Shown piece after piece: positions 1 to 64,000 of a DNA stretch of 64,000 nucleotides (position 1 is the first letter of the stretch; every line of letters starts with the position of its first letter). The notes beneath the pieces were generated by a model. The model was given only the letters and a program-made list of their open reading frames with translations. It was not told the origin of the DNA and did no database searches. Source of the DNA: Bremerella volcania. GTDB taxonomy: Bacteria > Planctomycetota > Planctomycetia > Pirellulales > Pirellulaceae. A program made the translations under genes and the position numbers. The stretch is from contig NZ_CP036289.1 of NCBI RefSeq assembly GCF_007748115.1, positions 5,456,001 to 5,520,000 of the forward strand. The letters run 5' to 3'.

Positions 1-1
1 T

Positions 2-163
2 GCCTGGCGCGAGAAGAACATGTACGGTAAGGTCACCATGGGCATCCAGCGCAGCACCTTCCTGATCGATGCCGACGGCAAGGTGGCCAAGGTCTGGAAA
101 CGCGTCCAGGTCGACGGCCACGACGCCAAGGTGCTCGAAGAAGTGAGCAAACTGAAGGGCTAA
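2..163 (+). CDS. bcp: Peroxiredoxin, Bcp/PrxQ type (3' end only)
   Basis: The visible 53 residues begin AWREKNMYGKVTMGIQRSTF and end in VSKLKG before TAA. The block with MYGK..MGIQRSTFLID followed by a G-K-V-x-K-V-W run is the conserved C-terminal half of bacterioferritin comigratory protein, a thioredoxin-dependent thiol peroxidase that reduces hydrogen peroxide and organic hydroperoxides in the cytoplasm. The catalytic cysteine lies upstream of the window and cannot be checked. A strong hairpin with a T-tract follows about 27 bases after the stop. Confidence 0.85.
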   Translation, partial: AWREKNMYGKVTMGIQRSTFLIDADGKVAKVWKRVQVDGHDAKVLEEVSKLKG

Positions 164-190
164 ACAGGCACCAAGCTGAAGCCATTAAAA

Positions 191-229
191 AAGGGAACCC
201 ATGGAAAATGGGTTCCCTTCTTTGTTTTT
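191..229 (+). terminator. Strong intrinsic terminator, probably bidirectional
   Basis: A perfect 12-bp stem (191-202 with 208-219) closes a 5-base loop and is followed by CTTTGTTTTT. It ends the peroxiredoxin transcript. On the other strand the same stem is followed by TTTTAATGG, so it can also stop the tRNA-Val transcript arriving from the right. Confidence 0.85.
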
Positions 230-232
230 GAG

Positions 233-306
233 TGGGCGATACAGGATTCGAACCTGTGACCCCTACCATGTCAAGGTAGTGCTCTAACCAACTGAGCCAA
301 TCGCCC
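233..306 (-). tRNA. tRNA-Val (anticodon GAC)
   Basis: The minus strand folds as a 74-base cloverleaf: acceptor stem GGGCGAT/ATCGCCC, D arm with GGCTCAGTTGGTTAGAGC, anticodon stem CTACC/GGTAG around loop TTGACAT, and a T arm with GGTTCGAATCC. The loop gives anticodon GAC, which reads valine codon GUC. The 3' CCA is not encoded, since the discriminator A is followed by CT. A 6-bp inverted repeat (313-328) and a TATATG -10-like box (329-334, minus) lie just upstream. Confidence 0.95.
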
Positions 307-736
307 TTTCACGCTTGCGTGTGCAAGCATATATCTGTGATTCACCCCCGGAGAGGTTAACCAAACGCGTAGTTTGGCATTAGAACCGTCGAATCGTCAA
401 GGGGCTAGAACGAAAATTGCGATTATGCCCCCTCACTCAAGCTGCTTATCTCGCAGAAGGTTCACGTTAATTCGCCGGAGGATTGCGAACCTGGACTTTT
501 CCTGACGCGCAACTTCAGGCAATCTATACGCTTCTTGCGGTGAACCCGCCAGGCACAAGCGGCGTCTCTAACCACAGATTAGGAGAGCCGCGCCGCTGGC
601 AGAAGGTTCGCCTCGGCGGATGATCGCTTCGACGACCTCATCTGCCCGATCCATCCTCACGGTTTTAGTGACATCCTTTGTTTCGATGTCCTCGTGAGCC
701 TGGAAATCGCCATTTGGATAAGAAACCAAATACACC
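307..736. other. Intergenic region upstream of thrS
   Basis: This 430-base stretch lies between divergent tRNA-Val and thrS. A weak sigma70-like promoter for thrS can be drawn: -35 CTGACG at 502-507, a 17-base spacer and -10 TATACG at 525-530, which would leave a leader of about 200 bases. A short AGGTTC/GAACCT inverted repeat sits at 458-492. No T-box element (specifier loop plus antiterminator) was recognised. A 56-codon minus-strand reading frame, 568-738, is discussed among the findings and not called here. Confidence 0.35.
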
Positions 737-2746
737 ATGCTCGAGGTCATTCTTCCCGACGGATCCAAAAAAGAATTCGATCACGCAGTCACCCCCATGG
801 AGGTCGCCGCCGACATCGGTCCTGGCCTGGCCAAAGCAACCTTGGCCGGCGAAATCGACGGCCAAGTCGTGGGCTTCGATACCAAGCTACCTGAAGAAGG
901 GAGCGTCAATCTGCGGCTGCTGACCAAGAAGGACGAGGAAGCTTTAGGGGTCATGCGGCATAGTTGTGCCCATATCATGGCCCGAGCCGTCATGCGATTG
1001 TTTGACGGGGTACAACTGGCATTCGGTCCGACCATCGAAGGGGGCTTCTACTACGACTTCGATCTCGAGCACAAGCTTTCCGAAGAAGACTTCCCGGCGA
1101 TCGAAGCCGAAATGAAGAAGATCATCAAGGAAGACGAACCGTTCGAACGTATCGAACGCAGCCGCGAAGAATCGCTGCAGGTCGTCAAAGACCTTGGCCA
1201 GCAGTACAAGATCGAGCACATCGAGACCGGGCTCAAAGATCACGCGTCGATGTCGTTCTACCAGCAGGGCGAGTTCATCGACCTGTGCCGTGGTCCGCAT
1301 ATTCCACGTCCCAAAGCGATCGGTGCCTACAAGATCCTGTCGGTCGCCGGCGCTTACTGGAAAGGGGATTCCAACAATCGCCAGCTGCAGCGGCTATATG
1401 CGACTGCTTTCTTCAACAAGGAAGACCTGGAAGCCCACCTGACCAAGATCGAGGAAGCCAAACGCCGCGACCACCGCGTGCTGGGCAAGCAGTTGGACTT
1501 GTTCTCGATTAATCCGCTGGTAGGGCAGGGGCTCATCCTGTGGTCGCCTAAAGGAACCATCGTCCGCAACCTGCTGACCGAGTTCGTCGGCGAGCAGCTC
1601 AAGAAGTTCGAGTACCTTCCGGTCGTCACTCCGAACATCGGTAAGGTCGACCTGTACAAGATCTCGGGGCACTATCCTTACTACAAGGACAGCCAGTTCG
1701 CGCCCATTCATCAGGCCGAAGACGAGGAGTATCTCCTCAAGCCGATGAATTGCCCGCATCACATCATGATCTACAAGTCTCGGCCGCGCAGCTACCGTGA
1801 ACTGCCGTACCGCTTGTCAGAATTCGGTACCGTTTACCGCTACGAGCAATCGGGCGAGTTGAACGGCATGACTCGCGTTCGTGGGTTTACCCAGGACGAT
1901 GCCCATATCTTCTGCACCGATGAACAAGTCGAAGACGAGTTCCGCAAGTGCATCCAGATGACTCAGTACGTGCTGAGCAGCCTGGGCCTGACCGACTACC
2001 GCGTGCGATTGGGTTTCCGCGATCCCGATAGCGGCAAGTACGTCGGCAAGGAAGCCGTTTGGGATGCCGCCGAAGCCGCACTGGTACGTGTTTGCAAAAA
2101 CATGGGCATCACCGCGACTGCCGAAGCGGGCGAAGCCGCGTTCTACGGACCGAAGGCCGACTTCGTGGTGAACGATTGCCTGGGGCGGGAATGGCAACTG
2201 GGTACCGTTCAACTCGACTACAATCTTCCCAGCGCCGAGCGATTCGATCTGGAGTACATCGGCAAGGACAACCAGCCGCACCGGCCGGTGATGATTCACC
2301 GTGCTCCGTTCGGCTCGCTGGAACGCTTCATGGGCGTGCTGATCGAGCACTTCGCCGGAGCGTTTCCACTGTGGCTGGCTCCGGAACAGGTACGCATCCT
2401 GACCGTCAGCCAGAAGTTCGACGAGTATGCCCAGAAGGTTGAGAAAGAACTGCTGGCGGCCGGCTTCCGCGTCAGTGGCGACTACCGCCCTGAAAAGATC
2501 GGTGCCAAGATCCGTGCCGCTCAGCTGGAACTGATCCCATACATGTTCATCATTGGTGGACGTGAAATGGAAGAAGAAGCGGTCTCAGTTCGCGACCGCA
2601 TCGATGGGGACCTGGGTTCGATGAAGATCCCCGAAGCCATCGAGAAGCTGAAGGAAGAAGTGGCCAATCGCGTGGTTCGCCAGGTCTTCAAAGGATCGTC
2701 CGGCCTGGGCACCTCCGGCACGGCGACCATCAGCGAAGGTTACTAG
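737..2746 (+). CDS. thrS: Threonyl-tRNA synthetase
   Basis: Cytoplasmic class II synthetase that charges tRNA-Thr. All domains are visible: TGS domain (about 1-62), editing domain with H75xxxH79 and C184RGPH, catalytic core with zinc ligands C339 (MNCPHH), H390 (DDAHIF) and H521 (MIHRAPFGS), motif 2 around [18 protein letters not shown], and a C-terminal anticodon-binding domain (about 550-650). Length is 669 against about 640 in E. coli; the excess is mostly a Gly/Ser/Thr-rich tail after residue 645 that looks disordered. The ATG at 737 fits the family start ([10 protein letters not shown]) but has no clear Shine-Dalgarno. It is first in the thrS-infC order typical of this synthetase and ribosome cluster. 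Confidence 0.97.
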
Positions 2747-2908
2747 GCAACAAACTATGGAACCATCGCCCCCAAACATGGGGGCGAGCCATGGTCAGCC
2801 ACTGGAAGAGTCCAGTTCGAACCCAAGTCATTGGCCCGCCAAAGGGAACATGACCGGCCATTACCACCCGGAAAGGTGGCAAAATTCGCCGATTCCTGTT
2901 TTCGTGCG

Positions 2909-2937
2909 TTAACGTGGCGGTAACTTGACGATAGAAT
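2909..2937 (+). promoter_or_regulatory. Candidate sigma70 promoter for infC
   Basis: TTAACG (2909-2914), a 17-base spacer and TAGAAT (2932-2937) make a good match to the -35/-10 consensus, with transcription expected near 2944 and a leader of about 80 bases before the infC start. A GC-rich hairpin without a T-tract (7-bp stem, 2767-2773 with 2780-2786) lies after thrS, so infC may be read both from thrS and from this promoter. It is a pattern match only. Confidence 0.35.
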
Positions 2938-3023
2938 GTTTTCACTGTGGTACGATTTTACGGGTTGTCCACGGCACTATAAATTTCTCTACCCGTTTCC
3001 TAGCCTAAGAAGGATCACTAGCC

Positions 3024-3572
3024 ATCGCCCTGCGAAATACGTCTCGCGATCGAGACCGCGACCAGAATCGCGACCAGACTCGAATCAACGATCGCATTAG
3101 AATCTCACCTATTCGAGTCATTGCTGCTGATGGAGAACAGTTAGGCGTTCTGCCCACTGATGAAGCCTTGTCCATTGCTCGAGAAGCAGGATTAGATCTG
3201 GTCGAAGTTGCCCCTGGCGCTAAGCCGCCGGTGTGCCGCATCATGGACTACGGCAAGTACAAGTACCAACAAAGCAAAAAGCAACACAAGAACCAGTCGC
3301 ACCACACCAAGACGAAAGAAATTCGTCTGCGTCCCAAGACAGGCGACCACGATATCGAGTTCAAGGTCAAGCAAGCGATTAGCTTCTTGAAGCACAAAGA
3401 TAAAGTCCAGGTATCGATCCAATTCAAGGGTCGCGAAATGGCTCACGTCGAAGAAGGCCATCGTGTCATGGCCCAAGTGATCGAACTTCTGTCGGAAGTA
3501 GGCAAAGTCGAATCACCACCCAAACAAATGGGACGCCGAATCATGGCGACGGTCTCCCCGAAAGCTGGCTAG
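3024..3572 (+). CDS. infC: Translation initiation factor IF-3, apparent ATC start
   Basis: IF-3 binds the 30S subunit, keeps 50S away and rejects non-canonical start codons. The frame encodes both halves: an N-terminal domain ([27 protein letters not shown]) and a C-terminal domain ([20 protein letters not shown] to the C-terminus). The first in-frame ATG, GTG or TTG is the TTG at 3168, which would delete about 48 residues including most of the N-terminal domain. The frame is open back to TAA at 3006. An AAGGA Shine-Dalgarno at 3010-3014 sits 9 bases before ATC at 3024, so ATC is the best start, giving 182 residues. Rare AUU/AUC starts are a known infC feature that allows autoregulation by IF-3. 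The exact start is inferred; the gene identity is firm. Confidence 0.93.
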
Positions 3573-3592
3573 CAGCGAATCTATCGAACATG

Positions 3593-3624
3593 AGGCTACT
3601 TCGCCGTCGAGGTAGCCTTTTTTT
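3593..3624 (+). terminator. Intrinsic terminator after infC
   Basis: The stem GGCTACTTCG / CGAGGTAGCC (10 pairs, one G-T wobble; 3594-3603 with 3608-3617) with loop CCGT is followed by seven T (3618-3624). It lies about 20 bases after the infC stop and separates infC from the downstream genes, including rpmI-rplT. Confidence 0.85.
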
Positions 3625-3756
3625 ATGCGCCCATTCTGCCTTGCTAGCATCCATCAATGCGTACAAATGCTCTTGCTGACATAGCTTACCCTCTGGTAAC
3701 GTTCCGCGTCGCAGTTGGCAAGGATGCCTCGCTGTGCCACCCTGAAAGGCAGATCC

Positions 3757-4602
3757 ATGAATTCTTCGGTCATCATCACCACGCACAATCGGTCGTATTA
3801 CCTCGACAAAGTGCTGCGCGGTTACCTCCATCAAACCGTCAAACCACACCAGGTGGTGATCGCGGACGATGGATCGACCGATGATACGCCTGAGGTGATT
3901 CAAAAGTATCAGGAACAGGCCGAATTCCCGATCGTTCATGCCTGGCAGCCCTTTGGCGGCATGCCCCAGATCAGCAAGGCCCGCAATGCGGCTACCCGGT
4001 TTTGTACCGGCGAGTACCTGATCTATACCGACGGTGATTGCATCCCTGATCCGATGTTCGTTTCCGACCATCAGAAACTCGCCAAGTCGGGCTACTTCAC
4101 CCAGGGACGCCGGAACTTTCTCACCTACAAAGCATTCGAGTCCTTTCACGGAACCGAGAACACCTGGCAACTCTTCCAGCATTGGCTTAGTGGCGGACTC
4201 ACCAAGCTTCACCTGCTGATCCACATCCCTGGCTTTGCGGTTCGCAGCCGCGGCATGAAGGGAATCCGCGGATGTAATATCGCGGCGTGGCGAAGCGACG
4301 TCGAAGCCATTAACGGCTGGAACGAAGAGTTCGTCGGTTTCTGGCGCGAAGACAGCGAATTCGTCACCCGGCTGATGCGAACCGGCGTCAAGCGACAGAA
4401 CGCCCTCTATTCGGCGATTCTGTTTCACATGGAGCACGAGAAGTTCTTCAACCAGGAAGACTTCGACCGCAACAATGCCCTGTGGGACAAGTCGAAGACC
4501 GGTCCGATCTATATCGAAAAGGGGATGATGCCACCTCCCCGGCTGCAACCGATCACCGCCGACAACGCTGCCCCGGCCACGTCCCATAAGAAAGCCGCGT
4601 AA
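3757..4602 (+). CDS. Family 2 glycosyltransferase
   Basis: Inverting sugar transferase of the GT-A fold, probably acting on a surface polysaccharide or glycoconjugate at the cytoplasmic face. The N-terminus reads MNSSVIITTHNRSYYLDKVL, the nucleotide-sugar site is DDGS (37-40), the metal site DGD (92-94), and the later acidic pair is ED in WREDSEF (198-199), as in chondroitin-polymerase/galactosyltransferase-like members with a C-terminal Glyco_transf_7-type part. There is no membrane segment. ATG 3757 is preferred over an upstream TTG at 3715, because the GT2 core begins at once and GAAAGG lies 8 bases upstream. The sugar and acceptor cannot be told from sequence. Confidence 0.9.
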   Translation: MNSSVIITTHNRSYYLDKVLRGYLHQTVKPHQVVIADDGSTDDTPEVIQKYQEQAEFPIVHAWQPFGGMPQISKARNAATRFCTGEYLIYTDGDCIPDPMFVSDHQKLAKSGYFTQGRRNFLTYKAFESFHGTENTWQLFQHWLSGGLTKLHLLIHIPGFAVRSRGMKGIRGCNIAAWRSDVEAINGWNEEFVGFWREDSEFVTRLMRTGVKRQNALYSAILFHMEHEKFFNQEDFDRNNALWDKSKTGPIYIEKGMMPPPRLQPITADNAAPATSHKKAA

Positions 4603-4606
4603 CGCG

Positions 4607-5122
4607 CTACTTGGTAAAGCCGAACGTACTCTCCACGATGTAGTCCGGCGAACCATAGAAGTAGTGTGCCCCTTTCCACTGGATCACCGGGATCTCGATC
4701 TCCATGTGCTGAATATCGAGCGGAGCGCCGGAGTTCTTGCGTTTGTCGCCGTCATCGTTGGTAACGATCTTCAGCCAATACAGCGGTGCCGGCGTGATTT
4801 GATGGTCGGCGTACTGCTCAGGAACATCGATGACCTCCACCGTCGACAACTTCCCATCGGTGATGTTCGCCGTCAGTCCCCATTTGATCGCCTTGCGGTG
4901 ACCCAGCCGAGCCGGATAGCCGCCGTCGTAAGGATCCTGCAAGTTGGGCAGGACATCGTCGATCCAGGCCACGAGTTTGTACACTTCATCTTCTTTGCCA
5001 GTCGCATACGCGGCCTTATAGGCCGAGACGAATTCTTCTTGCGTGGTCGGTCCCGCAGGACGACACCCAAACGCCAAGGCGCACAAACACACGACTAGTC
5101 CACGATGAAGCTGGCCGGCCAT
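4607..5122 (-). CDS. Small predicted lipoprotein, unknown function
   Basis: The 171-residue product starts MAGQLHRGLVVCLCALAFGC, a short charged N-region, hydrophobic core and a cysteine at 20 that could be lipidated; the lipobox (AFGC) is not ideal. The rest is soluble and mixed, and I recognise no domain. ATG 5122 was chosen because GGAGG lies 6 bases upstream; a longer frame back to 5206 adds a non-signal-like extension. It converges on the GT2 gene with 4 bases between stops. The upstream glycosyltransferase gene on the same strand begins a separate transcript or shares one across 101 bases. Confidence 0.75.
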   Translation of the reverse strand: MAGQLHRGLVVCLCALAFGCRPAGPTTQEEFVSAYKAAYATGKEDEVYKLVAWIDDVLPNLQDPYDGGYPARLGHRKAIKWGLTANITDGKLSTVEVIDVPEQYADHQITPAPLYWLKIVTNDDGDKRKNSGAPLDIQHMEIEIPVIQWKGAHYFYGSPDYIVESTFGFTK

Positions 5123-5223
5123 CGTTAACCTCCAAACGAAAGTAGGACTCGGTTTGTCCCTATTGAAGACTGCGAAGATGAAGATTCGTCGAGGTGAAAA
5201 CAGCAAGTTTTTAAAAATAGGGG

Positions 5224-6567
5224 CTATGCTTTCGCTTCGCGAGCAAGCAGCGAGCGATAGATCTCAATAGTTTCGGCCGCGGCAACATTAGCGCCGAATT
5301 TCGCGTGGACCATTGCCGAAGCCGACGCACCTAGTTCTCGCAGTGCATTGCGATTGGCGAGTACCTCGGCCAGCTTTTCCGCCAGGGCAATCGGATCTTC
5401 AGGTGGCACCAAGTGACCGCCCCCGGTCGCGGCGATCAGTTCAGGAAACGCCCCATGATTGGGCTGCACCACCGGAACGCCAGCCGACCAGGCCTCCAGC
5501 ACGAACAGACCTTTCGGCTCGCGGTAGACCGTCGGCACCGAGAGGACGTCGATCGAATGCAGAAAGGCCAGCTTGCCGGCCCGATCGACCGTTCCCAGGT
5601 ACTCGCATCCGCCAAAGTGTCCTGAATCGCGAAGCTTGGCGAACTGCTCTTCAAGATACGGCTGTTGCTGCGGTCCGGCCCAGCCGGCGATCTTCAGTCG
5701 GGCATCTTCCAGACCGGGAATCTCCCGCAAATGCATGAACGCATCGACCAGCACGTGCAGCCCCTTTTCGGGAGCCATTCGCGCGAGATAGCCAATGGTG
5801 GGCGGGCGGTCCGACGCGTCATGCTGCTCAGGCTTCTCGGGAAAGTCACTCAGATCGATTCCCAGCGGCACCAGGTGGAATTTTTCTCGCGGAATGCCAA
5901 AGTACTCGGCCATGTAGTCGGCATAGTAATGACTGAAGACGATGAAGCCGTCGACGACTTCGACCAACTTCCGAATCTGCGCAAAGCACTGCGAGCGGTA
6001 CGGCTCCGGCAGGTCGTCCATGAAGATGTCGTCCCCTTGCAGGGTCACCAGAATCGGGCAATCGACTTTCTCTTTCAGCAGCGGCGCCGTGCCGGCGATC
6101 ATCATGTTGCTGAAGTTGATGACCTGCGGACGAAGTTCCTCGGAGACCCACTTCGCCAGCCGCTGGGCTTCTTTCCGCTGATTGCCGTCTTTTCCCTTTA
6201 ATACCGAAAGGGTCAACGCGCCGAGCTGTTTGGCACTGGTCTCGATTCCACGAGAGGTCGCCCAGCGAATGATCCACTCCTGGTCGAGCCAGCGGGTCAC
6301 CAGGCTTGGCAGAAAGCGATACCCAGGGACGTTCTGTTCCATGTAGACATTAATGCCGCCGTAGAACAGCGTCTTCTCGCTGACGTCCTCTTCGTCGACG
6401 CGAATCGGCGTATACATCGGCAGCAAATGGACGTCGTGCCCCAGGTGATGCATGGCCCGGGCAACCGTGTTATCGCGCATGCAGCTCCCACAAAACATGC
6501 CCGCCCCGCCAGCGGTCAGGTAGGCGATCGTGAGCGGGTCCGAAGATGGTTGATTCGCTTGATGCAT
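5224..6567 (-). CDS. Family 4 glycosyltransferase (GT-B)
   Basis: A retaining glycosyltransferase of 447 residues. The N-terminal Rossmann half has an acceptor-side glycine run with a Cys pair (GGAGMFCGSCMRDN), and the C-terminal half is the classic GT4 donor domain: IGYLARMAPEKGLHVLVDAF (about 257-276), then EPKGLFVLEAWSAGVPVVQP with the E-x7-E-like signature, and GGGHLVPPEDP. This suggests transfer of a nucleotide-activated sugar in cell-surface or small-molecule glycosylation. The upstream membrane-protein gene ends 7 bases before this start, so the two are probably cotranscribed. It lacks the BshA-type N-terminus, so I do not link it to the BshB1-like gene further on. Confidence 0.9.
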   Translation of the reverse strand: MHQANQPSSDPLTIAYLTAGGAGMFCGSCMRDNTVARAMHHLGHDVHLLPMYTPIRVDEEDVSEKTLFYGGINVYMEQNVPGYRFLPSLVTRWLDQEWIIRWATSRGIETSAKQLGALTLSVLKGKDGNQRKEAQRLAKWVSEELRPQVINFSNMMIAGTAPLLKEKVDCPILVTLQGDDIFMDDLPEPYRSQCFAQIRKLVEVVDGFIVFSHYYADYMAEYFGIPREKFHLVPLGIDLSDFPEKPEQHDASDRPPTIGYLARMAPEKGLHVLVDAFMHLREIPGLEDARLKIAGWAGPQQQPYLEEQFAKLRDSGHFGGCEYLGTVDRAGKLAFLHSIDVLSVPTVYREPKGLFVLEAWSAGVPVVQPNHGAFPELIAATGGGHLVPPEDPIALAEKLAEVLANRNALRELGASASAMVHAKFGANVAAAETIEIYRSLLAREAKA

Positions 6568-6574
6568 CAGCTTG

Positions 6575-7108
6575 TTACCAATCGGAGGACTCGGCCAGTT
6601 TGGTTTTCGGAATGGGCAGAAACGTAACCGTCAGCCAGACGAGTCCCAACACAGTAAACCCAATCAGCCCGGCTACTCGCAGGGGGCCCTCCTTGAAGAC
6701 GATCAACCCGTTGAACGCGATGAACAGGAAAAACCCCACGATCCCCTGTTCCCAGCGGGGGCTTCGTCGGGCATAGCTTAGCGGAGCGATCCACCACCAC
6801 AATACATCCGCGACCCACACGACGGCCATGAAGTGGTTCACATAAACCCCGCCACCAAACCGCACGCCCAGCTTGTCATACGTCTGCTGAGCGGTGTCGG
6901 CGTAGGCCGCGGCATTACTCCAGTCGTGGTAATAATGCATGCCGGCAGCGATGTGGGCCAGGAACAAACCGCAGGCGAAAGTCCAGATGGACCGCTGAGT
7001 TCCCACATTCATGACCCACCAGGGACGCACCATTCGCAGCACGATACTGGCCATCAGAGCCAACAAGGCGAGGCGAATCGTCCAGGCAGTAATCTGGGGA
7101 CCATCCAT
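6575..7108 (-). CDS. Multi-pass membrane protein, unknown function
   Basis: A 177-residue protein with about five hydrophobic segments (roughly 12-30, 43-60, 90-110, 122-138, 146-166) and a loop rich in His/Tyr/Asp between the second and third (GMHYYHDWSNAAAY). No domain is recognised. It is the promoter-proximal gene of a pair with the GT4 glycosyltransferase, so a role in the same surface glycan pathway is possible but only inferred from position. It is divergent from rpmI. Confidence 0.75.
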   Translation of the reverse strand: MDGPQITAWTIRLALLALMASIVLRMVRPWWVMNVGTQRSIWTFACGLFLAHIAAGMHYYHDWSNAAAYADTAQQTYDKLGVRFGGGVYVNHFMAVVWVADVLWWWIAPLSYARRSPRWEQGIVGFFLFIAFNGLIVFKEGPLRVAGLIGFTVLGLVWLTVTFLPIPKTKLAESSDW

Positions 7109-7400
7109 TAGGTAAGCAGGCCGCTTGCGAGGGAGTCATTGTGGGGTTCACTCCCATTTTAGGTAGGCTACGTCCAACATTCGACCTCGCCTGGGCCGAT
7201 TCGCCCTGAAAACCGTATTGGTAAAACCAATTGCGACAATAAGTTGCGTCAATGGATCGACCCCAGAAGCGGTTTTTTAAAAACCTTTTCGTCCCCCTAC
7301 CGCATTCGGAGGGAAATCTCTAGAATATTGGGTTTCCACGTATTAGAAGATTGTCCTCTAAAGGACATGACGTCCCAGATATTCATTGGGGATTGGCATC
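7109..7400. other. Divergent intergenic region before rpmI
   Basis: It must hold promoters for the membrane-protein/GT4 pair (minus) and for rpmI-rplT (plus). A TAGAAT -10-like box lies at 7321-7326 but has no convincing -35 partner. An A/T palindrome (GGTTTTTTAAAAACC, 7271-7285) and a small hairpin GTCCT/AGGAC (7353-7357 with 7362-7366) about 35 bases before rpmI are present. The hairpin could be part of an L20-controlled leader, but no recognisable L20-leader consensus was found. Confidence 0.3.
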
Positions 7401-7604
7401 ATGCCTAAGATGAAGACCCACAAGGGTACCAAGAAGCGCTTCCGCATCACCGGGAAGGGCAAGATCAAGCACCGTCAGTGCGGCACGAGCCACTTGGCTA
7501 ACCGTATGAGCCACACGCGGAAGCGAAACCTCCGCGGCACAACCGTTCTGGCTGAAGCCGAATCGGTGGCTCTGCGCGAAGCGCTGGGCAAGTACAGCTA
7601 CTAG
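7401..7604 (+). CDS. rpmI: 50S ribosomal protein L35
   Basis: A 67-residue basic protein beginning MPKMKTHKGTKKRFRITGKG and carrying the L35 signature (K-T-H-K-G-x-K-K-R-F, then HLANRMSHTRKRNLRGTT). It is part of the large subunit near the exit tunnel. ATG 7401 is the family start; a TTG 15 bases upstream would add five residues that the family lacks. It is followed after 134 bases by rplT. Confidence 0.97.
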   Translation: MPKMKTHKGTKKRFRITGKGKIKHRQCGTSHLANRMSHTRKRNLRGTTVLAEAESVALREALGKYSY

Positions 7605-7620
7605 ACACCACAAAGGTCGG

Positions 7621-7670
7621 CACTTTGAACTGATTCACGCCGTGTGATCAATCCTCAAGTGTCTTTTTTT
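7621..7670 (+). terminator. Terminator- or attenuator-like structure between rpmI and rplT
   Basis: CACTTTGA (7621-7628) can pair with TCAAGTG (7655-7661) around an inner TGAT.CAC / GTG.ATCA stem, and seven T follow at 7664-7670. The structure is imperfect with bulges. It sits inside what should be one ribosomal-protein transcript, so partial termination or L20-dependent control is a possibility rather than a demonstrated function. Confidence 0.35.
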
Positions 7671-7738
7671 CAGTACGCGGGCAACAAACACCCAGTCTTA
7701 ACGAGTGGGGGCCCAGTGGACGAAAGTCAGGTAATACG

Positions 7739-8095
7739 ATGAGAACTACTTACGGCAAGGCACGCCATAAGTCTAAGAAGCGTCTTTTTAAGAAAGCCAA
7801 GGGGAATCGCGGTGGACGTGGCAATCTGCTGCGTACCGTGAAGGAAACCCTGATCCGTGCTGGCGTCTATGCCTATCGCGACCGTAAGGTCCGTAAGCGT
7901 GAATTCCGCAAGCTGTGGATTATCCGTCTCAACGCCGCCGCTCGCGAACGTGGCCTGCGTTACAGCGAATTCATCAACGGCCTGAAGAAAGCTGGTATCG
8001 TCCTGGACCGCAAGGTATTGTCGGAAATGGCAATCCACGATCCAGGTGCATTTGATGCCGTGGCCGAACAAGTCAAGGCTGCCCTGGCCGCCTAA
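7739..8095 (+). CDS. rplT: 50S ribosomal protein L20
   Basis: A 118-residue basic protein matching L20 over its full length: [19 protein letters not shown] near the N-terminus, [20 protein letters not shown] in the middle, and [20 protein letters not shown] then the IHDPGAF motif. L20 is an early 23S rRNA assembly protein and in several bacteria represses its own operon. The start is ATG at 7739 with only a weak AGG upstream. Confidence 0.97.
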
Positions 8096-8142
8096 GTGCT
8101 GGCCCACCGTGGATGGGCAGCAACCAACTCAGATGCAATAAT

Positions 8143-8173
8143 ACAAGCCGCCGAGGATGACTCGGCGGCTTGT
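8143..8173 (+). terminator. Strong hairpin between rplT and pheS
   Basis: A perfect 12-bp stem (8143-8154 with 8162-8173) with a 7-base loop lies 48 bases after rplT and 30 bases before the pheS ATG. Only TTC follows, so the T-tract is poor. It may be a weak terminator or a leader structure in front of pheS. A second small hairpin (GCCCA/TGGGC, 8102-8118) precedes it. Confidence 0.5.
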
Positions 8174-8202
8174 TTCATGAACGCACCAAATTCACAGGCA
8201 TC

Positions 8203-9234
8203 ATGTCACTCAACGATTTCATCAAACAACTGGACGATCTGGTCGAAGCCGCGTCAACCCGTTTCGAGGACGCCATCAACCAGGTCGACAAAGAGATCCT
8301 CGAAGAGACTCGCATCGAATACCTGGGCGCCAAGAGTGGCAAGCTCAAGGAAGTCCAGAAGGGGCTCGGCAAAGTCTCGAAAGAAGACAAGCCGGTTGCC
8401 GGTAAACGCTTTAACGAGGTGAAGAACCGCCTGGAAGAACTTTTCCAATCGGCCGCCGACGCCATTACCGGCGGCAGTGGCAAGAAGGGGAAGGTCGAAG
8501 CGATTGATGTGACCTTGCCGGGCAAGCGTCCGCGTCTGGGGCACATTCATCCGATTACCCAGACGATTGATGAACTGAAAGACATCATGGGCCGGCTCGG
8601 CTTCTCGGCTGTGGAAGGTCCCGAGATCGAAGACGACTGGCACAACTTCGAAGCCCTCAACATTCCGCTCGAGCACCCGGCTCGCGATCCGCTGGACAAC
8701 TTCTATTTGAACGTTGCTTCCACCGGCACCGGCGGCGGCAATCAATTGATGCGCAGCCAGACGTCGACGGTTCAGATCCGCGTGATGGAGAATCACAAGC
8801 CGCCGATTCGCATCGTTTCGCTCGGTCGCGTTTATCGTCCGGACGAAATCGACGCGACCCACTACGCGATGTTCCATCAAATTGAAGGTCTGCTGGTTGA
8901 CACTAACGTCACGATGGCCGACCTCAAGTACGTGCTGCGGCTGTTCGCTTCGAGCTATCTCGGACACGACGTGGAAATCCGTTTCCGTCCCAGCTTCTTC
9001 CCATTTACCGAACCGAGTGTGGAAGTCGACATGCGTTGGCAAGATACCTGGCTCGAGTTCGGTGGAGCCGGCATGGTCGATCCGAACGTGCTCAAAGCCG
9101 TTGGCTACGATCCGGAAGAGGTGACCGGGTTCGCGTTTGGCTTAGGCGTGGAACGTCTTTGCATGCGACGTCACGGCATCAACGACATCCGCTATTTGTA
9201 CGACAGCAACACGAAGTTCCTGGCCCAGTTCTAA
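8203..9234 (+). CDS. pheS: Phenylalanyl-tRNA synthetase alpha subunit
   Basis: The catalytic half of the alpha2-beta2 PheRS. It has an N-terminal coiled-coil arm (about 1-85) for tRNA contact and a class II core: [11 protein letters not shown] (158-168), [12 protein letters not shown] (184-195), motif 2 with [13 protein letters not shown] (208-220), [17 protein letters not shown] (260-276), and motif 3 FGLGVERL (312-319). The length is 343 residues, usual for the family. ATG 8203 was chosen because a TTG at 8170 lies inside the upstream hairpin. pheT follows after 75 bases. Confidence 0.97.
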
Positions 9235-9309
9235 ACCAGGCCGGGCGCACCGTTGCCTTCCATCGCTACGAACCTCGAACACACGACCCTGTAAAGAAAA
9301 ACTCTGACC

Positions 9310-11325
9310 ATGCTCGTTTCCTGGGATTGGCTGAAGCAGTACCTCGATCTGGACGTTAGCGAAGCGGAAGTCTGCGATCGTTTGACCTTGGCCGGATTGA
9401 ATTTCGACGGCTCCTCGACGGTCGACAACGACCGCTGCCTGGACTTGGAAGTCACCAGCAACCGGCCCGACTGGCTGGGGCATATCGGCATTGCCCGCGA
9501 AGTCGGCGTGCTGTTCGATCTCGACTTGAAGGTCCCTAGCGCGGACGTCTCGAAGATTACCAGCGGTGCGGCCTGCCCGATGATCGTTCAAATCGAGGAC
9601 GAAGACTTCTGCCCACGGTACATCGCCCGCAGCATTACCGGGGTGACCATTGGCGACAGCCCGGCCTGGATGGTCAATCGCCTGCGCACGATCGGCATTC
9701 CCACGATCAACAACGTGGTCGATGCCACCAATTACGTGCTCATGGAAATCGGCCAGCCGCTGCATGCGTTCGACATGAACAAGCTTACCGGGGACACGAT
9801 TCGCGTTCGCAAAGCGACGCACGACGAGAAGTTCCTCGCCATCGACCACCGCGAATACCAACTAACCAGCGACGATTACGTGATCGCTGATAAAAGCGGC
9901 GCCGTGGCGATTGCCGGCGTGATGGGTGGTAAAGAGACCGAAGTCAACGAACTGACGACCGACCTCTTGATCGAAGCCGCCCAGTTCGCTGCCCTGCCGG
10001 TTCGCACGACTTCGCGCCGACTGAAGCTGAAGAGTGATTCTTCGTACCGTTTCGAACGTGGCGTCGATCCCGAGATGATCGATTGGGCCAGCCGCCGCTG
10101 CTGCGAGTTGATCGTCGATACGGCCGGCGGTGAAGTCTGTGAAGGACATGTCTATGCCGGCTCCGAGCCCAGTGCTCGTCATACGGTCACGTTGCGGTTT
10201 TCGCAGATTCCCCGGATCTTAGGCATTCACGTTGCTGAGGTGGAAGTTCGCCGTATTCTGGAACGTCTGGGAAACGAAGTCACTCGGCAAAACGAGAAAG
10301 AGATCACGGTGATTCCCGCCAGTTGGCGGCGCGATCTGGATCGCGAAGTCGACCTGGTCGAAGAAGTGGCTCGTATTCATGGTTACGACCAGATTCCCGA
10401 ACACGCCGGCGTTTCCCTGAGTGCCTCGCATCAGAGCGACCTGGATCGGGTGCGCAACAAGGTTCGCATGGGAATGCTGGGCATGGGATTCGATGAAACC
10501 CTGACCCGCAGCATCGTGAGCGACGTCTGGTCGAAGGCCTTCCAAGGCTGGTCCCTCGCCGAGCCGCTGACCACCAGCATGCCGATGGTCAAGGGGGAAG
10601 ATCGCCTGCGTGTGAGCCTGATCCCCAGCCTGCTGGGCGCTCGACGCAACAACGAAAAGTTCAGCTACACCGACATCGACCTATACGAGATCGCCAAGGT
10701 TTACCTTCCCAAGCCGAAGGCGCTCCCGGATGAACGGTACATGGTCGGCATCACCAGCGGACGTGACTTCTTCGAACTGAAGGGAGTTATCGAAGGTCTG
10801 ATTGGCATGCTCAATCCGAACGTGAGGATCACCACGATGCCCTACACCGATCCACTGTTCGCCGAAGGGCAGGGGGCTCATCTAATCGTCGACGGTACCA
10901 CGATGGGTTACATCGGAGTTGTGTGCGACAAGGCCCGCAAGGCATTTGGTCTTCAGCAGCCAGCCACCGTCGCGGAGCTTGACTTGGGAGCGTTGATGAA
11001 GCTGGCCGTTCTCATCCCGCAGCATCAAGACTTCAGCACGCACCCGGCGATGAATCGCGACTTGAACTTGATCGTCGACGAAGACGTCAGCTGGTCGAAA
11101 CTGCAGGACATCAGTTATTTGGCCGGTGGCGAACTCGTCGATACCGTTACGTTTCAAGAGATCTTCCGCGATCCCAGGAAGGATGGCCCCGGCAAGAAGC
11201 GGGTCCTCTTTACGGTCACGCTTCAAGCCTACAACCGCACACTCACAGGCGAGGAAGCCGACGCGACGATCGCCCAGATTTTGGCGGCCTGCGACAAGCA
11301 GACCGGCGCGAAGCTATTGGCCTAG
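9310..11325 (+). CDS. pheT: Phenylalanyl-tRNA synthetase beta subunit, short form without OB-fold insertion
   Basis: Non-catalytic PheRS subunit for tRNA binding and editing. It reads MLVSWDWLKQYLDLD, then goes from LAGLNFDGSS almost directly to LDLEVTSNRPDWLGHIGIA. In E. coli-type PheT roughly 100 residues forming an EMAP-like OB-fold tRNA-binding domain lie between these blocks. The rest is complete: B3/B4 editing module (PSADVSK to about 390), B5, the catalytic-like core, and a C-terminal FDX-ACB domain (about 577-671, beginning HPAMNRDLNLIVDE). The length, 671 against about 795, fits this one missing domain. There is no frameshift, so the short form looks native. Confidence 0.95.
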   Translation: MLVSWDWLKQYLDLDVSEAEVCDRLTLAGLNFDGSSTVDNDRCLDLEVTSNRPDWLGHIGIAREVGVLFDLDLKVPSADVSKITSGAACPMIVQIEDEDFCPRYIARSITGVTIGDSPAWMVNRLRTIGIPTINNVVDATNYVLMEIGQPLHAFDMNKLTGDTIRVRKATHDEKFLAIDHREYQLTSDDYVIADKSGAVAIAGVMGGKETEVNELTTDLLIEAAQFAALPVRTTSRRLKLKSDSSYRFERGVDPEMIDWASRRCCELIVDTAGGEVCEGHVYAGSEPSARHTVTLRFSQIPRILGIHVAEVEVRRILERLGNEVTRQNEKEITVIPASWRRDLDREVDLVEEVARIHGYDQIPEHAGVSLSASHQSDLDRVRNKVRMGMLGMGFDETLTRSIVSDVWSKAFQGWSLAEPLTTSMPMVKGEDRLRVSLIPSLLGARRNNEKFSYTDIDLYEIAKVYLPKPKALPDERYMVGITSGRDFFELKGVIEGLIGMLNPNVRITTMPYTDPLFAEGQGAHLIVDGTTMGYIGVVCDKARKAFGLQQPATVAELDLGALMKLAVLIPQHQDFSTHPAMNRDLNLIVDEDVSWSKLQDISYLAGGELVDTVTFQEIFRDPRKDGPGKKRVLFTVTLQAYNRTLTGEEADATIAQILAACDKQTGAKLLA

Positions 11326-11380
11326 GCAGGCCTCCTAACCCCATGGCAAACCGAAGAATCATCTAGCCCAGGCAAAGATC

Positions 11381-12901
11381 ATGGCAGACCACCAGCAAAT
11401 CTTCGATCAACTGTGCGACCACTATCGCGAAACAGCCAAGCTAGAGAACATCAATTCGCTGCTGGGCTGGGACGAACGAGTTCTTCTGCCCGAGAACGCT
11501 GGTGCTTATCGAGCCGATCAAATCACGCTCCTCTCCGGCATGATTCACGACCGGAACACCGATCCCAAGATCGGAGCCTGGCTGGAAGAACTTCACGAGT
11601 CTCCTCTCACCGAAGAGCCCAACACCCCGGCCGAAGCGACGATTCGCCGCATCAAAAGTGACTATTTGAAACAGGTCAAGTTGCCCAAGCGACTCGTCGA
11701 AGAGTTCAGCCACGCCCGAATCATCGGTCAGCAGACGTGGGTGAAAGCGCGCGCGGAGAATAACTTCGGAACGTTCGAGCCGATCCTCGACAAACTGATC
11801 AGCTTGAGCCGCGAAACGGCCGAGGCCATTGGCTACCAGGGCGAACAGTACGACGCGCTGCTCGACTTTTACGAGCCCGAAGCCAAGACGGCCCAGGTAC
11901 GCGGCGTGCTTGAAACGCTGAAGGATCAACTCGTTCCGCTGGTGGCGGAAATCAAAGAGAGTGGGCGCACACCCAACATGGATATCCTGAAGCGGCACTA
12001 TCCGATCGCTCAACAGGAGATCCTCGGCAAGTCGGCGGCCTCGCAAATTGGCTTCGATTTTTCGGCCGGTCGGCTCGATGTGACGCATCATCCGTTCTGC
12101 ACGACGATCGGTCCCTACGATATTCGGATCACCACGCGTTACGACGAGAACTTCTTCCCCTCGGCCTTCTTCTCGACCCTGCATGAAGCAGGCCACGGTT
12201 TGTACGAGCAAGGTCTGCCGAAGAATTGGTTTGGCCTACCGCCCGGCAATGCGGCCTCGCTTGGCATTCACGAGTCGCAGTCACGGCTATGGGAAAACAT
12301 CGTCGGCCGAAGCTATGCGTTCTGGAGCCACTTCTATAGCGACGCCAGGAAGATGTTCCCCGATGCCCTGTCCGACGTCCCGATTGGTGACTTCCATTTT
12401 GCGATCAATGAAGTCACTCCGTCGCTGATTCGCGTGGAAGCGGACGAAGCGACCTATAATCTACACATTATTATCCGCTTCGAGCTGGAACAGGCACTGC
12501 TTTCAGGTGACCTGCCGGTGAAAGATCTGCCAGGTGCCTGGAACGAGAAGTATACCCAACAGTTGGGCATCACGCCGACCAGCGACGCCGATGGCTGCCT
12601 GCAAGACGTCCACTGGAGCGCCGGCTTGATGGGCTACTTCCCCACATATAGCCTGGGCAATATTTACTCGGCTCAGCTACTGGAACAGGCTCGCGAAGAC
12701 CTGGGAGACCTGGACGGCATGTTTGCCGCCGGAGAGTTCATGCCGCTGCTGGATTGGCTGCGCGAGAACGTCCACCAGCATGGCGAGTGCTACCCGGGTG
12801 CCGAGCTGGTCGAACGCGTTTGTGGCGATCCAATCGATTCAACCCCGTTGATTCGCTACCTTCGCGCGAAACTCGGCCCGCTTTACGGCATCGAACATTA
12901 A
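11381..12901 (+). CDS. M32 family metallocarboxypeptidase (carboxypeptidase Taq type)
   Basis: Zinc-dependent carboxypeptidase that trims C-terminal residues from peptides; cytoplasmic, with no signal sequence. The 506-residue protein is all-helical by appearance and carries HEAGH at 268-272 (two His ligands and the catalytic Glu), then GIHESQSRLWEN (295-306), whose Glu is the third ligand in this family, with upstream HPF (237-239) and DIRITTRYDENFF matching the substrate-binding block. It lies 55 bases after pheT and may be read from it. Confidence 0.95.
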   Translation: MADHQQIFDQLCDHYRETAKLENINSLLGWDERVLLPENAGAYRADQITLLSGMIHDRNTDPKIGAWLEELHESPLTEEPNTPAEATIRRIKSDYLKQVKLPKRLVEEFSHARIIGQQTWVKARAENNFGTFEPILDKLISLSRETAEAIGYQGEQYDALLDFYEPEAKTAQVRGVLETLKDQLVPLVAEIKESGRTPNMDILKRHYPIAQQEILGKSAASQIGFDFSAGRLDVTHHPFCTTIGPYDIRITTRYDENFFPSAFFSTLHEAGHGLYEQGLPKNWFGLPPGNAASLGIHESQSRLWENIVGRSYAFWSHFYSDARKMFPDALSDVPIGDFHFAINEVTPSLIRVEADEATYNLHIIIRFELEQALLSGDLPVKDLPGAWNEKYTQQLGITPTSDADGCLQDVHWSAGLMGYFPTYSLGNIYSAQLLEQAREDLGDLDGMFAAGEFMPLLDWLRENVHQHGECYPGAELVERVCGDPIDSTPLIRYLRAKLGPLYGIEH

Positions 12902-12914
12902 TCGCCTACGAGTA

Positions 12915-13184
12915 CTAGCGGTAACCCAGGTTCCGTTCAATTTGTCGAGAACGGTCGGATAGCCCTGAGCCAGGGTCTTCGGTTCGGCCGTTCCTCTTGG
13001 CGTAGGTGGCGGAGTCGACAAAGTCGTCTTCTTTATCGTCTTCATCCGACTTCGATTGATTGTCGGTAAAGTTATCGACCAGATGGGTATCCTGCTCCGG
13101 CTGCTTTGCGCCCCAGCCCCAAGTGTGGCAACCAGGGACGATGGCGATAAGAGTCAGCATGACAACGAGTGTTCGGATGGTCAT
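12915..13184 (-). CDS. Small predicted lipoprotein
   Basis: The 89-residue product begins MTIRTLVVMLTLIAIVPGC, a clear lipoprotein signal with cysteine at 19, followed by a highly acidic and polar tail (KSDEDDKEDDF). No domain is recognised. The ATG at 13184 is chosen over a longer frame to 13310 because it places the signal at the N-terminus. It is convergent with the M32 gene and divergent from the deacetylase gene. Confidence 0.65.
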   Translation of the reverse strand: MTIRTLVVMLTLIAIVPGCHTWGWGAKQPEQDTHLVDNFTDNQSKSDEDDKEDDFVDSATYAKRNGRTEDPGSGLSDRSRQIERNLGYR

Positions 13185-13250
13185 GGGTGCGAAATCAGCA
13201 GGGCCCGAAAAATGAAAACTTGTGCCGTGGTAAATACCTGATAACGACTC

Positions 13251-13970
13251 ATGGTTCCAGATCAAATGAAAACCCCCACACCGCTCGACATCCTGGTGAT
13301 TGCCCCCCATCCTGACGATGCCGAGCTGGGCATGGCAGGTGCCATCCTCAAATTCAAGGCCGAGGGGAAGAAGGTCGGCATCCTCGATCTGACCTCCGGC
13401 GAGCCGACCCCGTATGGCAGCTTGGAAAAACGGGCCGCCGAAACGGCCGCTGCGACCGAGATTCTGGGGGTCGACTGGCGTGATAACCTGGGGCTTCCCA
13501 ACCGCAGCCTGGAAGCGACGCTAGCAGCCCGCGAGAAGCTGGCTTCGGTCATTCGACTGCTGCGGCCGAGCTGGCTGTTCGCTCCTTACTGGGAAGACGC
13601 CCATCCCGATCACCTGGCGGCCACGCAGTTGGTCGACGCGGCCCGCTTCTGGTCGAAGCTCAGTAAGACAGACATGCCCGGCGAGCCCTTTCACCCGCAG
13701 CGAATTTACAACTACTACTGCGTCCACTTGAAGATGACTCCGCAGCCGGCGTTCGTGCTCGACGTCAGCGAGTACTGGGAACAGAAGCTGGCCTCGATCC
13801 GCTGTTATCACAGCCAGTTCATCGAAGGGCGACCGACCGAGTACCCTACGTTTCTCGACAAGTTGCACGACGAAGCATCGTACTGGGGCAAAGTAATCGG
13901 CACGCGCTACGGCGAGCCGTTCACGTCGCGCGAGCCGATCGGCATGCGCAGCATGAGTTCGCTGGTTTAG
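13251..13970 (+). CDS. PIG-L/LmbE deacetylase, BshB1-like
   Basis: Zinc-dependent N-deacetylase. The metal motif is APHPDDAELGMAGA (H20, D22-D23 region) and the distal one is EDAHPDHLAA (H124, H127 region); KVGILDLTSGEPTPYGS and LGLPNRSLE match the BshB1 subfamily, which removes the acetyl group from GlcNAc-malate in bacillithiol synthesis. The length, 239 residues, is typical. Neither a BshA nor a BshC gene is near, so the thiol assignment is a family-level inference; another amidated sugar could be the substrate. ATG 13266 is an alternative start. Confidence 0.85.
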   Translation: MVPDQMKTPTPLDILVIAPHPDDAELGMAGAILKFKAEGKKVGILDLTSGEPTPYGSLEKRAAETAAATEILGVDWRDNLGLPNRSLEATLAAREKLASVIRLLRPSWLFAPYWEDAHPDHLAATQLVDAARFWSKLSKTDMPGEPFHPQRIYNYYCVHLKMTPQPAFVLDVSEYWEQKLASIRCYHSQFIEGRPTEYPTFLDKLHDEASYWGKVIGTRYGEPFTSREPIGMRSMSSLV

Positions 13971-14084
13971 CTTGAGGAATCATGCCAGCACCGCTAGCGG
14001 CGTTAAACTTTCTCCAATTCGCGAAATCGTTTCGATTGGCCTGAAGAGCACAGGCCCACCGCGTCGATGACAGACACATCGGAC

Positions 14085-14117
14085 CATGCGCGGCGAATGA
14101 TTCGCTTAGCGCGCATG
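14085..14117. repeat. Bulged inverted repeat upstream of a lipoprotein gene
   Basis: CATGCGCG (14085-14092) pairs with CGCGCATG (14110-14117), and inside it GCGAAT (14093-14098) pairs with ATTCGC (14100-14105), leaving a one-base loop and a TTAG bulge. It ends 46 bases before the GTG start of the downstream lipoprotein gene. No T-tract follows. It could be an operator or a leader hairpin. Confidence 0.5.
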
Positions 14118-14162
14118 CAGCAAGTCAGGGGGGCTACCTGAATTGCTACGATTGTCACACTC

Positions 14163-15083
14163 GTGCGTACCTGGTTCGCCATCGCCTGTTTGACTCTGCT
14201 GTGCAGCGGCTGCGCCGCCATCCCCGAGGTGCGCGACAAGCCGATCTATCACAATCCATTTCCACAGCTGGCTCGCGTCGCGATCATTCCGTTCAACAAT
14301 CAGAGCGACGTCCCGACGCTCGACATGGAAGAGGTAACGCTGGCTTACTATGGCGAGCTGCAATCGATACGTGGATTTGAAGTCGTCCCTGTTGGCGTGG
14401 TCATGCGGGCCATGCAAGCAAGCGGCAATAACGGCACCGACATCGAGCAACTGCGCGCACTCGGAAAAATGTTAGGAGCCGACGCCGTCGTCGTTGGCTC
14501 GGTGTCCGACTACACGCCCTATTATCCGAAACGTTTGACTCTCGCGATCAATTGGTACTCGACCAATCCTGGCTTCCATCCGATCCCGCCTGGCTATGGT
14601 CTGCCATGGGGAACGGCCGGCGAAGAATTCATTCCTGAATCGCACGTCTGGGAGGCGGAGTTCGCGCTGGCTCGCGAGCAACTCGCCACGCAAACGCCAC
14701 AAGAGCCGGATCTTGACGATCGCATTGAAAATCCCGAGAAAAACGAACAAATCGCCGTGGAAGGCCTACCACTGAATTGGCCTGACCCAAGTGGGTTTGT
14801 TCCCGATTCACCACGCACGCAACCACCTCCGATGCTGCAACAAGATGGACCGGTCATCTCGCAGATTCGGAGCTACAGTGAAAATGACTCGGACCTGACA
14901 GAACGTGCCGAACAGTATTACTTTTTTCTGGACGATGCGCGTAATGGGGGTTGGCAGGGTTTTCTTGATCGTAGCAACGATTTCATTCGTTTCTGTTGCT
15001 ACTCGCATATCACAGAAATGCTCTCTCTTCGTGGCGGTGCTGGGGAATCTCAACTGGCGATCCGATGGGGCGAAAGCCGATAA
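14163..15083 (+). CDS. Predicted lipoprotein with CsgG/TolB-N-like domain
   Basis: 306 residues beginning MRTWFAIACLTLLCSGCAAI; the lipobox LCSGC puts a lipidated cysteine at 17. Residues about 37-125 (ARVAIIPFNNQSD ... GKMLGADAVVVGSVSDY) show the alternating strand/helix pattern of the CsgG/LpoB/TolB-N fold, common in outer-membrane-linked lipoproteins. The second half is Pro/Glu-rich and unassigned. The GTG start is followed at once by the signal peptide, and there is no Shine-Dalgarno. The function is unknown; a role at the outer membrane or periplasm is inferred. Confidence 0.75.
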   Translation: MRTWFAIACLTLLCSGCAAIPEVRDKPIYHNPFPQLARVAIIPFNNQSDVPTLDMEEVTLAYYGELQSIRGFEVVPVGVVMRAMQASGNNGTDIEQLRALGKMLGADAVVVGSVSDYTPYYPKRLTLAINWYSTNPGFHPIPPGYGLPWGTAGEEFIPESHVWEAEFALAREQLATQTPQEPDLDDRIENPEKNEQIAVEGLPLNWPDPSGFVPDSPRTQPPPMLQQDGPVISQIRSYSENDSDLTERAEQYYFFLDDARNGGWQGFLDRSNDFIRFCCYSHITEMLSLRGGAGESQLAIRWGESR

Positions 15084-15132
15084 CCTTCTTTACCACGGAT
15101 GAGTTTAGGAATTGTCTGGGAGGCTGCCACAC

Positions 15133-15438
15133 GTGACGGAAGAGATCAACGTACTAGCACTGGTCAAGGGTGAAGAACGCTACGTCTTTCTGTTCAGCGA
15201 TCAGCGCAGGGCCGAGGCCCTTCGCACGCTGGGACGCTATGCGAGTAACCCGGACCTGAGTTTCACCTGGTACGACGCCGCCGTGCTGAGCCAGAAGATC
15301 CGCGCCCAGGCCGCCGATCAGAACGAGCCGGTCGCCAGCGATGCCGCCGTCAAGCCGCGATTCGAGTTCCCCGCCAATGGGCCGATCGATATCGGCAGTC
15401 TGGATTCCGACCATCTCGACTTCGACGAGTTCAGCTAA
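15133..15438 (+). CDS. Small conserved-looking protein upstream of xer
   Basis: A 101-residue acidic protein (VTEEINVLALVKGEERYVFLF...) with no signal or membrane segment. GGGAGG at 15118-15123, 9 bases before GTG 15133, decides the start. The first 50 residues look like a compact alpha/beta unit (F-D-x-x-R-R-A-E-A-L-R-T-L-G-R-Y-A-S-N-P), while the C-terminus is Asp-rich and probably disordered. It ends 15 bases before the recombinase gene, so the two are almost certainly cotranscribed. No function is recognised. Confidence 0.75.
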   Translation: MTEEINVLALVKGEERYVFLFSDQRRAEALRTLGRYASNPDLSFTWYDAAVLSQKIRAQAADQNEPVASDAAVKPRFEFPANGPIDIGSLDSDHLDFDEFS

Positions 15439-15453
15439 CGCGGAGCTATCATA

Positions 15454-16392
15454 GTGATTGATCGCGTCGCAAATTCCTCGTCGCAGGGCTTGCGTACTGT
15501 CATTGATAGCTACCTCCGCTATCTCCAGGTCGAGCGAAACGCGTCCGACCTGACGATCAAAAGCTACGGCGAAGACCTCGACGCCTTGGCGGAATATCTC
15601 GAAGAGAGTTTCGCCCTGGAGCCTGCCCCCAGCGAAGTCACGACGCTCGATCTCCGTGGGTATGTTTCCGCCGTTTCCGAGGCAGGCTACTCCAGCAGTA
15701 CCGTGGCTCGGCGATTGGCCTCGATGCGAAGCTTTTTCAAGTTCGCCCAGCGGCAACAACTGGTTGAAAAGAACCCGGCGAAGCCTCTGCGAAATCCGCG
15801 AAAGAGCCAGAAGCTTCCTCACTTTCTGACCACCGACGAAATCGGCACGCTGCTGAACGCTCCACCGCGTTCTTCTTCCGCTGGAATTCGTGACCGGGCA
15901 ATGCTCGAAACCACCTACAGCGCCGGGCTGCGCGTGAGCGAACTGGTCGGCATCAACGAGAACGACCTCGATCTTCGCGACGGACTGGTTCGCGTCCGCG
16001 GCAAAGGGCGCAAAGAACGGCTGGCTCCACTTGGGTCGTACGCGCTGGTGGCCCTGGAAAAGTGGCTCGACATTCGCCAACTCAGCCCCAAGAGTGAGAA
16101 GCTGAAAGAGCGTCCTGTCTTTCTCAACAAGTTCGGCAATCGCATCACGACACGAAGTGTCGGGCGGATGCTTGAGAAATACTTGAAAGAGTCGGGGCTC
16201 GATCTAAGAACCAGCCCCCACACGCTGCGGCATAGCTTTGCGACGCATCTGTTGGATGCCGGCGCCGACATTCGCAGCGTACAGGAACTTCTGGGGCACA
16301 AGAGCCTGGTCACCACGCAGATCTATACCCACTTGAGCACGGCGACCTTGAAGGGTGTTTATGAGCTGGCTCATCCGCGCGCCAAAGCTTAA
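15454..16392 (+). CDS. xerC: Tyrosine recombinase XerC/XerD
   Basis: Site-specific recombinase that resolves chromosome dimers at dif. The 312-residue protein has a SAM-like N-terminal DNA-binding domain (about 12-105) and a catalytic domain with the full set of active-site residues: R160 (SAGLRVSEL), K184 (GKGRKERL), H256-x-x-R259 (HTLRHSF), H282 (LLGHKS) and nucleophile Y291 (IYTHLS). It has the size and layout of housekeeping Xer proteins rather than a phage integrase; XerC against XerD cannot be settled here. The start is GTG 15454 with CGGAG upstream. The stop overlaps the convergent DUF4261 gene by 4 bases. Confidence 0.92.
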   Translation: MIDRVANSSSQGLRTVIDSYLRYLQVERNASDLTIKSYGEDLDALAEYLEESFALEPAPSEVTTLDLRGYVSAVSEAGYSSSTVARRLASMRSFFKFAQRQQLVEKNPAKPLRNPRKSQKLPHFLTTDEIGTLLNAPPRSSSAGIRDRAMLETTYSAGLRVSELVGINENDLDLRDGLVRVRGKGRKERLAPLGSYALVALEKWLDIRQLSPKSEKLKERPVFLNKFGNRITTRSVGRMLEKYLKESGLDLRTSPHTLRHSFATHLLDAGADIRSVQELLGHKSLVTTQIYTHLSTATLKGVYELAHPRAKA

Positions 16393-17177
16393 GAGTGCAG
16401 ACCGAACTGCGAGTGCCCCGTCTGGGGCGAAAACTTCAGACGCATGATCGGACACTCGTGTCCAAAGGGGGACTGCTCGAACGAGATGCGAATTCGCTCT
16501 TGGGCGTCATCCCCAATCGTGTGGCCATCTTCGATCACCGGTCCGTTTTCCAGCAGGTAATCGGCCAGGCCATAAAAGCGTTCGCACAGATCGGCAGGCT
16601 CGTCGGTGGCATCTTCGGTGACAAAGTCCATCACGTCGAGCGACTGCAGCCCACGCGTGAAGCCGACCGTCGTTCCGTCTTCGTTTTTCCCCAGAAAGAC
16701 AGCCACCCAGATGCACAGCGGCAACTCGGCCGGTAGGGCTTCTAAGGCAATGTCACGAAACACATCCGGCGAAACCATCAGTCCGGCATCCCCCCATAGG
16801 ATGCCAGCTGGCTGACCGCAAGCAACCACCAGCGAAGCGGTGACCATGGTCAGAAGTTGTGCTTGTTCTAGTGGCGTACCATCGCCAACTGCGGTAACAA
16901 TAAGATGAGTCTTGTGATCTTGCAACTCTTCAACCGCGTCGGGCCAGATCCATGTCTGTCGCTGAGGTGTTGCCCAGCTATCCTCAGGGATTGGTCCGGG
17001 CATCATCCCCATGGCGATACTCTGGTGACCTATATCGAAGGAGAGTGTATTCTCTTCCTTTTTGACATCCGTTGGAGATGGCAACGTCGGCCATGACGAG
17101 GCGAGATCCTCCTCGAACGCTTTCCAAGAAAGCTTGGAACCGCGATTGAGGGCGATCATCGAAAGCGAGACTCCCAC
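16389..17177 (-). CDS. DUF4261 domain protein
   Basis: A 262-residue soluble protein. The C-terminal part (LPLCIWVAVFLGKNEDGTTVGFTRGLQSLDVMDF... to ADYLLENGPVIEDGHTIG) has the features of DUF4261, a domain of unknown function found in immunity-like or stress-associated proteins. The GTG at 17177 has a good Shine-Dalgarno (AGAGGA); an ATG at 17159 is the alternative. No toxin partner is adjacent, so no immunity role is claimed. Confidence 0.75.
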   Translation of the reverse strand: MGVSLSMIALNRGSKLSWKAFEEDLASSWPTLPSPTDVKKEENTLSFDIGHQSIAMGMMPGPIPEDSWATPQRQTWIWPDAVEELQDHKTHLIVTAVGDGTPLEQAQLLTMVTASLVVACGQPAGILWGDAGLMVSPDVFRDIALEALPAELPLCIWVAVFLGKNEDGTTVGFTRGLQSLDVMDFVTEDATDEPADLCERFYGLADYLLENGPVIEDGHTIGDDAQERIRISFEQSPFGHECPIMRLKFSPQTGHSQFGLHS

Positions 17178-17447
17178 GACTATCTTCCTCTCGGATTAAA
17201 GCGCGAATCGTGAACTCACTAAGTGAAATGCTACTTTTGGATTCTAAACCTTTGAACCGCAGAAACCAATGAAATTCCGATCGAGTCAAATCAAATAGTC
17301 CACCGCATAAATTCCTCCTATGAAATTCTTGACAAATCGCTTTCTTTTTTTCTCGTCGCATTAAAGTCGCTCATTATTCTGCAACTATTCCTCGTCATTT
17401 ATTGAACAACAAAGACGACTCTTCTGACACGAAGAACAGGACCTCTT

Positions 17448-18422
17448 ATGCCCACCGTTGCCATCATTGGAGCTGGAATTTCCGGAATCGTCTGTGCACG
17501 CAGGCTGACCTCTCGATTTGACGTTCGCCTGTTCGATAAATCGCGCGGTGTTTCCGGACGCATGGCGACCCGCCGTACGGGTCACGCCGACGCATGCTTT
17601 GACCATGGTGCCCAGTACTTCACGGTGCGCAGCAAGCAAGTCAAGCCGATGTTGGAAGAGTGGATCGACGACGGCATCGTTGCGATGTGGCGTGGTAATG
17701 TCAGCGTGCTTCGTCCCGGCTTCAAAATCCAGCGCGAACCAACGCCTCGCTACGTGGCCATGCCGGGCATGAATTCACTCGGCAAACACCTGGTCCGGTT
17801 TCTTGACGTCGAAACGAACACGCATATCGAAAAAGCAATTCACTCTGGTGAAGGCTGGACCTTAACCACCACCGACGGCGTCAACCACGGCCCCTTTGAC
17901 GTCCTGGTGAGTACCGCTCCACCGGAGCAAACGCTGGGAATCGTCGGCAGCAAATCACCATTTACATCCACGCTTGCCAGCCAGCAGTTCGATCCGTGCT
18001 GGGCGACGATGATTCACTTCGAGCAGCCCGTTCCTGTTTCTTACGACGCCGCATTCGTACACGAGAACCCGCTGCGCTGGATTTGCCGCAACAATAGCAA
18101 ACCAGGGCGAGACCCCGACCAGGAGTGCTGGGTTCTGCATGCTTCGCCAGACTGGTCGAAGGAGCACCTGGAAGAGTCTCCGGAACAAGTGACGCCCCAG
18201 CTTTTGGAAGCGTTTTCCAAAGCGATCGAGCAACCACTGGGCGCGATTTCACACGTCGCCAGTCACCGTTGGCGATATAGTGCTCCGGTCAATCCGCTGG
18301 AGGAAGGACATCTCTGGGACCCTAAGTCAAAACTTGGGATCGCAGGCGACTGGTGCTCAGGGGCAAGGGTCGAAGGCGCGATCCTCAGCGGACTTAGCCT
18401 GGCCAAGAAAATCGCCGGATAA
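17448..18422 (+). CDS. Renalase-like FAD-dependent amine oxidase family protein
   Basis: A 324-residue flavoprotein. The dinucleotide-binding motif GAGISG (8-13) with an acid at the end of the second strand (VRLFDKSRGVSGRMATRR, 26-43) binds FAD; the R-x-A-T-R-R segment and the FDHGAQYFTVR block (51-61) match bacterial renalases, which oxidise isomeric dihydronicotinamides. The C-terminal GIAGDWCSGARVEGAILSG is the second FAD contact. There is no signal peptide. It stands alone, with 270 bases upstream holding nothing recognised. Confidence 0.88.
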   Translation: MPTVAIIGAGISGIVCARRLTSRFDVRLFDKSRGVSGRMATRRTGHADACFDHGAQYFTVRSKQVKPMLEEWIDDGIVAMWRGNVSVLRPGFKIQREPTPRYVAMPGMNSLGKHLVRFLDVETNTHIEKAIHSGEGWTLTTTDGVNHGPFDVLVSTAPPEQTLGIVGSKSPFTSTLASQQFDPCWATMIHFEQPVPVSYDAAFVHENPLRWICRNNSKPGRDPDQECWVLHASPDWSKEHLEESPEQVTPQLLEAFSKAIEQPLGAISHVASHRWRYSAPVNPLEEGHLWDPKSKLGIAGDWCSGARVEGAILSGLSLAKKIAG

Positions 18423-18763
18423 TCTCACACTGACCGGAACCGTTTCTCCCTCACCAGACATAATGGAATAGGAACACCCCCTCCCATTTCCCCGCTCAAT
18501 ACCCAGCAGAGATTCTTGAAGCATCACCTCTACTGGAACGGTTGGTGCTTTCACCCGAAGGCAACCCCCGTCACGATCTCGGATTGGAAATATACTCCCA
18601 CGCCTTTTTGGGGTCAGTTCACCAAGGATGCCTTGGCTGGCAAGAAGTTTGAGCTGAAAAGAACGCGGTAGCTGACGTCATCTTGGCGAAATCCCCTTTC
18701 CCTTGCTTGCTCTCGGTAGGTAAGTTGAAGCCTTCCTGGGGAACCTGCAATGGAAGAGGATTC
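18423..18763. other. Intergenic region before the antiporter gene
   Basis: 341 bases between two plus-strand genes. A perfect 6-bp hairpin CCAAGG/CCTTGG (18622-18636) is the only clear structure. No promoter of good quality, RNA gene or riboswitch was recognised. A frame continuing from 18683 into the antiporter is judged non-coding, because the strong Shine-Dalgarno favours 18764. Confidence 0.4.
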
Positions 18764-20236
18764 ATGTTCTGGATTGACGAGGCAATGCTGGCGGCAGGGA
18801 CGCTGCTGCTATTGGGAGTGATCACTAGTAAAATCTCGGCCCGCTATGGCGTTCCGATGCTGGTACTCTTCTTGGGGCTGGGCATGCTGGCCGGTTCGGA
18901 AGGGATTGGCGGGATCGAGTTCGAAGACTACGAACTCGCCCACGCCGTCGGATCGCTCGCTTTGGTGATCATCTTGTTCGACGGGGGCCTGGGCACCACG
19001 TACGCGTCGATTGCCACGGCCTGGAAACCTTCGCTGGTGCTGGCAACGCTGGGCGTACTGATCACGTCCCTGGTGACAGGCCTCGCCGCTTGTTGGATTC
19101 TAGGACTGCCCCTGCTTAGTGGATTACTGTTGGGCAGCATCGTAGGCTCCACCGATGCGGCGGCCGTGTTCTCGGTGCTGCGAACGGGCGGCTTTGCTCT
19201 GCCTGCCAAATTGAGTTCCACGCTTGAGATCGAAAGCGGTTCGAACGATCCGATGGCCATCTTTCTCACGATAGGGATCATCGAACTGTTGACCAAGGAA
19301 GTGGGCTGGGGAGGGGGTCTGCTTCTGCTGTTCGTCAAGCAGATGGTCTTCGGCGGAATGGTGGGAATCGCGTTTGGTTACGTCGCTGTTTGGGTTACCA
19401 ATCGCATGAATCTCGATACGGCCGGTCTCTATCCCCTGTTAGCCACCGGGATGGCACTGCTTACCTTTGGCTTGGCGGTATATCTTGGGGGAAGCGGCTT
19501 TCTGGCCGTTTACCTGGCGGGAATCGTGATCGGCAACAATCGCGTCGTCTTCAAGAGGGGAACGCTGCTGTTTCACAACGCCCTGGCATGGCTGGCTCAG
19601 ATCGCCATGTTCATTGTGCTGGGGCTACTCAGCTTTCCGAGTAACTTGATCGCCGTCGGCTGGAAGGCCCTAGGGATCGCCGTGGTTTTGATCCTGGTTG
19701 CTCGGCCAATCGCCGTGGTGGCTTGCATGTTGCCCTTTCGCTTCCGCTGGAATGAAATGGCCCTGGCCAGTTGGGGCGGGCTGAAGGGAGCGGTGCCGAT
19801 TACGCTCGCCACGTTTCCCCTTCTGTTTGATTTGGATGAAGCTCCATTGATTTTTAATGTCGTCTTTTTCGTCGTGGTCGTCTCGGCCTTGGTTCAGGGC
19901 TGGTCGCTCCCGTGGGTTGCCAGGAAACTGGATTTGGACGAACCCATGCCAGGCAGCCCACCGGTTCAGTTGGAAATCCATTCGCTGCGCCATGTTGATG
20001 GCGATATCCTGGACTATACGATCGAGCCTGGTTCGCAGGCAGCCGAAAAAAAGGTCAGCGAATTGGGCCTGCCCGACGGAGCTACGATCGCCCTGATTGC
20101 CCGCAATGATGCGTTTATTCCTCCGCGAGGAACCACCACCATTCTGCCTGGTGATCACCTGATCGTGGTCGTCAAGAGCGGGGCGGGGGAGGGGCTGGAC
20201 GCGATCTTTTGCGAGGCCATGCCACCGGATAATTAA
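18764..20236 (+). CDS. nhaP2: CPA1-type K+/H+ antiporter with TrkA-C domain
   Basis: Membrane monovalent-cation/proton exchanger of 490 residues with about 12 hydrophobic segments in the first 390. Family marks include FDGGLGTTYAS, the ion-site block GSTDAAAVFSVLR, ESGSNDPMAIFLT and WGGLKGAVPITLA. The cytoplasmic tail (about 400-485: VQLEIHSLRHVDGDILDY... LPGDHLIVVVKSG) is a TrkA-C-like regulatory domain, as in NhaP2/CvrA-type potassium exporters. ATG 18764 follows GGAAGAGGA closely, so an upstream extension of 27 residues is rejected. Ion preference is inferred from architecture. Confidence 0.9.
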   Translation: MFWIDEAMLAAGTLLLLGVITSKISARYGVPMLVLFLGLGMLAGSEGIGGIEFEDYELAHAVGSLALVIILFDGGLGTTYASIATAWKPSLVLATLGVLITSLVTGLAACWILGLPLLSGLLLGSIVGSTDAAAVFSVLRTGGFALPAKLSSTLEIESGSNDPMAIFLTIGIIELLTKEVGWGGGLLLLFVKQMVFGGMVGIAFGYVAVWVTNRMNLDTAGLYPLLATGMALLTFGLAVYLGGSGFLAVYLAGIVIGNNRVVFKRGTLLFHNALAWLAQIAMFIVLGLLSFPSNLIAVGWKALGIAVVLILVARPIAVVACMLPFRFRWNEMALASWGGLKGAVPITLATFPLLFDLDEAPLIFNVVFFVVVVSALVQGWSLPWVARKLDLDEPMPGSPPVQLEIHSLRHVDGDILDYTIEPGSQAAEKKVSELGLPDGATIALIARNDAFIPPRGTTTILPGDHLIVVVKSGAGEGLDAIFCEAMPPDN

Positions 20237-20320
20237 CGGAAAATCGATAAGGACATCACCAGCGGAACGGGTTAAGCTGATGACATCATCAGGCGTGCTT
20301 TTAACCACAGCGTCCATCCC

Positions 20321-20659
20321 ATGGCATATAACGAAGAGATCTCCTCACGCATCTTCCGATTGCTACGCCGACGCAAAGGGCTATCCGGCAAAAAAATGTT
20401 CGGTGGGTTCGCCTATCTGCTGCACGGAAATCTTTGCTGCGGGGTTCGCGACGATTATCTCATTCTTCGCGTCGGCCCGGACGCCTATCAGCAGTTTTTG
20501 CAATCGCCCCACACTCGCGAGTTTGCTCCCGCCGGCCGGGTCATGCGAGGTTGGGTCGTGGTTGAACAAGAGGGCTTTGAAGGGGAAGATGACTTGCAGC
20601 GTCTGATTACTCAGGCCGTCGACTTTACTCTTTCGCTACCTCCCAAAGACGCCGCATAA
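20321..20659 (+). CDS. TfoX N-terminal domain protein
   Basis: A 112-residue protein matching the TfoX/Sxy N-terminal domain: KKMFGGFAYLLHGNLCCGV (24-42), LILRVGPDAYQQFLQSPHTR, and GRVMRGWVVVEQ. In gamma-proteobacteria a longer Sxy controls competence, but stand-alone domains like this are widespread and uncharacterised, so no competence role is claimed. It ends 6 bases before the aldo/keto reductase gene; the two form an operon. Confidence 0.88.
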   Translation: MAYNEEISSRIFRLLRRRKGLSGKKMFGGFAYLLHGNLCCGVRDDYLILRVGPDAYQQFLQSPHTREFAPAGRVMRGWVVVEQEGFEGEDDLQRLITQAVDFTLSLPPKDAA

Positions 20660-20665
20660 CGTGAC

Positions 20666-21553
20666 ATGATCAAACGTAAACTTGGAAAAACGGGCCTTGA
20701 GGTCACTCAGCTTGGTTATGGAACCATGGGGCTGCGAGGCGCGAATACCTGGGGCATTCGTGTCGTCGAGGATCACACGGCCGAACGATTCCTGAATCGC
20801 GTGATCGACGCAGGCATCAATTTTCTCGATACGGCTCCCGATTATGGGCAGGCAGAACAGCGTATCGGCCGGGCATTGCACGCGCGTCGTAAAGAGTTTT
20901 ACCTGGCGACCAAGTGCGGATGCGACTACACCCAGCATGCCGACCACATCGAGATCAAACACGAGTGGAATATAGACGTCATCCAGCGGAATCTGGAAAC
21001 GAGCCTGAAGCGACTCGAAACCGACTACGTCGATCTCATGCAGTTTCATGGTGGTGACGCGGTAACGCTGGAAAAGAACGGCCTGATCGATCAGCTGCTC
21101 GAATTCAAGCAGCAAGGCTTGATTCGGCACATCGGCATATCAAGCAAACTCCCAGATCTTACAGCCTTGATCGAATTGGGGGTCTTCGAGACCTTTCAGA
21201 TTCCTTATTCCTGCCTGGCCCCTGAGCATCACGATATCATCACTGCCGCTAGCGAGTCCGGAGCCGGAATCATCATCCGCGGTGGGATCGCGCATGGAGG
21301 TCCCGATGCCGAGATTCAACGACCGAACTTAAACGACGTCTGGTCGGCCGCGAAGCTGGACGAGCTTTTGACCGATGGCATGACACGAGCCGAGTTTATT
21401 TTGCGTTTTACGCTCTCGCACCCGCACTGTGATACGACCATCGTTGGCACGTGCAACGAAGATCATCTCGAAGAAAACATCACGGCTGCTAAAAAAGGCC
21501 GCTTGAACGCCGGCTTGGTCGAAGAAACAAAAAGACGCATTGCGGCCCTATGA
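20666..21553 (+). CDS. Aldo/keto reductase
   Basis: A 295-residue (beta/alpha)8 NADPH-dependent oxidoreductase. The catalytic tetrad is visible: D55 (INFLDTAPDY), Y60, K83 (ATKCG) and H128 (MQFHGG). GIRVVEDHTAERFLNRVIDAG precedes it, and the cofactor side is in the C-terminal TIVGTCNEDHLEEN. The substrate is not deducible. It is translated from a start 6 bases after the TfoX-like gene, and the 3' end overlaps the convergent cupin gene by 6 bases. Confidence 0.92.
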   Translation: MIKRKLGKTGLEVTQLGYGTMGLRGANTWGIRVVEDHTAERFLNRVIDAGINFLDTAPDYGQAEQRIGRALHARRKEFYLATKCGCDYTQHADHIEIKHEWNIDVIQRNLETSLKRLETDYVDLMQFHGGDAVTLEKNGLIDQLLEFKQQGLIRHIGISSKLPDLTALIELGVFETFQIPYSCLAPEHHDIITAASESGAGIIIRGGIAHGGPDAEIQRPNLNDVWSAAKLDELLTDGMTRAEFILRFTLSHPHCDTTIVGTCNEDHLEENITAAKKGRLNAGLVEETKRRIAAL

Positions 21554-21874
21554 ACCGTAGTGAAACGCGAGCCAAACGGTCTTCACGTGCGGATCGGTCG
21601 ACTCCACGCGATGTTTCTGATGGGCTGGCAGATTGACGAAATCGCCTGGCTCGAGAACTCGCGGCTGATCTTCCCCTTCAATCTGTAACTGGGCAGAGCC
21701 CTGCAGCAGGACGACGAACTCGCTTTGTGGTTGGTCGTACCAATACCCGGGCGGTGAAGCATGCCCCGCGGACACAATCCGCTCGATACGTACGTTCCCG
21801 CTTTCAACCAGCGTTTGAAACCCTTCCTCAGGCAGGCTTTCCGGCAGATCGCGAAACAGATTGGTTAGGTCCAC
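21548..21874 (-). CDS. Single-domain cupin
   Basis: A 108-residue beta-barrel protein. Cupin motif 1 is partly seen in HASPPGYWYDQPQSEFVVLLQG (H38, E52 region) and motif 2 in LEPGDFVNLPAHQKHRVEST (H85, H88). It resembles small metal-binding cupins of unknown substrate. The GTG start at 21874 lies inside the last codons of the phosphoesterase gene (10-base overlap), so the two are translationally coupled. Confidence 0.85.
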   Translation of the reverse strand: MDLTNLFRDLPESLPEEGFQTLVESGNVRIERIVSAGHASPPGYWYDQPQSEFVVLLQGSAQLQIEGEDQPRVLEPGDFVNLPAHQKHRVESTDPHVKTVWLAFHYGS

Positions 21875-22758
21875 TGGTAGCTGACCTGCTTTTTGAAGCC
21901 TTCGATCTTCAATCCACCTTGGCGGTCGATCTCTAGAATTGCGAAACCGCTATTCTCCAGGCCGGACTCTTCGACCATGGCTCGTAGCGTGCAGTAATGG
22001 ATGCCGTTGACCTGGTGATAGTCGTTGGCATGGCTATGCCCCTGGAAGACGGCCGTAACGTTGCCTGAATCTTCCAAAATCTTGCGCACCTCTGGCGAAT
22101 TGTTGACGGCATGGTCCCCTTCGTTATCAAGCCGCTGATGCGCGAAGACGATGGTCTTTTTCTCATTTCGCTGCAGGTCGTCGGCTAGCCACTCTAACTC
22201 CTCTGGAGGCACATTGGCATCGGTCCAGATCGAGTTCTTGCGGCCGTACGGCTTGCCGTCCTTGCGAAAGCAGGAATCGAGAACGACAAAGTGATAATCG
22301 CTGCGATCAAACGAATAGTAAGACTTCTCCCGCTCGACCGCGCCGAGGAATTCCTCTTTGGTCAACGTATCGACGCAGTGATTACCCAGCACATAGTGAC
22401 GATCGTGGCAAATCCCGGCAAATGGCTTGGCTATCGTTTTCAAATAGCTGAGTTCGACGTCAACGGCGTCAGCCGCATCGATGAAGTCGCCGAGTTCCAC
22501 GAGAAAATCGAGACTGGAGCCGGAAAGCTTGCCCGATGCTTCGGCAATCTTATCCAGCGTTTCACGATAGTATCGCGATCCAACCGGCTTCTTGTCCGCG
22601 TAGTGCAAATCCGTCATCAGGCCGATTCGCAGCATCGGTTGCTCTCCTTGCGCATATGCCTGGCCCGCGGTGGCACCAGCCATCAAAAGAACCCCGGTTT
22701 GTAGAAACCGGCGACGGGTTTGTTCCGACGTAATAGGTGAACTTGAATGATTCGACAT
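21865..22758 (-). CDS. Tat-exported calcineurin-like metallophosphoesterase
   Basis: 297 residues. The N-terminus has a twin-arginine signal (TRRRFLQTGVLLMAGATA, 14-31, cleavage near AYA). The dinuclear metal motifs are all present: D-x-H in GLMTDLHYAD, GDFIDA, GNHCVD, VFAHQR and GHSHAND. It is a periplasmic phosphoesterase with unknown substrate, similar in layout to ADPRibase-Mn/purple acid phosphatase relatives. ATG 22758 follows GAGG at 8 bases; a longer frame to 23115 runs into cheR and is rejected. It is 83 bases after cheR and may be the tail of the chemotaxis transcript. Confidence 0.9.
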   Translation of the reverse strand: MSNHSSSPITSEQTRRRFLQTGVLLMAGATAGQAYAQGEQPMLRIGLMTDLHYADKKPVGSRYYRETLDKIAEASGKLSGSSLDFLVELGDFIDAADAVDVELSYLKTIAKPFAGICHDRHYVLGNHCVDTLTKEEFLGAVEREKSYYSFDRSDYHFVVLDSCFRKDGKPYGRKNSIWTDANVPPEELEWLADDLQRNEKKTIVFAHQRLDNEGDHAVNNSPEVRKILEDSGNVTAVFQGHSHANDYHQVNGIHYCTLRAMVEESGLENSGFAILEIDRQGGLKIEGFKKQVSYQWT

Positions 22759-22841
22759 CGACAACCTCGCAGTGACTTCGTGATGTATGCAAGGTAGTCT
22801 AGCGGCAGGCCTATTGGCAAGGAGGAAGCGAACTTTGCGGT

Positions 22842-23696
22842 CTATCGGACGTAGACCGGGATGTTCGTCATGTTCGGTCGATAGAATGTCCCCCGACAAT
22901 GATTTTGTGGAGCAAAATTCGGGCCGATATCGGCCAAGAACTCCTGGGCACCCACAAACAAATAGCCTTGGGGGCTCATCGTTGTGGCGATTCGCTGGAA
23001 CAGATCGCGACGCACTTCTCGTGTAAAATAGATTGCGACGTTGCGACAGAAAACCATATCGAAGCGGGCCGACATACCTAGCGGCTCGAGCAAGTTCTGT
23101 CGCTGGAAGCTGCACATGGCTCGAATCTCGTCACGGACCCGCCAGCCACTACCATCGGCCAAGAAGAAACGTTGTAGCCGCTCCGGGGATACGCCACGCT
23201 CGATTTCATGGGTCGCATACCATCCGCGACTCGCCTTGGCGATGACTGCGTCGGAGATGTCGGTACCCATAATCTGAATATCCCAGCGATTCACGTCCGG
23301 AATCATTTCCGCCAAGGTCATTGCCAGGCTATAGGGCTCTTGCCCGGTGCTGCATGCCGCGGACCACAGTCGCAGACGCGTTGGAAATGCCGTTTTTTCT
23401 TTGCTGTCGATCAGCTCCGGCAGGGCCTTGTAACGCAACGCCTCGAACAGGTAGCTGTCGCGAAAGAACAGTGTTTCGTTGGTCGTGATGGCATCGACAA
23501 CCTGGTTTTTCAGGCTCGCATCGGTACCCCGCCGCACTTTCTGGACAAGATCCGCGTAGCTTGTGCAGCCATGCTTCTCGACGATTTGCCCCAAACGACT
23601 TTCAATAAGATAAGACTTCGATGCGTCCAGGCAGATCCCGCACAGGTCGTTGATCAGCTCGCACACGGCATCGATATCGCCAGCAGTTACCGGCAT
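22842..23696 (-). CDS. cheR: Chemotaxis protein methyltransferase CheR
   Basis: SAM-dependent methyltransferase that methylates receptor glutamates. The N-terminal helical domain (about 1-65) has the substrate-contact helices, the second domain carries TTNETLFFRDSYLFEALR, the SAM loop RLWSAACSTGQEPYSLAM, GTDISDAVI, and the FDMVFCRNVAIYFTREVRR block. At 284 residues it is full length. Its start overlaps the end of cheB by 10 bases, so it is translationally coupled. Confidence 0.95.
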   Translation of the reverse strand: MPVTAGDIDAVCELINDLCGICLDASKSYLIESRLGQIVEKHGCTSYADLVQKVRRGTDASLKNQVVDAITTNETLFFRDSYLFEALRYKALPELIDSKEKTAFPTRLRLWSAACSTGQEPYSLAMTLAEMIPDVNRWDIQIMGTDISDAVIAKASRGWYATHEIERGVSPERLQRFFLADGSGWRVRDEIRAMCSFQRQNLLEPLGMSARFDMVFCRNVAIYFTREVRRDLFQRIATTMSPQGYLFVGAQEFLADIGPNFAPQNHCRGTFYRPNMTNIPVYVR

Positions 23697-24757
23697 TTGC
23701 TACCTCCTTGGACCCCGGCACTTTCGATGATCTCGTGCATATGATTCAGGGGTGTTACCTTGTCGGCCAGTCCGGCGGCGATCACTTGCCGTGGCATACC
23801 AAACACTACGCAGCTTTTTTCTTCCTGGGCGACTACCATACAGTCGTGACGCTTGAGCAAACGGCAGCCCATGGTTCCATCATCCCCCATCCCAGTCATC
23901 ACGATCGCCATCGCGTCGCGGCCGTATTCATGGGCCATCGAACGAAACAAATAGTCGACCGAAGGTTTGCAGCTTCGTTCCGCGGGATCGTCGGTAATGA
24001 GAATCTCTTTGTGGCCGTTCACGGTCACGACCTTCATCTGCTTGCCGCCAGGGGCGATGTACGCATTGCCTGGCAAGATGACTTGTCCCGTCGCAGCCTC
24101 GTGAACCTTGATCTTGGATGTCCGATCCAGGTCGGCAGCCAGCGAACGGGTAAACACCGGAGGCATGTGCTGGACAATCAACAATGGAACCGAGAGAGTA
24201 GCTGTAAGCTTAGGAAGGACATGGGCAAGAGCAGCTGGTCCGCCTGTCGAGACGCCGATTCCGATAACTTTGACATGTCCCGGCTCGAAGGGACGCGTCA
24301 CCGGGTCGAAGCGAATCGATTCCTCTTCTTGAGCCGGGACCGTTCCCAACTGCTTTCGCAGTCGTTCCTGTAAGACTTTGACTTTGGGCAGCAGATCCAT
24401 TCTCAGCTGAGCACAACTGTCTTCGAGTTTGGACTGATTCGGCTTCAGGACGAAGTCGAATGCCCCAAGCCGAAGGGCCTGAGTGGTTGCCAAAGCGCCG
24501 TGATCGGTCATGGCACTAAGCATGACGACCTCAGGCTTGGTCTGCAGCGATTGCAGTTCGCGTAGCACTTCAATGCCGTTGAGCACCGGCATTTCCACGT
24601 CGAGCGTCACCAGGTCGGGTTGATAGTGACGGATTTTATCGAGTGCGCTTTTGCCATCCGAAGCAACGGCAACGATCTCGACACCGGGGCACTCCGACAA
24701 CGTGTCCCGGACGACCTTCCTGAACAAGGTCGAGTCGTCCACAATTAACACACGCAT
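23687..24757 (-). CDS. cheB: Chemotaxis methylesterase/glutamine deamidase CheB
   Basis: Removes receptor methyl groups when phosphorylated. The receiver domain (1-120) has D7-D8, phospho-acceptor D53 and K105. The linker leads to the methylesterase domain with catalytic S170 (GIGVSTGGPAA), H197 (IVQHMPP) and D293 (MTGMGDDG). The 356-residue size is usual. ATG 24757 begins the receiver directly (MRVLIVDDST); an ATG at 24838 would add 27 unfamiliar residues but lies only 3 bases after the receptor stop, so it cannot be excluded. Confidence 0.95.
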   Translation of the reverse strand: MRVLIVDDSTLFRKVVRDTLSECPGVEIVAVASDGKSALDKIRHYQPDLVTLDVEMPVLNGIEVLRELQSLQTKPEVVMLSAMTDHGALATTQALRLGAFDFVLKPNQSKLEDSCAQLRMDLLPKVKVLQERLRKQLGTVPAQEEESIRFDPVTRPFEPGHVKVIGIGVSTGGPAALAHVLPKLTATLSVPLLIVQHMPPVFTRSLAADLDRTSKIKVHEAATGQVILPGNAYIAPGGKQMKVVTVNGHKEILITDDPAERSCKPSVDYLFRSMAHEYGRDAMAIVMTGMGDDGTMGCRLLKRHDCMVVAQEEKSCVVFGMPRQVIAAGLADKVTPLNHMHEIIESAGVQGGSKCR

Positions 24758-24841
24758 GGTTTCCGATTCCTTTTTGACCCCGGTTGAGTCGCCTGGATCC
24801 CCATGCTGGTGGACGAGGCGACTTGTTTTCTTAATCATTTC

Positions 24842-27019
24842 CTAGGCGCCCATCGCTGGCTGATCTTCCTTGGCCTTATTCGCCGAGGAGGAGTCACCAA
24901 TCTTGAAACGCGAGACGACGCTTCGCAGGCTCTCAGCAAGTCGAGCAAGTTCTTCACCCGATTGCTGCGACAGACTGGCACCTTGAACGGTCTCGCTCAG
25001 GACACGGTCCACCTCGCAGATGTTCTGCGTGATTTCACCGCTGGCCGTTGCCGACTCGTCGACGCCGCGAGCAACCACTTCAGCGGCCGACGCGGTCTCG
25101 GAGATGTCCTGCGAAATCTGCTTGGTCGTAATGCTTTGTTCTTCCACGGCCGAAGCGATCGTGCGAGCCAGTTCGTTGACGCTGCTAACCACTTCGCTGA
25201 TTTCGGAAATCGAGCTAACGGCATCCTGCGTCGAACTTTGAATGTGCTCGATTCGCTTGCGAATGTCGTCAGTCGCCGTCGAAGTCTGCTTGGCCAACTC
25301 TTTCACTTCCGTGGCGACCACGGCGAACCCCTTACCAGCTTCACCGGCCCGGGCTGCCTCGATGGTCGCGTTGAGAGCCAGAAGATTGGTCTGCTCGGCG
25401 ATGTCTTCGATCACCTCGATCACGCGACCGATTTCATCGGCAGCCGTACCAAGATGGCAAATCTTGTTGTTGCTGTCTTCGGCGATGCGAGTGGCCTTGT
25501 CGGCAACGCCAGCACTCGTTTCTGCATGCTTGGCGATTTCTGAAATAGTGGTGGTCATCTCGTCGATCGCCGTGACAACCGAGCTGATCCCGCCCGACAT
25601 CTGCGTGGTGGAACTAGCCATGTTCTTCATATTGATCGACATCTCTTCGGCAGCCGAAGAAACGTTGGCCGAACGATGCTTGGACGACTCGGCACCCGAC
25701 GAAAGCTGCGTGGCGGTCGTGACCAATCGGGCCGAGCCTTCGGAGAGAATGTTCGAGTTGGAAGCGATCTCAGCCACCATGCTTTGAATTTGACTGATGA
25801 AGACATTGAACCAATGAGCGACTTCACCGATCTCGTCGTTACGTGATTCATCGAGCCGCTTGGTCAAGTCGCCGTCACCTTCAGCAACGTCCTGCAGCAT
25901 GGCAATCGTATTGTGCAGCGGCTTGGTGAACGTACGAGCAATCAGAAAGGCCATGAAACCGATGACCACGGAAGCGATTGCGGTCGTGATTCCCCATGCA
26001 TAAAGAGGTCGGTAGGCTTCCGCGAATGCCTCGGCGGAGTCGACACGCACCAAGACGTTCCACTTCATGCCCGGAAACCCGAGGGCTCCACGCAGTGGAG
26101 TATAACCGGCGGCTTGAGTGATTCCTTTGCGAGCGTGATAGGAGTCGGTAGTAAACCCACTTTCGCCAGCGACGACGCTTTGAGCGGCAGACACTTGTTT
26201 CTCAGCAAGATTCAGTTTGCCAATCACGTTGGTGTCTCGGACAATCTCTTCGGTACCACGACTTACCGGATCGCAATCGACGATTACGTTCCCTCTGTCA
26301 TCCAGAAGCGTAATCTCGGCGGTTGCCAGGCCACGTTGCTTCAGCTTGCTGTAGGCGTCCCAGATGATTTCTTCGACCAGGCTGAACTTCGCAACATTCT
26401 TCCAGACGGCGATCACATTGCCGTCGGCATCGTAGACCGGAGCGGAGAAGCCCAGCGCATAGCCTTCATTGCCGTAGCATTTCTTGACTTTGTCATCGAC
26501 GTACAGGTGTTCGACAACCGTACCGGAACAAGCTCCCGTTTCGTCTTCATAGAAGTTCTTGGTGAGGACGTCCTGGAACCACGATTTATCCGAGAAGTTC
26601 TTCTGGTATAGATCGCCCGTATCAACCGCGACGCCGTCATGATCACGGCTATTGACGGCAATCAGCTTGCCATCCAGGTCGACCAGCATGGTCAAGTAGT
26701 AGATATCGTATGTATCGACGTACTTATCCATGGCGGTGACGATCGGATTGTCGGTACCTTGCTTGTACCACGAATCTCGATTCTGAATGACTTCGTTCAA
26801 GCCAAATGCTTGAACGTCGCCGTAGCGTTCAAAGAGGTTTCGATCGATGGTATCGGCGATGTTCTCGGCTGTTGTGCGATAGTCGCGAGCGGCAACCTCA
26901 ATCGCCTTGTTGGCGGATTGCCACATGACCGCACCAACGGCCAACAGGGGCAGGATACCGAATACAAGACAAGCCGTAATCAGCTTGCCGGTCATTTTCA
27001 TTTGCAATACGTTCTTCAC
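24842..27019 (-). CDS. Methyl-accepting chemotaxis protein with dCache sensor
   Basis: Transmembrane chemoreceptor of 725 residues. TM1 (about 12-32), a periplasmic double-Cache ligand domain (about 35-335, with the [19 protein letters not shown] and [15 protein letters not shown] membrane-distal and -proximal blocks), TM2 (about 345-367), HAMP (about 368-420) and a long signalling coiled coil with the invariant hairpin [20 protein letters not shown]. No CheR-tethering pentapeptide is present at the C-terminus. The ligand is unknown. The start is GTG (27019); ATG codons follow 18 and 24 bases later. Confidence 0.93.
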
Positions 27020-27114
27020 TTGGTCTTACCTTTGAATTGGGGGGCGTGGGAACCCAAAGGGTGTTCCATTCAAGATTTCAGGGTTGCTGATGATGGGGGT
27101 AAAGTTCTGTTGTG

Positions 27115-27573
27115 CTATTCCACATCCAGGACTTCTTGGACATCCAGAATCACGACGATCTCCGAATCATTTCGGTAGACGCCTGTGAAGTAGCGACCAT
27201 CGGCCCCAGAAATGTTGGCCGGGGCAGGGATGATGCTGTCGCTTGTAATCGAAATGATGTCGGCGATTTGATCCACCCAGAGGCCGATCGATTCATCACC
27301 TGACCGGACGATCAGATTCCGACTCTGTGGTGTGACTTCAGCCAGGCTGAATCCGAGGATGCGTCGCAGGTCGATAACCGTGGCGACGTCGCCACGAAGA
27401 TTAATCACGCCGCGGACATGCTCGGGTGCGTGTGGGATTTCCGTAAGATCGAGGTTGCGATTGATCTCTTGCACATAGTCGATTGGCAAAGCCAGGAGCA
27501 ACTCGCCAACGTAGAACGTGGCAAATTGAAGCTCAATCGTAGCGGACTTGGCAGCAGTGGCGGCAGAACTCAT
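27115..27573 (-). CDS. cheW: Chemotaxis adaptor CheW
   Basis: The 152-residue scaffold couples CheA to receptors. The paired SH3-like fold is recognisable: ELQFATFYVGELLLALPIDY, VQEINR, HAPEHVRGVINLRGDVATVI, and GLWVDQIADII. The ATG at 27573 overlaps the cheA TGA as ATGA, with GGAAGGA 8 bases upstream, so translation is coupled. A second ATG at 27582 is possible but has no Shine-Dalgarno of its own. Confidence 0.95.
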   Translation of the reverse strand: MSSAATAAKSATIELQFATFYVGELLLALPIDYVQEINRNLDLTEIPHAPEHVRGVINLRGDVATVIDLRRILGFSLAEVTPQSRNLIVRSGDESIGLWVDQIADIISITSDSIIPAPANISGADGRYFTGVYRNDSEIVVILDVQEVLDVE

Positions 27574-30245
27574 GACAAACATCCTTCCAGCACTTCAGGC
27601 TTGAAATGCGAAACATTGCGCCCCGTCTTCTTCGGATTCAGTAGTCGCCCGACAGCCGACATGACGCGTTCACGATCCATTTTGATTTGATAGTCATCAA
27701 CGCCGGCGTCCACACCGCGAACTTGATCTTCATCACTGGCCAACGAGGTCAACGCGATGACCGGGAGATAACAAGTGTGGGGATCCGACTTGATCTTTTT
27801 CGTGAGTTCGAAACCGTTCATACGGGGCATTTCGATATCGGTAATAACCAGATCGATTGCATGTTCACCCGACTTCAGAAGCTCCCAGGCCTGGGCACCA
27901 TCTTCCGCTTCGACGATTTCAAAGCCTTCGGTTGCCAGGTAGTCTTTGGCCTGTTTACGGAAGAAGGACGAGTCTTCGGCCAGCAAGATCTGAAACGGCG
28001 ACTCTTCATTGGCAGTGACTATTGGCTTCTCCGCGAACCACTTCGGATGTGCTGAGAAGGCCAGTTCGTAGAGGTCGACAATACGGATGGTTTTGTCGTC
28101 AACGACGATCGAGCCTGCGATGCCCGGTTCGCGAAACGTGTTTCCGTCGATCTCGGCCGCCACTTCACGAATGTCGTTCAGCTCGGCGGCAATCAAGCCG
28201 ACTTCACGGCCGTGAATCTGGAATACAACCACATGCACGTTATCCATTTCAGGACGTGGCTGAGCCTGAACGTGAGCTTCGATGGTCAACAGCGGTAAGG
28301 AAGTCCCGCGATACTGCAGAAGTTCTTGTCCGCCGACGGTATCAATTTGCTCGGTACGAATACGTTCGATCCGCGAAATGAGGCTCATCGGGACGGCGAA
28401 CTGTTCGCCGGGAGCATTGGTAAACATGAGCAAAGACTGACGTTCGCTCGAGAGCGATGCATCGTCGTGGTAGTTATCCTTCTCGTTTTCCTGCTCATGA
28501 GATCGCAGGTCGGTCTTGGCTGCAATTCCCGAGACGTCGAGAATCGGAGCGACATGGCCGTCTCCCAGAATGGTCGCACCGGCCAGGCAACTGCACGTCT
28601 TGAGATGACGTCCCAGCGGCTTGACGACGATTTCTTCCGAGTCGTCAATTTCGTCAACGATCAACCCGTAACGGAATTGACCACTTTCCACGACCACGAT
28701 TTGACGAGCACCTATGCTTTCACTCGATTGATTGGCAAAGTTCAAAGCTTGATCGAGGTCGACCAGCGGAAGCAAGGAGCCCCGCAGCCGCAACACGCGA
28801 GCACCCTTGACCTTGCTGATCCTTTGCGAGGCCTCGCTCGCTCGGACGCGAACCAGTTCGACGATATTGACTTGTGGGATCGCAAAGCGACGATTGCAAC
28901 TGCGAATCAACATCGATGGAATGATTGCCAAAGTTAGCGGCAGCGTAATCTGAACCGACGTTCCTTTGCCAAGCGTCGATTCAATATCGACCGAACCGCC
29001 GATCTTCTCGATATTGGTTCGGACGACGTCCATTCCCACGCCGCGGCCGCTGACGTCGCTGATCTTTTCAGCCGTCGAGAAGCCCGGATGGAAGATGAGC
29101 CACACGGCATCACGATCGGACATCTGGGCGGCACGTTCCGCAGAGATAATCTCCTTGGAGACCGCTTTGTCCTTAAGTCGGTTCGTGTCGATGCCGCCGC
29201 CATCGTCACAGATATCGATGCGAACCTTTCCGGCCTGGTGATAGGCTCGCAGGGTGACGGTACCGGTCGGCTCCTTCTGGCTGGCCATCCGCTTTTCAGG
29301 CATTTCGATACCGTGATCGACCGAGTTGCGCACCATGTGGGTCAGTGGATCGCCGATCGCTTCGATGATCGTCTTGTCGACTTCGACCTCGCCACCTTCC
29401 ATGACGACGTTACACTGCTTGCCCAACTTAGCCGAAAGATCGCGAACGACTCGCGGAAACTTGCTGAAGACATTGCCGATGGGCTGCATGCGCGTCTGCA
29501 TGATCGCTTCCTGCAATTCGCTGGTCACTTGATCCAGACGAGCGGCAACCGCTTGAAGGCTGTTTCCATCGGCGTTGTTGACCGTTTGCAGAAGCTGATT
29601 TCGACCCAGCACGAGTTCGCCGGCGAGGTTCATCAGTCGATCTAAAACACCCACTTGTACGCGGATGCTGGATTCAACCTGGGGCGTCGCTGGCGCTCGC
29701 TGAGATACGGTCGCTTCCTTGAATTCGGCATGATCATCGACACGAGCATTCTTTTGCGCGGGCACCGGAGGGATCGCAACGGCTTGCTTTGCGCCTTGCG
29801 AGTCAATCTCTTGAGCAGCTTGAGCTGCATTTAGAGACTTGGCAGGCGAGGTACTGACTTCTCCCTCGAAAATCTCATTCAGCAAAGTGATATGCGCCGA
29901 GACATCCACCGTGTTGGAGTTCTCGATGTCATTGATCAGGCCAGAAAGAGCATCGGCTCCTTTCAGCATGACGTCAACAATCTGAGAATTGGGAGTCAGT
30001 TCCTCAGTTCGCATCTTACCGAGGACATTTTCCAGTGCATGGGCCAGTTCGTTGACGCGAACGAGCCCCATGAACCCCGCAGCTCCTTTGATCGAATGGA
30101 TGGCCCGGAATACCTTGTTCACAAGGTCGACATCAATATTGGCCCCATTCGCTTCGATCTCGAGCAACTGCCCCTCGACGTCGGCGAGATGTTCTCGTGA
30201 CTCGGTTACGAATTCAGCTAACAGCGCAGGGTCATCGAACGACAT
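27570..30245 (-). CDS. cheA: Hybrid chemotaxis histidine kinase CheA with second CheW domain and receiver
   Basis: 891 residues. Order: Hpt domain with phosphorylated H50 (RAIHSIKGAAGF), a Pro/Ala/Gln-rich linker (about 125-195) in place of a clear CheY-binding P2 domain, dimerisation domain (GVLDRLMNLAGELVLGRNQL), ATPase domain (MVRNSVDHGIEMPE; DDGGGID; GRGVGMDVV), one CheW-like domain (about 455-590), a second CheW-like domain (about 610-735) and a C-terminal receiver with phospho-acceptor D803 (VITDIEMPRMNG). Hybrid CheAs of this type carry their own receiver as phosphate sink or relay. GGAGAGG precedes the ATG. It is the second gene of the operon, after a small GspE-N-like gene. Confidence 0.95.
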   Translation of the reverse strand: MSFDDPALLAEFVTESREHLADVEGQLLEIEANGANIDVDLVNKVFRAIHSIKGAAGFMGLVRVNELAHALENVLGKMRTEELTPNSQIVDVMLKGADALSGLINDIENSNTVDVSAHITLLNEIFEGEVSTSPAKSLNAAQAAQEIDSQGAKQAVAIPPVPAQKNARVDDHAEFKEATVSQRAPATPQVESSIRVQVGVLDRLMNLAGELVLGRNQLLQTVNNADGNSLQAVAARLDQVTSELQEAIMQTRMQPIGNVFSKFPRVVRDLSAKLGKQCNVVMEGGEVEVDKTIIEAIGDPLTHMVRNSVDHGIEMPEKRMASQKEPTGTVTLRAYHQAGKVRIDICDDGGGIDTNRLKDKAVSKEIISAERAAQMSDRDAVWLIFHPGFSTAEKISDVSGRGVGMDVVRTNIEKIGGSVDIESTLGKGTSVQITLPLTLAIIPSMLIRSCNRRFAIPQVNIVELVRVRASEASQRISKVKGARVLRLRGSLLPLVDLDQALNFANQSSESIGARQIVVVESGQFRYGLIVDEIDDSEEIVVKPLGRHLKTCSCLAGATILGDGHVAPILDVSGIAAKTDLRSHEQENEKDNYHDDASLSSERQSLLMFTNAPGEQFAVPMSLISRIERIRTEQIDTVGGQELLQYRGTSLPLLTIEAHVQAQPRPEMDNVHVVVFQIHGREVGLIAAELNDIREVAAEIDGNTFREPGIAGSIVVDDKTIRIVDLYELAFSAHPKWFAEKPIVTANEESPFQILLAEDSSFFRKQAKDYLATEGFEIVEAEDGAQAWELLKSGEHAIDLVITDIEMPRMNGFELTKKIKSDPHTCYLPVIALTSLASDEDQVRGVDAGVDDYQIKMDRERVMSAVGRLLNPKKTGRNVSHFKPEVLEGCLS

Positions 30246-30439
30246 AAGCGTTCCTCTCCAAACGTACGGGTATTCGGTTGGAAAGATGTAGCTTGCCTAT
30301 ATATGCAAGAGATCAATCGCACATGAATTGGGAAGCTAAATACGGTTACGCGCAACTAGCCTTTGCCGGTTCTACCGTTTGCAAGAAGGGTGCGAGTTAG
30401 CGAATAGAAAGTCTGCTTTCGCAAACCTGTTCCTCAGAA

Positions 30440-30877
30440 CTAGGCAGTTGCCTCAAAGGTGGCAAATGCCGCTTCGATGGCGTCAACATCGAGATAAGCA
30501 GCGCCGGGAGAAGCCAGATGACCTTCCGACATAGCCGAGCGGAAAAGCTGCAACTCGGTTTGCAGTTGGTAGGGCTCGATCGCCCCGATATCGACCAGAA
30601 CTTGTGCTAATGGGGTTGTTTGTTCGGTCTGGAGTGTTAAGAGCTCGCGAATATCGCTTTCCGCAAGGACCCCTAATTGAATTGCCAGTTGTCCAAATGA
30701 TTCGTTCGTCACGCTCTGAAGACTCAAGATTCGAAAAACATCTCGCATCGACAATCGGCGGGTTTCAATGGCCAGCGAGCCGATCTGAGGGCGAGTTTCC
30801 AACTGTCGCGAAACAGCCTGGATGAATTGAGGTCCGGATATACTTTCCTTTCGGAGCAGGTAGAGTCCGAAGTGCAT
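30440..30877 (-). CDS. Small GspE-N/MshE-N-like protein at the head of the che operon
   Basis: A 145-residue protein starting MHFGLYLLRKESISGPQF. It resembles an MshEN/GspE-N type unit: FGQLAIQLGVLAESDIRELL followed by LAQVLVDIGAIEPYQLQ, two helix-turn repeats with the L-G-x-L pattern. Such domains bind cyclic-di-GMP in some type II/IV secretion ATPases, but here no ATPase is attached. ATG 30877 is chosen because AAGGA lies 9 bases upstream; a frame to 30922 exists. It is 194 bases upstream of cheA and probably cotranscribed. The function is unknown. Confidence 0.7.
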   Translation of the reverse strand: MHFGLYLLRKESISGPQFIQAVSRQLETRPQIGSLAIETRRLSMRDVFRILSLQSVTNESFGQLAIQLGVLAESDIRELLTLQTEQTTPLAQVLVDIGAIEPYQLQTELQLFRSAMSEGHLASPGAAYLDVDAIEAAFATFEATA

Positions 30878-31155
30878 GATAGAAATCCTTGGCTTTGTAT
30901 CGCCCGGTACTCTGTTCGACAAGCCGAGCGATGAGGGGCTTCCTTCAAACTTGGGCTCACTTCCCCCCCAAGCAACTCATACCTCAAGCGAATTTCGTGA
31001 AGAGCTACTGCCGCGGATCGACAGCGTTCTGTTTTTAACGGTCGTCCAGCCTATGCCGGCCAGGGCTTCCGATGGCCGATTACGTTTCGCGGAAGTTTTG
31101 TAATTAGTCTCACGTTTCAACCATCGACCCTCCTTTCATCTTACAATGCGTGCCT

Positions 31156-31632
31156 ATGGAAGAGATCAATGCCTACCACGAAGCCGGACATGCGCTGCTT
31201 GCCATTGTGGTGGGTGCTCGTGTTCGTCATGTTTCGTTGATCCCCGAATGGGATGATGGAGCGGATCGATTTGCCGAGATTCAGGTCGAATGGCCCATCG
31301 ACCAGTTCACGACTAGGGAACTACACCAAAAGATGATCATGGTGGCATTAGCCGGTCCCGTGGCCGAGATGATTCACACCGGCGAGCCCTATCACCCTGG
31401 ATTCATAGGCGAGTGGGCCTCTGACTGGCAGGCTGCCTGGCAATCGGCGGAACGTTTCATCTCGGACCGTCAAAAACGCATGTCTTTTCTTGAAAAAGCC
31501 ACCAACGACCTTTACTCGTTGCTTTCGCAAGACCATTACTGGGCAGCTCTCGCGGCAATCGTCGACGAACTTGTGGCCCACGAGACTCTCGACGGAGAAC
31601 AAGTCGAGCAAACCGTTCAGACGTGGCTCTGA
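31156..31632 (+). CDS. Stand-alone FtsH-like (M41) peptidase-fold protein
   Basis: A 158-residue protein with the zinc motif H8-E9-A-G-H12 (AYHEAGHALLAIV) and a later VALAGPVAEMI stretch like the FtsH peptidase domain, then ASDWQAAW with D90 at the position of the third zinc ligand. No AAA ATPase, signal or transmembrane helix is present, so it lacks the unfoldase of FtsH. Whether it is an active protease or a regulatory relative is unknown. ATG 31156 is favoured over GTG 31150. A TACAAT box at 31142-31147 lies too near for a normal leader, so the message could be almost leaderless. Confidence 0.8.
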   Translation: MEEINAYHEAGHALLAIVVGARVRHVSLIPEWDDGADRFAEIQVEWPIDQFTTRELHQKMIMVALAGPVAEMIHTGEPYHPGFIGEWASDWQAAWQSAERFISDRQKRMSFLEKATNDLYSLLSQDHYWAALAAIVDELVAHETLDGEQVEQTVQTWL

Positions 31633-31790
31633 GGCGGATCACCAAGTGCGAAGGTGTTATTCACTGATTCTTCTTGAATGCCCTCGTAAAAAGCCGTGGT
31701 TCCCTGCATTCTGGAATGGTAAATTGAATAAATCACGACGCTTTCCGAAATTGCGATTTTGCCCAAGACAACCCCCTAGGAGCTACATCA

Positions 31791-33308
31791 ATGATCCGGG
31801 CACTTCTCTGCGGATGTATTGGTATCATCATCCTGACTTCTCATCCAAGCTCAGGCTTCGCCCAATTCCGCGAACTCACCAAACGCATCCCCGACGGTGC
31901 CAATGCCATCTTCTTTGTCGATGTTAACAAGCTGCAAAACAGCCCACTGGGCAAGGCCCATAACTGGCGAGAGAAGCAGGAAGAAGCCTTCGAGGCTGGT
32001 GTCGAAGCGATTCCACCTCAAGCGAACACGTTCGTTGCCGCGGCGAAGCTTGACCTCGAAACGAAGTATCCGGACTGGCAAGTTGGCCTGATGGAGTTGA
32101 AGTACGATCCTTCACTGCCCAAGGTAGCAGTCCGTTATCAAGGGACGACCGACTACATCTCGGAACGGCCCGTCGCGGTTTTGCCGGGCGATATCTATGT
32201 GGTTAAGTTCATGGAAAACGTCGTTGGTTATGGAACGCCTGCCAAGCGTCAGGACGTGGCCCAATGGATTACCCGTTACTACGACAATTCGCTGCGTGGT
32301 TTGAGTGATTATCTCGCCGAAGCGCAAACATTTGCCGACGCAGGCTCCCCCATCATCGTGGCGCTCGATTTGACGAACGTCGCGTCTCCCCAAATCATTC
32401 GAAGTCGACTCGACTCGATGGATACGCTTAAGGGTAAACAAGTCGACTTGGATGAAGTAGCCAAGGTCTTGGCCAGTATCCGCGGTATCTCTTTGGGCGT
32501 AACCGTTCAAGATTCGATGACGGGTGCCGTGAAGGTCGACTTCAGTGAAGACGTTTCCATCCTCAAAGATTTCGCCAAACCACTACTGCTTGAAATCCTT
32601 GGCAAGCAAGGCATGATGATCGACGAGATCGACTCTTGGGAGGAAAGCGTTAGCGGTAATCGCATTCAACTCACAGGGCCGCTCTATGCGAGTGGGCTGC
32701 GTCGAATCTTCAGTCTGATCGACACGCCACCTTCGCTTCAGGAAGCCAAGCAGAAAGCTGCCCAGGCAGGCGAAGGGTCGGAAGCGGATGAGAAGAAGGA
32801 ACTGACCATTGCGGCCTCGCAAATCTACTACAAGTCAGTGGTTTCGCTGCTGGACGAACTACGCATCAAGAAGAAGGGTCGTCAGACCATGGGACAAATC
32901 AGCGTGTGGTTCGACAAGTATGCTCGCAAAATCGACCGTCTGCCGATCGCCAACGTCGACCCAGATCTGCTGAATTATGGCCGCTACGTCTCAGAAAGTC
33001 TGCGGACGGGACAATCGGAGGTCACGAATGCCGCCGCACGCAGCCGAATTCGGCAGAACGAGGTGCCTGAGCAATACGACGTATCCACTTATTCCACTCC
33101 GATTGGGGCCAATTGGACCGGGCAATACAGTTGGAGCGGTTGGGTGGCGACGCCCAATTGGCAACGCACTGGTTCCAAGATGTCTAATGTTCGTATGGAA
33201 GAACAAATCAAGGGAGCCAAGTCGGCCAACGACGTCATGCGCGACATTGATAATGCGACCGCGGATATTCGTCGTCACATGACGGAAAAGTACGGCGTGG
33301 AATTCTAG
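31791..33308 (+). CDS. Exported protein of unknown function
   Basis: 505 residues with a Sec-type signal peptide (MIRALLCGCIGIIILTS... cleavage likely after FAQ at 25). The mature part is long and soluble (GANAIFFVDVNKLQNSPLGKA near the start, a VALDLTNVASP stretch in the middle, a GQYSWSGWVATPNWQR segment near the end). I do not recognise a domain; the beginning resembles the DUF3352-like secreted fold only in its first strand pattern and this is weak. The gene is alone on its strand, 158 bases after the M41-like gene and 34 bases before the efflux adaptor gene. Confidence 0.75.
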   Translation: MIRALLCGCIGIIILTSHPSSGFAQFRELTKRIPDGANAIFFVDVNKLQNSPLGKAHNWREKQEEAFEAGVEAIPPQANTFVAAAKLDLETKYPDWQVGLMELKYDPSLPKVAVRYQGTTDYISERPVAVLPGDIYVVKFMENVVGYGTPAKRQDVAQWITRYYDNSLRGLSDYLAEAQTFADAGSPIIVALDLTNVASPQIIRSRLDSMDTLKGKQVDLDEVAKVLASIRGISLGVTVQDSMTGAVKVDFSEDVSILKDFAKPLLLEILGKQGMMIDEIDSWEESVSGNRIQLTGPLYASGLRRIFSLIDTPPSLQEAKQKAAQAGEGSEADEKKELTIAASQIYYKSVVSLLDELRIKKKGRQTMGQISVWFDKYARKIDRLPIANVDPDLLNYGRYVSESLRTGQSEVTNAAARSRIRQNEVPEQYDVSTYSTPIGANWTGQYSWSGWVATPNWQRTGSKMSNVRMEEQIKGAKSANDVMRDIDNATADIRRHMTEKYGVEF

Positions 33309-33342
33309 TCGCCAGTCGCCTACAACATGATCGGGGATTCTT

Positions 33343-34614
33343 ATGATAGCGCGACATGCTACTGCGTGGTCTCGTCTACTTGGGTGCGGTATTTCAGTTG
33401 CACTGCCGGTTTTAGCCTTGTGCGGCTGCTCGTCCCCCAACCAGTATCAGCCGCCGCCACCGGCCGAGGTCAACGTCGCCCTTCCATTGGTGCGCGACGT
33501 TACGATCTACATGGAGGAAACAGGCACCACCGAAGCGGTCGAACGTGTCGAGATCGATGCCCGCGTGGAAGGGATTATTGAAGAAGTCCTGTTCGAGCCG
33601 AACGACGATGTGGAGAAAGACCAGGTTCTTTTCCAACTCGAACGCCGCCGCTACCTGGCAGCCCGAGACATGGCTCGCGCGGAACTCGAAGCCAAGAAAG
33701 TGGAACGCGAAAAGGCCGTTATCGAGTTCAATCGCCAGAAGGAGTTGTTCGAGAAAAAGGCCACCCCTGAAACCAACCTGGTGGCGGCGAAAGCCGAACT
33801 GGACGGTTCTGAGGCAGCCGTCTTGGCGGCTGAGGCGCGGCTAGATAACGCTCAGTTAGATCTCGACTACACAGAAGTCCGCTCGCCTATCAAGGGACGC
33901 GTCGGCAAGGCCCTGGTTAAAAGAGGGAATCTCGTTACTGGCCAGCCATCGACTCACTTGACGACCGTCATCTCTTACGATCAGATCTACGCGAACTTCT
34001 CGATCAGCGAACGTGCTTTTCTGGAATTCATTGACAAACAGACTCGCGAAGAACGAGAAAACCATTCCGGCAAGGTTCCTCTCTATCTTGCCCGGGCAAC
34101 CGATACCACGTATCCATTCCGCGGGAGTTTCAACTTTGCTGATCTTGCAGTTGACGAGAGTACTGGTACGTTTGCCGTGCGTGGGGTTTTCCCGAATCCA
34201 GATCTTAAGATTGTCCCCGGCTTGTTCGTCCGAATTCGCGCTCCGATCGAGCAAAAGAAGGACGCCTTACTTATTCCGGAAAGCGCAACGGGATTTGATC
34301 AAGCAGGCAGCTATTTGCTGGTCGTCAATAAGAATAACACTGTCGAGCGTCGCGACGTCACGTTGGGAAACAAGTTCGGCCCCATGGTTGTCGTAAGTTC
34401 GGGTCTCAAAGCGGACGAACCAGTCGTTATCGAGGGTGTCCAGCGATCGCGTCCTGGAGCGATCGTTGCTCCGAAAGTACAAACGCTGTCCATGGATGAA
34501 TCGCTGTTGAATCCACTGGCGGATCAACCGGCTCAGGAAGATGAAAAGGAAAGCCCGTCGGAAGAAACGAAACCGGAGACCGCTGATCCAGCGGAAGCCC
34601 AGCCCTCGTCCTAA
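33343..34614 (+). CDS. RND efflux periplasmic adaptor (membrane-fusion protein)
   Basis: A 423-residue lipoprotein (lipobox in PVLALCGCSS, lipidated C near 30) of the AcrA/MexA kind. Order: beta-barrel and lipoyl half (RVEIDARVEGIIEEVLFEPND), an alpha-helical hairpin (about 100-170, rich in Glu/Lys/Ala), the second lipoyl half (DYTEVRSPIKGRVGKALVKRG), barrel and membrane-proximal domains, and an Asp/Glu/Pro-rich C-terminal tail. It bridges the inner-membrane pump to an outer-membrane channel. The pump gene follows after 32 bases. Confidence 0.93.
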   Translation: MIARHATAWSRLLGCGISVALPVLALCGCSSPNQYQPPPPAEVNVALPLVRDVTIYMEETGTTEAVERVEIDARVEGIIEEVLFEPNDDVEKDQVLFQLERRRYLAARDMARAELEAKKVEREKAVIEFNRQKELFEKKATPETNLVAAKAELDGSEAAVLAAEARLDNAQLDLDYTEVRSPIKGRVGKALVKRGNLVTGQPSTHLTTVISYDQIYANFSISERAFLEFIDKQTREERENHSGKVPLYLARATDTTYPFRGSFNFADLAVDESTGTFAVRGVFPNPDLKIVPGLFVRIRAPIEQKKDALLIPESATGFDQAGSYLLVVNKNNTVERRDVTLGNKFGPMVVVSSGLKADEPVVIEGVQRSRPGAIVAPKVQTLSMDESLLNPLADQPAQEDEKESPSEETKPETADPAEAQPSS

Positions 34615-34646
34615 CCGTCAATCCTATCTAACCTCTCGGTCGACGC

Positions 34647-37600
34647 ATGTCTCGTTTCTTCATTTATCGTCCAATCTTCGCGACCGTGATTTCGATCGTG
34701 ATCGTGCTGGCCGGCGCCGTCGCTCAAACGACGCTTCCGGTTGCTAAGTTTCCGCAGATCACTCCTCCCACGGTTCAAGTGACCGCCTTCTACCCGGGTG
34801 CCAACCCGCAGGTAATTGCGGAAACGGTCGCGTCACCGGTCGAACAGGAGGTCAACGGCGTTGAAAACATGTTGTACATGTCTTCGACATGTGCGGACGA
34901 CGGTTCCTACACGCTGAACGTCACGTTTGAGACCGGGACCGATATGGACATGGCGACGGTCTTGGTGCAAAACCGCGTTGCCATCGCTAATCCAAAGTTA
35001 CCGGAAGACGTGAGACGACAAGGGATCACCACCAAGAAACAGTCAACCCAGATCGTGCAGTTCATTACGCTGACGTCGGACAACCCTACGCACGATAGTC
35101 TTTACCTTAGTAACTACGCGACAATCAATCTCCGTGATGAGCTAGGTCGAATCGATGGCGTTGGTGCGCTTAACATCTTTGGAGCAGCCGACTACAGCAT
35201 GCGTATCTGGCTCGATCCGTCGAAGTTGGAAGCCAGAAACCTGACGACTGAGGACGTCATTGCCGCCATCCGAGAACAAAACGTTCAGGTAGCAGCAGGT
35301 CGCGTCGGAGAACCACCCACTTCGGACGATACCTCCTTTCAAATGGTGATCAATACCCGCGGACGCCTGGAAGAAGCTTCCCAGTTCGGAGATCTGATTC
35401 TCAAAACCGGGGGTGAAGGTTCAGGGATCACCCGCCTGCGAGATCTAGCGTCCGTCGAGCTTGGTGCCAAGACGTACAACTATCAAGCAACTGCGAATGG
35501 GATTCCATGTGCGGCAATTGCCGTGTATCAGCTTCCTGGCGCGAATGCGTTAGACCTGGCAGCTGCGATCGAAGCTCGAATGAAGACGATGGCCGAGAAG
35601 TTTCCTAAGGGGGTCAAGTACGCGATACCTTTCGATACGACACGCTTTGTCGAGGCCTCGATCGCGGAAGTCTATTCCACCCTCTTCGTTGCCGTACTTC
35701 TCGTTGTGCTGGTGATCTTTATTTTTCTTCAGGATTGGCGAGCCACCCTGGTTCCCACAGCAGCCATTCCTGTCGCCTTGATCGGTACGTTTGCCGTGAT
35801 GGCAGGGCTTGGCTTTTCGATCAACATGTTAACGCTGTTTGGAGTTGTCCTGGCGATCGGAATCGTGGTGGACGATGCGATTGTCGTCGTCGAAAACTCG
35901 GCCCGACATATCGAAAGTGGCCTCTCGTCCAAAGACGCGGCAGTCAAAGCGATGGATGAGATCACGGGTCCCGTGATTGCCACCACGTTGGTGCTCTTGG
36001 CCGTGTTTGTGCCAACTGCCTTCATGGGAGGAATTGTGGGGCAGATGTATCGACAATTTGCCCTTACGATTTCTGCCGCGGTGGCGATTAGCACGATCAA
36101 TGCGCTTTCCTTGAGCCCGGCGCTGTGCGGGTTGCTTCTACGTCCCAGCGAAGAAACCAAGAGAAAAGGGGAGTTCATACCACGCACGGTGATTGCCCTT
36201 TTGCTGGCCATTCTTGCCTGCTGGCTGGCATATCGATTGTTATCCGGGATGGGGATGACGTCTTGGGCCGTTGCGATTGGTGCTCCGATCGTTGCCGCAC
36301 TCGCTGGTTGGTTTTGTGCGGCGTTTCTCAATGGAATGCTGCGTGGATTTTTCAACGGTTTCAACTATGTCTTTGACCATACGACCGGCATTTACAAGAG
36401 CATCATCGGAGGGCTTGTTCGACGAATAGCTGTTGCCGTGATCCTTTTTGTCGTGCTGCTGGGAATCACCGGGTATGGACTTCAGTCGATTCCAACCGGG
36501 TTTGTCCCTCTCGAAGACCAAGGGTACGCGTTCGCGAATATTCAACTACCCGACGCCGCTTCCCTCTCAAGAACCGACGAAGTGCTTCGAGAAATCGACG
36601 CCATTGTCAGCGAAACGCCGGGCATCGCGGATTGGGTTTCCATCTCGGGGTATTCGATCCTCAGTGGAACGGTAGGATCGAATAGCGGGCTCGTGGCGAT
36701 CGTGTTTGAACCCTGGGAAGATCGTCAAACGCGAGAATTGAGTCAGGCGGGCATCCTGCAGGCTCTTCAAAAACGTCTTTCACAACTCAAGAAGGCCAAC
36801 GTCGTGGTCTTTCCTCCGCCACCGATTGATGGCCTGGGAAATGCCAGCGGCTTTCAAATGCAGATTCAAGACGTGGGGGGCGCGGGCATGACGACGCTGC
36901 AGACCGTAGCCGACGAAATGGTTCGCGACGGCAACGCCCAGTCGGGCCTGACGCGAGTGAACACCACCTTCCGCGCCGATGTTCCGCAACTGTATGCCGA
37001 CATCGATCGTACCAAGGTCAAGAGTCTTGGCATCTCCTTGAATTCCGTATTCGAGACGATGCAGGCGTTTATGGGGTCGGCTTATGTGAACGACTTCAAT
37101 CGGTTTGGACGTACCTGGCAAGTTCGCGTGCAAGCCGACCAGAGTTTTCGCGTCAACCCCGAGGATCTCCTTCGCCTGGAAGTTCGAAACAACCAAGGCG
37201 AGATGATTCCACTGGGAACGTTCACGACGGTGAAGCGAACGGTGGGGCCGCAAGTGATCCAGCGATACAACCTTTACCCGTCCGCTCAGATTAACGGTGA
37301 ACCCGCACCAGGCTACAGTTCGGGAGAAGCGATCAACTTGATGGAGCAGATGGCCGCTAATAAGTTTCCTCCTTCCATCTCGTATGAATGGACAGGCATG
37401 TCGTACCAGGAGAAACTCTTGAGTGATTCCGACTCCCTGACCGAAAACCCAACGTTTATTCTGGTTCTATCCATCTTTTTGGTGTTCTTAGTCCTCGCGG
37501 CGCAATATGAAAGCTGGACCAGTCCAATGGCCGTGATCGCTGTCGTTCCGCTGGCGGCGCTCGGCGTCGTTATTGCACTGCTAGCGCGAGGCGCCGACAA

Positions 37601-37982
37601 CAACGTCTATACCCAAATCGGCTTGGTGCTTCTGGTCGCCCTGGCGAGTAAAAATGCGATCCTGATTGTCGAATTCGCCGCCGAGCAGCGACGCGACGGA
37701 AAGGGGCTGTTCGATTCCGCGATCGCAGCGGCAAGCTTGCGTTTTCGGGCGATTCTGATGACAGCCTTCTCGTCGATTCTAGGCTTTTTGCCACTCTTGA
37801 TCGCATCAGGAGCTGGGGCCGCGAGCCGACAAGCGGTGGGTAATGCCGTCGTCGGAGGTATGATCGCAGCCACGATTTTCTCGCTTGGATTTGTCCCGTC
37901 CTTCTTCGTCATCTTCCGTGGGCTCGGCGAATGGCTGTGCGGTTCGAAGGATGACGACACATCGAGGCCGCCTGCTGCCTAG
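34647..37982 (+). CDS. RND efflux pump, hydrophobe/amphiphile (HAE1) family
   Basis: A 1111-residue inner-membrane trimer-forming transporter like AcrB/MexB. It shows N-terminal TM1 (MSRFFIYRPIFATVISIVIV), two large periplasmic loops (about 30-335 and 575-890), the proton-relay pair D409-D410 in TM4 (GIVVDDAIVVVENSARH), and ALASKNAILIVEFAAEQRR near TM11. Substrates are probably lipophilic drugs, detergents or metabolites. A longer-than-usual cytoplasmic insertion (about 505-560) follows TM6. No outer-membrane TolC-like gene is adjacent. Confidence 0.95.
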   Translation: MSRFFIYRPIFATVISIVIVLAGAVAQTTLPVAKFPQITPPTVQVTAFYPGANPQVIAETVASPVEQEVNGVENMLYMSSTCADDGSYTLNVTFETGTDMDMATVLVQNRVAIANPKLPEDVRRQGITTKKQSTQIVQFITLTSDNPTHDSLYLSNYATINLRDELGRIDGVGALNIFGAADYSMRIWLDPSKLEARNLTTEDVIAAIREQNVQVAAGRVGEPPTSDDTSFQMVINTRGRLEEASQFGDLILKTGGEGSGITRLRDLASVELGAKTYNYQATANGIPCAAIAVYQLPGANALDLAAAIEARMKTMAEKFPKGVKYAIPFDTTRFVEASIAEVYSTLFVAVLLVVLVIFIFLQDWRATLVPTAAIPVALIGTFAVMAGLGFSINMLTLFGVVLAIGIVVDDAIVVVENSARHIESGLSSKDAAVKAMDEITGPVIATTLVLLAVFVPTAFMGGIVGQMYRQFALTISAAVAISTINALSLSPALCGLLLRPSEETKRKGEFIPRTVIALLLAILACWLAYRLLSGMGMTSWAVAIGAPIVAALAGWFCAAFLNGMLRGFFNGFNYVFDHTTGIYKSIIGGLVRRIAVAVILFVVLLGITGYGLQSIPTGFVPLEDQGYAFANIQLPDAASLSRTDEVLREIDAIVSETPGIADWVSISGYSILSGTVGSNSGLVAIVFEPWEDRQTRELSQAGILQALQKRLSQLKKANVVVFPPPPIDGLGNASGFQMQIQDVGGAGMTTLQTVADEMVRDGNAQSGLTRVNTTFRADVPQLYADIDRTKVKSLGISLNSVFETMQAFMGSAYVNDFNRFGRTWQVRVQADQSFRVNPEDLLRLEVRNNQGEMIPLGTFTTVKRTVGPQVIQRYNLYPSAQINGEPAPGYSSGEAINLMEQMAANKFPPSISYEWTGMSYQEKLLSDSDSLTENPTFILVLSIFLVFLVLAAQYESWTSPMAVIAVVPLAALGVVIALLARGADNNVYTQIGLVLLVALASKNAILIVEFAAEQRRDGKGLFDSAIAAASLRFRAILMTAFSSILGFLPLLIASGAGAASRQAVGNAVVGGMIAATIFSLGFVPSFFVIFRGLGEWLCGSKDDDTSRPPAA

Positions 37983-38054
37983 GCGCGGCCAGTCCGTTAC
38001 AATCACCGTGCGCCGATCACAAGTTTGCAAACTCAACAGCTGTGGGGGTTCAAG

Positions 38055-38762
38055 ATGTCTGCGCACATGACATCCGCTGACATGGGAAAAGAGATTCGAT
38101 TCTCTGTTCTATTAGGTTCACTCATCATTGCGGTGGTGGTAGCACCTCTTTTGGAAGCAACTCGGCTTGGCGACCTGATTCAGCTTAGTTGTTTAACCCT
38201 GGTCTTTGTCTCTGCGGTCCTGATCAATTGGCAGCATCGAACCAAGCTCTGGATGTTTGCCTGTGCGGCAATCATTGCCCTCGCGCTTCACTGGTGGTCG
38301 TTCTTTCTTCCCAATGAAAATGTCATCATCCTTCGCTATGTCGCAGGCTTCTTCTTTCTCGGCTTTACGGCCGTTCTTCTTCTCAAATCAATCATTCGTA
38401 GCGAAGAGGTAACTCCCAACGCGATCCTCGGATCAATCTGCGTCTACCTTCTCTTAGGATTAATGTGGGCTTTGGGATATTCAGCACTGACGCTTCTTGA
38501 AGCCACTCCGTTCGCGCTTCCAACGACACCTCCAGGCGATAGCGTGAACGACCCTCCCAGCCTGGCCACCTTGCTTTACTTCAGCTTCGTTACCATGTCG
38601 ACCCTCGGCTATGGAGATATTACTCCACAAACCGACCTGGCAAGGACCCTGACATGGACGCAGTCAGTCACTGGCCAGTTTTATCTTGCGGTATTGGTTG
38701 CTCGCCTCGTCAGTGCGATGCCCAGGCAGGAGCGGTCAGAGAGAACCAAAGTCGTAGAGTAA
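38055..38762 (+). CDS. Potassium-channel-like membrane protein (TLGYGD filter)
   Basis: A 235-residue protein with several hydrophobic segments (about 20-40, 45-58, 63-83, 87-108, 120-145) followed by a pore region (TLLYFSFVTMSTLGYGDITP) and a last helix. The GYGD selectivity motif makes it an ion channel of the Ion_trans_2 class. ATG 38055 (GGGGGTT upstream) is favoured over a TTG at 38025; later ATGs at 38067 and 38082 are possible. Its 3' end overlaps the convergent methyltransferase gene by 27 bases. Confidence 0.88.
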   Translation: MSAHMTSADMGKEIRFSVLLGSLIIAVVVAPLLEATRLGDLIQLSCLTLVFVSAVLINWQHRTKLWMFACAAIIALALHWWSFFLPNENVIILRYVAGFFFLGFTAVLLLKSIIRSEEVTPNAILGSICVYLLLGLMWALGYSALTLLEATPFALPTTPPGDSVNDPPSLATLLYFSFVTMSTLGYGDITPQTDLARTLTWTQSVTGQFYLAVLVARLVSAMPRQERSERTKVVE

Positions 38763-39563
38763 GAGCTGCCCCATTCTTCGAAACATTGGTAACCCTCGAC
38801 TCAATCGAAACGCCGTTCGCGACCAGAATCCGGCCCGTTGTACGAACTCGGAAATTCCATCGGTGTTCTCCACTTTCAATCTCATGGACGGCACGGCGAC
38901 TTCCAGTTGCCGGGGATCATCAACGGCCCAATGCAGTTTCTCTTGGGTTTGTCGCATGATTGGCAGTTGGTTCAACCACATCACGCCCCAGCGATTGTAG
39001 GCGTCGAACGCAATCTGCCCGGAATTGAAGTGCGATACTACACAGGAAAGAAACTGGATTGCTGTTTCTTCGGAAAAGTAAGGAAGAACCCCTTCGGCTA
39101 CAACGATGGTAGGCACATCAGAAGATATCGCTTGCAGCCAGTCGTCTTCCAGGATGTTGGCGCCTAGCAAGCGGCATCCTGGTCGCTCTTCGTAGGTCTT
39201 TTCGCGAAGCGCAATGACTTCGGGATAGTCGACTTCCCACCAAGTCACTTCCTTGGCCGAATTCAGCCGCAAGTGGCGGCTATCGAGTCCACATCCAATG
39301 TGCACAACATTCGCATGCTTGTTTTCTTTGAGGAACTCCTCGGTCCACCAATCAAGAGCTTTCGCTCGAATGGCAAGTGCAACAATCGCATCGCGCGAAA
39401 GCTTGAAACGTGAAAAGTCATAGTCGATCTGCTCAGCCACTTTGGCCGCATAGTGATCCTTCAGAATGGAATCGTGGCACTTACTTTCCAACGCCTTGGC
39501 ATGAAGCGTAATTAAGAGTGTCTTTTGCAGATTCGTCAGCGAGATCGGATGCTTGGGATTCAC
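38736..39563 (-). CDS. LCM-family (leucine carboxyl methyltransferase-like) SAM methyltransferase
   Basis: 275 residues. N-terminal helices end in YDFSRFKLSRDAIVALAIRAK, then VVHIGCGLDSRHLRL is the SAM motif, WWEVDYPEVIALRE the acidic loop, and VAEGVLPYFSE the family's signature. Bacterial members methylate small molecules, often in polyketide-like pathways; no such pathway is near, so the substrate is open. The GTG at 39563 is the only canonical start; the open frame begins at TAA 39618-39620. Confidence 0.85.
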   Translation of the reverse strand: MNPKHPISLTNLQKTLLITLHAKALESKCHDSILKDHYAAKVAEQIDYDFSRFKLSRDAIVALAIRAKALDWWTEEFLKENKHANVVHIGCGLDSRHLRLNSAKEVTWWEVDYPEVIALREKTYEERPGCRLLGANILEDDWLQAISSDVPTIVVAEGVLPYFSEETAIQFLSCVVSHFNSGQIAFDAYNRWGVMWLNQLPIMRQTQEKLHWAVDDPRQLEVAVPSMRLKVENTDGISEFVQRAGFWSRTAFRLSRGLPMFRRMGQLLLYDFGSL

Positions 39564-39685
39564 GAAGAACCAGTTGGGAAACAGTTTGGTTTCGAGTACG
39601 ATTGTTCCTATCCTACCTTAGCGTATTTGCTTACGCTGGCGACCCATACCTCGCCTGAAATCACCCCTAGTCTTAAAGGTCTATC

Positions 39686-41134
39686 ATGAATTTGATCACC
39701 AGGACGCTACTTTTATGCTGCGCCGTTCCTTTTAGTTTTTTGCTAACAGCGGAAACAAACGCCGCTGAGAAGTCGCGACCGAACATCCTCTTTCTGTTCA
39801 CCGACGACCAGGCTCCATGGGCACTGCAGGCGTCAGGACAATCACACGCCGTTACCCCCAACATGGATTCACTGGTCAAGCAGGGAGCCTATCTGACCAA
39901 TTCGTTCACGGTGACGCCTGTGTGCAGTCCATCGCGTGCCTCGTTGATCTCAGGACGGTACGGCTCGGAATTGGGAATCACCGATTGGATTCACCCCCAA
40001 CGCGAACCGAAACTCGGCCTACCCACCGATACCACAACCTGGGTCCAGCTGTTGCAGAAGGCAGGCTATCACACGGGACTCGTTGGCAAGTGGCACTTGG
40101 GAACGCCTGATTCCATGCATCCCACCAAGTTTGGCTATGACTACTTCATGGGATTCCGCACTGGAGGCGCACCGACCAACAACCCGACGCTGGAAAAGAA
40201 CGGCAAGAACCAAAAGATGGAAGGGCTGACTACCGACATCCTGACCGATCACGCCCTCGAATTTCTAACTAGTGCGCCGGCCGACAAGCCGTTCTGCCTG
40301 TCGCTGCACTACCGTGCACCCCATACGCGGTGGCTTCCGGTAGCCGACGAAGACTGGGCACCGTTTGCCGATCTGGATCCCACGATCCCTAATCCTGATT
40401 ATCCGAATCTGGATGTTTCTCGTGTGAAACAAATGACGCGTGAATACCTGGCAAGTGTTGCCGGCGTCGATCGCAATGTGGGTCGCATCTTAAAACTCCT
40501 CAAAGACAAGAACCTTGATGAGAACACCGTCGTGATTTTTTCGAGCGATCATGGCTACAACATGGGGCACAATGGAATCTGGCACAAAGGGAACGGGCAC
40601 TGGGTGCTGACCAAGAACCCGCCGGCAACCAAGAACATTCCCAACGGTCAACGTCCCAATATGTACGACAATTCAATCCGTGTTCCCACCATCATTCGTT
40701 GGCCCGGTACCGTGAAGCCGGGCATTAAGATTGAACACACCGTTTCCAATCTTGATTGGTTTCCGACGCTGCTGGAGATGGCCGGAGTCGAACTTCCATC
40801 CGATTTAAAAATCCACGGCACGAGTATCGTCCCAATTTTGCAAGGAAAGGATGTCGAATGGGACAACGACTTCTATGCGGAGTACAGCACCAAACATCAG
40901 TCTCACACCCACATGCGTATGATTCGTACGCCTGAATGGAAGCTGATTCGCGATTTTCTGAACGAAGGCCGCGATGAGCTTTACCACCTGACCGATGATC
41001 CTGCCGAGTCGAATAACCTGATTGCTTCCGATTCCCCCGAGTTGAAGGCGATCATCAAAGAACTGGACGCCAAGATTCTGCGGCAAATGAAGTCGATCAA
41101 TGACCCTGTCTTAGCTTCGGCTGCTTCCAGATAA
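39686..41134 (+). CDS. Exported sulfatase 1 (formylglycine type S1)
   Basis: 482 residues with a signal peptide (about 1-26, cleaved after NAA). FTDDQAPW supplies the first metal aspartates, and C80-S-P-S-R with LISGRY is the sequence converted to formylglycine by the anaerobic or FGE-type maturase. HTGLVGKWHLG and FSSDHGYNMGHNG supply further metal and substrate residues; the C-terminus holds the family's small sheet. Planctomycetes keep many such sulfatases for algal or other sulfated polysaccharides. The substrate is not deducible. A terminator follows. Confidence 0.95.
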   Translation: MNLITRTLLLCCAVPFSFLLTAETNAAEKSRPNILFLFTDDQAPWALQASGQSHAVTPNMDSLVKQGAYLTNSFTVTPVCSPSRASLISGRYGSELGITDWIHPQREPKLGLPTDTTTWVQLLQKAGYHTGLVGKWHLGTPDSMHPTKFGYDYFMGFRTGGAPTNNPTLEKNGKNQKMEGLTTDILTDHALEFLTSAPADKPFCLSLHYRAPHTRWLPVADEDWAPFADLDPTIPNPDYPNLDVSRVKQMTREYLASVAGVDRNVGRILKLLKDKNLDENTVVIFSSDHGYNMGHNGIWHKGNGHWVLTKNPPATKNIPNGQRPNMYDNSIRVPTIIRWPGTVKPGIKIEHTVSNLDWFPTLLEMAGVELPSDLKIHGTSIVPILQGKDVEWDNDFYAEYSTKHQSHTHMRMIRTPEWKLIRDFLNEGRDELYHLTDDPAESNNLIASDSPELKAIIKELDAKILRQMKSINDPVLASAASR

Positions 41135-41163
41135 GTTGCTATTGACTGTCAGCTCGGCTCACG

Positions 41164-41198
41164 AAAAAAGGCGACCTGTGGAGGTCGCCTTTTCTTTT
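41164..41198. terminator. Bidirectional intrinsic terminator
   Basis: GGCGACCT (41170-41177) and AGGTCGCC (41182-41189) form a perfect 8-bp stem with a GTGG loop, flanked by AAAAAA on the left and TTTTCTTTT on the right. It ends sulfatase 1 on the plus strand and the Ser-Arg-Pro repeat protein on the minus strand. Confidence 0.88.
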
Positions 41199-41220
41199 CG
41201 TCTCGCATGTTTTACTAAGG

Positions 41221-42873
41221 CTATTGAGCTGGCTGACTCTTGTCCTGTTCCGGCTCTGGAAGGCGCACCATCAACCACGTCTGGGTCTCTTGTTCGCCGA
41301 AGTGAACTAAAGCCGTTGCTTCATCCTTCGTCAAATTGTAGATCCCGGTCTCCATGACGATGTCCTGATTCTTGCCATCGGCAAACTGCCAGGCAGCTCG
41401 CTGCGTCTTTTGATCGACCATCCCCTGAAGGGGCCGATCTTCTCCGGTGATATCGTTATAGAAGGTACCCGCTATGATACCTTCCTTGCTGACAGCCAAC
41501 TGAACCATCATCCCGGAATCGGTTGCCGATTCTTCGGCGATCGCGAAGACCCCTAGCGGCATCCATTCAACCTTCTGTTCGTCCACATTTTCCGGAACGC
41601 TTTCGGCAATATTGACCGCCTGATTGTAGTACTGATCGGCCGAGGCGTATTGCTGATCGTTCACGTAAACGTAGTTATCACGATAGACGACGGTGGTGCC
41701 GTAGTCATACGTGTAGGGCTGAGGCCAGGCAGCCCATGTAAACCAAGTGCCAAATGCGACCCAGGTCGCAGGTCGCCAGCACCAACCATTGGGGTATCGA
41801 TTCCAAGAGTTATGCCAGTGCCAACCATGGCCATAGTGATTATGTCCATCCCACCAATCCCGATTGAACGGACGACGATCGTTGTCAATGTTCGTCCACT
41901 TGTTGCGGATGTTGTTGATGTTGTTCTCGCGGTTACCGATCTTGTTTCCAATATTTACATTGATATCGTTGCGGTCCCCACTACCAATATTGACACCATC
42001 CCCGCTGCCAGGACGATTCGGGAAACGATCGCCGTCACCGGTGCCTGGACGGTTGGGGAAGCGGTCGCCATCCCCTGTGCCGGGTCGATTCGGGAAACGA
42101 TCTCCATCACCGGTGCCTGGGCGATTCGGGAATTCACCGTCACCGCCAGGCTTTCCTGGCAAATCAAGGAAGTCCTTCAAATCGTTATTGGTAGGACGCG
42201 AGAAACCGGAGTCGCCTCCACCGGGACGTGTGAAGTTGGGACGATTGCCGGTACTCGGGCGATCGATGCTGGGACGATTGCCATCGCCGCTTCCTGGACG
42301 AGTAATTCCTGGACGGGCACTGTCGCCGCTGCCGGGGCGCGTGATTCCCGGGCGGTCTCCAAGATCGCCACTTCCAGGTCGCGTAATACCTGGACGGTTA
42401 CCGCTATCTCCGCTACCGGGGCGTGTGATGCCAGGGCGACTATTGCTGGAACCACTTCCCGGCGTGGTGATGCTGGGGCGCGATACATCGGGACGTGTGG
42501 TCCCCCCGGTGCTTGGCCGAGAGAAGCTGGGCGTACTTCCGGTGGATGGACGGCTAATCGCAGGCCGGCTTGACGTCGGTCGATTCATCGAAGGAGCGCT
42601 AATCGATGGGCGGCTCGTCGAAGGGGATGGTGACGGGCGACTGATCGAAGGTCGGCTTACGGAAGGGGATGGACGGCTCACCGAAGGTCGGCTCATCGAA
42701 GGAGTATGGCTGCCACCACTGGGCCGTGATATCGAGCGTCCCCCTCCACCACCGCCACTAAATGATCTTCCGCCTCCTCCACCGCCGCCACGACCACCGC
42801 GAGCGTAGGCGTCACCAACGACTAGCGAACCGATCATGGCCGCGACAACCAATGTCGTTACATTCATTTTCAT
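41221..42873 (-). CDS. Exported low-complexity protein with Ser-Arg-Pro and Gly-Asp repeats
   Basis: 550 residues. A signal peptide (about 1-25, MKMNVTTLVVAAMIGSLVVG) leads to a glycine run (26-45), then SRPS-type repeats (about 46-135), then tandem RPGITRPGSGD units (146-199), then four NRPG[T/S]GDGD units (247-292), then a Trp/Tyr/His-rich stretch (NHYGHGWHWHNSWNRYPNGW) and a more regular domain (about 400-540, DQKVEWMPLGVFAIAEES..., MVDQKTQRAAWQFADG). The Arg/Pro/Ser part is probably extended and disordered. The conserved C-terminal domain occurs in other planctomycete proteins; function unknown. AAGGA precedes the ATG. Confidence 0.85.
   Translation of the reverse strand: MKMNVTTLVVAAMIGSLVVGDAYARGGRGGGGGGGRSFSGGGGGGRSISRPSGGSHTPSMSRPSVSRPSPSVSRPSISRPSPSPSTSRPSISAPSMNRPTSSRPAISRPSTGSTPSFSRPSTGGTTRPDVSRPSITTPGSGSSNSRPGITRPGSGDSGNRPGITRPGSGDLGDRPGITRPGSGDSARPGITRPGSGDGNRPSIDRPSTGNRPNFTRPGGGDSGFSRPTNNDLKDFLDLPGKPGGDGEFPNRPGTGDGDRFPNRPGTGDGDRFPNRPGTGDGDRFPNRPGSGDGVNIGSGDRNDINVNIGNKIGNRENNINNIRNKWTNIDNDRRPFNRDWWDGHNHYGHGWHWHNSWNRYPNGWCWRPATWVAFGTWFTWAAWPQPYTYDYGTTVVYRDNYVYVNDQQYASADQYYNQAVNIAESVPENVDEQKVEWMPLGVFAIAEESATDSGMMVQLAVSKEGIIAGTFYNDITGEDRPLQGMVDQKTQRAAWQFADGKNQDIVMETGIYNLTKDEATALVHFGEQETQTWLMVRLPEPEQDKSQPAQ
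41998..42135. repeat. Four tandem 36-bp coding repeats (FPNRPGxGDGDR unit)
   Basis: The DNA here repeats a 36-base unit that encodes RFPNRPGTGDGD on the minus strand. Copies differ mainly at third positions (for example GATCGCCGTCA, GGTCGCCATCC, GATCTCCATCA on the plus strand), so the repeat is kept at protein level while the DNA drifts. Confidence 0.8.
42275..42438. repeat. Tandem 39-42-bp coding repeats (RPGITRPGSGD unit)
   Basis: Four copies of RPGITRPGSGD with 2-3-residue linkers (SGN, LGD, SA, GN) are encoded on the minus strand, flanked by degenerate copies (RPSIDRPSTGN, RPNFTRPGGGD). The repeat length changes by whole codons, consistent with in-frame slippage or unequal crossing over. 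Confidence 0.75.
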
Positions 42874-42914
42874 GGGACTATCCTTGCGCGTTGAGTTATG
42901 CGATTTGATTCGAA

Positions 42915-43925
42915 TTATTCCGCTGCTCGAACGATCGTGAACGTGTCGATACTGGGCAGTAGTTCTCCATCGACTTGACGTCCGATTGATTTGAATTCGA
43001 TGGTGTTTTCATCCAAGAGATCGTAGATATTGGTGGACGATCCACGGCGGCCATCCGGCAGCACGTTCAGTGCCTGAACAGTCCAGCGGTTGCCGGAATT
43101 CGACCAGCGACCGACACCAAACCCACCGTCGGAATCGAAAGTCCAAGAACGAATTGCTCCGGCACTCGGATCCCAGCCAACGACCTGCGTCCCTTCAAAG
43201 TCGACCTGATCCTGAACGAAAACACGGAACGAACGGACGATGAAGTTATTATTCTTTGTCCAGCGTCCGGTGGTTTCGACGGTCACGCCCTCTTGCGCAT
43301 CGTCGACCCAGGTACCAATCATCCACTGAAGAGCCTGAAGCTGCTCGTAGTGCGTTGGAGCTGCTTCCGGTACTGCATCTTCTTTGACGGTATCAATCCG
43401 CCATCCCTCGGCGGTCTTCACGTGGATGGCTTCGTACATTGTCTCGCTTGGTTCTTCCCCCTCGAGAATCACCCTGGCGATCCCCGTTTCGGATGCCACA
43501 TGAGGAGAAAGCATTTTGATCTGCGTTTGCACCAGCTCTAGTTTCGCCCCTGCTTTGTCCTTGAAATAAGCGGCGAAATCATCTTCCAGCGCCTTGCGTC
43601 CCTTCAGGACGTCCCCCGCCGGCGTGACGAATTCGCCGTTTTCGGTCCAATGCTCTGCTAAGGCTTTCGCATCTCCCTTGTTGAAGGTCGCGGCATAGGA
43701 ATCGACCGCTGCCAAGATCGCTGCTTCATCCTCGGTCAGTACCAATTCAATCTCAACGATTGCATCCCCCACGTCGGGCATATCTTCATCGGAAGCCGGC
43801 GAAGCGTTTGCCTCTGCCTCCTTCACTTTCTCCGCATCCGCAGGGGCGGCAGGATTGGCATCTTGAGACCAACTTGACCCGCAAAGCAGCAGAGCCACCG
43901 TAAGACCCGTAAATATTCGTTTCAT
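42915..43925 (-). CDS. Exported protein with SnoaL/SgcJ-type NTF2-like domain
   Basis: 336 residues with a signal peptide (MKRIFTGLTVALLLCGSSWS, cleaved after about 21) and an acidic Ala/Glu linker (22-55). Residues about 62-180 (DEAAILAAVDSYAATFNKGDAKALAEHW... to EGWRIDTVKED) are a SgcJ/EcaC-like NTF2 fold. Residues about 190-335 (LQWMIGTWVDDAQ... GGFGVGRWSNSGNRW) form a second, lipocalin-like beta domain. No catalytic residues can be assigned. ATG 43925 is preferred over one 15 bases upstream. It is 41 bases ahead of the repeat protein and probably cotranscribed with it. Confidence 0.85.
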   Translation of the reverse strand: MKRIFTGLTVALLLCGSSWSQDANPAAPADAEKVKEAEANASPASDEDMPDVGDAIVEIELVLTEDEAAILAAVDSYAATFNKGDAKALAEHWTENGEFVTPAGDVLKGRKALEDDFAAYFKDKAGAKLELVQTQIKMLSPHVASETGIARVILEGEEPSETMYEAIHVKTAEGWRIDTVKEDAVPEAAPTHYEQLQALQWMIGTWVDDAQEGVTVETTGRWTKNNNFIVRSFRVFVQDQVDFEGTQVVGWDPSAGAIRSWTFDSDGGFGVGRWSNSGNRWTVQALNVLPDGRRGSSTNIYDLLDENTIEFKSIGRQVDGELLPSIDTFTIVRAAE

Positions 43926-44204
43926 GATGTACCTAGCCAATGCAAAGAGAGAACAATGCTGTCAAAATCACGGCAAAGAGATGTTGAAGTGACTTGGAAC
44001 AGCCAATTCCATGTACTCATCCATCAACATAACGGTCCCATCACCGGAAAGCCACAAATCTCAGACTATTCACCAAGTTTTCACCCCATCAACAGCGGAT
44101 GATGGACGGCAACTTCGACGGCTACGGACATCGTGCGACTACAATCTCAAGCAAAGGGCAGTTTTTGGCGTCAGATTCGTTTTGGGGGGCTGAAAGAATT
44201 TGCT

Positions 44205-44756
44205 ATGGAAACGATGTCGCCTGCCAATTCGGAAGCTTCGGGGATTTCCCCCGAATTTGCTCAACACCTGATCGCCAGTCAGAGTGCTTTGTATGCGTTT
44301 ATTGCTTCCCTAATGGGTGGCGTTTCCGAGGCTAATGACGTGCTTCAAGAAACCAATCTAAAGCTCTGCAACAAGGCAAGCGAATACGATCCAGCGCAGC
44401 CCTTCCTCCGCTGGGCATACGTCTTTGCCCGATTCGAGGTGATGGCCTGGCGCAAGAAACAATCTCGTTCCCGCATCGTCTTGGATGATGAACTGGTCGC
44501 CTTGATCGCTTCGGATTGGGAGGGCACATCGGCCGACTCGACTCAGCAGATTTCCGCCCTCGAAGGATGCCTCGATAAATTGCCCCCACAACAACGAGAC
44601 CTCCTCGACGCAAGATATGGCCGCGGCGAAGCGGTTCAAGACATCGCGGCCCGACAGTGCCGTACCGAAAATGCAATGTCGGCACTATTTTATCGCGTCC
44701 GTAAGTCCCTTGCGGACTGCATTGAATTGGCCCTTCGCCGGGAGACCTACGAATGA
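44205..44756 (+). CDS. ECF-type RNA polymerase sigma factor (Rhodopirellula/Verrucomicrobium family)
   Basis: A 183-residue sigma factor. Region 2 is seen in ALYAFIASLMGGVSEANDVLQETNLKL and YDPAQPFLRWAYVFARFEVM; region 4 in LPPQQRDLLDARYGRGEAVQDIAARQ, an HTH for the -35 element. It is a size and layout typical of planctomycete ECF families encoded next to membrane FecR-like partners. ATG 44205 is preferred; an upstream GTG at 44133 adds unrelated residues. Its stop overlaps the partner gene as ATGA (44753-44756), implying balanced production. Confidence 0.93.
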   Translation: METMSPANSEASGISPEFAQHLIASQSALYAFIASLMGGVSEANDVLQETNLKLCNKASEYDPAQPFLRWAYVFARFEVMAWRKKQSRSRIVLDDELVALIASDWEGTSADSTQQISALEGCLDKLPPQQRDLLDARYGRGEAVQDIAARQCRTENAMSALFYRVRKSLADCIELALRRETYE

Positions 44757-46090
44757 GCGATAAAAGCCGGTTCGTCACGCTCTGTAACGCCGTGCTTGAA
44801 GGGCAGGCAACCGAGTCCGACGTGGCGGAGTTTCAGCAAGTCCTCCGAGACGATGCCGAATCTCGTCACGCCTATCGTGAGCAAATGAAGATTCATGCCT
44901 ACCTGACCTGGCAACATGGCCGCGCCGCGGTCGATGAATCGCTGGTGATTTCCACGAAACCAGATTTACCTGAGAACGATTGGAACTGGAACGTACCAGC
45001 AGTGGGTTTGGCCCTCTCCATTCTCATCCTGGCAATAGGTCTGACCGGGTGGTGGCTATCCTCACCTCGCGGAGTTCCATTAGTTGTGATCTCGGCAACC
45101 GACATGGACTTGGCCAAGGGAAGTCGCGTCTTCCGAAAGCAGATCGATATCCCCCAGGGCTCCTTAAAGTTTCGTCTCGACTCCGGGGCGGAAGTCGAGG
45201 CGATTGGCCCCGTCCGGTGCGAGCTTGTCAGTGACATGCTTTTGCGAGTCACTCTCGGCAGCGTGACCGTCGATGTAGGCGATGACGCGGCTGGATTTCA
45301 AGTCGAAACTGCCGAGGCTCAAATCATCGACCTGGGCACACGATTCGGCGTTTCCGTTCATGACTCAGGTGAGACAGATGTGGTGGTCTTTGAAGGGGCC
45401 GTCGATGTTCACTCGCCTCCCGGCAGATCGCAGCCATCCAACACGATTGCAAACCTCAAAGAAGGGGAAGCGATTCGCGTTGACAAGGGAAGGGGTTCCC
45501 AACGATTGACGAGCGTTGTCGTACGCGGCGATCGCAATGAAGTACTCGCCGGCAGCAAAGATCCTGTGCCCGTGATCTTCGACATCACGGATAACGGAAA
45601 ACACAAAGGCAAACATCGCTGCTATAGCGTGCGAGTCGGTGGATTAGGGCCACCGACCAGGAGCTATGTGGGACTTGGTCTTCCGAAATGGCGGCCAATG
45701 AAGGGGCAGCGTTTCCCCGAAGCGATGCGTGGTGCCGATGTCGTAGTGATGTATTCCCAAGATCGATATCATCCCGAACTCGAGTACTACGTGAACCTTT
45801 CCGTACCCAGTCGCTTGTTCGTTTGGCACGATTCACGACTAGAACCGCCTGATTGGCTGACCCAAGATTTTCAGAAGACGAATATGAAGTTGCGTAGCGG
45901 TCCTTGGGCGCCGTCGAACGACATCATTTCCAGTATCGAGGTGCCGGAGGGGGAAGATATCTACGTCGAGTACGAAGTCTGGCAACGCGATGTCCCCGCA
46001 GGCACCGTCACCCTGGGCGGCAATCACAATACAACAAACAGTTTGCGGTATGCCATGTATGGCATCGCCGCTAAAGCATTGGAAGAGTAA
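44753..46090 (+). CDS. Membrane FecR-like regulator paired with the sigma factor
   Basis: 445 residues. The N-terminal cytoplasmic part (about 1-75; LCNAVLEGQATESDVAEFQQVL, SRHAYREQMKIHAYL) should hold the sigma factor, as in anti-sigma factors. One TM helix follows (about 82-103, VGLALSILILAIGLTGWWL). The periplasmic part has a FecR domain (about 130-240; GSRVFRKQIDIPQGSLKF, GTRFGVSVHDSGETDVVVFEGAVDV) and a C-terminal beta-rich domain of unknown type (about 270-440). It should sense a periplasmic signal and release the sigma factor. Sulfatase 2 follows after 110 bases. Confidence 0.88.
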   Translation: MSDKSRFVTLCNAVLEGQATESDVAEFQQVLRDDAESRHAYREQMKIHAYLTWQHGRAAVDESLVISTKPDLPENDWNWNVPAVGLALSILILAIGLTGWWLSSPRGVPLVVISATDMDLAKGSRVFRKQIDIPQGSLKFRLDSGAEVEAIGPVRCELVSDMLLRVTLGSVTVDVGDDAAGFQVETAEAQIIDLGTRFGVSVHDSGETDVVVFEGAVDVHSPPGRSQPSNTIANLKEGEAIRVDKGRGSQRLTSVVVRGDRNEVLAGSKDPVPVIFDITDNGKHKGKHRCYSVRVGGLGPPTRSYVGLGLPKWRPMKGQRFPEAMRGADVVVMYSQDRYHPELEYYVNLSVPSRLFVWHDSRLEPPDWLTQDFQKTNMKLRSGPWAPSNDIISSIEVPEGEDIYVEYEVWQRDVPAGTVTLGGNHNTTNSLRYAMYGIAAKALEE

Positions 46091-46200
46091 TCTTCCTTGA
46101 GGGCCTCGTCAGATTATTGAACTGTTGGCTTAAGATAGATCAAGCGTGACGCCCTCTTTCCCCGTTTCTCCCTGGTCGTTTGGCAATAAGAATCCCCTTT

Positions 46201-47538
46201 ATGAAAACTCTACTTAGAACATGCCATATCGCCACATTGTTGGTGGCCATGAGTCTACTCGCAAGCGACGTACGGGCCGCGAGCAAGGACCCTGCGAAGC
46301 CGAATGTGGTTATCCTTTTCTCGGACGATGCAGGCTACCACGAGTTCTCCCTCCACGGAGCCGAACTCTTTCCAACTCCGCGCATTAACTCGATCGCGGC
46401 CAATGGCGTCCGCTTCACCAACGGATACGTTTCCGGTACCGTCTGCAGCCCATCCCGTGCCGGCCTTCTCACCGGTAGGTATCAGAATCGCTTCGGCCAC
46501 GAGTTCAACATCCCTCCCGTATATAGCGAGACCAATGGACTATCACTGGAAGAAACGACTATCGCCGATGTGATGAAGCAAGCAGGCTACCAGACCATTG
46601 CCTTGGGAAAATGGCATCTGGGTTATGCTCCTAAGTTCCATCCCATGGAGCGAGGCTTCACCGACTTCTATGGATTTCTGCAAGGAGCACGCAGCTACTT
46701 CCCGCTGGACAAGCCAACTCGCTTGAATCAGCTACTGCGTGATCGTGAGCCGGTGCGGCCGGAAAGCTTCGAGTACATGACCGATGAACTAGCAATCGCG
46801 GCGGCCGACTACATCGCCAAAAGTGAAGACCGCCCCTTCTTCATGTACGTTGCGTTCAATGCGATTCACACCCCGAATCATGTCCTTCAATCCGATCTCG
46901 ATTCTCTGGGCGGCGACACGCGCCAGGCCAAACACCGCGCGATGACGATCGCTCTCGATCGCGCCGTGGGTACGGTTCTGGATGCGATCAACGAGCAAGG
47001 CATCAAGGACAACACCATCGTCATCTTCCTGAACGATAATGGCGGTGCGACAGGTCATGACAATACACCTCTGCGAGGCAAGAAGGGATCGGCCTGGGAA
47101 GGTGGCATTCGCGTCCCGTTCGTGATGCAGTGGCCAGGCAAGATCGAAAAAGGGAAAGTCATTGACGAGGCGGTAATCGCGCTAGACATCTTCCCGACGA
47201 TCATGAAAGCCGCTGGCGTTTCCGAGTCTCCGGGCCTGCCCTTGGATGGCACCGACCTAACACCATTTCTTACTGGGGAAACCAAAGCACCTCCGCACGA
47301 AACACTCTTCTGGAAGAGCGGGGCCAACTGGGCAGTCCGCGATGGGAACCTGAAGCTGGTCGTTGCCAGCGGTGGCTCCGGCAAACCGGAACTTTATGAC
47401 CTAAGCCAAGATGCCGAAGAAAAGATCAACATCGCAGCCGAGCATCCGGATCAGGTCAAGAAGCTGGAATCGATGTACTTCCAGTGGAAAAAAGACTTCC
47501 CTACCCCTACGTGGGGAGGTGGTAAGCCAAAGAAGTGA
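46201..47538 (+). CDS. Exported sulfatase 2 (formylglycine type S1)
   Basis: 445 residues with a signal peptide (cleaved after about 27, VRA). Metal and active-site motifs: FSDDAGYHEFS, C82-S-P-S-R with LLTGRY (formylglycine site), IALGKWHLG, NDNGGATGHDN. It resembles arylsulfatase/N-acetylgalactosamine-6-sulfatase-like enzymes. ATG 46201 begins the signal directly; a TTG 21 bases upstream is not needed. Its position after a sigma / FecR pair suggests induction by the polysaccharide it attacks, which is inferred. Confidence 0.95.
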   Translation: MKTLLRTCHIATLLVAMSLLASDVRAASKDPAKPNVVILFSDDAGYHEFSLHGAELFPTPRINSIAANGVRFTNGYVSGTVCSPSRAGLLTGRYQNRFGHEFNIPPVYSETNGLSLEETTIADVMKQAGYQTIALGKWHLGYAPKFHPMERGFTDFYGFLQGARSYFPLDKPTRLNQLLRDREPVRPESFEYMTDELAIAAADYIAKSEDRPFFMYVAFNAIHTPNHVLQSDLDSLGGDTRQAKHRAMTIALDRAVGTVLDAINEQGIKDNTIVIFLNDNGGATGHDNTPLRGKKGSAWEGGIRVPFVMQWPGKIEKGKVIDEAVIALDIFPTIMKAAGVSESPGLPLDGTDLTPFLTGETKAPPHETLFWKSGANWAVRDGNLKLVVASGGSGKPELYDLSQDAEEKINIAAEHPDQVKKLESMYFQWKKDFPTPTWGGGKPKK

Positions 47539-47546
47539 TTGCCAAA

Positions 47547-47570
47547 CGCGTCTCTAGATTTCGAGACGCG
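47547..47570 (+). terminator. Hairpin after sulfatase 2
   Basis: CGCGTCTC (47547-47554) and GAGACGCG (47563-47570) form a perfect 8-bp stem with an 8-base loop, 8 bases after the stop codon. The following bases (GATAACC) hold no T-tract, so termination may need Rho or be weak. Confidence 0.5.
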
Positions 47571-47837
47571 GATAACCTAATTAGAATAGCTCGAAGCGAG
47601 TGCGCCCCATCGCTCCGGCTCGCACTGGCATTTTCACTGTCGAGCCGTAAGCTCTTACGCTGAATGACTTTTTGCAAAGTTTTCGGGACCTTCGCTCTCT
47701 CATTTAGGCTTGTTTCGCATACCGAGGAAATTGGCAATTCTCATCTGCCAACCGATTTCCCAAGGGGAATTCGAGTCGCCACGGTAGAATACATAATGCG
47801 ACAGAACCTTGCCTAACAGTTCTTCTCCATCCACATT

Positions 47838-48374
47838 ATGGCCGAGTCCACCTCCTCGCATCGAAATCCAACCCCTTTCGTTGAATTGATTGTGAAATTC
47901 GAGAGGCCCTTGATGCGCTATATTCGGTCGCTAGTCCCCAGAATGGACGACGCGGAAGAAGTGTGGCAAGCCACGGCGATCGTTTTGTGGGAGAAGTTTG
48001 AAGAGTTTGATCACGAACGAGAATTCCTTCCCTGGGCTCAAAAATTCGCCTACTTCGAGTCTCTCAAGCAGAGACGCAAGGTAGCCCGCGACCGGATGGT
48101 TTTCTCGGAAAGTGCGATGCAAGCCATTGCGGATACGCATCAGGCCTCGCAGGACCATCTGGATCGACGAAGTCGCGCACTGAAAGTTTGCATGGAAACG
48201 CTGGGAACCAATGACCTGGCGTTGCTCAGGTCTCGGTATGACTCCGAAATCACCATCGGGAAACTTGCCAGTCAGATGGAAACGACTGCCAAGACGTTGT
48301 ACCGGCGTTTGGACCGAATCCGTGACAAGCTGGCTCAATGCGTTCGCCGTCGCGTCGCCTTGGCGGAAGAATAG
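47838..48374 (+). CDS. Second ECF-type sigma factor
   Basis: 178 residues: region 2 (FERPLMRYIRSLVPRMDDAEEVWQATAIVLW, EREFLPWAQKFAYFESLKQR) and region 4 (LGTNDLALLRSRYDSEITIG then KLASQMETTAKTLYRRLDRI). The two sigma factors of this window differ clearly along their length, so each probably reads its own promoters. It is 15 bases ahead of its partner gene. There is no obvious Shine-Dalgarno before the ATG, and 299 bases upstream hold no recognised element beyond the hairpin after sulfatase 2. Confidence 0.92.
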   Translation: MAESTSSHRNPTPFVELIVKFERPLMRYIRSLVPRMDDAEEVWQATAIVLWEKFEEFDHEREFLPWAQKFAYFESLKQRRKVARDRMVFSESAMQAIADTHQASQDHLDRRSRALKVCMETLGTNDLALLRSRYDSEITIGKLASQMETTAKTLYRRLDRIRDKLAQCVRRRVALAEE

Positions 48375-48389
48375 GTATCCGAAAGCGTT

Positions 48390-50006
48390 ATGTCTCAACC
48401 GACACCCACCCAACTCGAACGTGAAGCACGCTTGGCAATAGACCGTCTGGTCGATGGTCAGATGTCTCACGAAGAATTTGCCGACCTGGAGCGCCGGCTG
48501 ATCTCCGACCAGCAGTTTCGCCTGGCATACGTCGAGCAGTCCGATATGCAGTCGGAATTGGAGCATCACTTACGGTCCTACCCGCCGCTGACCATTAAAA
48601 CTGGTCAGCCCGTTTCCAGGTCTTGGGGTATTCCCTTTGCGGTAGCGTTGTCGATTCTGATCCTACTTGGATTCGCCAACCTGTTTTTCATCGACTCTTG
48701 GAAGACGGCCTTCCTGGGCAATCCCATGCTCGATTTCACGGAAACGCAACTCGTCGGCCAGGGACCGATCGCGATCGTGATCAGCTGCAGCGAGGAAGAG
48801 GACACCGATTCTCCCCTTCAGGTCGGTGATCGCGTTAAACCAGGTGCTCTTCGATTGAATCGTGGAGACTTGAAACTCGAGTTTCTCTCTGGCGTGCGTG
48901 TTCAGTTGACAGGCCCCTCTGAAATACATTTACTTACCGAGCACCACGCAACGCTTCTAAGCGGTCAAGCGGGCGTAGTCACTCCCCCGGACTCCGATTC
49001 GTTTTCGCTAAATGGACCAGTATCCGCCGTGGCGAATGGCTCAAGCGAGTTCGTATTCCGCGTTGAAGGTCCCAGCCGGAGTGAAGTTGAAGTCTATCGG
49101 GGAGAAGTCATGGCCTCGCTGCTAGGACCGTCCGGCGATACGCTGTTAAACGAATTGGTATCTTCAAACCAAAGTGCATTGTTCACCGACGGAGAACTGG
49201 TGATCTCGGCGAAAACGTTTGATCAGACGGATCACGTCGACATGCTCCCGGTCGATAATCTTTACTTGAATTCCACCGATCAATACGCCGACGTTGTGAA
49301 AGCCGATCGTCCACTCGTCTATTGGCGATTTGAAGATGGCGATGTCATCGGCGACCGAGTCATGAATCAGATGGGGGATCATCATCACGGCGTGATTCAT
49401 TCAGCCAACGATGGCTCGATTGAGATCAGTGGCGGACGCATTCGCTTCTCACAAAGCAAGACGGGGCGATACCTTGGGCTGAGCGAACCGATCGACAGAA
49501 TCAATCGTCGCGACTTTTCGATTGAATTCTGGGTTCGAGCCGATAGGATGCACTGGGGAACCTTTTTCGGTCTGCTGCCGGTCACCCAAGCCGACCTTGA
49601 AAAGGAGAGCCACCTTTGTGTGCTTGAATATGCCAATCAGACCAATGTCGTTCATCGCCCCGCCACGATTCGGATGCTGTATCGTTACCCGCCAACTACC
49701 TACGATGGCGGCAAGAATGTATTCAGCCCCAACTCGTGTACGCCAGGTATCTGGACGCATATCGTCGCAGTAAAAACACCTGATGCGATTCGCTTGTATT
49801 GCAACGGTCAGCTTCAGGTCAACCTGGACGATCTCGATTTTGACGATTCCTCCGCCTACACGGCCGTATTGGGACAACTCGACTCCGTTCGTCCGATGCG
49901 GCAACTCGAAGGGCAACTCGATGAAGTCGCCATTTACGAGAAAGCCCTTACGGAAAAACAAATCCGTCGCCATTACGAGATTATCGCCGGCCCGCCGAAG
50001 ACCTAG
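48390..50006 (+). CDS. Membrane FecR-like regulator with C-terminal LamG/concanavalin-like domain
   Basis: 538 residues. An N-terminal region (LAIDRLVDGQMSHEEFADLERRL) is of the sigma-binding type, one TM helix lies at about 80-100 (FAVALSILILLGFANLFFI), a FecR-like domain spans about 150-270, and a laminin-G-like jelly-roll spans about 320-530 (YADVVKADRPLVYWRFEDGD, FSIEFWVRADRMHWG, TPGIWTHIVAVKTPDAIRLY, QLEGQLDEVAIYEKALTEKQ). LamG domains often bind carbohydrate, which fits a glycan sensor controlling the upstream sigma factor. The ligand is unknown. It is 29 bases before the PSD1 gene. Confidence 0.9.
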   Translation: MSQPTPTQLEREARLAIDRLVDGQMSHEEFADLERRLISDQQFRLAYVEQSDMQSELEHHLRSYPPLTIKTGQPVSRSWGIPFAVALSILILLGFANLFFIDSWKTAFLGNPMLDFTETQLVGQGPIAIVISCSEEEDTDSPLQVGDRVKPGALRLNRGDLKLEFLSGVRVQLTGPSEIHLLTEHHATLLSGQAGVVTPPDSDSFSLNGPVSAVANGSSEFVFRVEGPSRSEVEVYRGEVMASLLGPSGDTLLNELVSSNQSALFTDGELVISAKTFDQTDHVDMLPVDNLYLNSTDQYADVVKADRPLVYWRFEDGDVIGDRVMNQMGDHHHGVIHSANDGSIEISGGRIRFSQSKTGRYLGLSEPIDRINRRDFSIEFWVRADRMHWGTFFGLLPVTQADLEKESHLCVLEYANQTNVVHRPATIRMLYRYPPTTYDGGKNVFSPNSCTPGIWTHIVAVKTPDAIRLYCNGQLQVNLDDLDFDDSSAYTAVLGQLDSVRPMRQLEGQLDEVAIYEKALTEKQIRRHYEIIAGPPKT

Positions 50007-50035
50007 TCGTTTCCTTACCCTATAGACTTCCTGCC

Positions 50036-52378
50036 ATGCTGATGACTCCTGCCCGCACGATTGCATTTTTGTTTGCCATGCCACTCATGACGTTGACTAA
50101 CGTGGCGATGGCCGAAAAGCCGCTGGACTACAACCGCGACGTCCGGCCTATCCTTTCCGAGAACTGTTTCTACTGTCATGGACCGGATCCGGAACATCGT
50201 GAGGGAGACCTTCGCTTTGATGAAGAAGAGGCGGCCAAGGATTACGCGATCGTCCCCGGAGATTTGGAATCAAGCGAGTTCTATCAGCGTATTATTGCCG
50301 ATCCAGATTCCCGTATGCCGCCGGTCGATTCCGGCAAAAAACTCTCAGCCAAGGATATCGCCACGCTGAAGCGTTGGATCGAGGAGGGAGCTCAGTACGA
50401 AAAGCACTGGGCATACGTTCCACTACAGTCTCATCCTGTCCCCGAAGTCCAAAACAAGGATTGGCCCGAAAGTGATATCGATCGCTTTCTACTGGCCAAG
50501 ATGGAATCAGAAGGGCTGAAACCATCCCCTGCAGCAGACAAGGTCACACTATTGCGCCGGGTTACGTTTGATCTGACCGGCCTTCCGCCGACGGTGGAGG
50601 AAGTGAAAGCTTTCCTGGACGATCAATCGCCCGACGCGTTTGAAAAAGTCGTCGACCGCTTGCTCGCTTCGGATCGGTACGGAGAACGCATGGCGATCTA
50701 CTGGCTCGACCTGGTCCGTTTTGCGGATACGGTCGGCTATCACGGTGATCAGGATCACAATATTTCACCCTATCGCGACTACGTCCTGGATGCGTTCAAC
50801 AGCAACCTTCCGTTCGACCAATTCACACGAGAACAACTCGCTGGCGATCTACTTCCCGACAGTACGATCGACCAGAAGATTGCCTCTGGCTACAACCGTC
50901 TTCTGCAGACAACGCACGAAGGGGGCCTCCAGGAAAAAGAATATCTCGCCATTTACGCGGCAGACCGTGTTCGCAATGTGTCTCAGGTTTGGATGGGCGC
51001 GACGGTCGGATGTGCCCAGTGCCACACGCATAAGTACGATCCGTATACCATCGACGATTTTTACAGCCTCGCTGCGTTTTTTGCGGATGTCGACGAAGCA
51101 CAACACTTCAAGGTTGGTACGAATGCACTTCCCACCAAGCGGCCTCCCGAGATCAAGGTGCTTTCGCAACGAGAACGTTCCAAATTGGCCGAACTTCAAG
51201 CAGAACTAGCGGAAATCTCCAGCGACGACGAAGCAGAAACGGAACGACTACAAAAGCAAATTGACGAACTGAACAAGTCGGCTCGTCTGACGATGGTCAC
51301 CGAAGCAATCAAACCACGTCAGATGCGTGTGCTGCCGCGGGGAAATTGGCTGGATGACAGTGGCAAAATCGTCACCCCTGCCATCCCCACATTTCTGGGC
51401 AACATCGATACCCAGCAAGATCGAGCCACGCGGCTTGACCTGGCCAACTGGCTTACCGATCCGCAGCACGGTTCAGGCGGGCTTACCGCTCGGGTTTTTG
51501 CGAATCGAATGTGGTACCTGTTTTATGGCGTCGGGCTGTCCGCGAGCCTGGGTGACTTTGGCGGACAAGGCGAGCCTCCTGTCCATCCGGAGCTACTCGA
51601 CTATCTTGCCGTCGACTTCTATCAAAACGACTGGGACATCAAGCGTCTTGTGAAGTCGATGGTCATGACGTCCGCCTACAAACAGTCTTCGTTTGCCAGT
51701 GCCGAGACCCGTGAGCAGGATCCATACAACCGCTTTTACAGCCACCAAACCAGACACCGCCTGCCTGCGGAAATGATTCGTGACAATGCCTTGGCAGTTA
51801 GTGGCCTGTTGAATCTGGAATACGGTGGCCCAAGCGTGAAGCCGTATCAGCCAACCGGCTATTATCGACATCTAAACTTCCCGCAACGGAAGTATCACGA
51901 AGACAAGAACGAGCAGCAGTGGCGACGTGGCGTCTATGTCCATTGGCAACGTCAATTCCTGCACCCCAGCCTGAAGGCCTTTGATGCACCGAGCCGCGAA
52001 GAGTGCACCGTCGAGCGTGCTCGCTCGAACACTCCATTGGCAGCGTTGGCGCTGCTTAACGACCCCACGTACATCGAAGCTGCGAGAGAGTTCGCCACGC
52101 GTATCCTCTCCAGCGAAGCAGCCGACGATCAGGCTCGCTTGAATCGTGCTTACATGTTGGCACTTTCACGCGTGCCCGATTCTGAAGAACAACAGATTCT
52201 CACCCAAATCCTGCATGAGAACCGAGAGATCTATCGCAAAGACACTCAGGCGGCGGCCAAGCTATTGGAAATTGGCCTGAAACCGTCGGATGATGCGATC
52301 GAAGTCGCCGAACTGGCAGCCTGGACCCAGGTTGCCCGAGTGATCTTCAACCTCGATGAATTCATTACCCGCAACTAA
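50036..52378 (+). CDS. Exported PSCyt1-DUF1549-DUF1553 (PSD1) haem protein
   Basis: 780 residues, signal peptide (about 1-26). An N-terminal cytochrome-c-like domain (about 30-120) has CFYCH at 44-48. DUF1549 spans about 147-345 and contains a second CxxCH at 326-330 (GCAQCHTHKYDP), a conserved feature of this family. A short coiled coil (about 380-420, KLAELQAELAEI) separates it from DUF1553 (about 465-735). The family is almost restricted to Planctomycetes and related phyla, usually beside DUF1501 proteins; no activity is proven. The next gene follows after 15 bases. Confidence 0.92.
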   Translation: MLMTPARTIAFLFAMPLMTLTNVAMAEKPLDYNRDVRPILSENCFYCHGPDPEHREGDLRFDEEEAAKDYAIVPGDLESSEFYQRIIADPDSRMPPVDSGKKLSAKDIATLKRWIEEGAQYEKHWAYVPLQSHPVPEVQNKDWPESDIDRFLLAKMESEGLKPSPAADKVTLLRRVTFDLTGLPPTVEEVKAFLDDQSPDAFEKVVDRLLASDRYGERMAIYWLDLVRFADTVGYHGDQDHNISPYRDYVLDAFNSNLPFDQFTREQLAGDLLPDSTIDQKIASGYNRLLQTTHEGGLQEKEYLAIYAADRVRNVSQVWMGATVGCAQCHTHKYDPYTIDDFYSLAAFFADVDEAQHFKVGTNALPTKRPPEIKVLSQRERSKLAELQAELAEISSDDEAETERLQKQIDELNKSARLTMVTEAIKPRQMRVLPRGNWLDDSGKIVTPAIPTFLGNIDTQQDRATRLDLANWLTDPQHGSGGLTARVFANRMWYLFYGVGLSASLGDFGGQGEPPVHPELLDYLAVDFYQNDWDIKRLVKSMVMTSAYKQSSFASAETREQDPYNRFYSHQTRHRLPAEMIRDNALAVSGLLNLEYGGPSVKPYQPTGYYRHLNFPQRKYHEDKNEQQWRRGVYVHWQRQFLHPSLKAFDAPSREECTVERARSNTPLAALALLNDPTYIEAAREFATRILSSEAADDQARLNRAYMLALSRVPDSEEQQILTQILHENREIYRKDTQAAAKLLEIGLKPSDDAIEVAELAAWTQVARVIFNLDEFITRN

Positions 52379-52393
52379 GACTCTGAGTGTGTC

Positions 52394-53830
52394 ATGTCTG
52401 AATTTCACCCGATGCAATTGAATCGTCGCACGTTTCTTTCCCGAACGGGCGTTGGACTCGGCTCAGCCGCCCTGGGTTCACTACTTGCGCGCGATGGGTT
52501 CTCCGCAACCAAGAGTACCGGTGGCGTTGCTGGGCAGCCTGGGCTGCCGAATCTACCGCAGAAGGTCAAGCGTGTTATTTTTCTTTGCATGGCAGGCGGT
52601 CCTTCCCACCTGGAAACATTCGACTATAAGCCCAAACTGGCTGAGATGAATGGCAAGCCATTCCCAACTTCCTACACGGAAGGTCAACCGATCGCTCAGC
52701 TACAAGGCAAGGAACTGAAGTGCCTGGGATCGATTGCCAAGTTCAACAAACATGGCGCCAATGGACAGGAAATCAGCGAGTATCTGCCATGGCATGCGAA
52801 GATGGCGGACGATATCTGTATCGTTCGATCGATGGTCACTGAACAAATCAACCACGACCCGGCCCACACATTCATGAACACAGGGACCGCCATCAGCGGT
52901 CGCCCCTCGATGGGCGCCTGGGTGAACTATGGCATCGGCTGTGAAACGGATGAACTGCCCGGTTTTGTCGTGATGAGTAGCGTCGGTGGCCGAAATCCCC
53001 AGCCGATCGCCTCTCGACAATGGGCCAGTGGTTTCCTGCCTAGTCGCTATCAGGGCGTCGAATTCAGTTCCACTGGTGACCCGGTCTATTATGTTCGCAA
53101 TCCTAACGGGGTGAACACTTCGCAGCAGCGTCACCTAGTCGATGCGATCAGCCAGCTGAATCAACGAAATCAGGCCACCGCAGGCGATCCCGAGATTTCC
53201 AGTCGCATTGCCGCGTACGAAATGGCATTCCGCATGCAGATGTCGGTCCCGGAACTTACCGACATGTCGGACGAGCCGCAGCATATTCTGGATATGTACG
53301 GGGCCAAGCCAGGGGATGGTTCATTCGCCTCGAATTGCTTGCTCGCTCGGAGGCTCGCCGAACGCGGCGTGCGTTTCATCCACCTTTATCACCGTGGCTG
53401 GGACCATCATGGCGGCTTGAGCAAGTATATGGATATTTGCTCAGGACTCACTGACAAGCCAACCTATGCCCTGCTCACCGATCTCAAACAGCGAGGCATG
53501 CTGGAAGATACTCTGATCGTCTGGGGTGGTGAGTTCGGTCGAACCCCCATGTCGCAGACAGGCAAGGGAGACATAGGCCGCGACCATCATATCAAGGGCT
53601 TTAGCATGTGGCTGGCTGGGGGACCGATCAAAGGAGGGACCACCTACGGCGCAACCGACGACCTGGGATACCATGCCGTCGACAATGTCGTCCATGTGCG
53701 TGACCTGCACGCTACCATGCTCCACCTTTTGGGCATTGATCACGAACACTTCAGCGTCAAGTTCCAAGGACTCGATATGCGGCTCACTGGCGTCGAACCG
53801 GCGCGTGTCGTTGAGGACATCATCGCCTAA
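52394..53830 (+). CDS. Tat-exported DUF1501 (sulfatase-superfamily-like) protein
   Basis: 478 residues. Twin-arginine signal at 10-33 (LNRRTFLSRTGVGLGSAALG). The alkaline-phosphatase/sulfatase-like fold is recognised from FLCMAGGPSHLETFDYKPKL, RSMVTEQINHDPAHTFMNTG, FIHLYHRGWDHHGGL, VWGGEFGRTPMSQTGKG, GRDHHIKGFSMWLAGG and MLHLLGIDHEHFSVK. It lacks the CxPSR formylglycine motif, so it is not a classical sulfatase. It always sits with PSD1 proteins in this phylum and probably works with the preceding gene. Confidence 0.92.
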   Translation: MSEFHPMQLNRRTFLSRTGVGLGSAALGSLLARDGFSATKSTGGVAGQPGLPNLPQKVKRVIFLCMAGGPSHLETFDYKPKLAEMNGKPFPTSYTEGQPIAQLQGKELKCLGSIAKFNKHGANGQEISEYLPWHAKMADDICIVRSMVTEQINHDPAHTFMNTGTAISGRPSMGAWVNYGIGCETDELPGFVVMSSVGGRNPQPIASRQWASGFLPSRYQGVEFSSTGDPVYYVRNPNGVNTSQQRHLVDAISQLNQRNQATAGDPEISSRIAAYEMAFRMQMSVPELTDMSDEPQHILDMYGAKPGDGSFASNCLLARRLAERGVRFIHLYHRGWDHHGGLSKYMDICSGLTDKPTYALLTDLKQRGMLEDTLIVWGGEFGRTPMSQTGKGDIGRDHHIKGFSMWLAGGPIKGGTTYGATDDLGYHAVDNVVHVRDLHATMLHLLGIDHEHFSVKFQGLDMRLTGVEPARVVEDIIA

Positions 53831-53845
53831 GCGCCAACAGCAAGA

Positions 53846-56800
53846 CTACGCCGTTGGCACGTTTCCGGACACGGCAATTTCATCGAGCAATTGCTTGAGC
53901 CGTTCTGGCTGGATGGGTTTCGACAGATAATCGTCCATGCCTGCTGCCAGGCAGTTCTCTCGGGCACCATCAAGGGCATGCGCTGTCATAGCCACAATCG
54001 GCGTGCGTTGCCCGTGCTCTTGTTCCCACTGCCGGATTGCGTCGGTCGCCTGGTTGCCGTCCATCTCCGGCATTTCCAGATCCATCAACACCAGGTCAAA
54101 CTTTCCACTCTGATAGCGCTCCAGTGCTTCACGCCCTGTACTGGCGACCTCACAGGTATGGCCAAAGACCTCGAGAATACCTGTGGCCACTTCCAGATTA
54201 ACGGGGGCATCGTCTGCGAGCAGGATATGTAGCGAACGTTCCCCTGACGAATGGTGTAGCAACTCAGCATCTCGCGTGGCAGGATAGGCATTCTTGGCCG
54301 ACTCAATGGCACTGATCAGGTCACTGGCAGAAATAGGTTTCGCAACCGTGACCATGCTGCAGTGGTCAATCTCGTCTGGGACGCCTGTGGGTGGAATGAG
54401 CACGATGTGAGGCAGGTTGAATAGATCCACCGAATCAGGCGTCAAGAACCATTGCTCTAACTTGTCGGAATCAACTTCCCAGTCAAGAACCAGAACGGCG
54501 TCATCGGCGGTACCTTCTTGACCGCGCCTCAGGGCCTGGTCGAGGGTCACATGCTCCAAACTCGCCCCAGCTTGCTCAAGGATCTCTTGATACAGCTTCC
54601 GCGAGGTGGGATGCTCTGAAACGAGTAGGACATGCTCGTTGGACAATGGCTTGGCGGACTTGTCCGATTCGGTTTGGGTCGACTTCAGTGGAATGGACAC
54701 GTGGAAAGTACTTCCCTGCCCCAGTTCACTTTCGACCCAAAGCTTGCCTTCCATAAGGGCCACGATTTGTGATGAAATGGACAGACCAAGTCCCGTTCCA
54801 CCGTAGCGGCGGGTGGTCGAACTATCGCTTTGCTCGAAAGACTCAAAGATGGTCGACAGCTTGTCCTCAGGAATCCCCGGTCCAGTATCTCGCACGGAAA
54901 TGTGAAGCTGTTGCACGTCATCATCGGAGTCCACCGTACAATCGATGAACACTTCCCCGTGATCCGTGAACTTAATTGCGTTGCCCACCAAGTTCATAAT
55001 GACCTGGCGCAGTCGGCATGGATCTCCCTCGATAGACTCCGGCACGCTCGGAGCGATACGGTACAGTAACTCCAAACCCTTTTTGGCGGCATTCACGGCC
55101 AGCGGCCGAACCGCCGCGGTCACGACACCCTGCGGCTCCATCGGGATCGCTTCCAAATGCATCTTCCCAGCTTCAATCTTAGAAATATCCAAAATATCGT
55201 TGAGAAGGCTGAGTAACGCGTCGCCAGACTGATTGATTACCGTCAAGCAATTCCGCTGCTGTGAAGTGAGTTGGGTTCGCAGAGCTAACTCGGTCATGCC
55301 TAAGATGCCGTTGAGCGGCGTACGAATTTCGTGGCTCATGGTGGCCAGGAACCGACTCTTTGCCTCGTTGGCCGTCTCGGCAGCAACCTTCGCCACGCGC
55401 AGCTCTTCCTCGGTCAGGCGAAGTTCCTTGGCGGTGCGTTCCAGTTGTAGATTCGATCGTGCCAACTCGGCGGCTCTCGTTTCCGCGGCCGCCGTTCGCT
55501 CAGCAACACGTTGTTCGAGAGTTGTATTCAGATTCGACAGTTCCATGAACCCTTGGGCATTTTCCAAAGCAGCACCGGCGATCGTCCCCACGAAATCAGC
55601 CAGGCGTTCTTCGTCAGTACCAAACAAGCCAACGACTTGAGAATGCGTCACGCACACACATGCTGAAAGGCGATTTCGAACGAATATCGGTATGTAGATC
55701 GACGAACGCGGGTTTGTCGTATCGCGGTGCAAGTCTCCTTCATTACTCGTCTCGATAAACGTCATTGCTCTGCCGGCTTCCGTCGCCCGCTGCAGGTTTG
55801 CTCTGTCGAACGGAACATCCGTTGCGCCAAGCACGACGGTAGGTTCCGCCATCGCATCGTCACGATCAAACTCGAGCAACAGGCTGTTCTCACCTCGCAG
55901 CAAGCGCGTTGCTCCCAGCGAAGCCTCCTCGTAAATCCGGTCGGTCGAAAGTGCGGAAGCGATTCGACGTCCAACGTGTAGCACGGTATCGAATCGATCG
56001 ACCAACGATAGCGTGCCCATCTGACCGCCACGCGTGCTTTCCGTCTCTTGTTCAATAGTCAACTCATCCAAGAGCCGTTGTGACTCGCGTTCGTCCTGGA
56101 CGGCGTCTGCCCACCGAGCCGACTGCCCCACTTCGCTTCGATGCTGCAAAGTCAGTGCCTGTTCGTAGATCGACCCTAACTGTTTCGCTATCGCAAAAGC
56201 CTTGTCGAAAAGGCGGCGCGACTTGCGGTAGTTCCCTCGCATGGCCGCGATGATGGCGCGTTCTCGGATCGCTCGTGGTAAGTCATTGGGACACACCTTC
56301 GCGGCGGCAACCGCACGAAGTGCGATTTGCTCGGCTTTCGCAAGCCGTTCATTTCTTAGCGCGGGGGCATGTGGCAGCGTGGATTCGGCTTGCATGCGAA
56401 TGGCCGTGGCCAGCCAGGGCAGGGCAGGTGCCGTGTAGGCATTCTGGATACCTGCCGAAGTTGCCGTATCGACTGCTTGCTCAAGCGCCGTGATTGCCGA
56501 CTCGATCTTCCCTTGGTAAAGGTCGCGGATACCCACCGCGAGGTAAAGCTGAGTCTTGCCTTGAGCGTCGTGACGCTTCCGAGCAAGTTCCGCTTCAAAT
56601 AGCGAATCCGGGATGTTACCAAGAGTTGCCCGTGCCCACACATCGAGAATGATACCCGATGCTTGCTCGTCCCCTAGCTCCACGCCTGACCGATGGTTGT
56701 TCTTGGCTTCGGCAATCGCCTCTCGGAAGTTGCCCAGGTGATATAAAGACGCAGCCACTTGGTATCGGGCAATATGAACTTGCCAGTAGTCGCCGGTCCG

Positions 56801-59779
56801 CTCCAATAACTGGATGGCTTCGCGTCCCTTCTCGATACTTTCTCGATATTGGCCGGCTGCGTAAAGAGAACAGCTGTAGTAGTTGAGTGATTGCCCCTGA
56901 CCCCAGACGTCGTCGAATTCTTTCCGCAGCTTCAGGGACCGTTGAGCATAGGCAATTGCTCGCTTGAATAGAGGAATCAAACAAGCCACAGGTGCATGCA
57001 AGGAATAGGCACTTGCCAATTCGGGGCTCGGCAGAAACTCTTCGGCGTAATTCAAACCTCGCAAGTGTGCCGACAAGCATTCCAATTTGCTTCGACAGTA
57101 CCAACATCCGTGTGCCAGCAAGGCAAAAAGCTGAATTGCCAACCGCTCGGAGTCATTGGGGGGTCGTCTTTTCCTCTGAAGCATCATCTTTGGAAAGCAG
57201 GAATGCAGGACCTGTTTGATAGCTTCCCACATTAAGAGCATCGTCCCCAGAAACTTATTCCGGGGGACCATACAGCCCAAGCTTCTTAGTGCCTTTTCAA
57301 ATCCTTTAGTAGCGGCTTCCATGTCTCCGCGCTTAAACGACAACTCGGCCAACTTGCTCTGGATCTTGGCGCGATCGAGATCCCCTTCCGCGAGTTCAGC
57401 CGCCAGTTCAAACTGCGGTGCGGCCTCCGGGTATTGCCCTCGCAGCATCAGCGCATCGCCAAGTCCCTCCGCAATCCGGAAGCGGATGGATTTCGGTTGG
57501 TTCTCGGCACCCTTCTGGGCGATCCGATATTGCCGTTCGGCAACTTCCAAGGAGAACTGACTGCGTGCTTGTTCGGCAGCCTGCAGGGCATAACCAAGAG
57601 CTGTTTCCGAGGCGCCCGCTTCGTCCAGATGGTAAGCAATTTCGGAAACCCGTGAGGGACTGTGCTCCTGTAAATGCAATGCCGCCCTGAGGTGCAGTTG
57701 TTTTTGTTCGTTCGGATCAAGCCGATCTAACAACGAACTGCGGATCTTATCATGCACAAAAACGAACTGACCACCATCAGCACGTTCCCAGATCAGGTTG
57801 CGGTCTTTGGCATGTAGCAAAGCTCCCACTGCGGCTGGAACCGTCAATCTGGCCAACGCTGCGGCGGTGTCTAAGCTGAATTCTTTACCAACCAACGCGC
57901 CCACGGAGAGCAATTCGATCGTTTCCTCCGGAAGCATCTCGATTCGATGTGCGAGAAACGAAGCTGCTTCTTGCGAAGACTGGATGTCTCGGATAGCACG
58001 CTGGTCGACTTGCCAGGTACCATCTTCGGCGACTAATGCCCCCGATTCGACCAAACCGCGCAGAACGGCCGAGGCCATAAACGGACTACCGCTGGCCAGT
58101 CGTGTCACAACCTCCACGGCTTCCGTCGGCAGCGAGCCTGCCATCGACTCAGCCAACTGGCGAATTTCTTCCTTACGCAAGGTCAACAAACAAATGTGTT
58201 GGCACCTTGGGATTGAACGCAAAGCGTGATCATCGCTCACTTCTTCGCTACGGAACGAACAGATCAGAGCACTATGGCGTTCCGATTGCCGCGTCTGCGT
58301 ATGCCAGCGACGAATGAGACTATGGGTCAACGCATCGGCCCACTGACAATCGTCCAGAATGATGATCGCTGGACGATCTCGACTTCCCAAAGCTCCAAGA
58401 AATCGAATCAACGAGTCGATCGTTCTGTTTTCACCAAAAGCAGCGGGCGACTGATCGGTAATACGGCCGGTAGGACGTAAGGCAGCTCCCAATGATGGCA
58501 AAGCGGCAACCAAGGCATCCGCCATGTCACCCACTTGTTCCTGCACCCGGCGGAGAAGATCTTTATCTTTTTGAGCGACCGACAGAAAGCCATCGACAAT
58601 ACCCTCGAGCGTGCGATAAGGACGTTGGCCGACATTCGTTGTCGCTTGTCCACGCAACACCCAGTTACTATTGCGACGAGCCACGCGCACCGCTTCCACC
58701 AGCAAACGGCTCTTCCCGAGGCCTGACTCCCCTTCGACCAGGATCACGGAGGATTTACCCTGCCGAGTTTCGCGGATGAAATTATTGAGCTGTTTGAGTT
58801 CTTCTTCTCTGCCAACGAACGTTGGCTCGGTTAACGTGCAGCGGCGATCACAAGCGCCGATCGCCACGTGACCTCCCGATTCCCCGGCAGCAAGCGATTC
58901 TTCGATTGCCAACAAGTCGGCAACCACGGCGCTTGCCAGCTGGTAGCGATCGTGCGGATCCTTTCTAAGTAGCCGTTGGACCAATTCGTCCAAATCTCTC
59001 GGAACTTCGGGGTTTATCGTAGGCAAATCAGGTACCGGTGCCGTTAGGTGCTCGAACAGAATCGCACCGGCCCCTTGCCCCTGAAAGGGAAGCCGCCCAG
59101 CGAGGCAACGAAACAGAAGGATCCCTGCCGCGTACAAGTCAGAAGGGGGCCCCACGTCCGTATCAATGGAGCCCGCTTCTTCAGGCGACATGTATGAGAC
59201 TGTTTCGCACTCTCGTTCGCCGAAGAGTTGATCGGGGTGAAATCGCTTGACGGTGCCGAACCCTCCAAGAGTCACACGACCAATCAATCCCGGCTTTCCA
59301 TTTTGCGACCTGACGAACATACTCGATGGCGTCACATCACGATGAAGCGAACCTCGCCGATGAAGTGAGTCGAGCGCCGTGAAGATGTCCTTGCCAATTT
59401 GAATCGTCTCTTCGACGGAAATCGGCTTGGACGTCAGCATTTGACTTAGGGACACTCCGTCATTCCAGGGCATCACCACGTAGAATTCCGTGCTTGTTCG
59501 CACAAAATCGATCACGGGAACTAGCTGGTCATTGGGATGCTCCTGTCGGATCGACGCTTCGAACTCGATGCGCGCACGTGTCCCTGACGTCACGGACTTC
59601 AGTTCGATGGCCTTGATTTCAACGCCTTCGCCTGTCTCTCGATCATTTCCCCAGTACGTGCGCACAAAGGGTGAATCACCGCTGGATGCGTTGACCTCGT
59701 ACCGCGCAAGAATCTCTTCTGGCACTTCCGACCCAACTTCGCCTGGGGCGAGTCTTGTTCCCGCTTCTCGATCCACCAT
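53846..59779 (-). CDS. Multidomain hybrid sensor: Ser/Thr-kinase-like, AAA ATPase, TPR, GAF, histidine kinase, two receivers
   Basis: 1977 residues, soluble. Order: kinase-like domain (about 27-295; K56, H146-R147-D148, but GFG at 173-175 instead of DFG), AAA-type ATPase (about 318-600; Walker A GESGLGKS at 350-357, Walker [12 protein letters not shown]), a long TPR-like helical region (about 690-1200), GAF (about 1260-1410), histidine kinase with H1483 ([16 protein letters not shown]), ATP-binding N and G boxes ([29 protein letters not shown]), a degenerate receiver (about 1715-1835; D1766 but no N-terminal acid pair) and a good receiver (about 1850-1970; D1900, [16 protein letters not shown]). 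There is no Hpt domain. The layout resembles the serine/threonine-histidine dual kinases of cyanobacteria and other filamentous bacteria. Confidence 0.93.
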
Positions 59780-60185
59780 GGTCCTATTTCGTTCTCATCT
59801 ATGGAATCGCTCCGGCACTGGGCAGGTGGGAATCCCACCTCATCCCGTGCCTCATCAATTCCTGTTACTCAGAGAGAATGCTGCACCTCCATAAGGCAAA
59901 ATCCGCGCGCGTTTCTGGCGCACGAAATCAGCTAAACCATAGCTTTCTTTCGCGGGTAATCACGAACTGAGATACTTATAGCGCTTACTGCGCAATACGT
60001 ATGGGTCATAAGGGGCACTTAATTGATCAAAGTTACGTAAGCACACCCCCCCTTATGTCTAAATAGCGACTTTCTTGGTTGATTTTCTCATCCTTACCTA
60101 TTCTGATGTAAAGGCGAGTCAGGCCGCATTCATCTGTTTGCGGCGAAATTTGCCCATTTTGGAACCTGTGTGTTAGGTATTAGCC
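59780..60185. other. Divergent control region between hybrid sensor and methyltransferase genes
   Basis: 406 bases serving both genes. A perfect inverted repeat AGGTGGG-AAT-CCCACCT (59824-59840) lies about 45 bases before the sensor start and could be an operator. A GCGCGCG-rich stretch (59906-59923) and an A/T-rich middle are also present. No clean -35/-10 pair was found for either direction. Confidence 0.4.
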
Positions 60186-61301
60186 ATGATACAGTCGAAT
60201 GATTCGACCACTTTCAGACTACCAAGTGTGATCGAATTCTTCTCGAAGGACGTGGCGGAATTCAAGCGTCAGCTTACTCAACTGGAAAGCGAGATCGACA
60301 AGGACGCCATCCCGCAACGAAACGATGAGTTTCACAAGCGAACGCTCGCCGCCTTTCAGCAATCTCAAGCAGCTTGTCGCGCTTTCGAGCGAGCCCACGA
60401 AAGCGATCCCGACCTGATCAAAGAAGTTCAGGCACGCTTTCGCGACGAGACTTCTCCCTGGTTTTCGCAAAGTTGGATCGCCAATCGCGCGCGTACCAAA
60501 CCTAGCGGTTTCGCTGGGGACTATGAGATGCTCGTTAAACTATACGAGGAAGAGACGCCTGCCCGGGGTATTGGGGCGTATATCGACCTGTGCATCTCGG
60601 AATTGCCTCTAGCCAACGCCGTTCGTGGACGCAAGGACATGGTACGCGAGTACCTGCTCAACGAGATTGCAAAGCGAGAAGGTGATCTTCGGATCATGGA
60701 CATCGCTTGTGGTCCATGCCGCGAGTTTTTGGATTGGCCGGAGTTTGAGGGTCGTAACATTGAAGTCGTTGCGATGGACAATGACCCGGTCGCTTTGGAG
60801 TATATCGAAGCTACGGTCGCTTCCCAGCTTCCGCCTTCGACCACTCTCAAGCCGGTTCGCTTTAACGCCATGCGAGCTCGCAACGCGGAAGCCACCAAGG
60901 CGAAGTATGGAACATTCGATATAATCTATAGCGTCGGCTTGGCAGACTACCTTACCGACGAACACCTAATAGGTATCTTTAGCGGGCTGGGTGAAACCCT
61001 ATCGGATGGCGGTGCTCTCGTAATCGCCTTTAAGGATACCGAACAATATGACGAAACCCCCTATCAATGGCATTTAGACTGGTTCTTTTATCAAAGAACG
61101 GTAGAGGACGTGTTAAATGTTTACGATATGGCGGGATTTAACACGGACAAGATGGAACTGACGCGGGATCGCACTGGGATCATCGTCAACTACGTCAGTC
61201 ACCGTGCTCCGGACTGCATTCGACGCCTCGACCCGGCAGAATTGCCACGTCCAGCACGTGCTGGGAGAATCGCCAAAAACGGCAAGGTCATCGAAAGCTA
61301 G
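60186..61301 (+). CDS. SAM-dependent methyltransferase, possible fatty-acid methyl-ester (PhcB-like) signal synthase
   Basis: 371 residues, soluble. A helical N-terminal domain (about 15-100) precedes a GFAGDYEMLVKLYEEET segment (108-124) and the SAM fold: motif I MDIACGPCRE (171-180), acid loop VVAMDNDP (195-202), FDIIYSVGLADYLTDEHLIG, then GGALVIAFKD. From memory, the G-[FY]-A-G-D-Y-E block is shared by proteins annotated as 3-hydroxypalmitate methyl ester (extracellular factor) synthesis enzymes, the PhcB-type quorum signal makers of Ralstonia; this was not checked. It is divergent from the hybrid sensor gene and convergent with the HD-GYP gene (4-base overlap). Confidence 0.85.
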   Translation: MIQSNDSTTFRLPSVIEFFSKDVAEFKRQLTQLESEIDKDAIPQRNDEFHKRTLAAFQQSQAACRAFERAHESDPDLIKEVQARFRDETSPWFSQSWIANRARTKPSGFAGDYEMLVKLYEEETPARGIGAYIDLCISELPLANAVRGRKDMVREYLLNEIAKREGDLRIMDIACGPCREFLDWPEFEGRNIEVVAMDNDPVALEYIEATVASQLPPSTTLKPVRFNAMRARNAEATKAKYGTFDIIYSVGLADYLTDEHLIGIFSGLGETLSDGGALVIAFKDTEQYDETPYQWHLDWFFYQRTVEDVLNVYDMAGFNTDKMELTRDRTGIIVNYVSHRAPDCIRRLDPAELPRPARAGRIAKNGKVIES

Positions 61302-62401
61302 TTCGCCGTCGGAACGGGTCCGGTGGGAAATGTGACGCTTGGCGACATCTGGGGGAGTTCCGGACAAACCGATGCGTCATTCAGTCGCTGATTAATGTCG
61401 ACGATCTCTTCTTCATGACGGAAGAAGGCGTCGACAATATCAGGATCGAAGTGGGCACCGCTTCCCTCGCGAATGATTTGGCAAGCCTTCTGGTGACTGA
61501 AGGCTTCCTTGTACACGCGTGCCGTAGTCAGGGCATCGTAGACGTCTGCCACCGCGACAATACGGCCACAAAGAGGAATTTCTTCTCCTTTGAGACCGTA
61601 AGGATAGCCACTGCCGTCGTATTTCTCGTGATGCGAGCAAGCAATATCACGTGCGAAACGCAAGTAGGCGGCTTCGGGCTGTTCTCGCACGGCGGCATCC
61701 AAAGTATGGAAACCTACGAGTGTATGCTGCTTCATGATCTCGAACTCTTCCGCTGTCAGTTTGCCCGGCTTGAGCAGCACGTGATCCGGGATGCCAACCT
61801 TTCCGATATCATGCAGGGGACTGGTCAGGTAAATCGTCCTCACGTAATCCGCATCAACGACATCGGCATACTTTGGCTGTTGCGAGAGATCTTCAGCCAG
61901 AAGTCGCGAGTATTCCCGCATTCGCTCCAGGTGAGCGCCTGTTTCTGGATCGCGTGATTCGGCAAGCTTGGCCAATGCGAATATGATCACGTTGCGGCTT
62001 TCGAGCGACACAATTCGATTGGCCGCGCGGAGCCGAATGTGAAGTTCTTCAGGGTCGAATGGCTTCGTAATAAAGTCGTCGGCACCCGCCCTCAGTCCAC
62101 TCACGAGGTTGTGTTGGCGATCGAGCGAAGTCAGTAGAATGAAATAAACGTATCCACTCAAAGGACGTTGGCGAACGCGTCGACAAAGTTCGACCCCAGA
62201 CATCCCCGGCATTTGCCAGTCGGACAATACAATGCGGAAATCTCCCTGATAGATCATCTCCAGGGCTTCATTCCCATCTCGTGCGGTTTCAACAGGAATT
62301 CCAAGCGCACTAAGAACGTCACTCAGCATCCCCAGGCACGCTGGATCATCATCTACCAGTAGGATCGGCGATTGGCTGGTATCTCGATCGTGAATGATCA
62401 T
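61298..62401 (-). CDS. Response regulator with HD-GYP domain (RpfG-type)
   Basis: 367 residues. The receiver (about 11-130) has acids D17-D19, phospho-acceptor D61 (IVLSDWQMPGMSG) and K113. The C-terminal HD-GYP domain has the DPETGAHLERM helix, HDIGK (197-201) with two metal ligands, SHHEKYDGSGYP (256-267) and the GYP signature at 265-267. Such proteins hydrolyse cyclic-di-GMP. The start ATG (62401) shares one base with the stop of the Hpt gene (TAATG), so the two are translationally coupled. It is the likely output of the local phosphorelay. Confidence 0.94.
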   Translation of the reverse strand: MIIHDRDTSQSPILLVDDDPACLGMLSDVLSALGIPVETARDGNEALEMIYQGDFRIVLSDWQMPGMSGVELCRRVRQRPLSGYVYFILLTSLDRQHNLVSGLRAGADDFITKPFDPEELHIRLRAANRIVSLESRNVIIFALAKLAESRDPETGAHLERMREYSRLLAEDLSQQPKYADVVDADYVRTIYLTSPLHDIGKVGIPDHVLLKPGKLTAEEFEIMKQHTLVGFHTLDAAVREQPEAAYLRFARDIACSHHEKYDGSGYPYGLKGEEIPLCGRIVAVADVYDALTTARVYKEAFSHQKACQIIREGSGAHFDPDIVDAFFRHEEEIVDINQRLNDASVCPELPQMSPSVTFPTGPVPTAN

Positions 62402-62778
62402 TAACTTCCCCCGGACCGATGTTGCGATATGAGTTGGCTCAATCGGCAACATTCGTCACGAATATCAGCAAGAGATGCTTCGTCGTAGTTCAAATCTTCT
62501 TCTTCCGCTTGTCTTTCCAAGTGCATCGCATACCCTGCCAGGCGATCCGCGGAAACGGTTAAGGAAGTCCCTTTGATGCGATGGGCAATCCGCGCAACTT
62601 CTTGCGAGTTCAGCTTTTCAACCGCCTCTTCTAGAGACTCTAGATCGTCTGCCAAGGAATCTTGAAATCGATTCAGGGCCTTCTCGACGAGATCGAGACG
62701 ACCAATACATCGTGACTTCAAAGTTTCCCAATTGATCGACTGTTCTTCAGCCGGCGCGTGCGTTTGCTGCAAGCTCAT
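62401..62778 (-). CDS. Histidine phosphotransfer (Hpt) protein
   Basis: 125 residues, all helical. The Hpt motif is EVARIAHRIKGTSLTVSADR with H66 the phosphorylated residue. The domain is otherwise free-standing, so it can carry phosphate from a hybrid kinase receiver to a separate response regulator. ATG 62778 follows GGGAGG by 6 bases; a longer frame to 62949 adds a basic, unlike N-terminus and is rejected. It is coupled to the HD-GYP gene. Confidence 0.88.
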   Translation of the reverse strand: MSLQQTHAPAEEQSINWETLKSRCIGRLDLVEKALNRFQDSLADDLESLEEAVEKLNSQEVARIAHRIKGTSLTVSADRLAGYAMHLERQAEEEDLNYDEASLADIRDECCRLSQLISQHRSGGS

Positions 62779-62992
62779 CAACTGCCTCCCAGGGACGTAA
62801 CCTATGCACTGAGAAAAGTTTGCGGAGTGCAAAAACGGGATATCTTCCGAAAGATAGGTTACATTTCTCCGAGGGTCAAAACGCATGGCCTCTGGCCGAT
62901 CAACTGGCGGAACATCGGGAACAACCCGCATAACACCTTCGGATACCACCAGATAGCGTAGCGCATAACACGCAAGCGCCCAGAATTTGACT

Positions 62993-64000
62993 CTAATACC
63001 GAATCTGGACTCCCATCACCAATGAGTGGGCACTGATGCGGTGCGAGATGGTGTCATTGGCACCAAACGGTGGGGAAGGAGCCGGCCCTGAAACCGACGA
63101 ATCAACCAAATACACATACGCGAGATTCAGTTCGACTCCATCGGTCAGCAAACACCCGGCCCCCAGTGCAATGTTATGCGTTTGAATCAGTGGGTTGGCG
63201 ACATTCGTGAAGACGTCTTCCGAGCCGATCGGGTTCTGGTTGAAGTTATACCCAGCCCGCAGTTTCCACAGATCGCTTAGCTGGTATTGGGCTCCAATCG
63301 CACCGGCGAACACGTTGTCCCATCCGAGGTCACGAAAACCCTGCGTATTGGCATAATCGAAATAACGTGCATCTGCAGCAAAGACCCAACGTTCCCATCC
63401 GTAGTATGCCAGGCCCGTGGAAAGAATCATGGGATAGTCGAGATCAAAGCGAACGACCCCTGACGGCGTAAAGAAGCGGAACTGTTCAAACCATTGGGTG
63501 CTTTTGATTGTGAAACCAGCTCGCCAGCAACTGGGACTGGCGTAATAGATGCCCCCTTGGATACCCCCGCCCCAGTGAACGCGATTGCCGGACCCCGCCG
63601 TGCTGGTGGGTGTAATTGCCGAAGGTCCAAGCGGATCGAACTGCATGCGGGCAGCAGTAATCGTTGGTGCCACGCCGATCGACCAACACTCGCCCAATCG
63701 TAGTGACATGGTTGGTGCGATCTGCATGATTTCCGCGTCGGCGAAAACAGGGCCGGATGCCAGAAGCGGATTACTTGCATCCATAGGCATGTTGTTTCGG
63801 AAACCACCAATCCCATAGACTCCCATGCCAATGGTCAGCGGAGTTCCTTCCAAGTGATCGACCCAACCGACGGCCGGGATAATGGCTACGCCTGCTTCTC
63901 CATTGGTCGTGTTGGTCGTGCCACTCACGGTCGACGAAAGCTCGATGTCAGCCAATAGGCCTTCCATGCCAAACGAGACTTCGGACTGCTCGAGATAGCT
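62993..64000 (-). CDS. FadL/OmpP1-type outer-membrane transporter (5' end outside the window)
   Basis: The visible 335 residues run from the window edge to the stop TAA/TAG at 62993. The strands alternate polar and hydrophobic residues and close with VMGVQIRY (terminal aromatic), as in outer-membrane barrels; GAIGAQYQLSDLWKLRAGYNFNQNP, DLDYPMILSTGLAYYG and EGVELNLAYVYLVDSSVS-type blocks match the FadL/TodX family of long-chain fatty-acid and hydrocarbon channels. The N-terminal plug and signal peptide are cut off at the right edge. It is 214 bases downstream of the Hpt gene's upstream side and reads the same direction. Confidence 0.8.
   Translation of the reverse strand, partial: SYLEQSEVSFGMEGLLADIELSSTVSGTTNTTNGEAGVAIIPAVGWVDHLEGTPLTIGMGVYGIGGFRNNMPMDASNPLLASGPVFADAEIMQIAPTMSLRLGECWSIGVAPTITAARMQFDPLGPSAITPTSTAGSGNRVHWGGGIQGGIYYASPSCWRAGFTIKSTQWFEQFRFFTPSGVVRFDLDYPMILSTGLAYYGWERWVFAADARYFDYANTQGFRDLGWDNVFAGAIGAQYQLSDLWKLRAGYNFNQNPIGSEDVFTNVANPLIQTHNIALGAGCLLTDGVELNLAYVYLVDSSVSGPAPSPPFGANDTISHRISAHSLVMGVQIRY

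Follow-up and report, generated by a model that had tools for sequence, protein, structure and literature searches.

Ralstonia makes its signal with PhcB, a synthase that yields methyl 3-hydroxymyristate or methyl 3-hydroxypalmitate according to the relevant excerpt of PMC11960443. In xanthomonads, the RpfF/RpfC/RpfG (DSF) system combines a fatty-acid-type signal with a hybrid kinase, an Hpt step and a receiver-HD-GYP output, as outlined in part of PMC4504480. The locus described here shares with PhcBSRQ, which has homologues in Cupriavidus and Paraburkholderia, a methyltransferase of common descent that adjoins a histidine kinase and receivers, and by domain content it shares with the Rpf system an HK-REC-Hpt relay to a receiver-HD-GYP protein.

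Fungal group X hybrid kinases carry a Ser/Thr-kinase-like domain fused to a histidine kinase. The group is mentioned in a legend of PMC4965123, and an excerpt of PMC1262709 describes the same fusion in the HstK-type dual kinases of cyanobacteria. In our locus, unlike both, that domain has largely decayed, and an acyl-modifying enzyme and an HD-GYP protein accompany the kinase. A comparable architecture is seen in kinases of Rhodococcus, annotated as AAA family ATPases, which we take to be of the BphS/BpdS type. Kinase-like, AAA_16, TPR and histidine-kinase parts are united there in a single polypeptide that is homologous to our sensor over 1157 columns, with a GAF match in one of the three scanned. 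However, they have a HisKA_3 kinase paired with a transcription factor of the response-regulator type, and one of them lies beside biphenyl genes, whereas the present system has HisKA, receivers, Hpt and HD-GYP.

Chemical signalling by planctomycetes is little described in the open-licence literature. No paper there combined phcB with planctomycetes, 3-hydroxypalmitic acid methyl ester and Planctomycetes co-occur in one review whose pertinent passages leave them unconnected, and no title among the matches listed for planctomycete quorum sensing named such a system. For Stieleria, the authors only speculate, in the part of PMC7293339 concerned, on a quorum-sensing activity of stieleriacines.

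Gene content and the soluble sensor

The window, a 64,000-nucleotide stretch of Bremerella volcania DNA, had been annotated initially with a quorum-like phosphorelay of hybrid sensor, methyltransferase, Hpt and receiver-HD-GYP proteins, and Pfam matches and sequence show that all four genes are real and lie where they had been placed. The sensor gene (53846..59779, minus strand, 1977 aa; defined by Pfam, motif counts over 46 orthologues and hydropathy) diverges across a 406-bp intergenic region (59780..60185) from the gene for a PhcB-family SAM-dependent methyltransferase (60186..61301, plus strand, 371 aa; defined by Pfam Methyltransf_25, PhcB kinship and an AlphaFold2 model). The receiver-HD-GYP gene (61298..62401, minus strand; defined by Pfam HD_5 and Response_reg, start codon and motif counts) has a stop that overlaps the methyltransferase stop by 4 bases. 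Next to it lies the gene for a free Hpt protein (62401..62778, minus strand, 125 aa; Pfam Hpt and sequence), which most likely starts at ATG 62778, preceded by a gggagg box. Its TAA overlaps the HD-GYP ATG at 62401 (ttaATG), bearing out the TAATG coupling noticed earlier, and this start gives an HD-GYP protein of 367 aa with Asp61 as phospho-acceptor.

The FadL/OMPP1/TodX-type outer-membrane channel seen just beyond (62993..64000, minus strand, cut by the window end; Pfam Toluene_X) shares its strand with the Hpt gene and starts the stretch 214 bp upstream of it, in a frame open to about 64234 in the genome. The truncated window copy matches PF03349 with E 2.7e-13 and the copy at L119 with E 4.8e-34; the whole frame was seen in L114, and other copies were identified by profile only. 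This channel is moreover a recurrent neighbour: 28 of 56 sensors (20 of 48 when the window's genus contributes one locus) have a homologue no more than 9 kb away, and none was seen near the other half.

By Pfam, the sensor consists of a protein-kinase-like domain (residues 38-285), an AAA_16 ATPase (320-498), a TPR array, a GAF-like stretch scoring below the Pfam cut-off, HisKA with phospho-acceptor His1483, HATPase (1585-1699) and two receivers, the last at 1852-1965. As proposed before, it ends in receivers and has no Hpt match in Pfam. Only the last receiver is intact: its Asp1900 occurs in all 46 complete orthologues (nine from the window's genus), most of which have lost the acidic pair of the first. 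Decay also marks the kinase-like domain, where the HRD Asp is kept in 14 and the DFG Asp in 18 of the 46 complete sensors. The window copy retains HRD, with Ser153 in place of the Asn and Gly173 in place of the DFG Asp, and so lacks the full set of HRD Asp, Asn and DFG Asp that marks an active Ser/Thr kinase. No transmembrane segment was predicted in it, and no 19-residue segment exceeds a hydropathy of 1.6.

These features qualify the parallel with phcB/phcS/phcR drawn initially, which stands for the homologous methyltransferase beside a kinase and does not extend to the output, which is closer to RpfC/RpfG than to PhcR. The phc-type operon at L045 encodes HisKA-HATPase, receiver and receiver proteins with a kinase of only 445 aa, in contrast to the soluble 1977-aa pseudokinase-AAA-TPR hybrid kinase here, and its PhcR/PhcQ output, in which PhcQ joins a receiver to an uncharacterised C-terminal part, contrasts with Hpt and HD-GYP; an operon of PhcS-type kinase, PhcR and PhcQ was not found at the window locus. 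Also unlike PhcBSRQ, a FadL-type channel is linked and some relatives carry an unrelated thioesterase-methyltransferase. Judged by domain analogy, RpfC/RpfG appears the better output parallel. Even so, RpfC has five membrane helices against none predicted in this sensor, and Hpt is free in this genome. An RpfF-like crotonase gave no Pfam match among the five window proteins and was not seen among recurring neighbours, part of which were Pfam-scanned. By sequence, the locus joins Phc-type signal chemistry, as predicted for the methyltransferase, to an Rpf-type output.

Conservation of the sensor and its linked enzymes

The initial annotation would have been refuted by the lack of a conserved neighbourhood in relatives, a condition that proved false. 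The five-gene arrangement is kept in all eight other genomes of the window's genus that were looked at, and methyltransferase and sensor are close neighbours in relatives, on opposite strands in 46 of the 47 methyltransferase loci listed. Across 178 genomes of the class of the source organism, the sensor was found in 28, of which 19 have an adjoining PhcB-family methyltransferase and seven a thioesterase-LCM enzyme instead. A linked methyltransferase of either type therefore accompanies the sensor in 26 of 28 genomes, and both types are linked in none; the remaining two comprise one genome with the thioesterase-LCM enzyme on another contig and one with neither enzyme. Strong PhcB-type copies (E < 1e-80) adjoin the sensor in 19 of 20 cases in this sample, and 17 weaker matches (E 1e-68 to 1e-13) do not lie beside it. 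In a phylum sample of 294 genomes, seven carry the sensor and six a strong methyltransferase (E < 1e-110), all six among the seven; 32 of the 38 genomes with a methyltransferase match at E <= 1e-12 have no sensor match. The locus arrangement, repeated within the genus and with its pairing repeated across the class, is more than chance.

The association has gaps. No enzyme is linked at six of the 56 sensors (L110, L112, L115, L116, L138, L141), although L115 and L116 combine the sensor with Hpt and HD-GYP. The HD-GYP gene is unlinked in 10 of the 28 sensor genomes of the class sample. Six of those 10 gave no HD-GYP match at E <= 1e-140, and three of the six have a more diverged receiver-HD-GYP gene adjoining the sensor. 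Weak methyltransferase matches in 60 relatives, with E from about 1e-21 to 1e-9, belong to a mixed superfamily and adjoin the sensor in at least four cases (L109, L120, L129, L131). The counts over 56 sensors, 46 complete and ten not, leave out rows L033, L037, L038, L039 and L075 as the same genomes as L051, L052, L055, L057 and L149. Because only part of the first-look candidates was scored per genome (e.g. 2-3 for the sensor and 11 for HD-GYP), further paralogues may be missed.

Apart from the replacement enzyme and the five families that make up the module, neighbour clustering gave no family that occurs at more than five loci once the window's genus is set aside. Genes adjoining the sensor, presumably DUF1549-like and DUF1501-like, were considered as module parts and rejected, as they recur mainly within the genus.

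Proposed relay from the sensor to the HD-GYP protein

The HD-GYP phospho-acceptor Asp, the HD and GYP motifs and the metal-binding His/Asp residues are intact in all 66 aligned sequences, a set that includes paralogues and a few same-genome duplicates. The best-scoring solved chain was 4r8z, a cyclic di-GMP phosphodiesterase, and the protein is probably the cyclic-di-GMP phosphodiesterase output of the locus. The Hpt phospho-acceptor His is likewise present in 44 of 44 short Hpt frames aligned.

Hpt is fused to the sensor in eight of the 46 complete proteins, none of which has a linked free Hpt, and 31 of the 38 complete sensors without the fusion do have one. For the seven non-fused sensors without a linked Hpt, six of the genomes have the HD-GYP gene elsewhere, five with an adjoining free Hpt. 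A search of eight genomes for an unlinked HD-GYP gene found it in six (five with an adjoining free Hpt, one cut by a contig end) and not in those of L073 and L083. HD-GYP loci away from any sensor adjoin an HK-REC-Hpt kinase in 18 of 25 cases; of the other seven, L096, L106, L107, L128 and L132 show no Hpt, and L101 and L117 have Hpt without such a kinase. These HK-REC-Hpt fusions and the complementary pattern of fused and free Hpt support the His-Asp-His-Asp chain suggested earlier, in which phosphate would pass from sensor to Hpt to HD-GYP.

Candidate signal enzymes and competing explanations

Kinship of the methyltransferase to PhcB, also suspected from the start, was upheld by hhalign, which aligned its family with the enzyme of a phcBSRQ-like operon of Paraburkholderia graminis, the reference used here in place of a Ralstonia PhcB sequence (275 columns, probability 99.8, E 8e-29). 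A KPxGxxGD motif is common to both, TKPxGxxGDY in the window protein, and we propose that the latter is an acyl carboxyl methyltransferase and putative signal maker. A fold search with its AlphaFold2 model (mean pLDDT 90.4) returned general class I methyltransferases with no pointer to substrate, the best match being 3ocj, titled only possible exported protein. Direct sequence search against solved structures gave nothing useful, and the profile gave only two weak matches, both methyltransferases. Among 16 loci from outside Planctomycetota, 13 have the methyltransferase close to an HD-GYP protein or a histidine kinase.

The replacement enzyme fuses a YiiD_C/DUF4442-like hotdog-thioesterase-like domain to a leucine-carboxyl-methyltransferase-type domain (PF04072/TIGR00027). 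Four of these proteins were scanned with Pfam, and the thioesterase-like part passed the cut-off in just one. The enzyme showed no similarity to the PhcB-type methyltransferase in our comparison. At least two changes between enzyme types are forced by starred branches of a quick sensor tree, built without bootstrap, with a long-branch warning for L109, L129 and L131, with five same-genus loci and sensor frames <1500 aa left out, and with L138 labelled thioesterase-LCM by hand because its enzyme is on another contig. One conserved sensor is thus accompanied by either of two likely carboxyl methyltransferases that are unrelated to each other, and one of them carries a thioesterase-like domain. 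This suggests an acyl methyl ester, and the swap is a natural experiment that constrains the ligand. The thioesterase-LCM enzyme is present in G440 and G474, which have no sensor match. It was found in none of the 294 genomes of the phylum sample, but this absence carries no weight, as the class is thinly represented there and no genome known to have the enzyme is included. No leucine carboxyl methyltransferase appeared among the matches listed in open-licence literature on thioesterases, quorum sensing and fatty-acid methyl esters. In G036, two sensor paralogues sit directly downstream of polyketide-synthase frames.

Conservation of the module and the unrelated carboxyl-methylating enzyme of some lineages suggest an uncharacterised chemical signalling system. 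We consider it fairly probable that the locus encodes a complete lipid-signal pathway, from methyl-ester synthesis through FadL passage, a soluble sensor and a phosphorelay to a cyclic-di-GMP output. The PhcB-family enzyme would produce an acyl methyl ester or a close relative, which would exit and re-enter the cell with the FadL-type channel as its putative route across the outer membrane. Inside the cell, the sensor input module (pseudokinase, STAND-like ATPase and TPR array) would bind the ester and the histidine kinase would be turned on. Phosphate would then leave His1483 for Asp1900 in the last receiver, travel on to the free Hpt and end on Asp61 in the receiver-HD-GYP protein. Breakdown of cyclic-di-GMP would change as a result and, with it, probably the switch between an attached and a free-living state. 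Sequence establishes the parts, the fact that they are inherited together, the pattern of fusions and the integrity of the catalytic residues; a self-made extracellular signal with density dependence (quorum sensing) is putative here. The locus offers a candidate enzyme, receptor, relay, output and signal class, and methyl-ester signalling would, if this is true, reach beyond betaproteobacteria, joined to cyclic-di-GMP control, into a phylum with no such signal-sensor pair among the matches listed in open-licence literature. The chances seem to us evenly balanced that planctomycetes have a signalling class of their own. An acyl methyl ester would be imported and read by a soluble pseudokinase-STAND hybrid kinase, and the cyclic-di-GMP output would run via Hpt and HD-GYP. 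The signal-maker would be interchangeable: a polyketide synthase, a PhcB-type methyltransferase or a thioesterase-carboxyl-methyltransferase fusion could each fill the slot.

A Rhodococcus kinase located beside biphenyl genes matches most of the sensor input module, a finding that counts for the lipid-signal pathway and also for a rival. Rhodococcus kinases with this module lie near catabolic genes, including those for aromatic degradation, so the ligand may be food-like, and hydrocarbon channels are among the members of the FadL/TodX family. Such a channel could admit an external lipid or hydrocarbon for BphS-like detection, with the methyltransferase modifying or inactivating the ligand and no self-made signal. 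We hold this environmental sensing to be unlikely, as neighbour clustering revealed no other family common to more than five loci outside the genus, the thioesterase-like domain of the replacement enzyme would fit the release of an acyl chain made by the cell itself, and Ralstonia uses PhcB to synthesise its signal (PMC11960443).

Tight linkage to the sensor would also be expected of an adaptation enzyme that methylates the sensor or Hpt in a CheR-like manner, tuning the relay without a diffusible product. Eukaryotic LCM-family enzymes do methylate a protein C-terminus. This role appears quite improbable, given that no window protein matched CheR in Pfam and no further recurring family could be a methylesterase, and given the kinship to PhcB; the thioesterase-like domain and the polyketide synthases beside the two sensor paralogues point instead to a small acyl molecule. 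Finally, sensor and methyltransferase might be independent of a neighbouring FadL-Hpt-HD-GYP system, since G083, G272 and G452 have the Hpt-HD-GYP pair elsewhere in the genome, twice with FadL alongside. These genomes nevertheless retain both halves, and the lack of a linked free Hpt beside fused-Hpt sensors also makes two separate systems highly improbable. At L136-L138, a receiver-HD-GYP gene directly adjoins a fused-Hpt sensor.

Layout and conservation of the locus

The window lies in a 6.5 Mb, single-contig host genome, and a run of minus-strand genes opens with one for a FadL-type channel, which enters from beyond 64000 and ends at 62993. The Hpt gene (62778-62401, minus; 125 aa) follows 214 bp after it, and its TAA is overlapped by the ATG of the receiver-HD-GYP gene (62401-61298, minus; 367 aa). 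The methyltransferase gene (60186-61301, plus) overlaps the end of the HD-GYP gene by four bases and is separated by a 406-bp divergent spacer from the sensor gene (59779 to 53846, minus; 1977 aa). Pfam identified protein-kinase, AAA_16, TPR, HisKA, HATPase and receiver domains in the sensor, GAF matches below cut-off only, and no Hpt domain. The window's genome has 12 Hpt matches, 11 of them above the Pfam cut-off; just two of these 11 are in short frames, the module Hpt and one of 113 aa, and the single below-cut-off match sits in a 115-aa frame. Because short-frame Hpt domains are so rare in this genome, a free Hpt adjoining an Hpt-less sensor is a non-trivial event.

The proposed search of relatives for the same gene set gave a positive result: all five genes were found in the same order and orientation in 8/8 other genomes of the genus examined. 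A scan of species genomes returned 46 methyltransferase loci: 30 from Planctomycetota (2 assigned there by match to other sampled genomes), 6 from Omnitrophota, 3 from Spirochaetes, 5 of the Desulfobulbus/Thermodesulfobacteriota kind, and 1 each from Nitrospiria and Clostridia. A sensor match was near the methyltransferase in 28 of the 30 Planctomycetota loci, and the remaining two (L060, L078) are contig ends on the sensor side; Hpt and HD-GYP genes were usually present and FadL often. Within 9 kb of 56 sensors we found Hpt at 36, HD-GYP at 38 and FadL at 28, several contigs being short; with the window's genus reduced to one locus (48 sensors), the counts were 28, 30 and 20. Relocated FadL genes were still linked, between methyltransferase and HD-GYP (L040, L041, L062) or beyond the sensor (L050). 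Of 178 genomes sampled across the class, 28 had the sensor, with a linked methyltransferase in 26 of the 28 and a linked HD-GYP gene in 18. When the neighbourhoods of 52 sensor loci were clustered, no family apart from the module and a replacement enzyme reached more than five loci in other genera.

The module's parts are separable, since there are sensors with no linked enzyme (L115, L116), replacement-enzyme genes in genomes with no sensor match (G440, G474), and numerous weaker relatives of the methyltransferase in genomes with no sensor match (32/38 phylum-sample genomes with a methyltransferase match). One sensor frame (L055:3746-9719, same genome as locus L038) is broken ahead of the last receiver, which sits in another frame, through either a true split or an assembly error, and a second close methyltransferase copy (L151, G272:C36:189586-190584) had no sensor in the 18 kb around it.

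Methyltransferase family and enzyme replacement

The resemblance to PhcB-type enzymes in the initial annotation held up: the window enzyme falls in one family with a methyltransferase from a Paraburkholderia graminis plasmid operon (profile comparison probability 99.8 over 275 columns), and the aligned region takes in the motif KPxGxxGD, which precedes the Rossmann core. That operon runs methyltransferase, kinase, receiver, and receiver with a C-terminal part of no known identity. The order matches phcBSRQ of Ralstonia, for which homologues are noted in Cupriavidus and Paraburkholderia (PMC6989110).

Outside Planctomycetota, a histidine kinase or HD-GYP protein was near the methyltransferase in 13 of 16 loci, and neither was found in L085, L093 (a contig end) or L095. 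The scanned kinases, in L079 (Omnitrophota) and L081 (Spirochaetes), are of the 7TM-GAF type. Three Omnitrophota loci (L079, L080, L087; kinase scanned in L079 alone) combine methyltransferase, kinase and receivers, with HD-GYP also present beside the receivers in L079 and L080, and represent the same scheme built around a membrane sensor. In the Desulfobulbus-type loci L091, L092 and L094, one or two HD-GYP genes adjoin the methyltransferase, joined by FadL in L091, and the profile used found no histidine kinase beside it. The same family occurs on a Pseudanabaena plasmid (L047:6007-8626), convergent with a histidine kinase and receiver. On an Enterobacter ludwigii plasmid (L049:5727-8864) a type I polyketide synthase terminates, at its C-terminus, in a PhcB-family region through which its product may be set free as a methyl ester.

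At eight sensor loci (L111, L119, L121, L123, L135, L136, L137, L152) no PhcB-type gene was found near the sensor, which is adjoined instead by a gene of ~465-540 aa. This gene is divergent from the sensor at five loci and shares its strand at three, and six of the eight loci have a linked FadL. The four scanned products (L111, L119, L121, L123) all match the LCM-family methyltransferases above cut-off (PF04072, TIGR00027) and all carry a YiiD_C/DUF4442 hotdog-thioesterase-like domain, above cut-off in L123 only; the other four were found via a profile built from these. Profile comparison detected no similarity to the PhcB-type family (probability 0.2), and starred branches of the sensor tree force at least two changes of enzyme. 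Given the release of fatty acids by thioesterases and the methylation of carboxyl groups by LCM-family enzymes, the shared product would be an acyl-chain methyl ester. For the methyltransferase substrate, no other evidence is as strong as this replacement, although it is indirect. In genome G036 (L110, L112; about 2.64-2.67 Mb), two tandem units each pair a polyketide synthase with a sensor paralogue that begins ~50 bp downstream of the synthase frame. One of the two sensors has a fused Hpt, and the one synthase scanned by Pfam is a reducing synthase that includes a thioesterase.

Proposed phosphorelay and HD-GYP output

An Hpt is fused to the sensor end in 8/46 complete sensors, none of which has a linked free Hpt, and a free Hpt is linked to 31 of the 38 non-fused sensors. 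Among the seven others (L054, L056, L076, L112, L145, L147, L149), the L112 genome has a second sensor locus with a free Hpt (L129), and the other six genomes carry an HD-GYP gene away from the sensor, with a free Hpt adjoining it in five (L153, L154, L146, L148, L150) and a contig end on the Hpt side in the sixth (L157). At 25 retrieved HD-GYP subfamily loci away from any sensor, an HK-REC-Hpt hybrid kinase adjoins 18, including the second HD-GYP copy of the host genome (L102). The Hpt is free at L117 and part of a 486-aa frame at L101, and no Hpt was found at L096, L106, L107, L128 or L132. The kinase His, the N box and the Asp of the last receiver are intact in 46/46 sensors, the Hpt His in 44/44, and the HD-GYP motifs and Asp61 in 66/66. 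Against solved chains, the HD-GYP profile scored best with 4r8z, a cyclic di-GMP phosphodiesterase.

Sensor input and relation to known systems

The window sensor is likely soluble, since no 19-residue stretch attains a hydropathy of 1.6. Its kinase-like domain is decayed family-wide (HRD Asp in 14/46, DFG Asp in 18/46), and the Walker A Lys is kept in 44/46. Over 1157 columns, the region of the sensor with the kinase-like, AAA and TPR domains shows homology to a kinase of Rhodococcus erythropolis, which is encoded beside a response regulator and genes for biphenyl dioxygenase and which we take to be of the BphS/BpdS type, responsive to aromatic hydrocarbons. The main rival to a signalling role is a catabolic or lipid-sensing one. 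A hydrophobic ligand would pass through the FadL-type outer-membrane channel to the soluble sensor, and such a receptor and channel would make a coherent path; in rhizobia, FadL homologues aid perception of long-chain acyl-homoserine lactones.

The parallel drawn to the Ralstonia phc locus stood for the putative signal chemistry, but not for the Phc operon, which the locus lacks. In its proposed relay and output the locus resembles Rpf, where phosphate from RpfC reaches the HD-GYP protein RpfG by way of a receiver and an Hpt, and where an orphan Hpt serves in a Pseudomonas relative (PMC4504480). Tests for RpfF and for a membrane sensor were negative, so with the operon result the locus is neither Phc nor Rpf. 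We suggest that it represents a distinct, new form of fatty-acyl signalling.

Elsewhere in the window, a chemotaxis-type cluster (21865-30245, minus) encodes three proteins: a CheA-like kinase (27570-30245) that also contains an Hpt, two CheW stretches and a receiver; an MCP (24842-27019) that weakly matches Cache; and a receiver-CheB protein (23687-24838). An AcrB-family RND efflux pump is encoded at 34647-37982 (plus).
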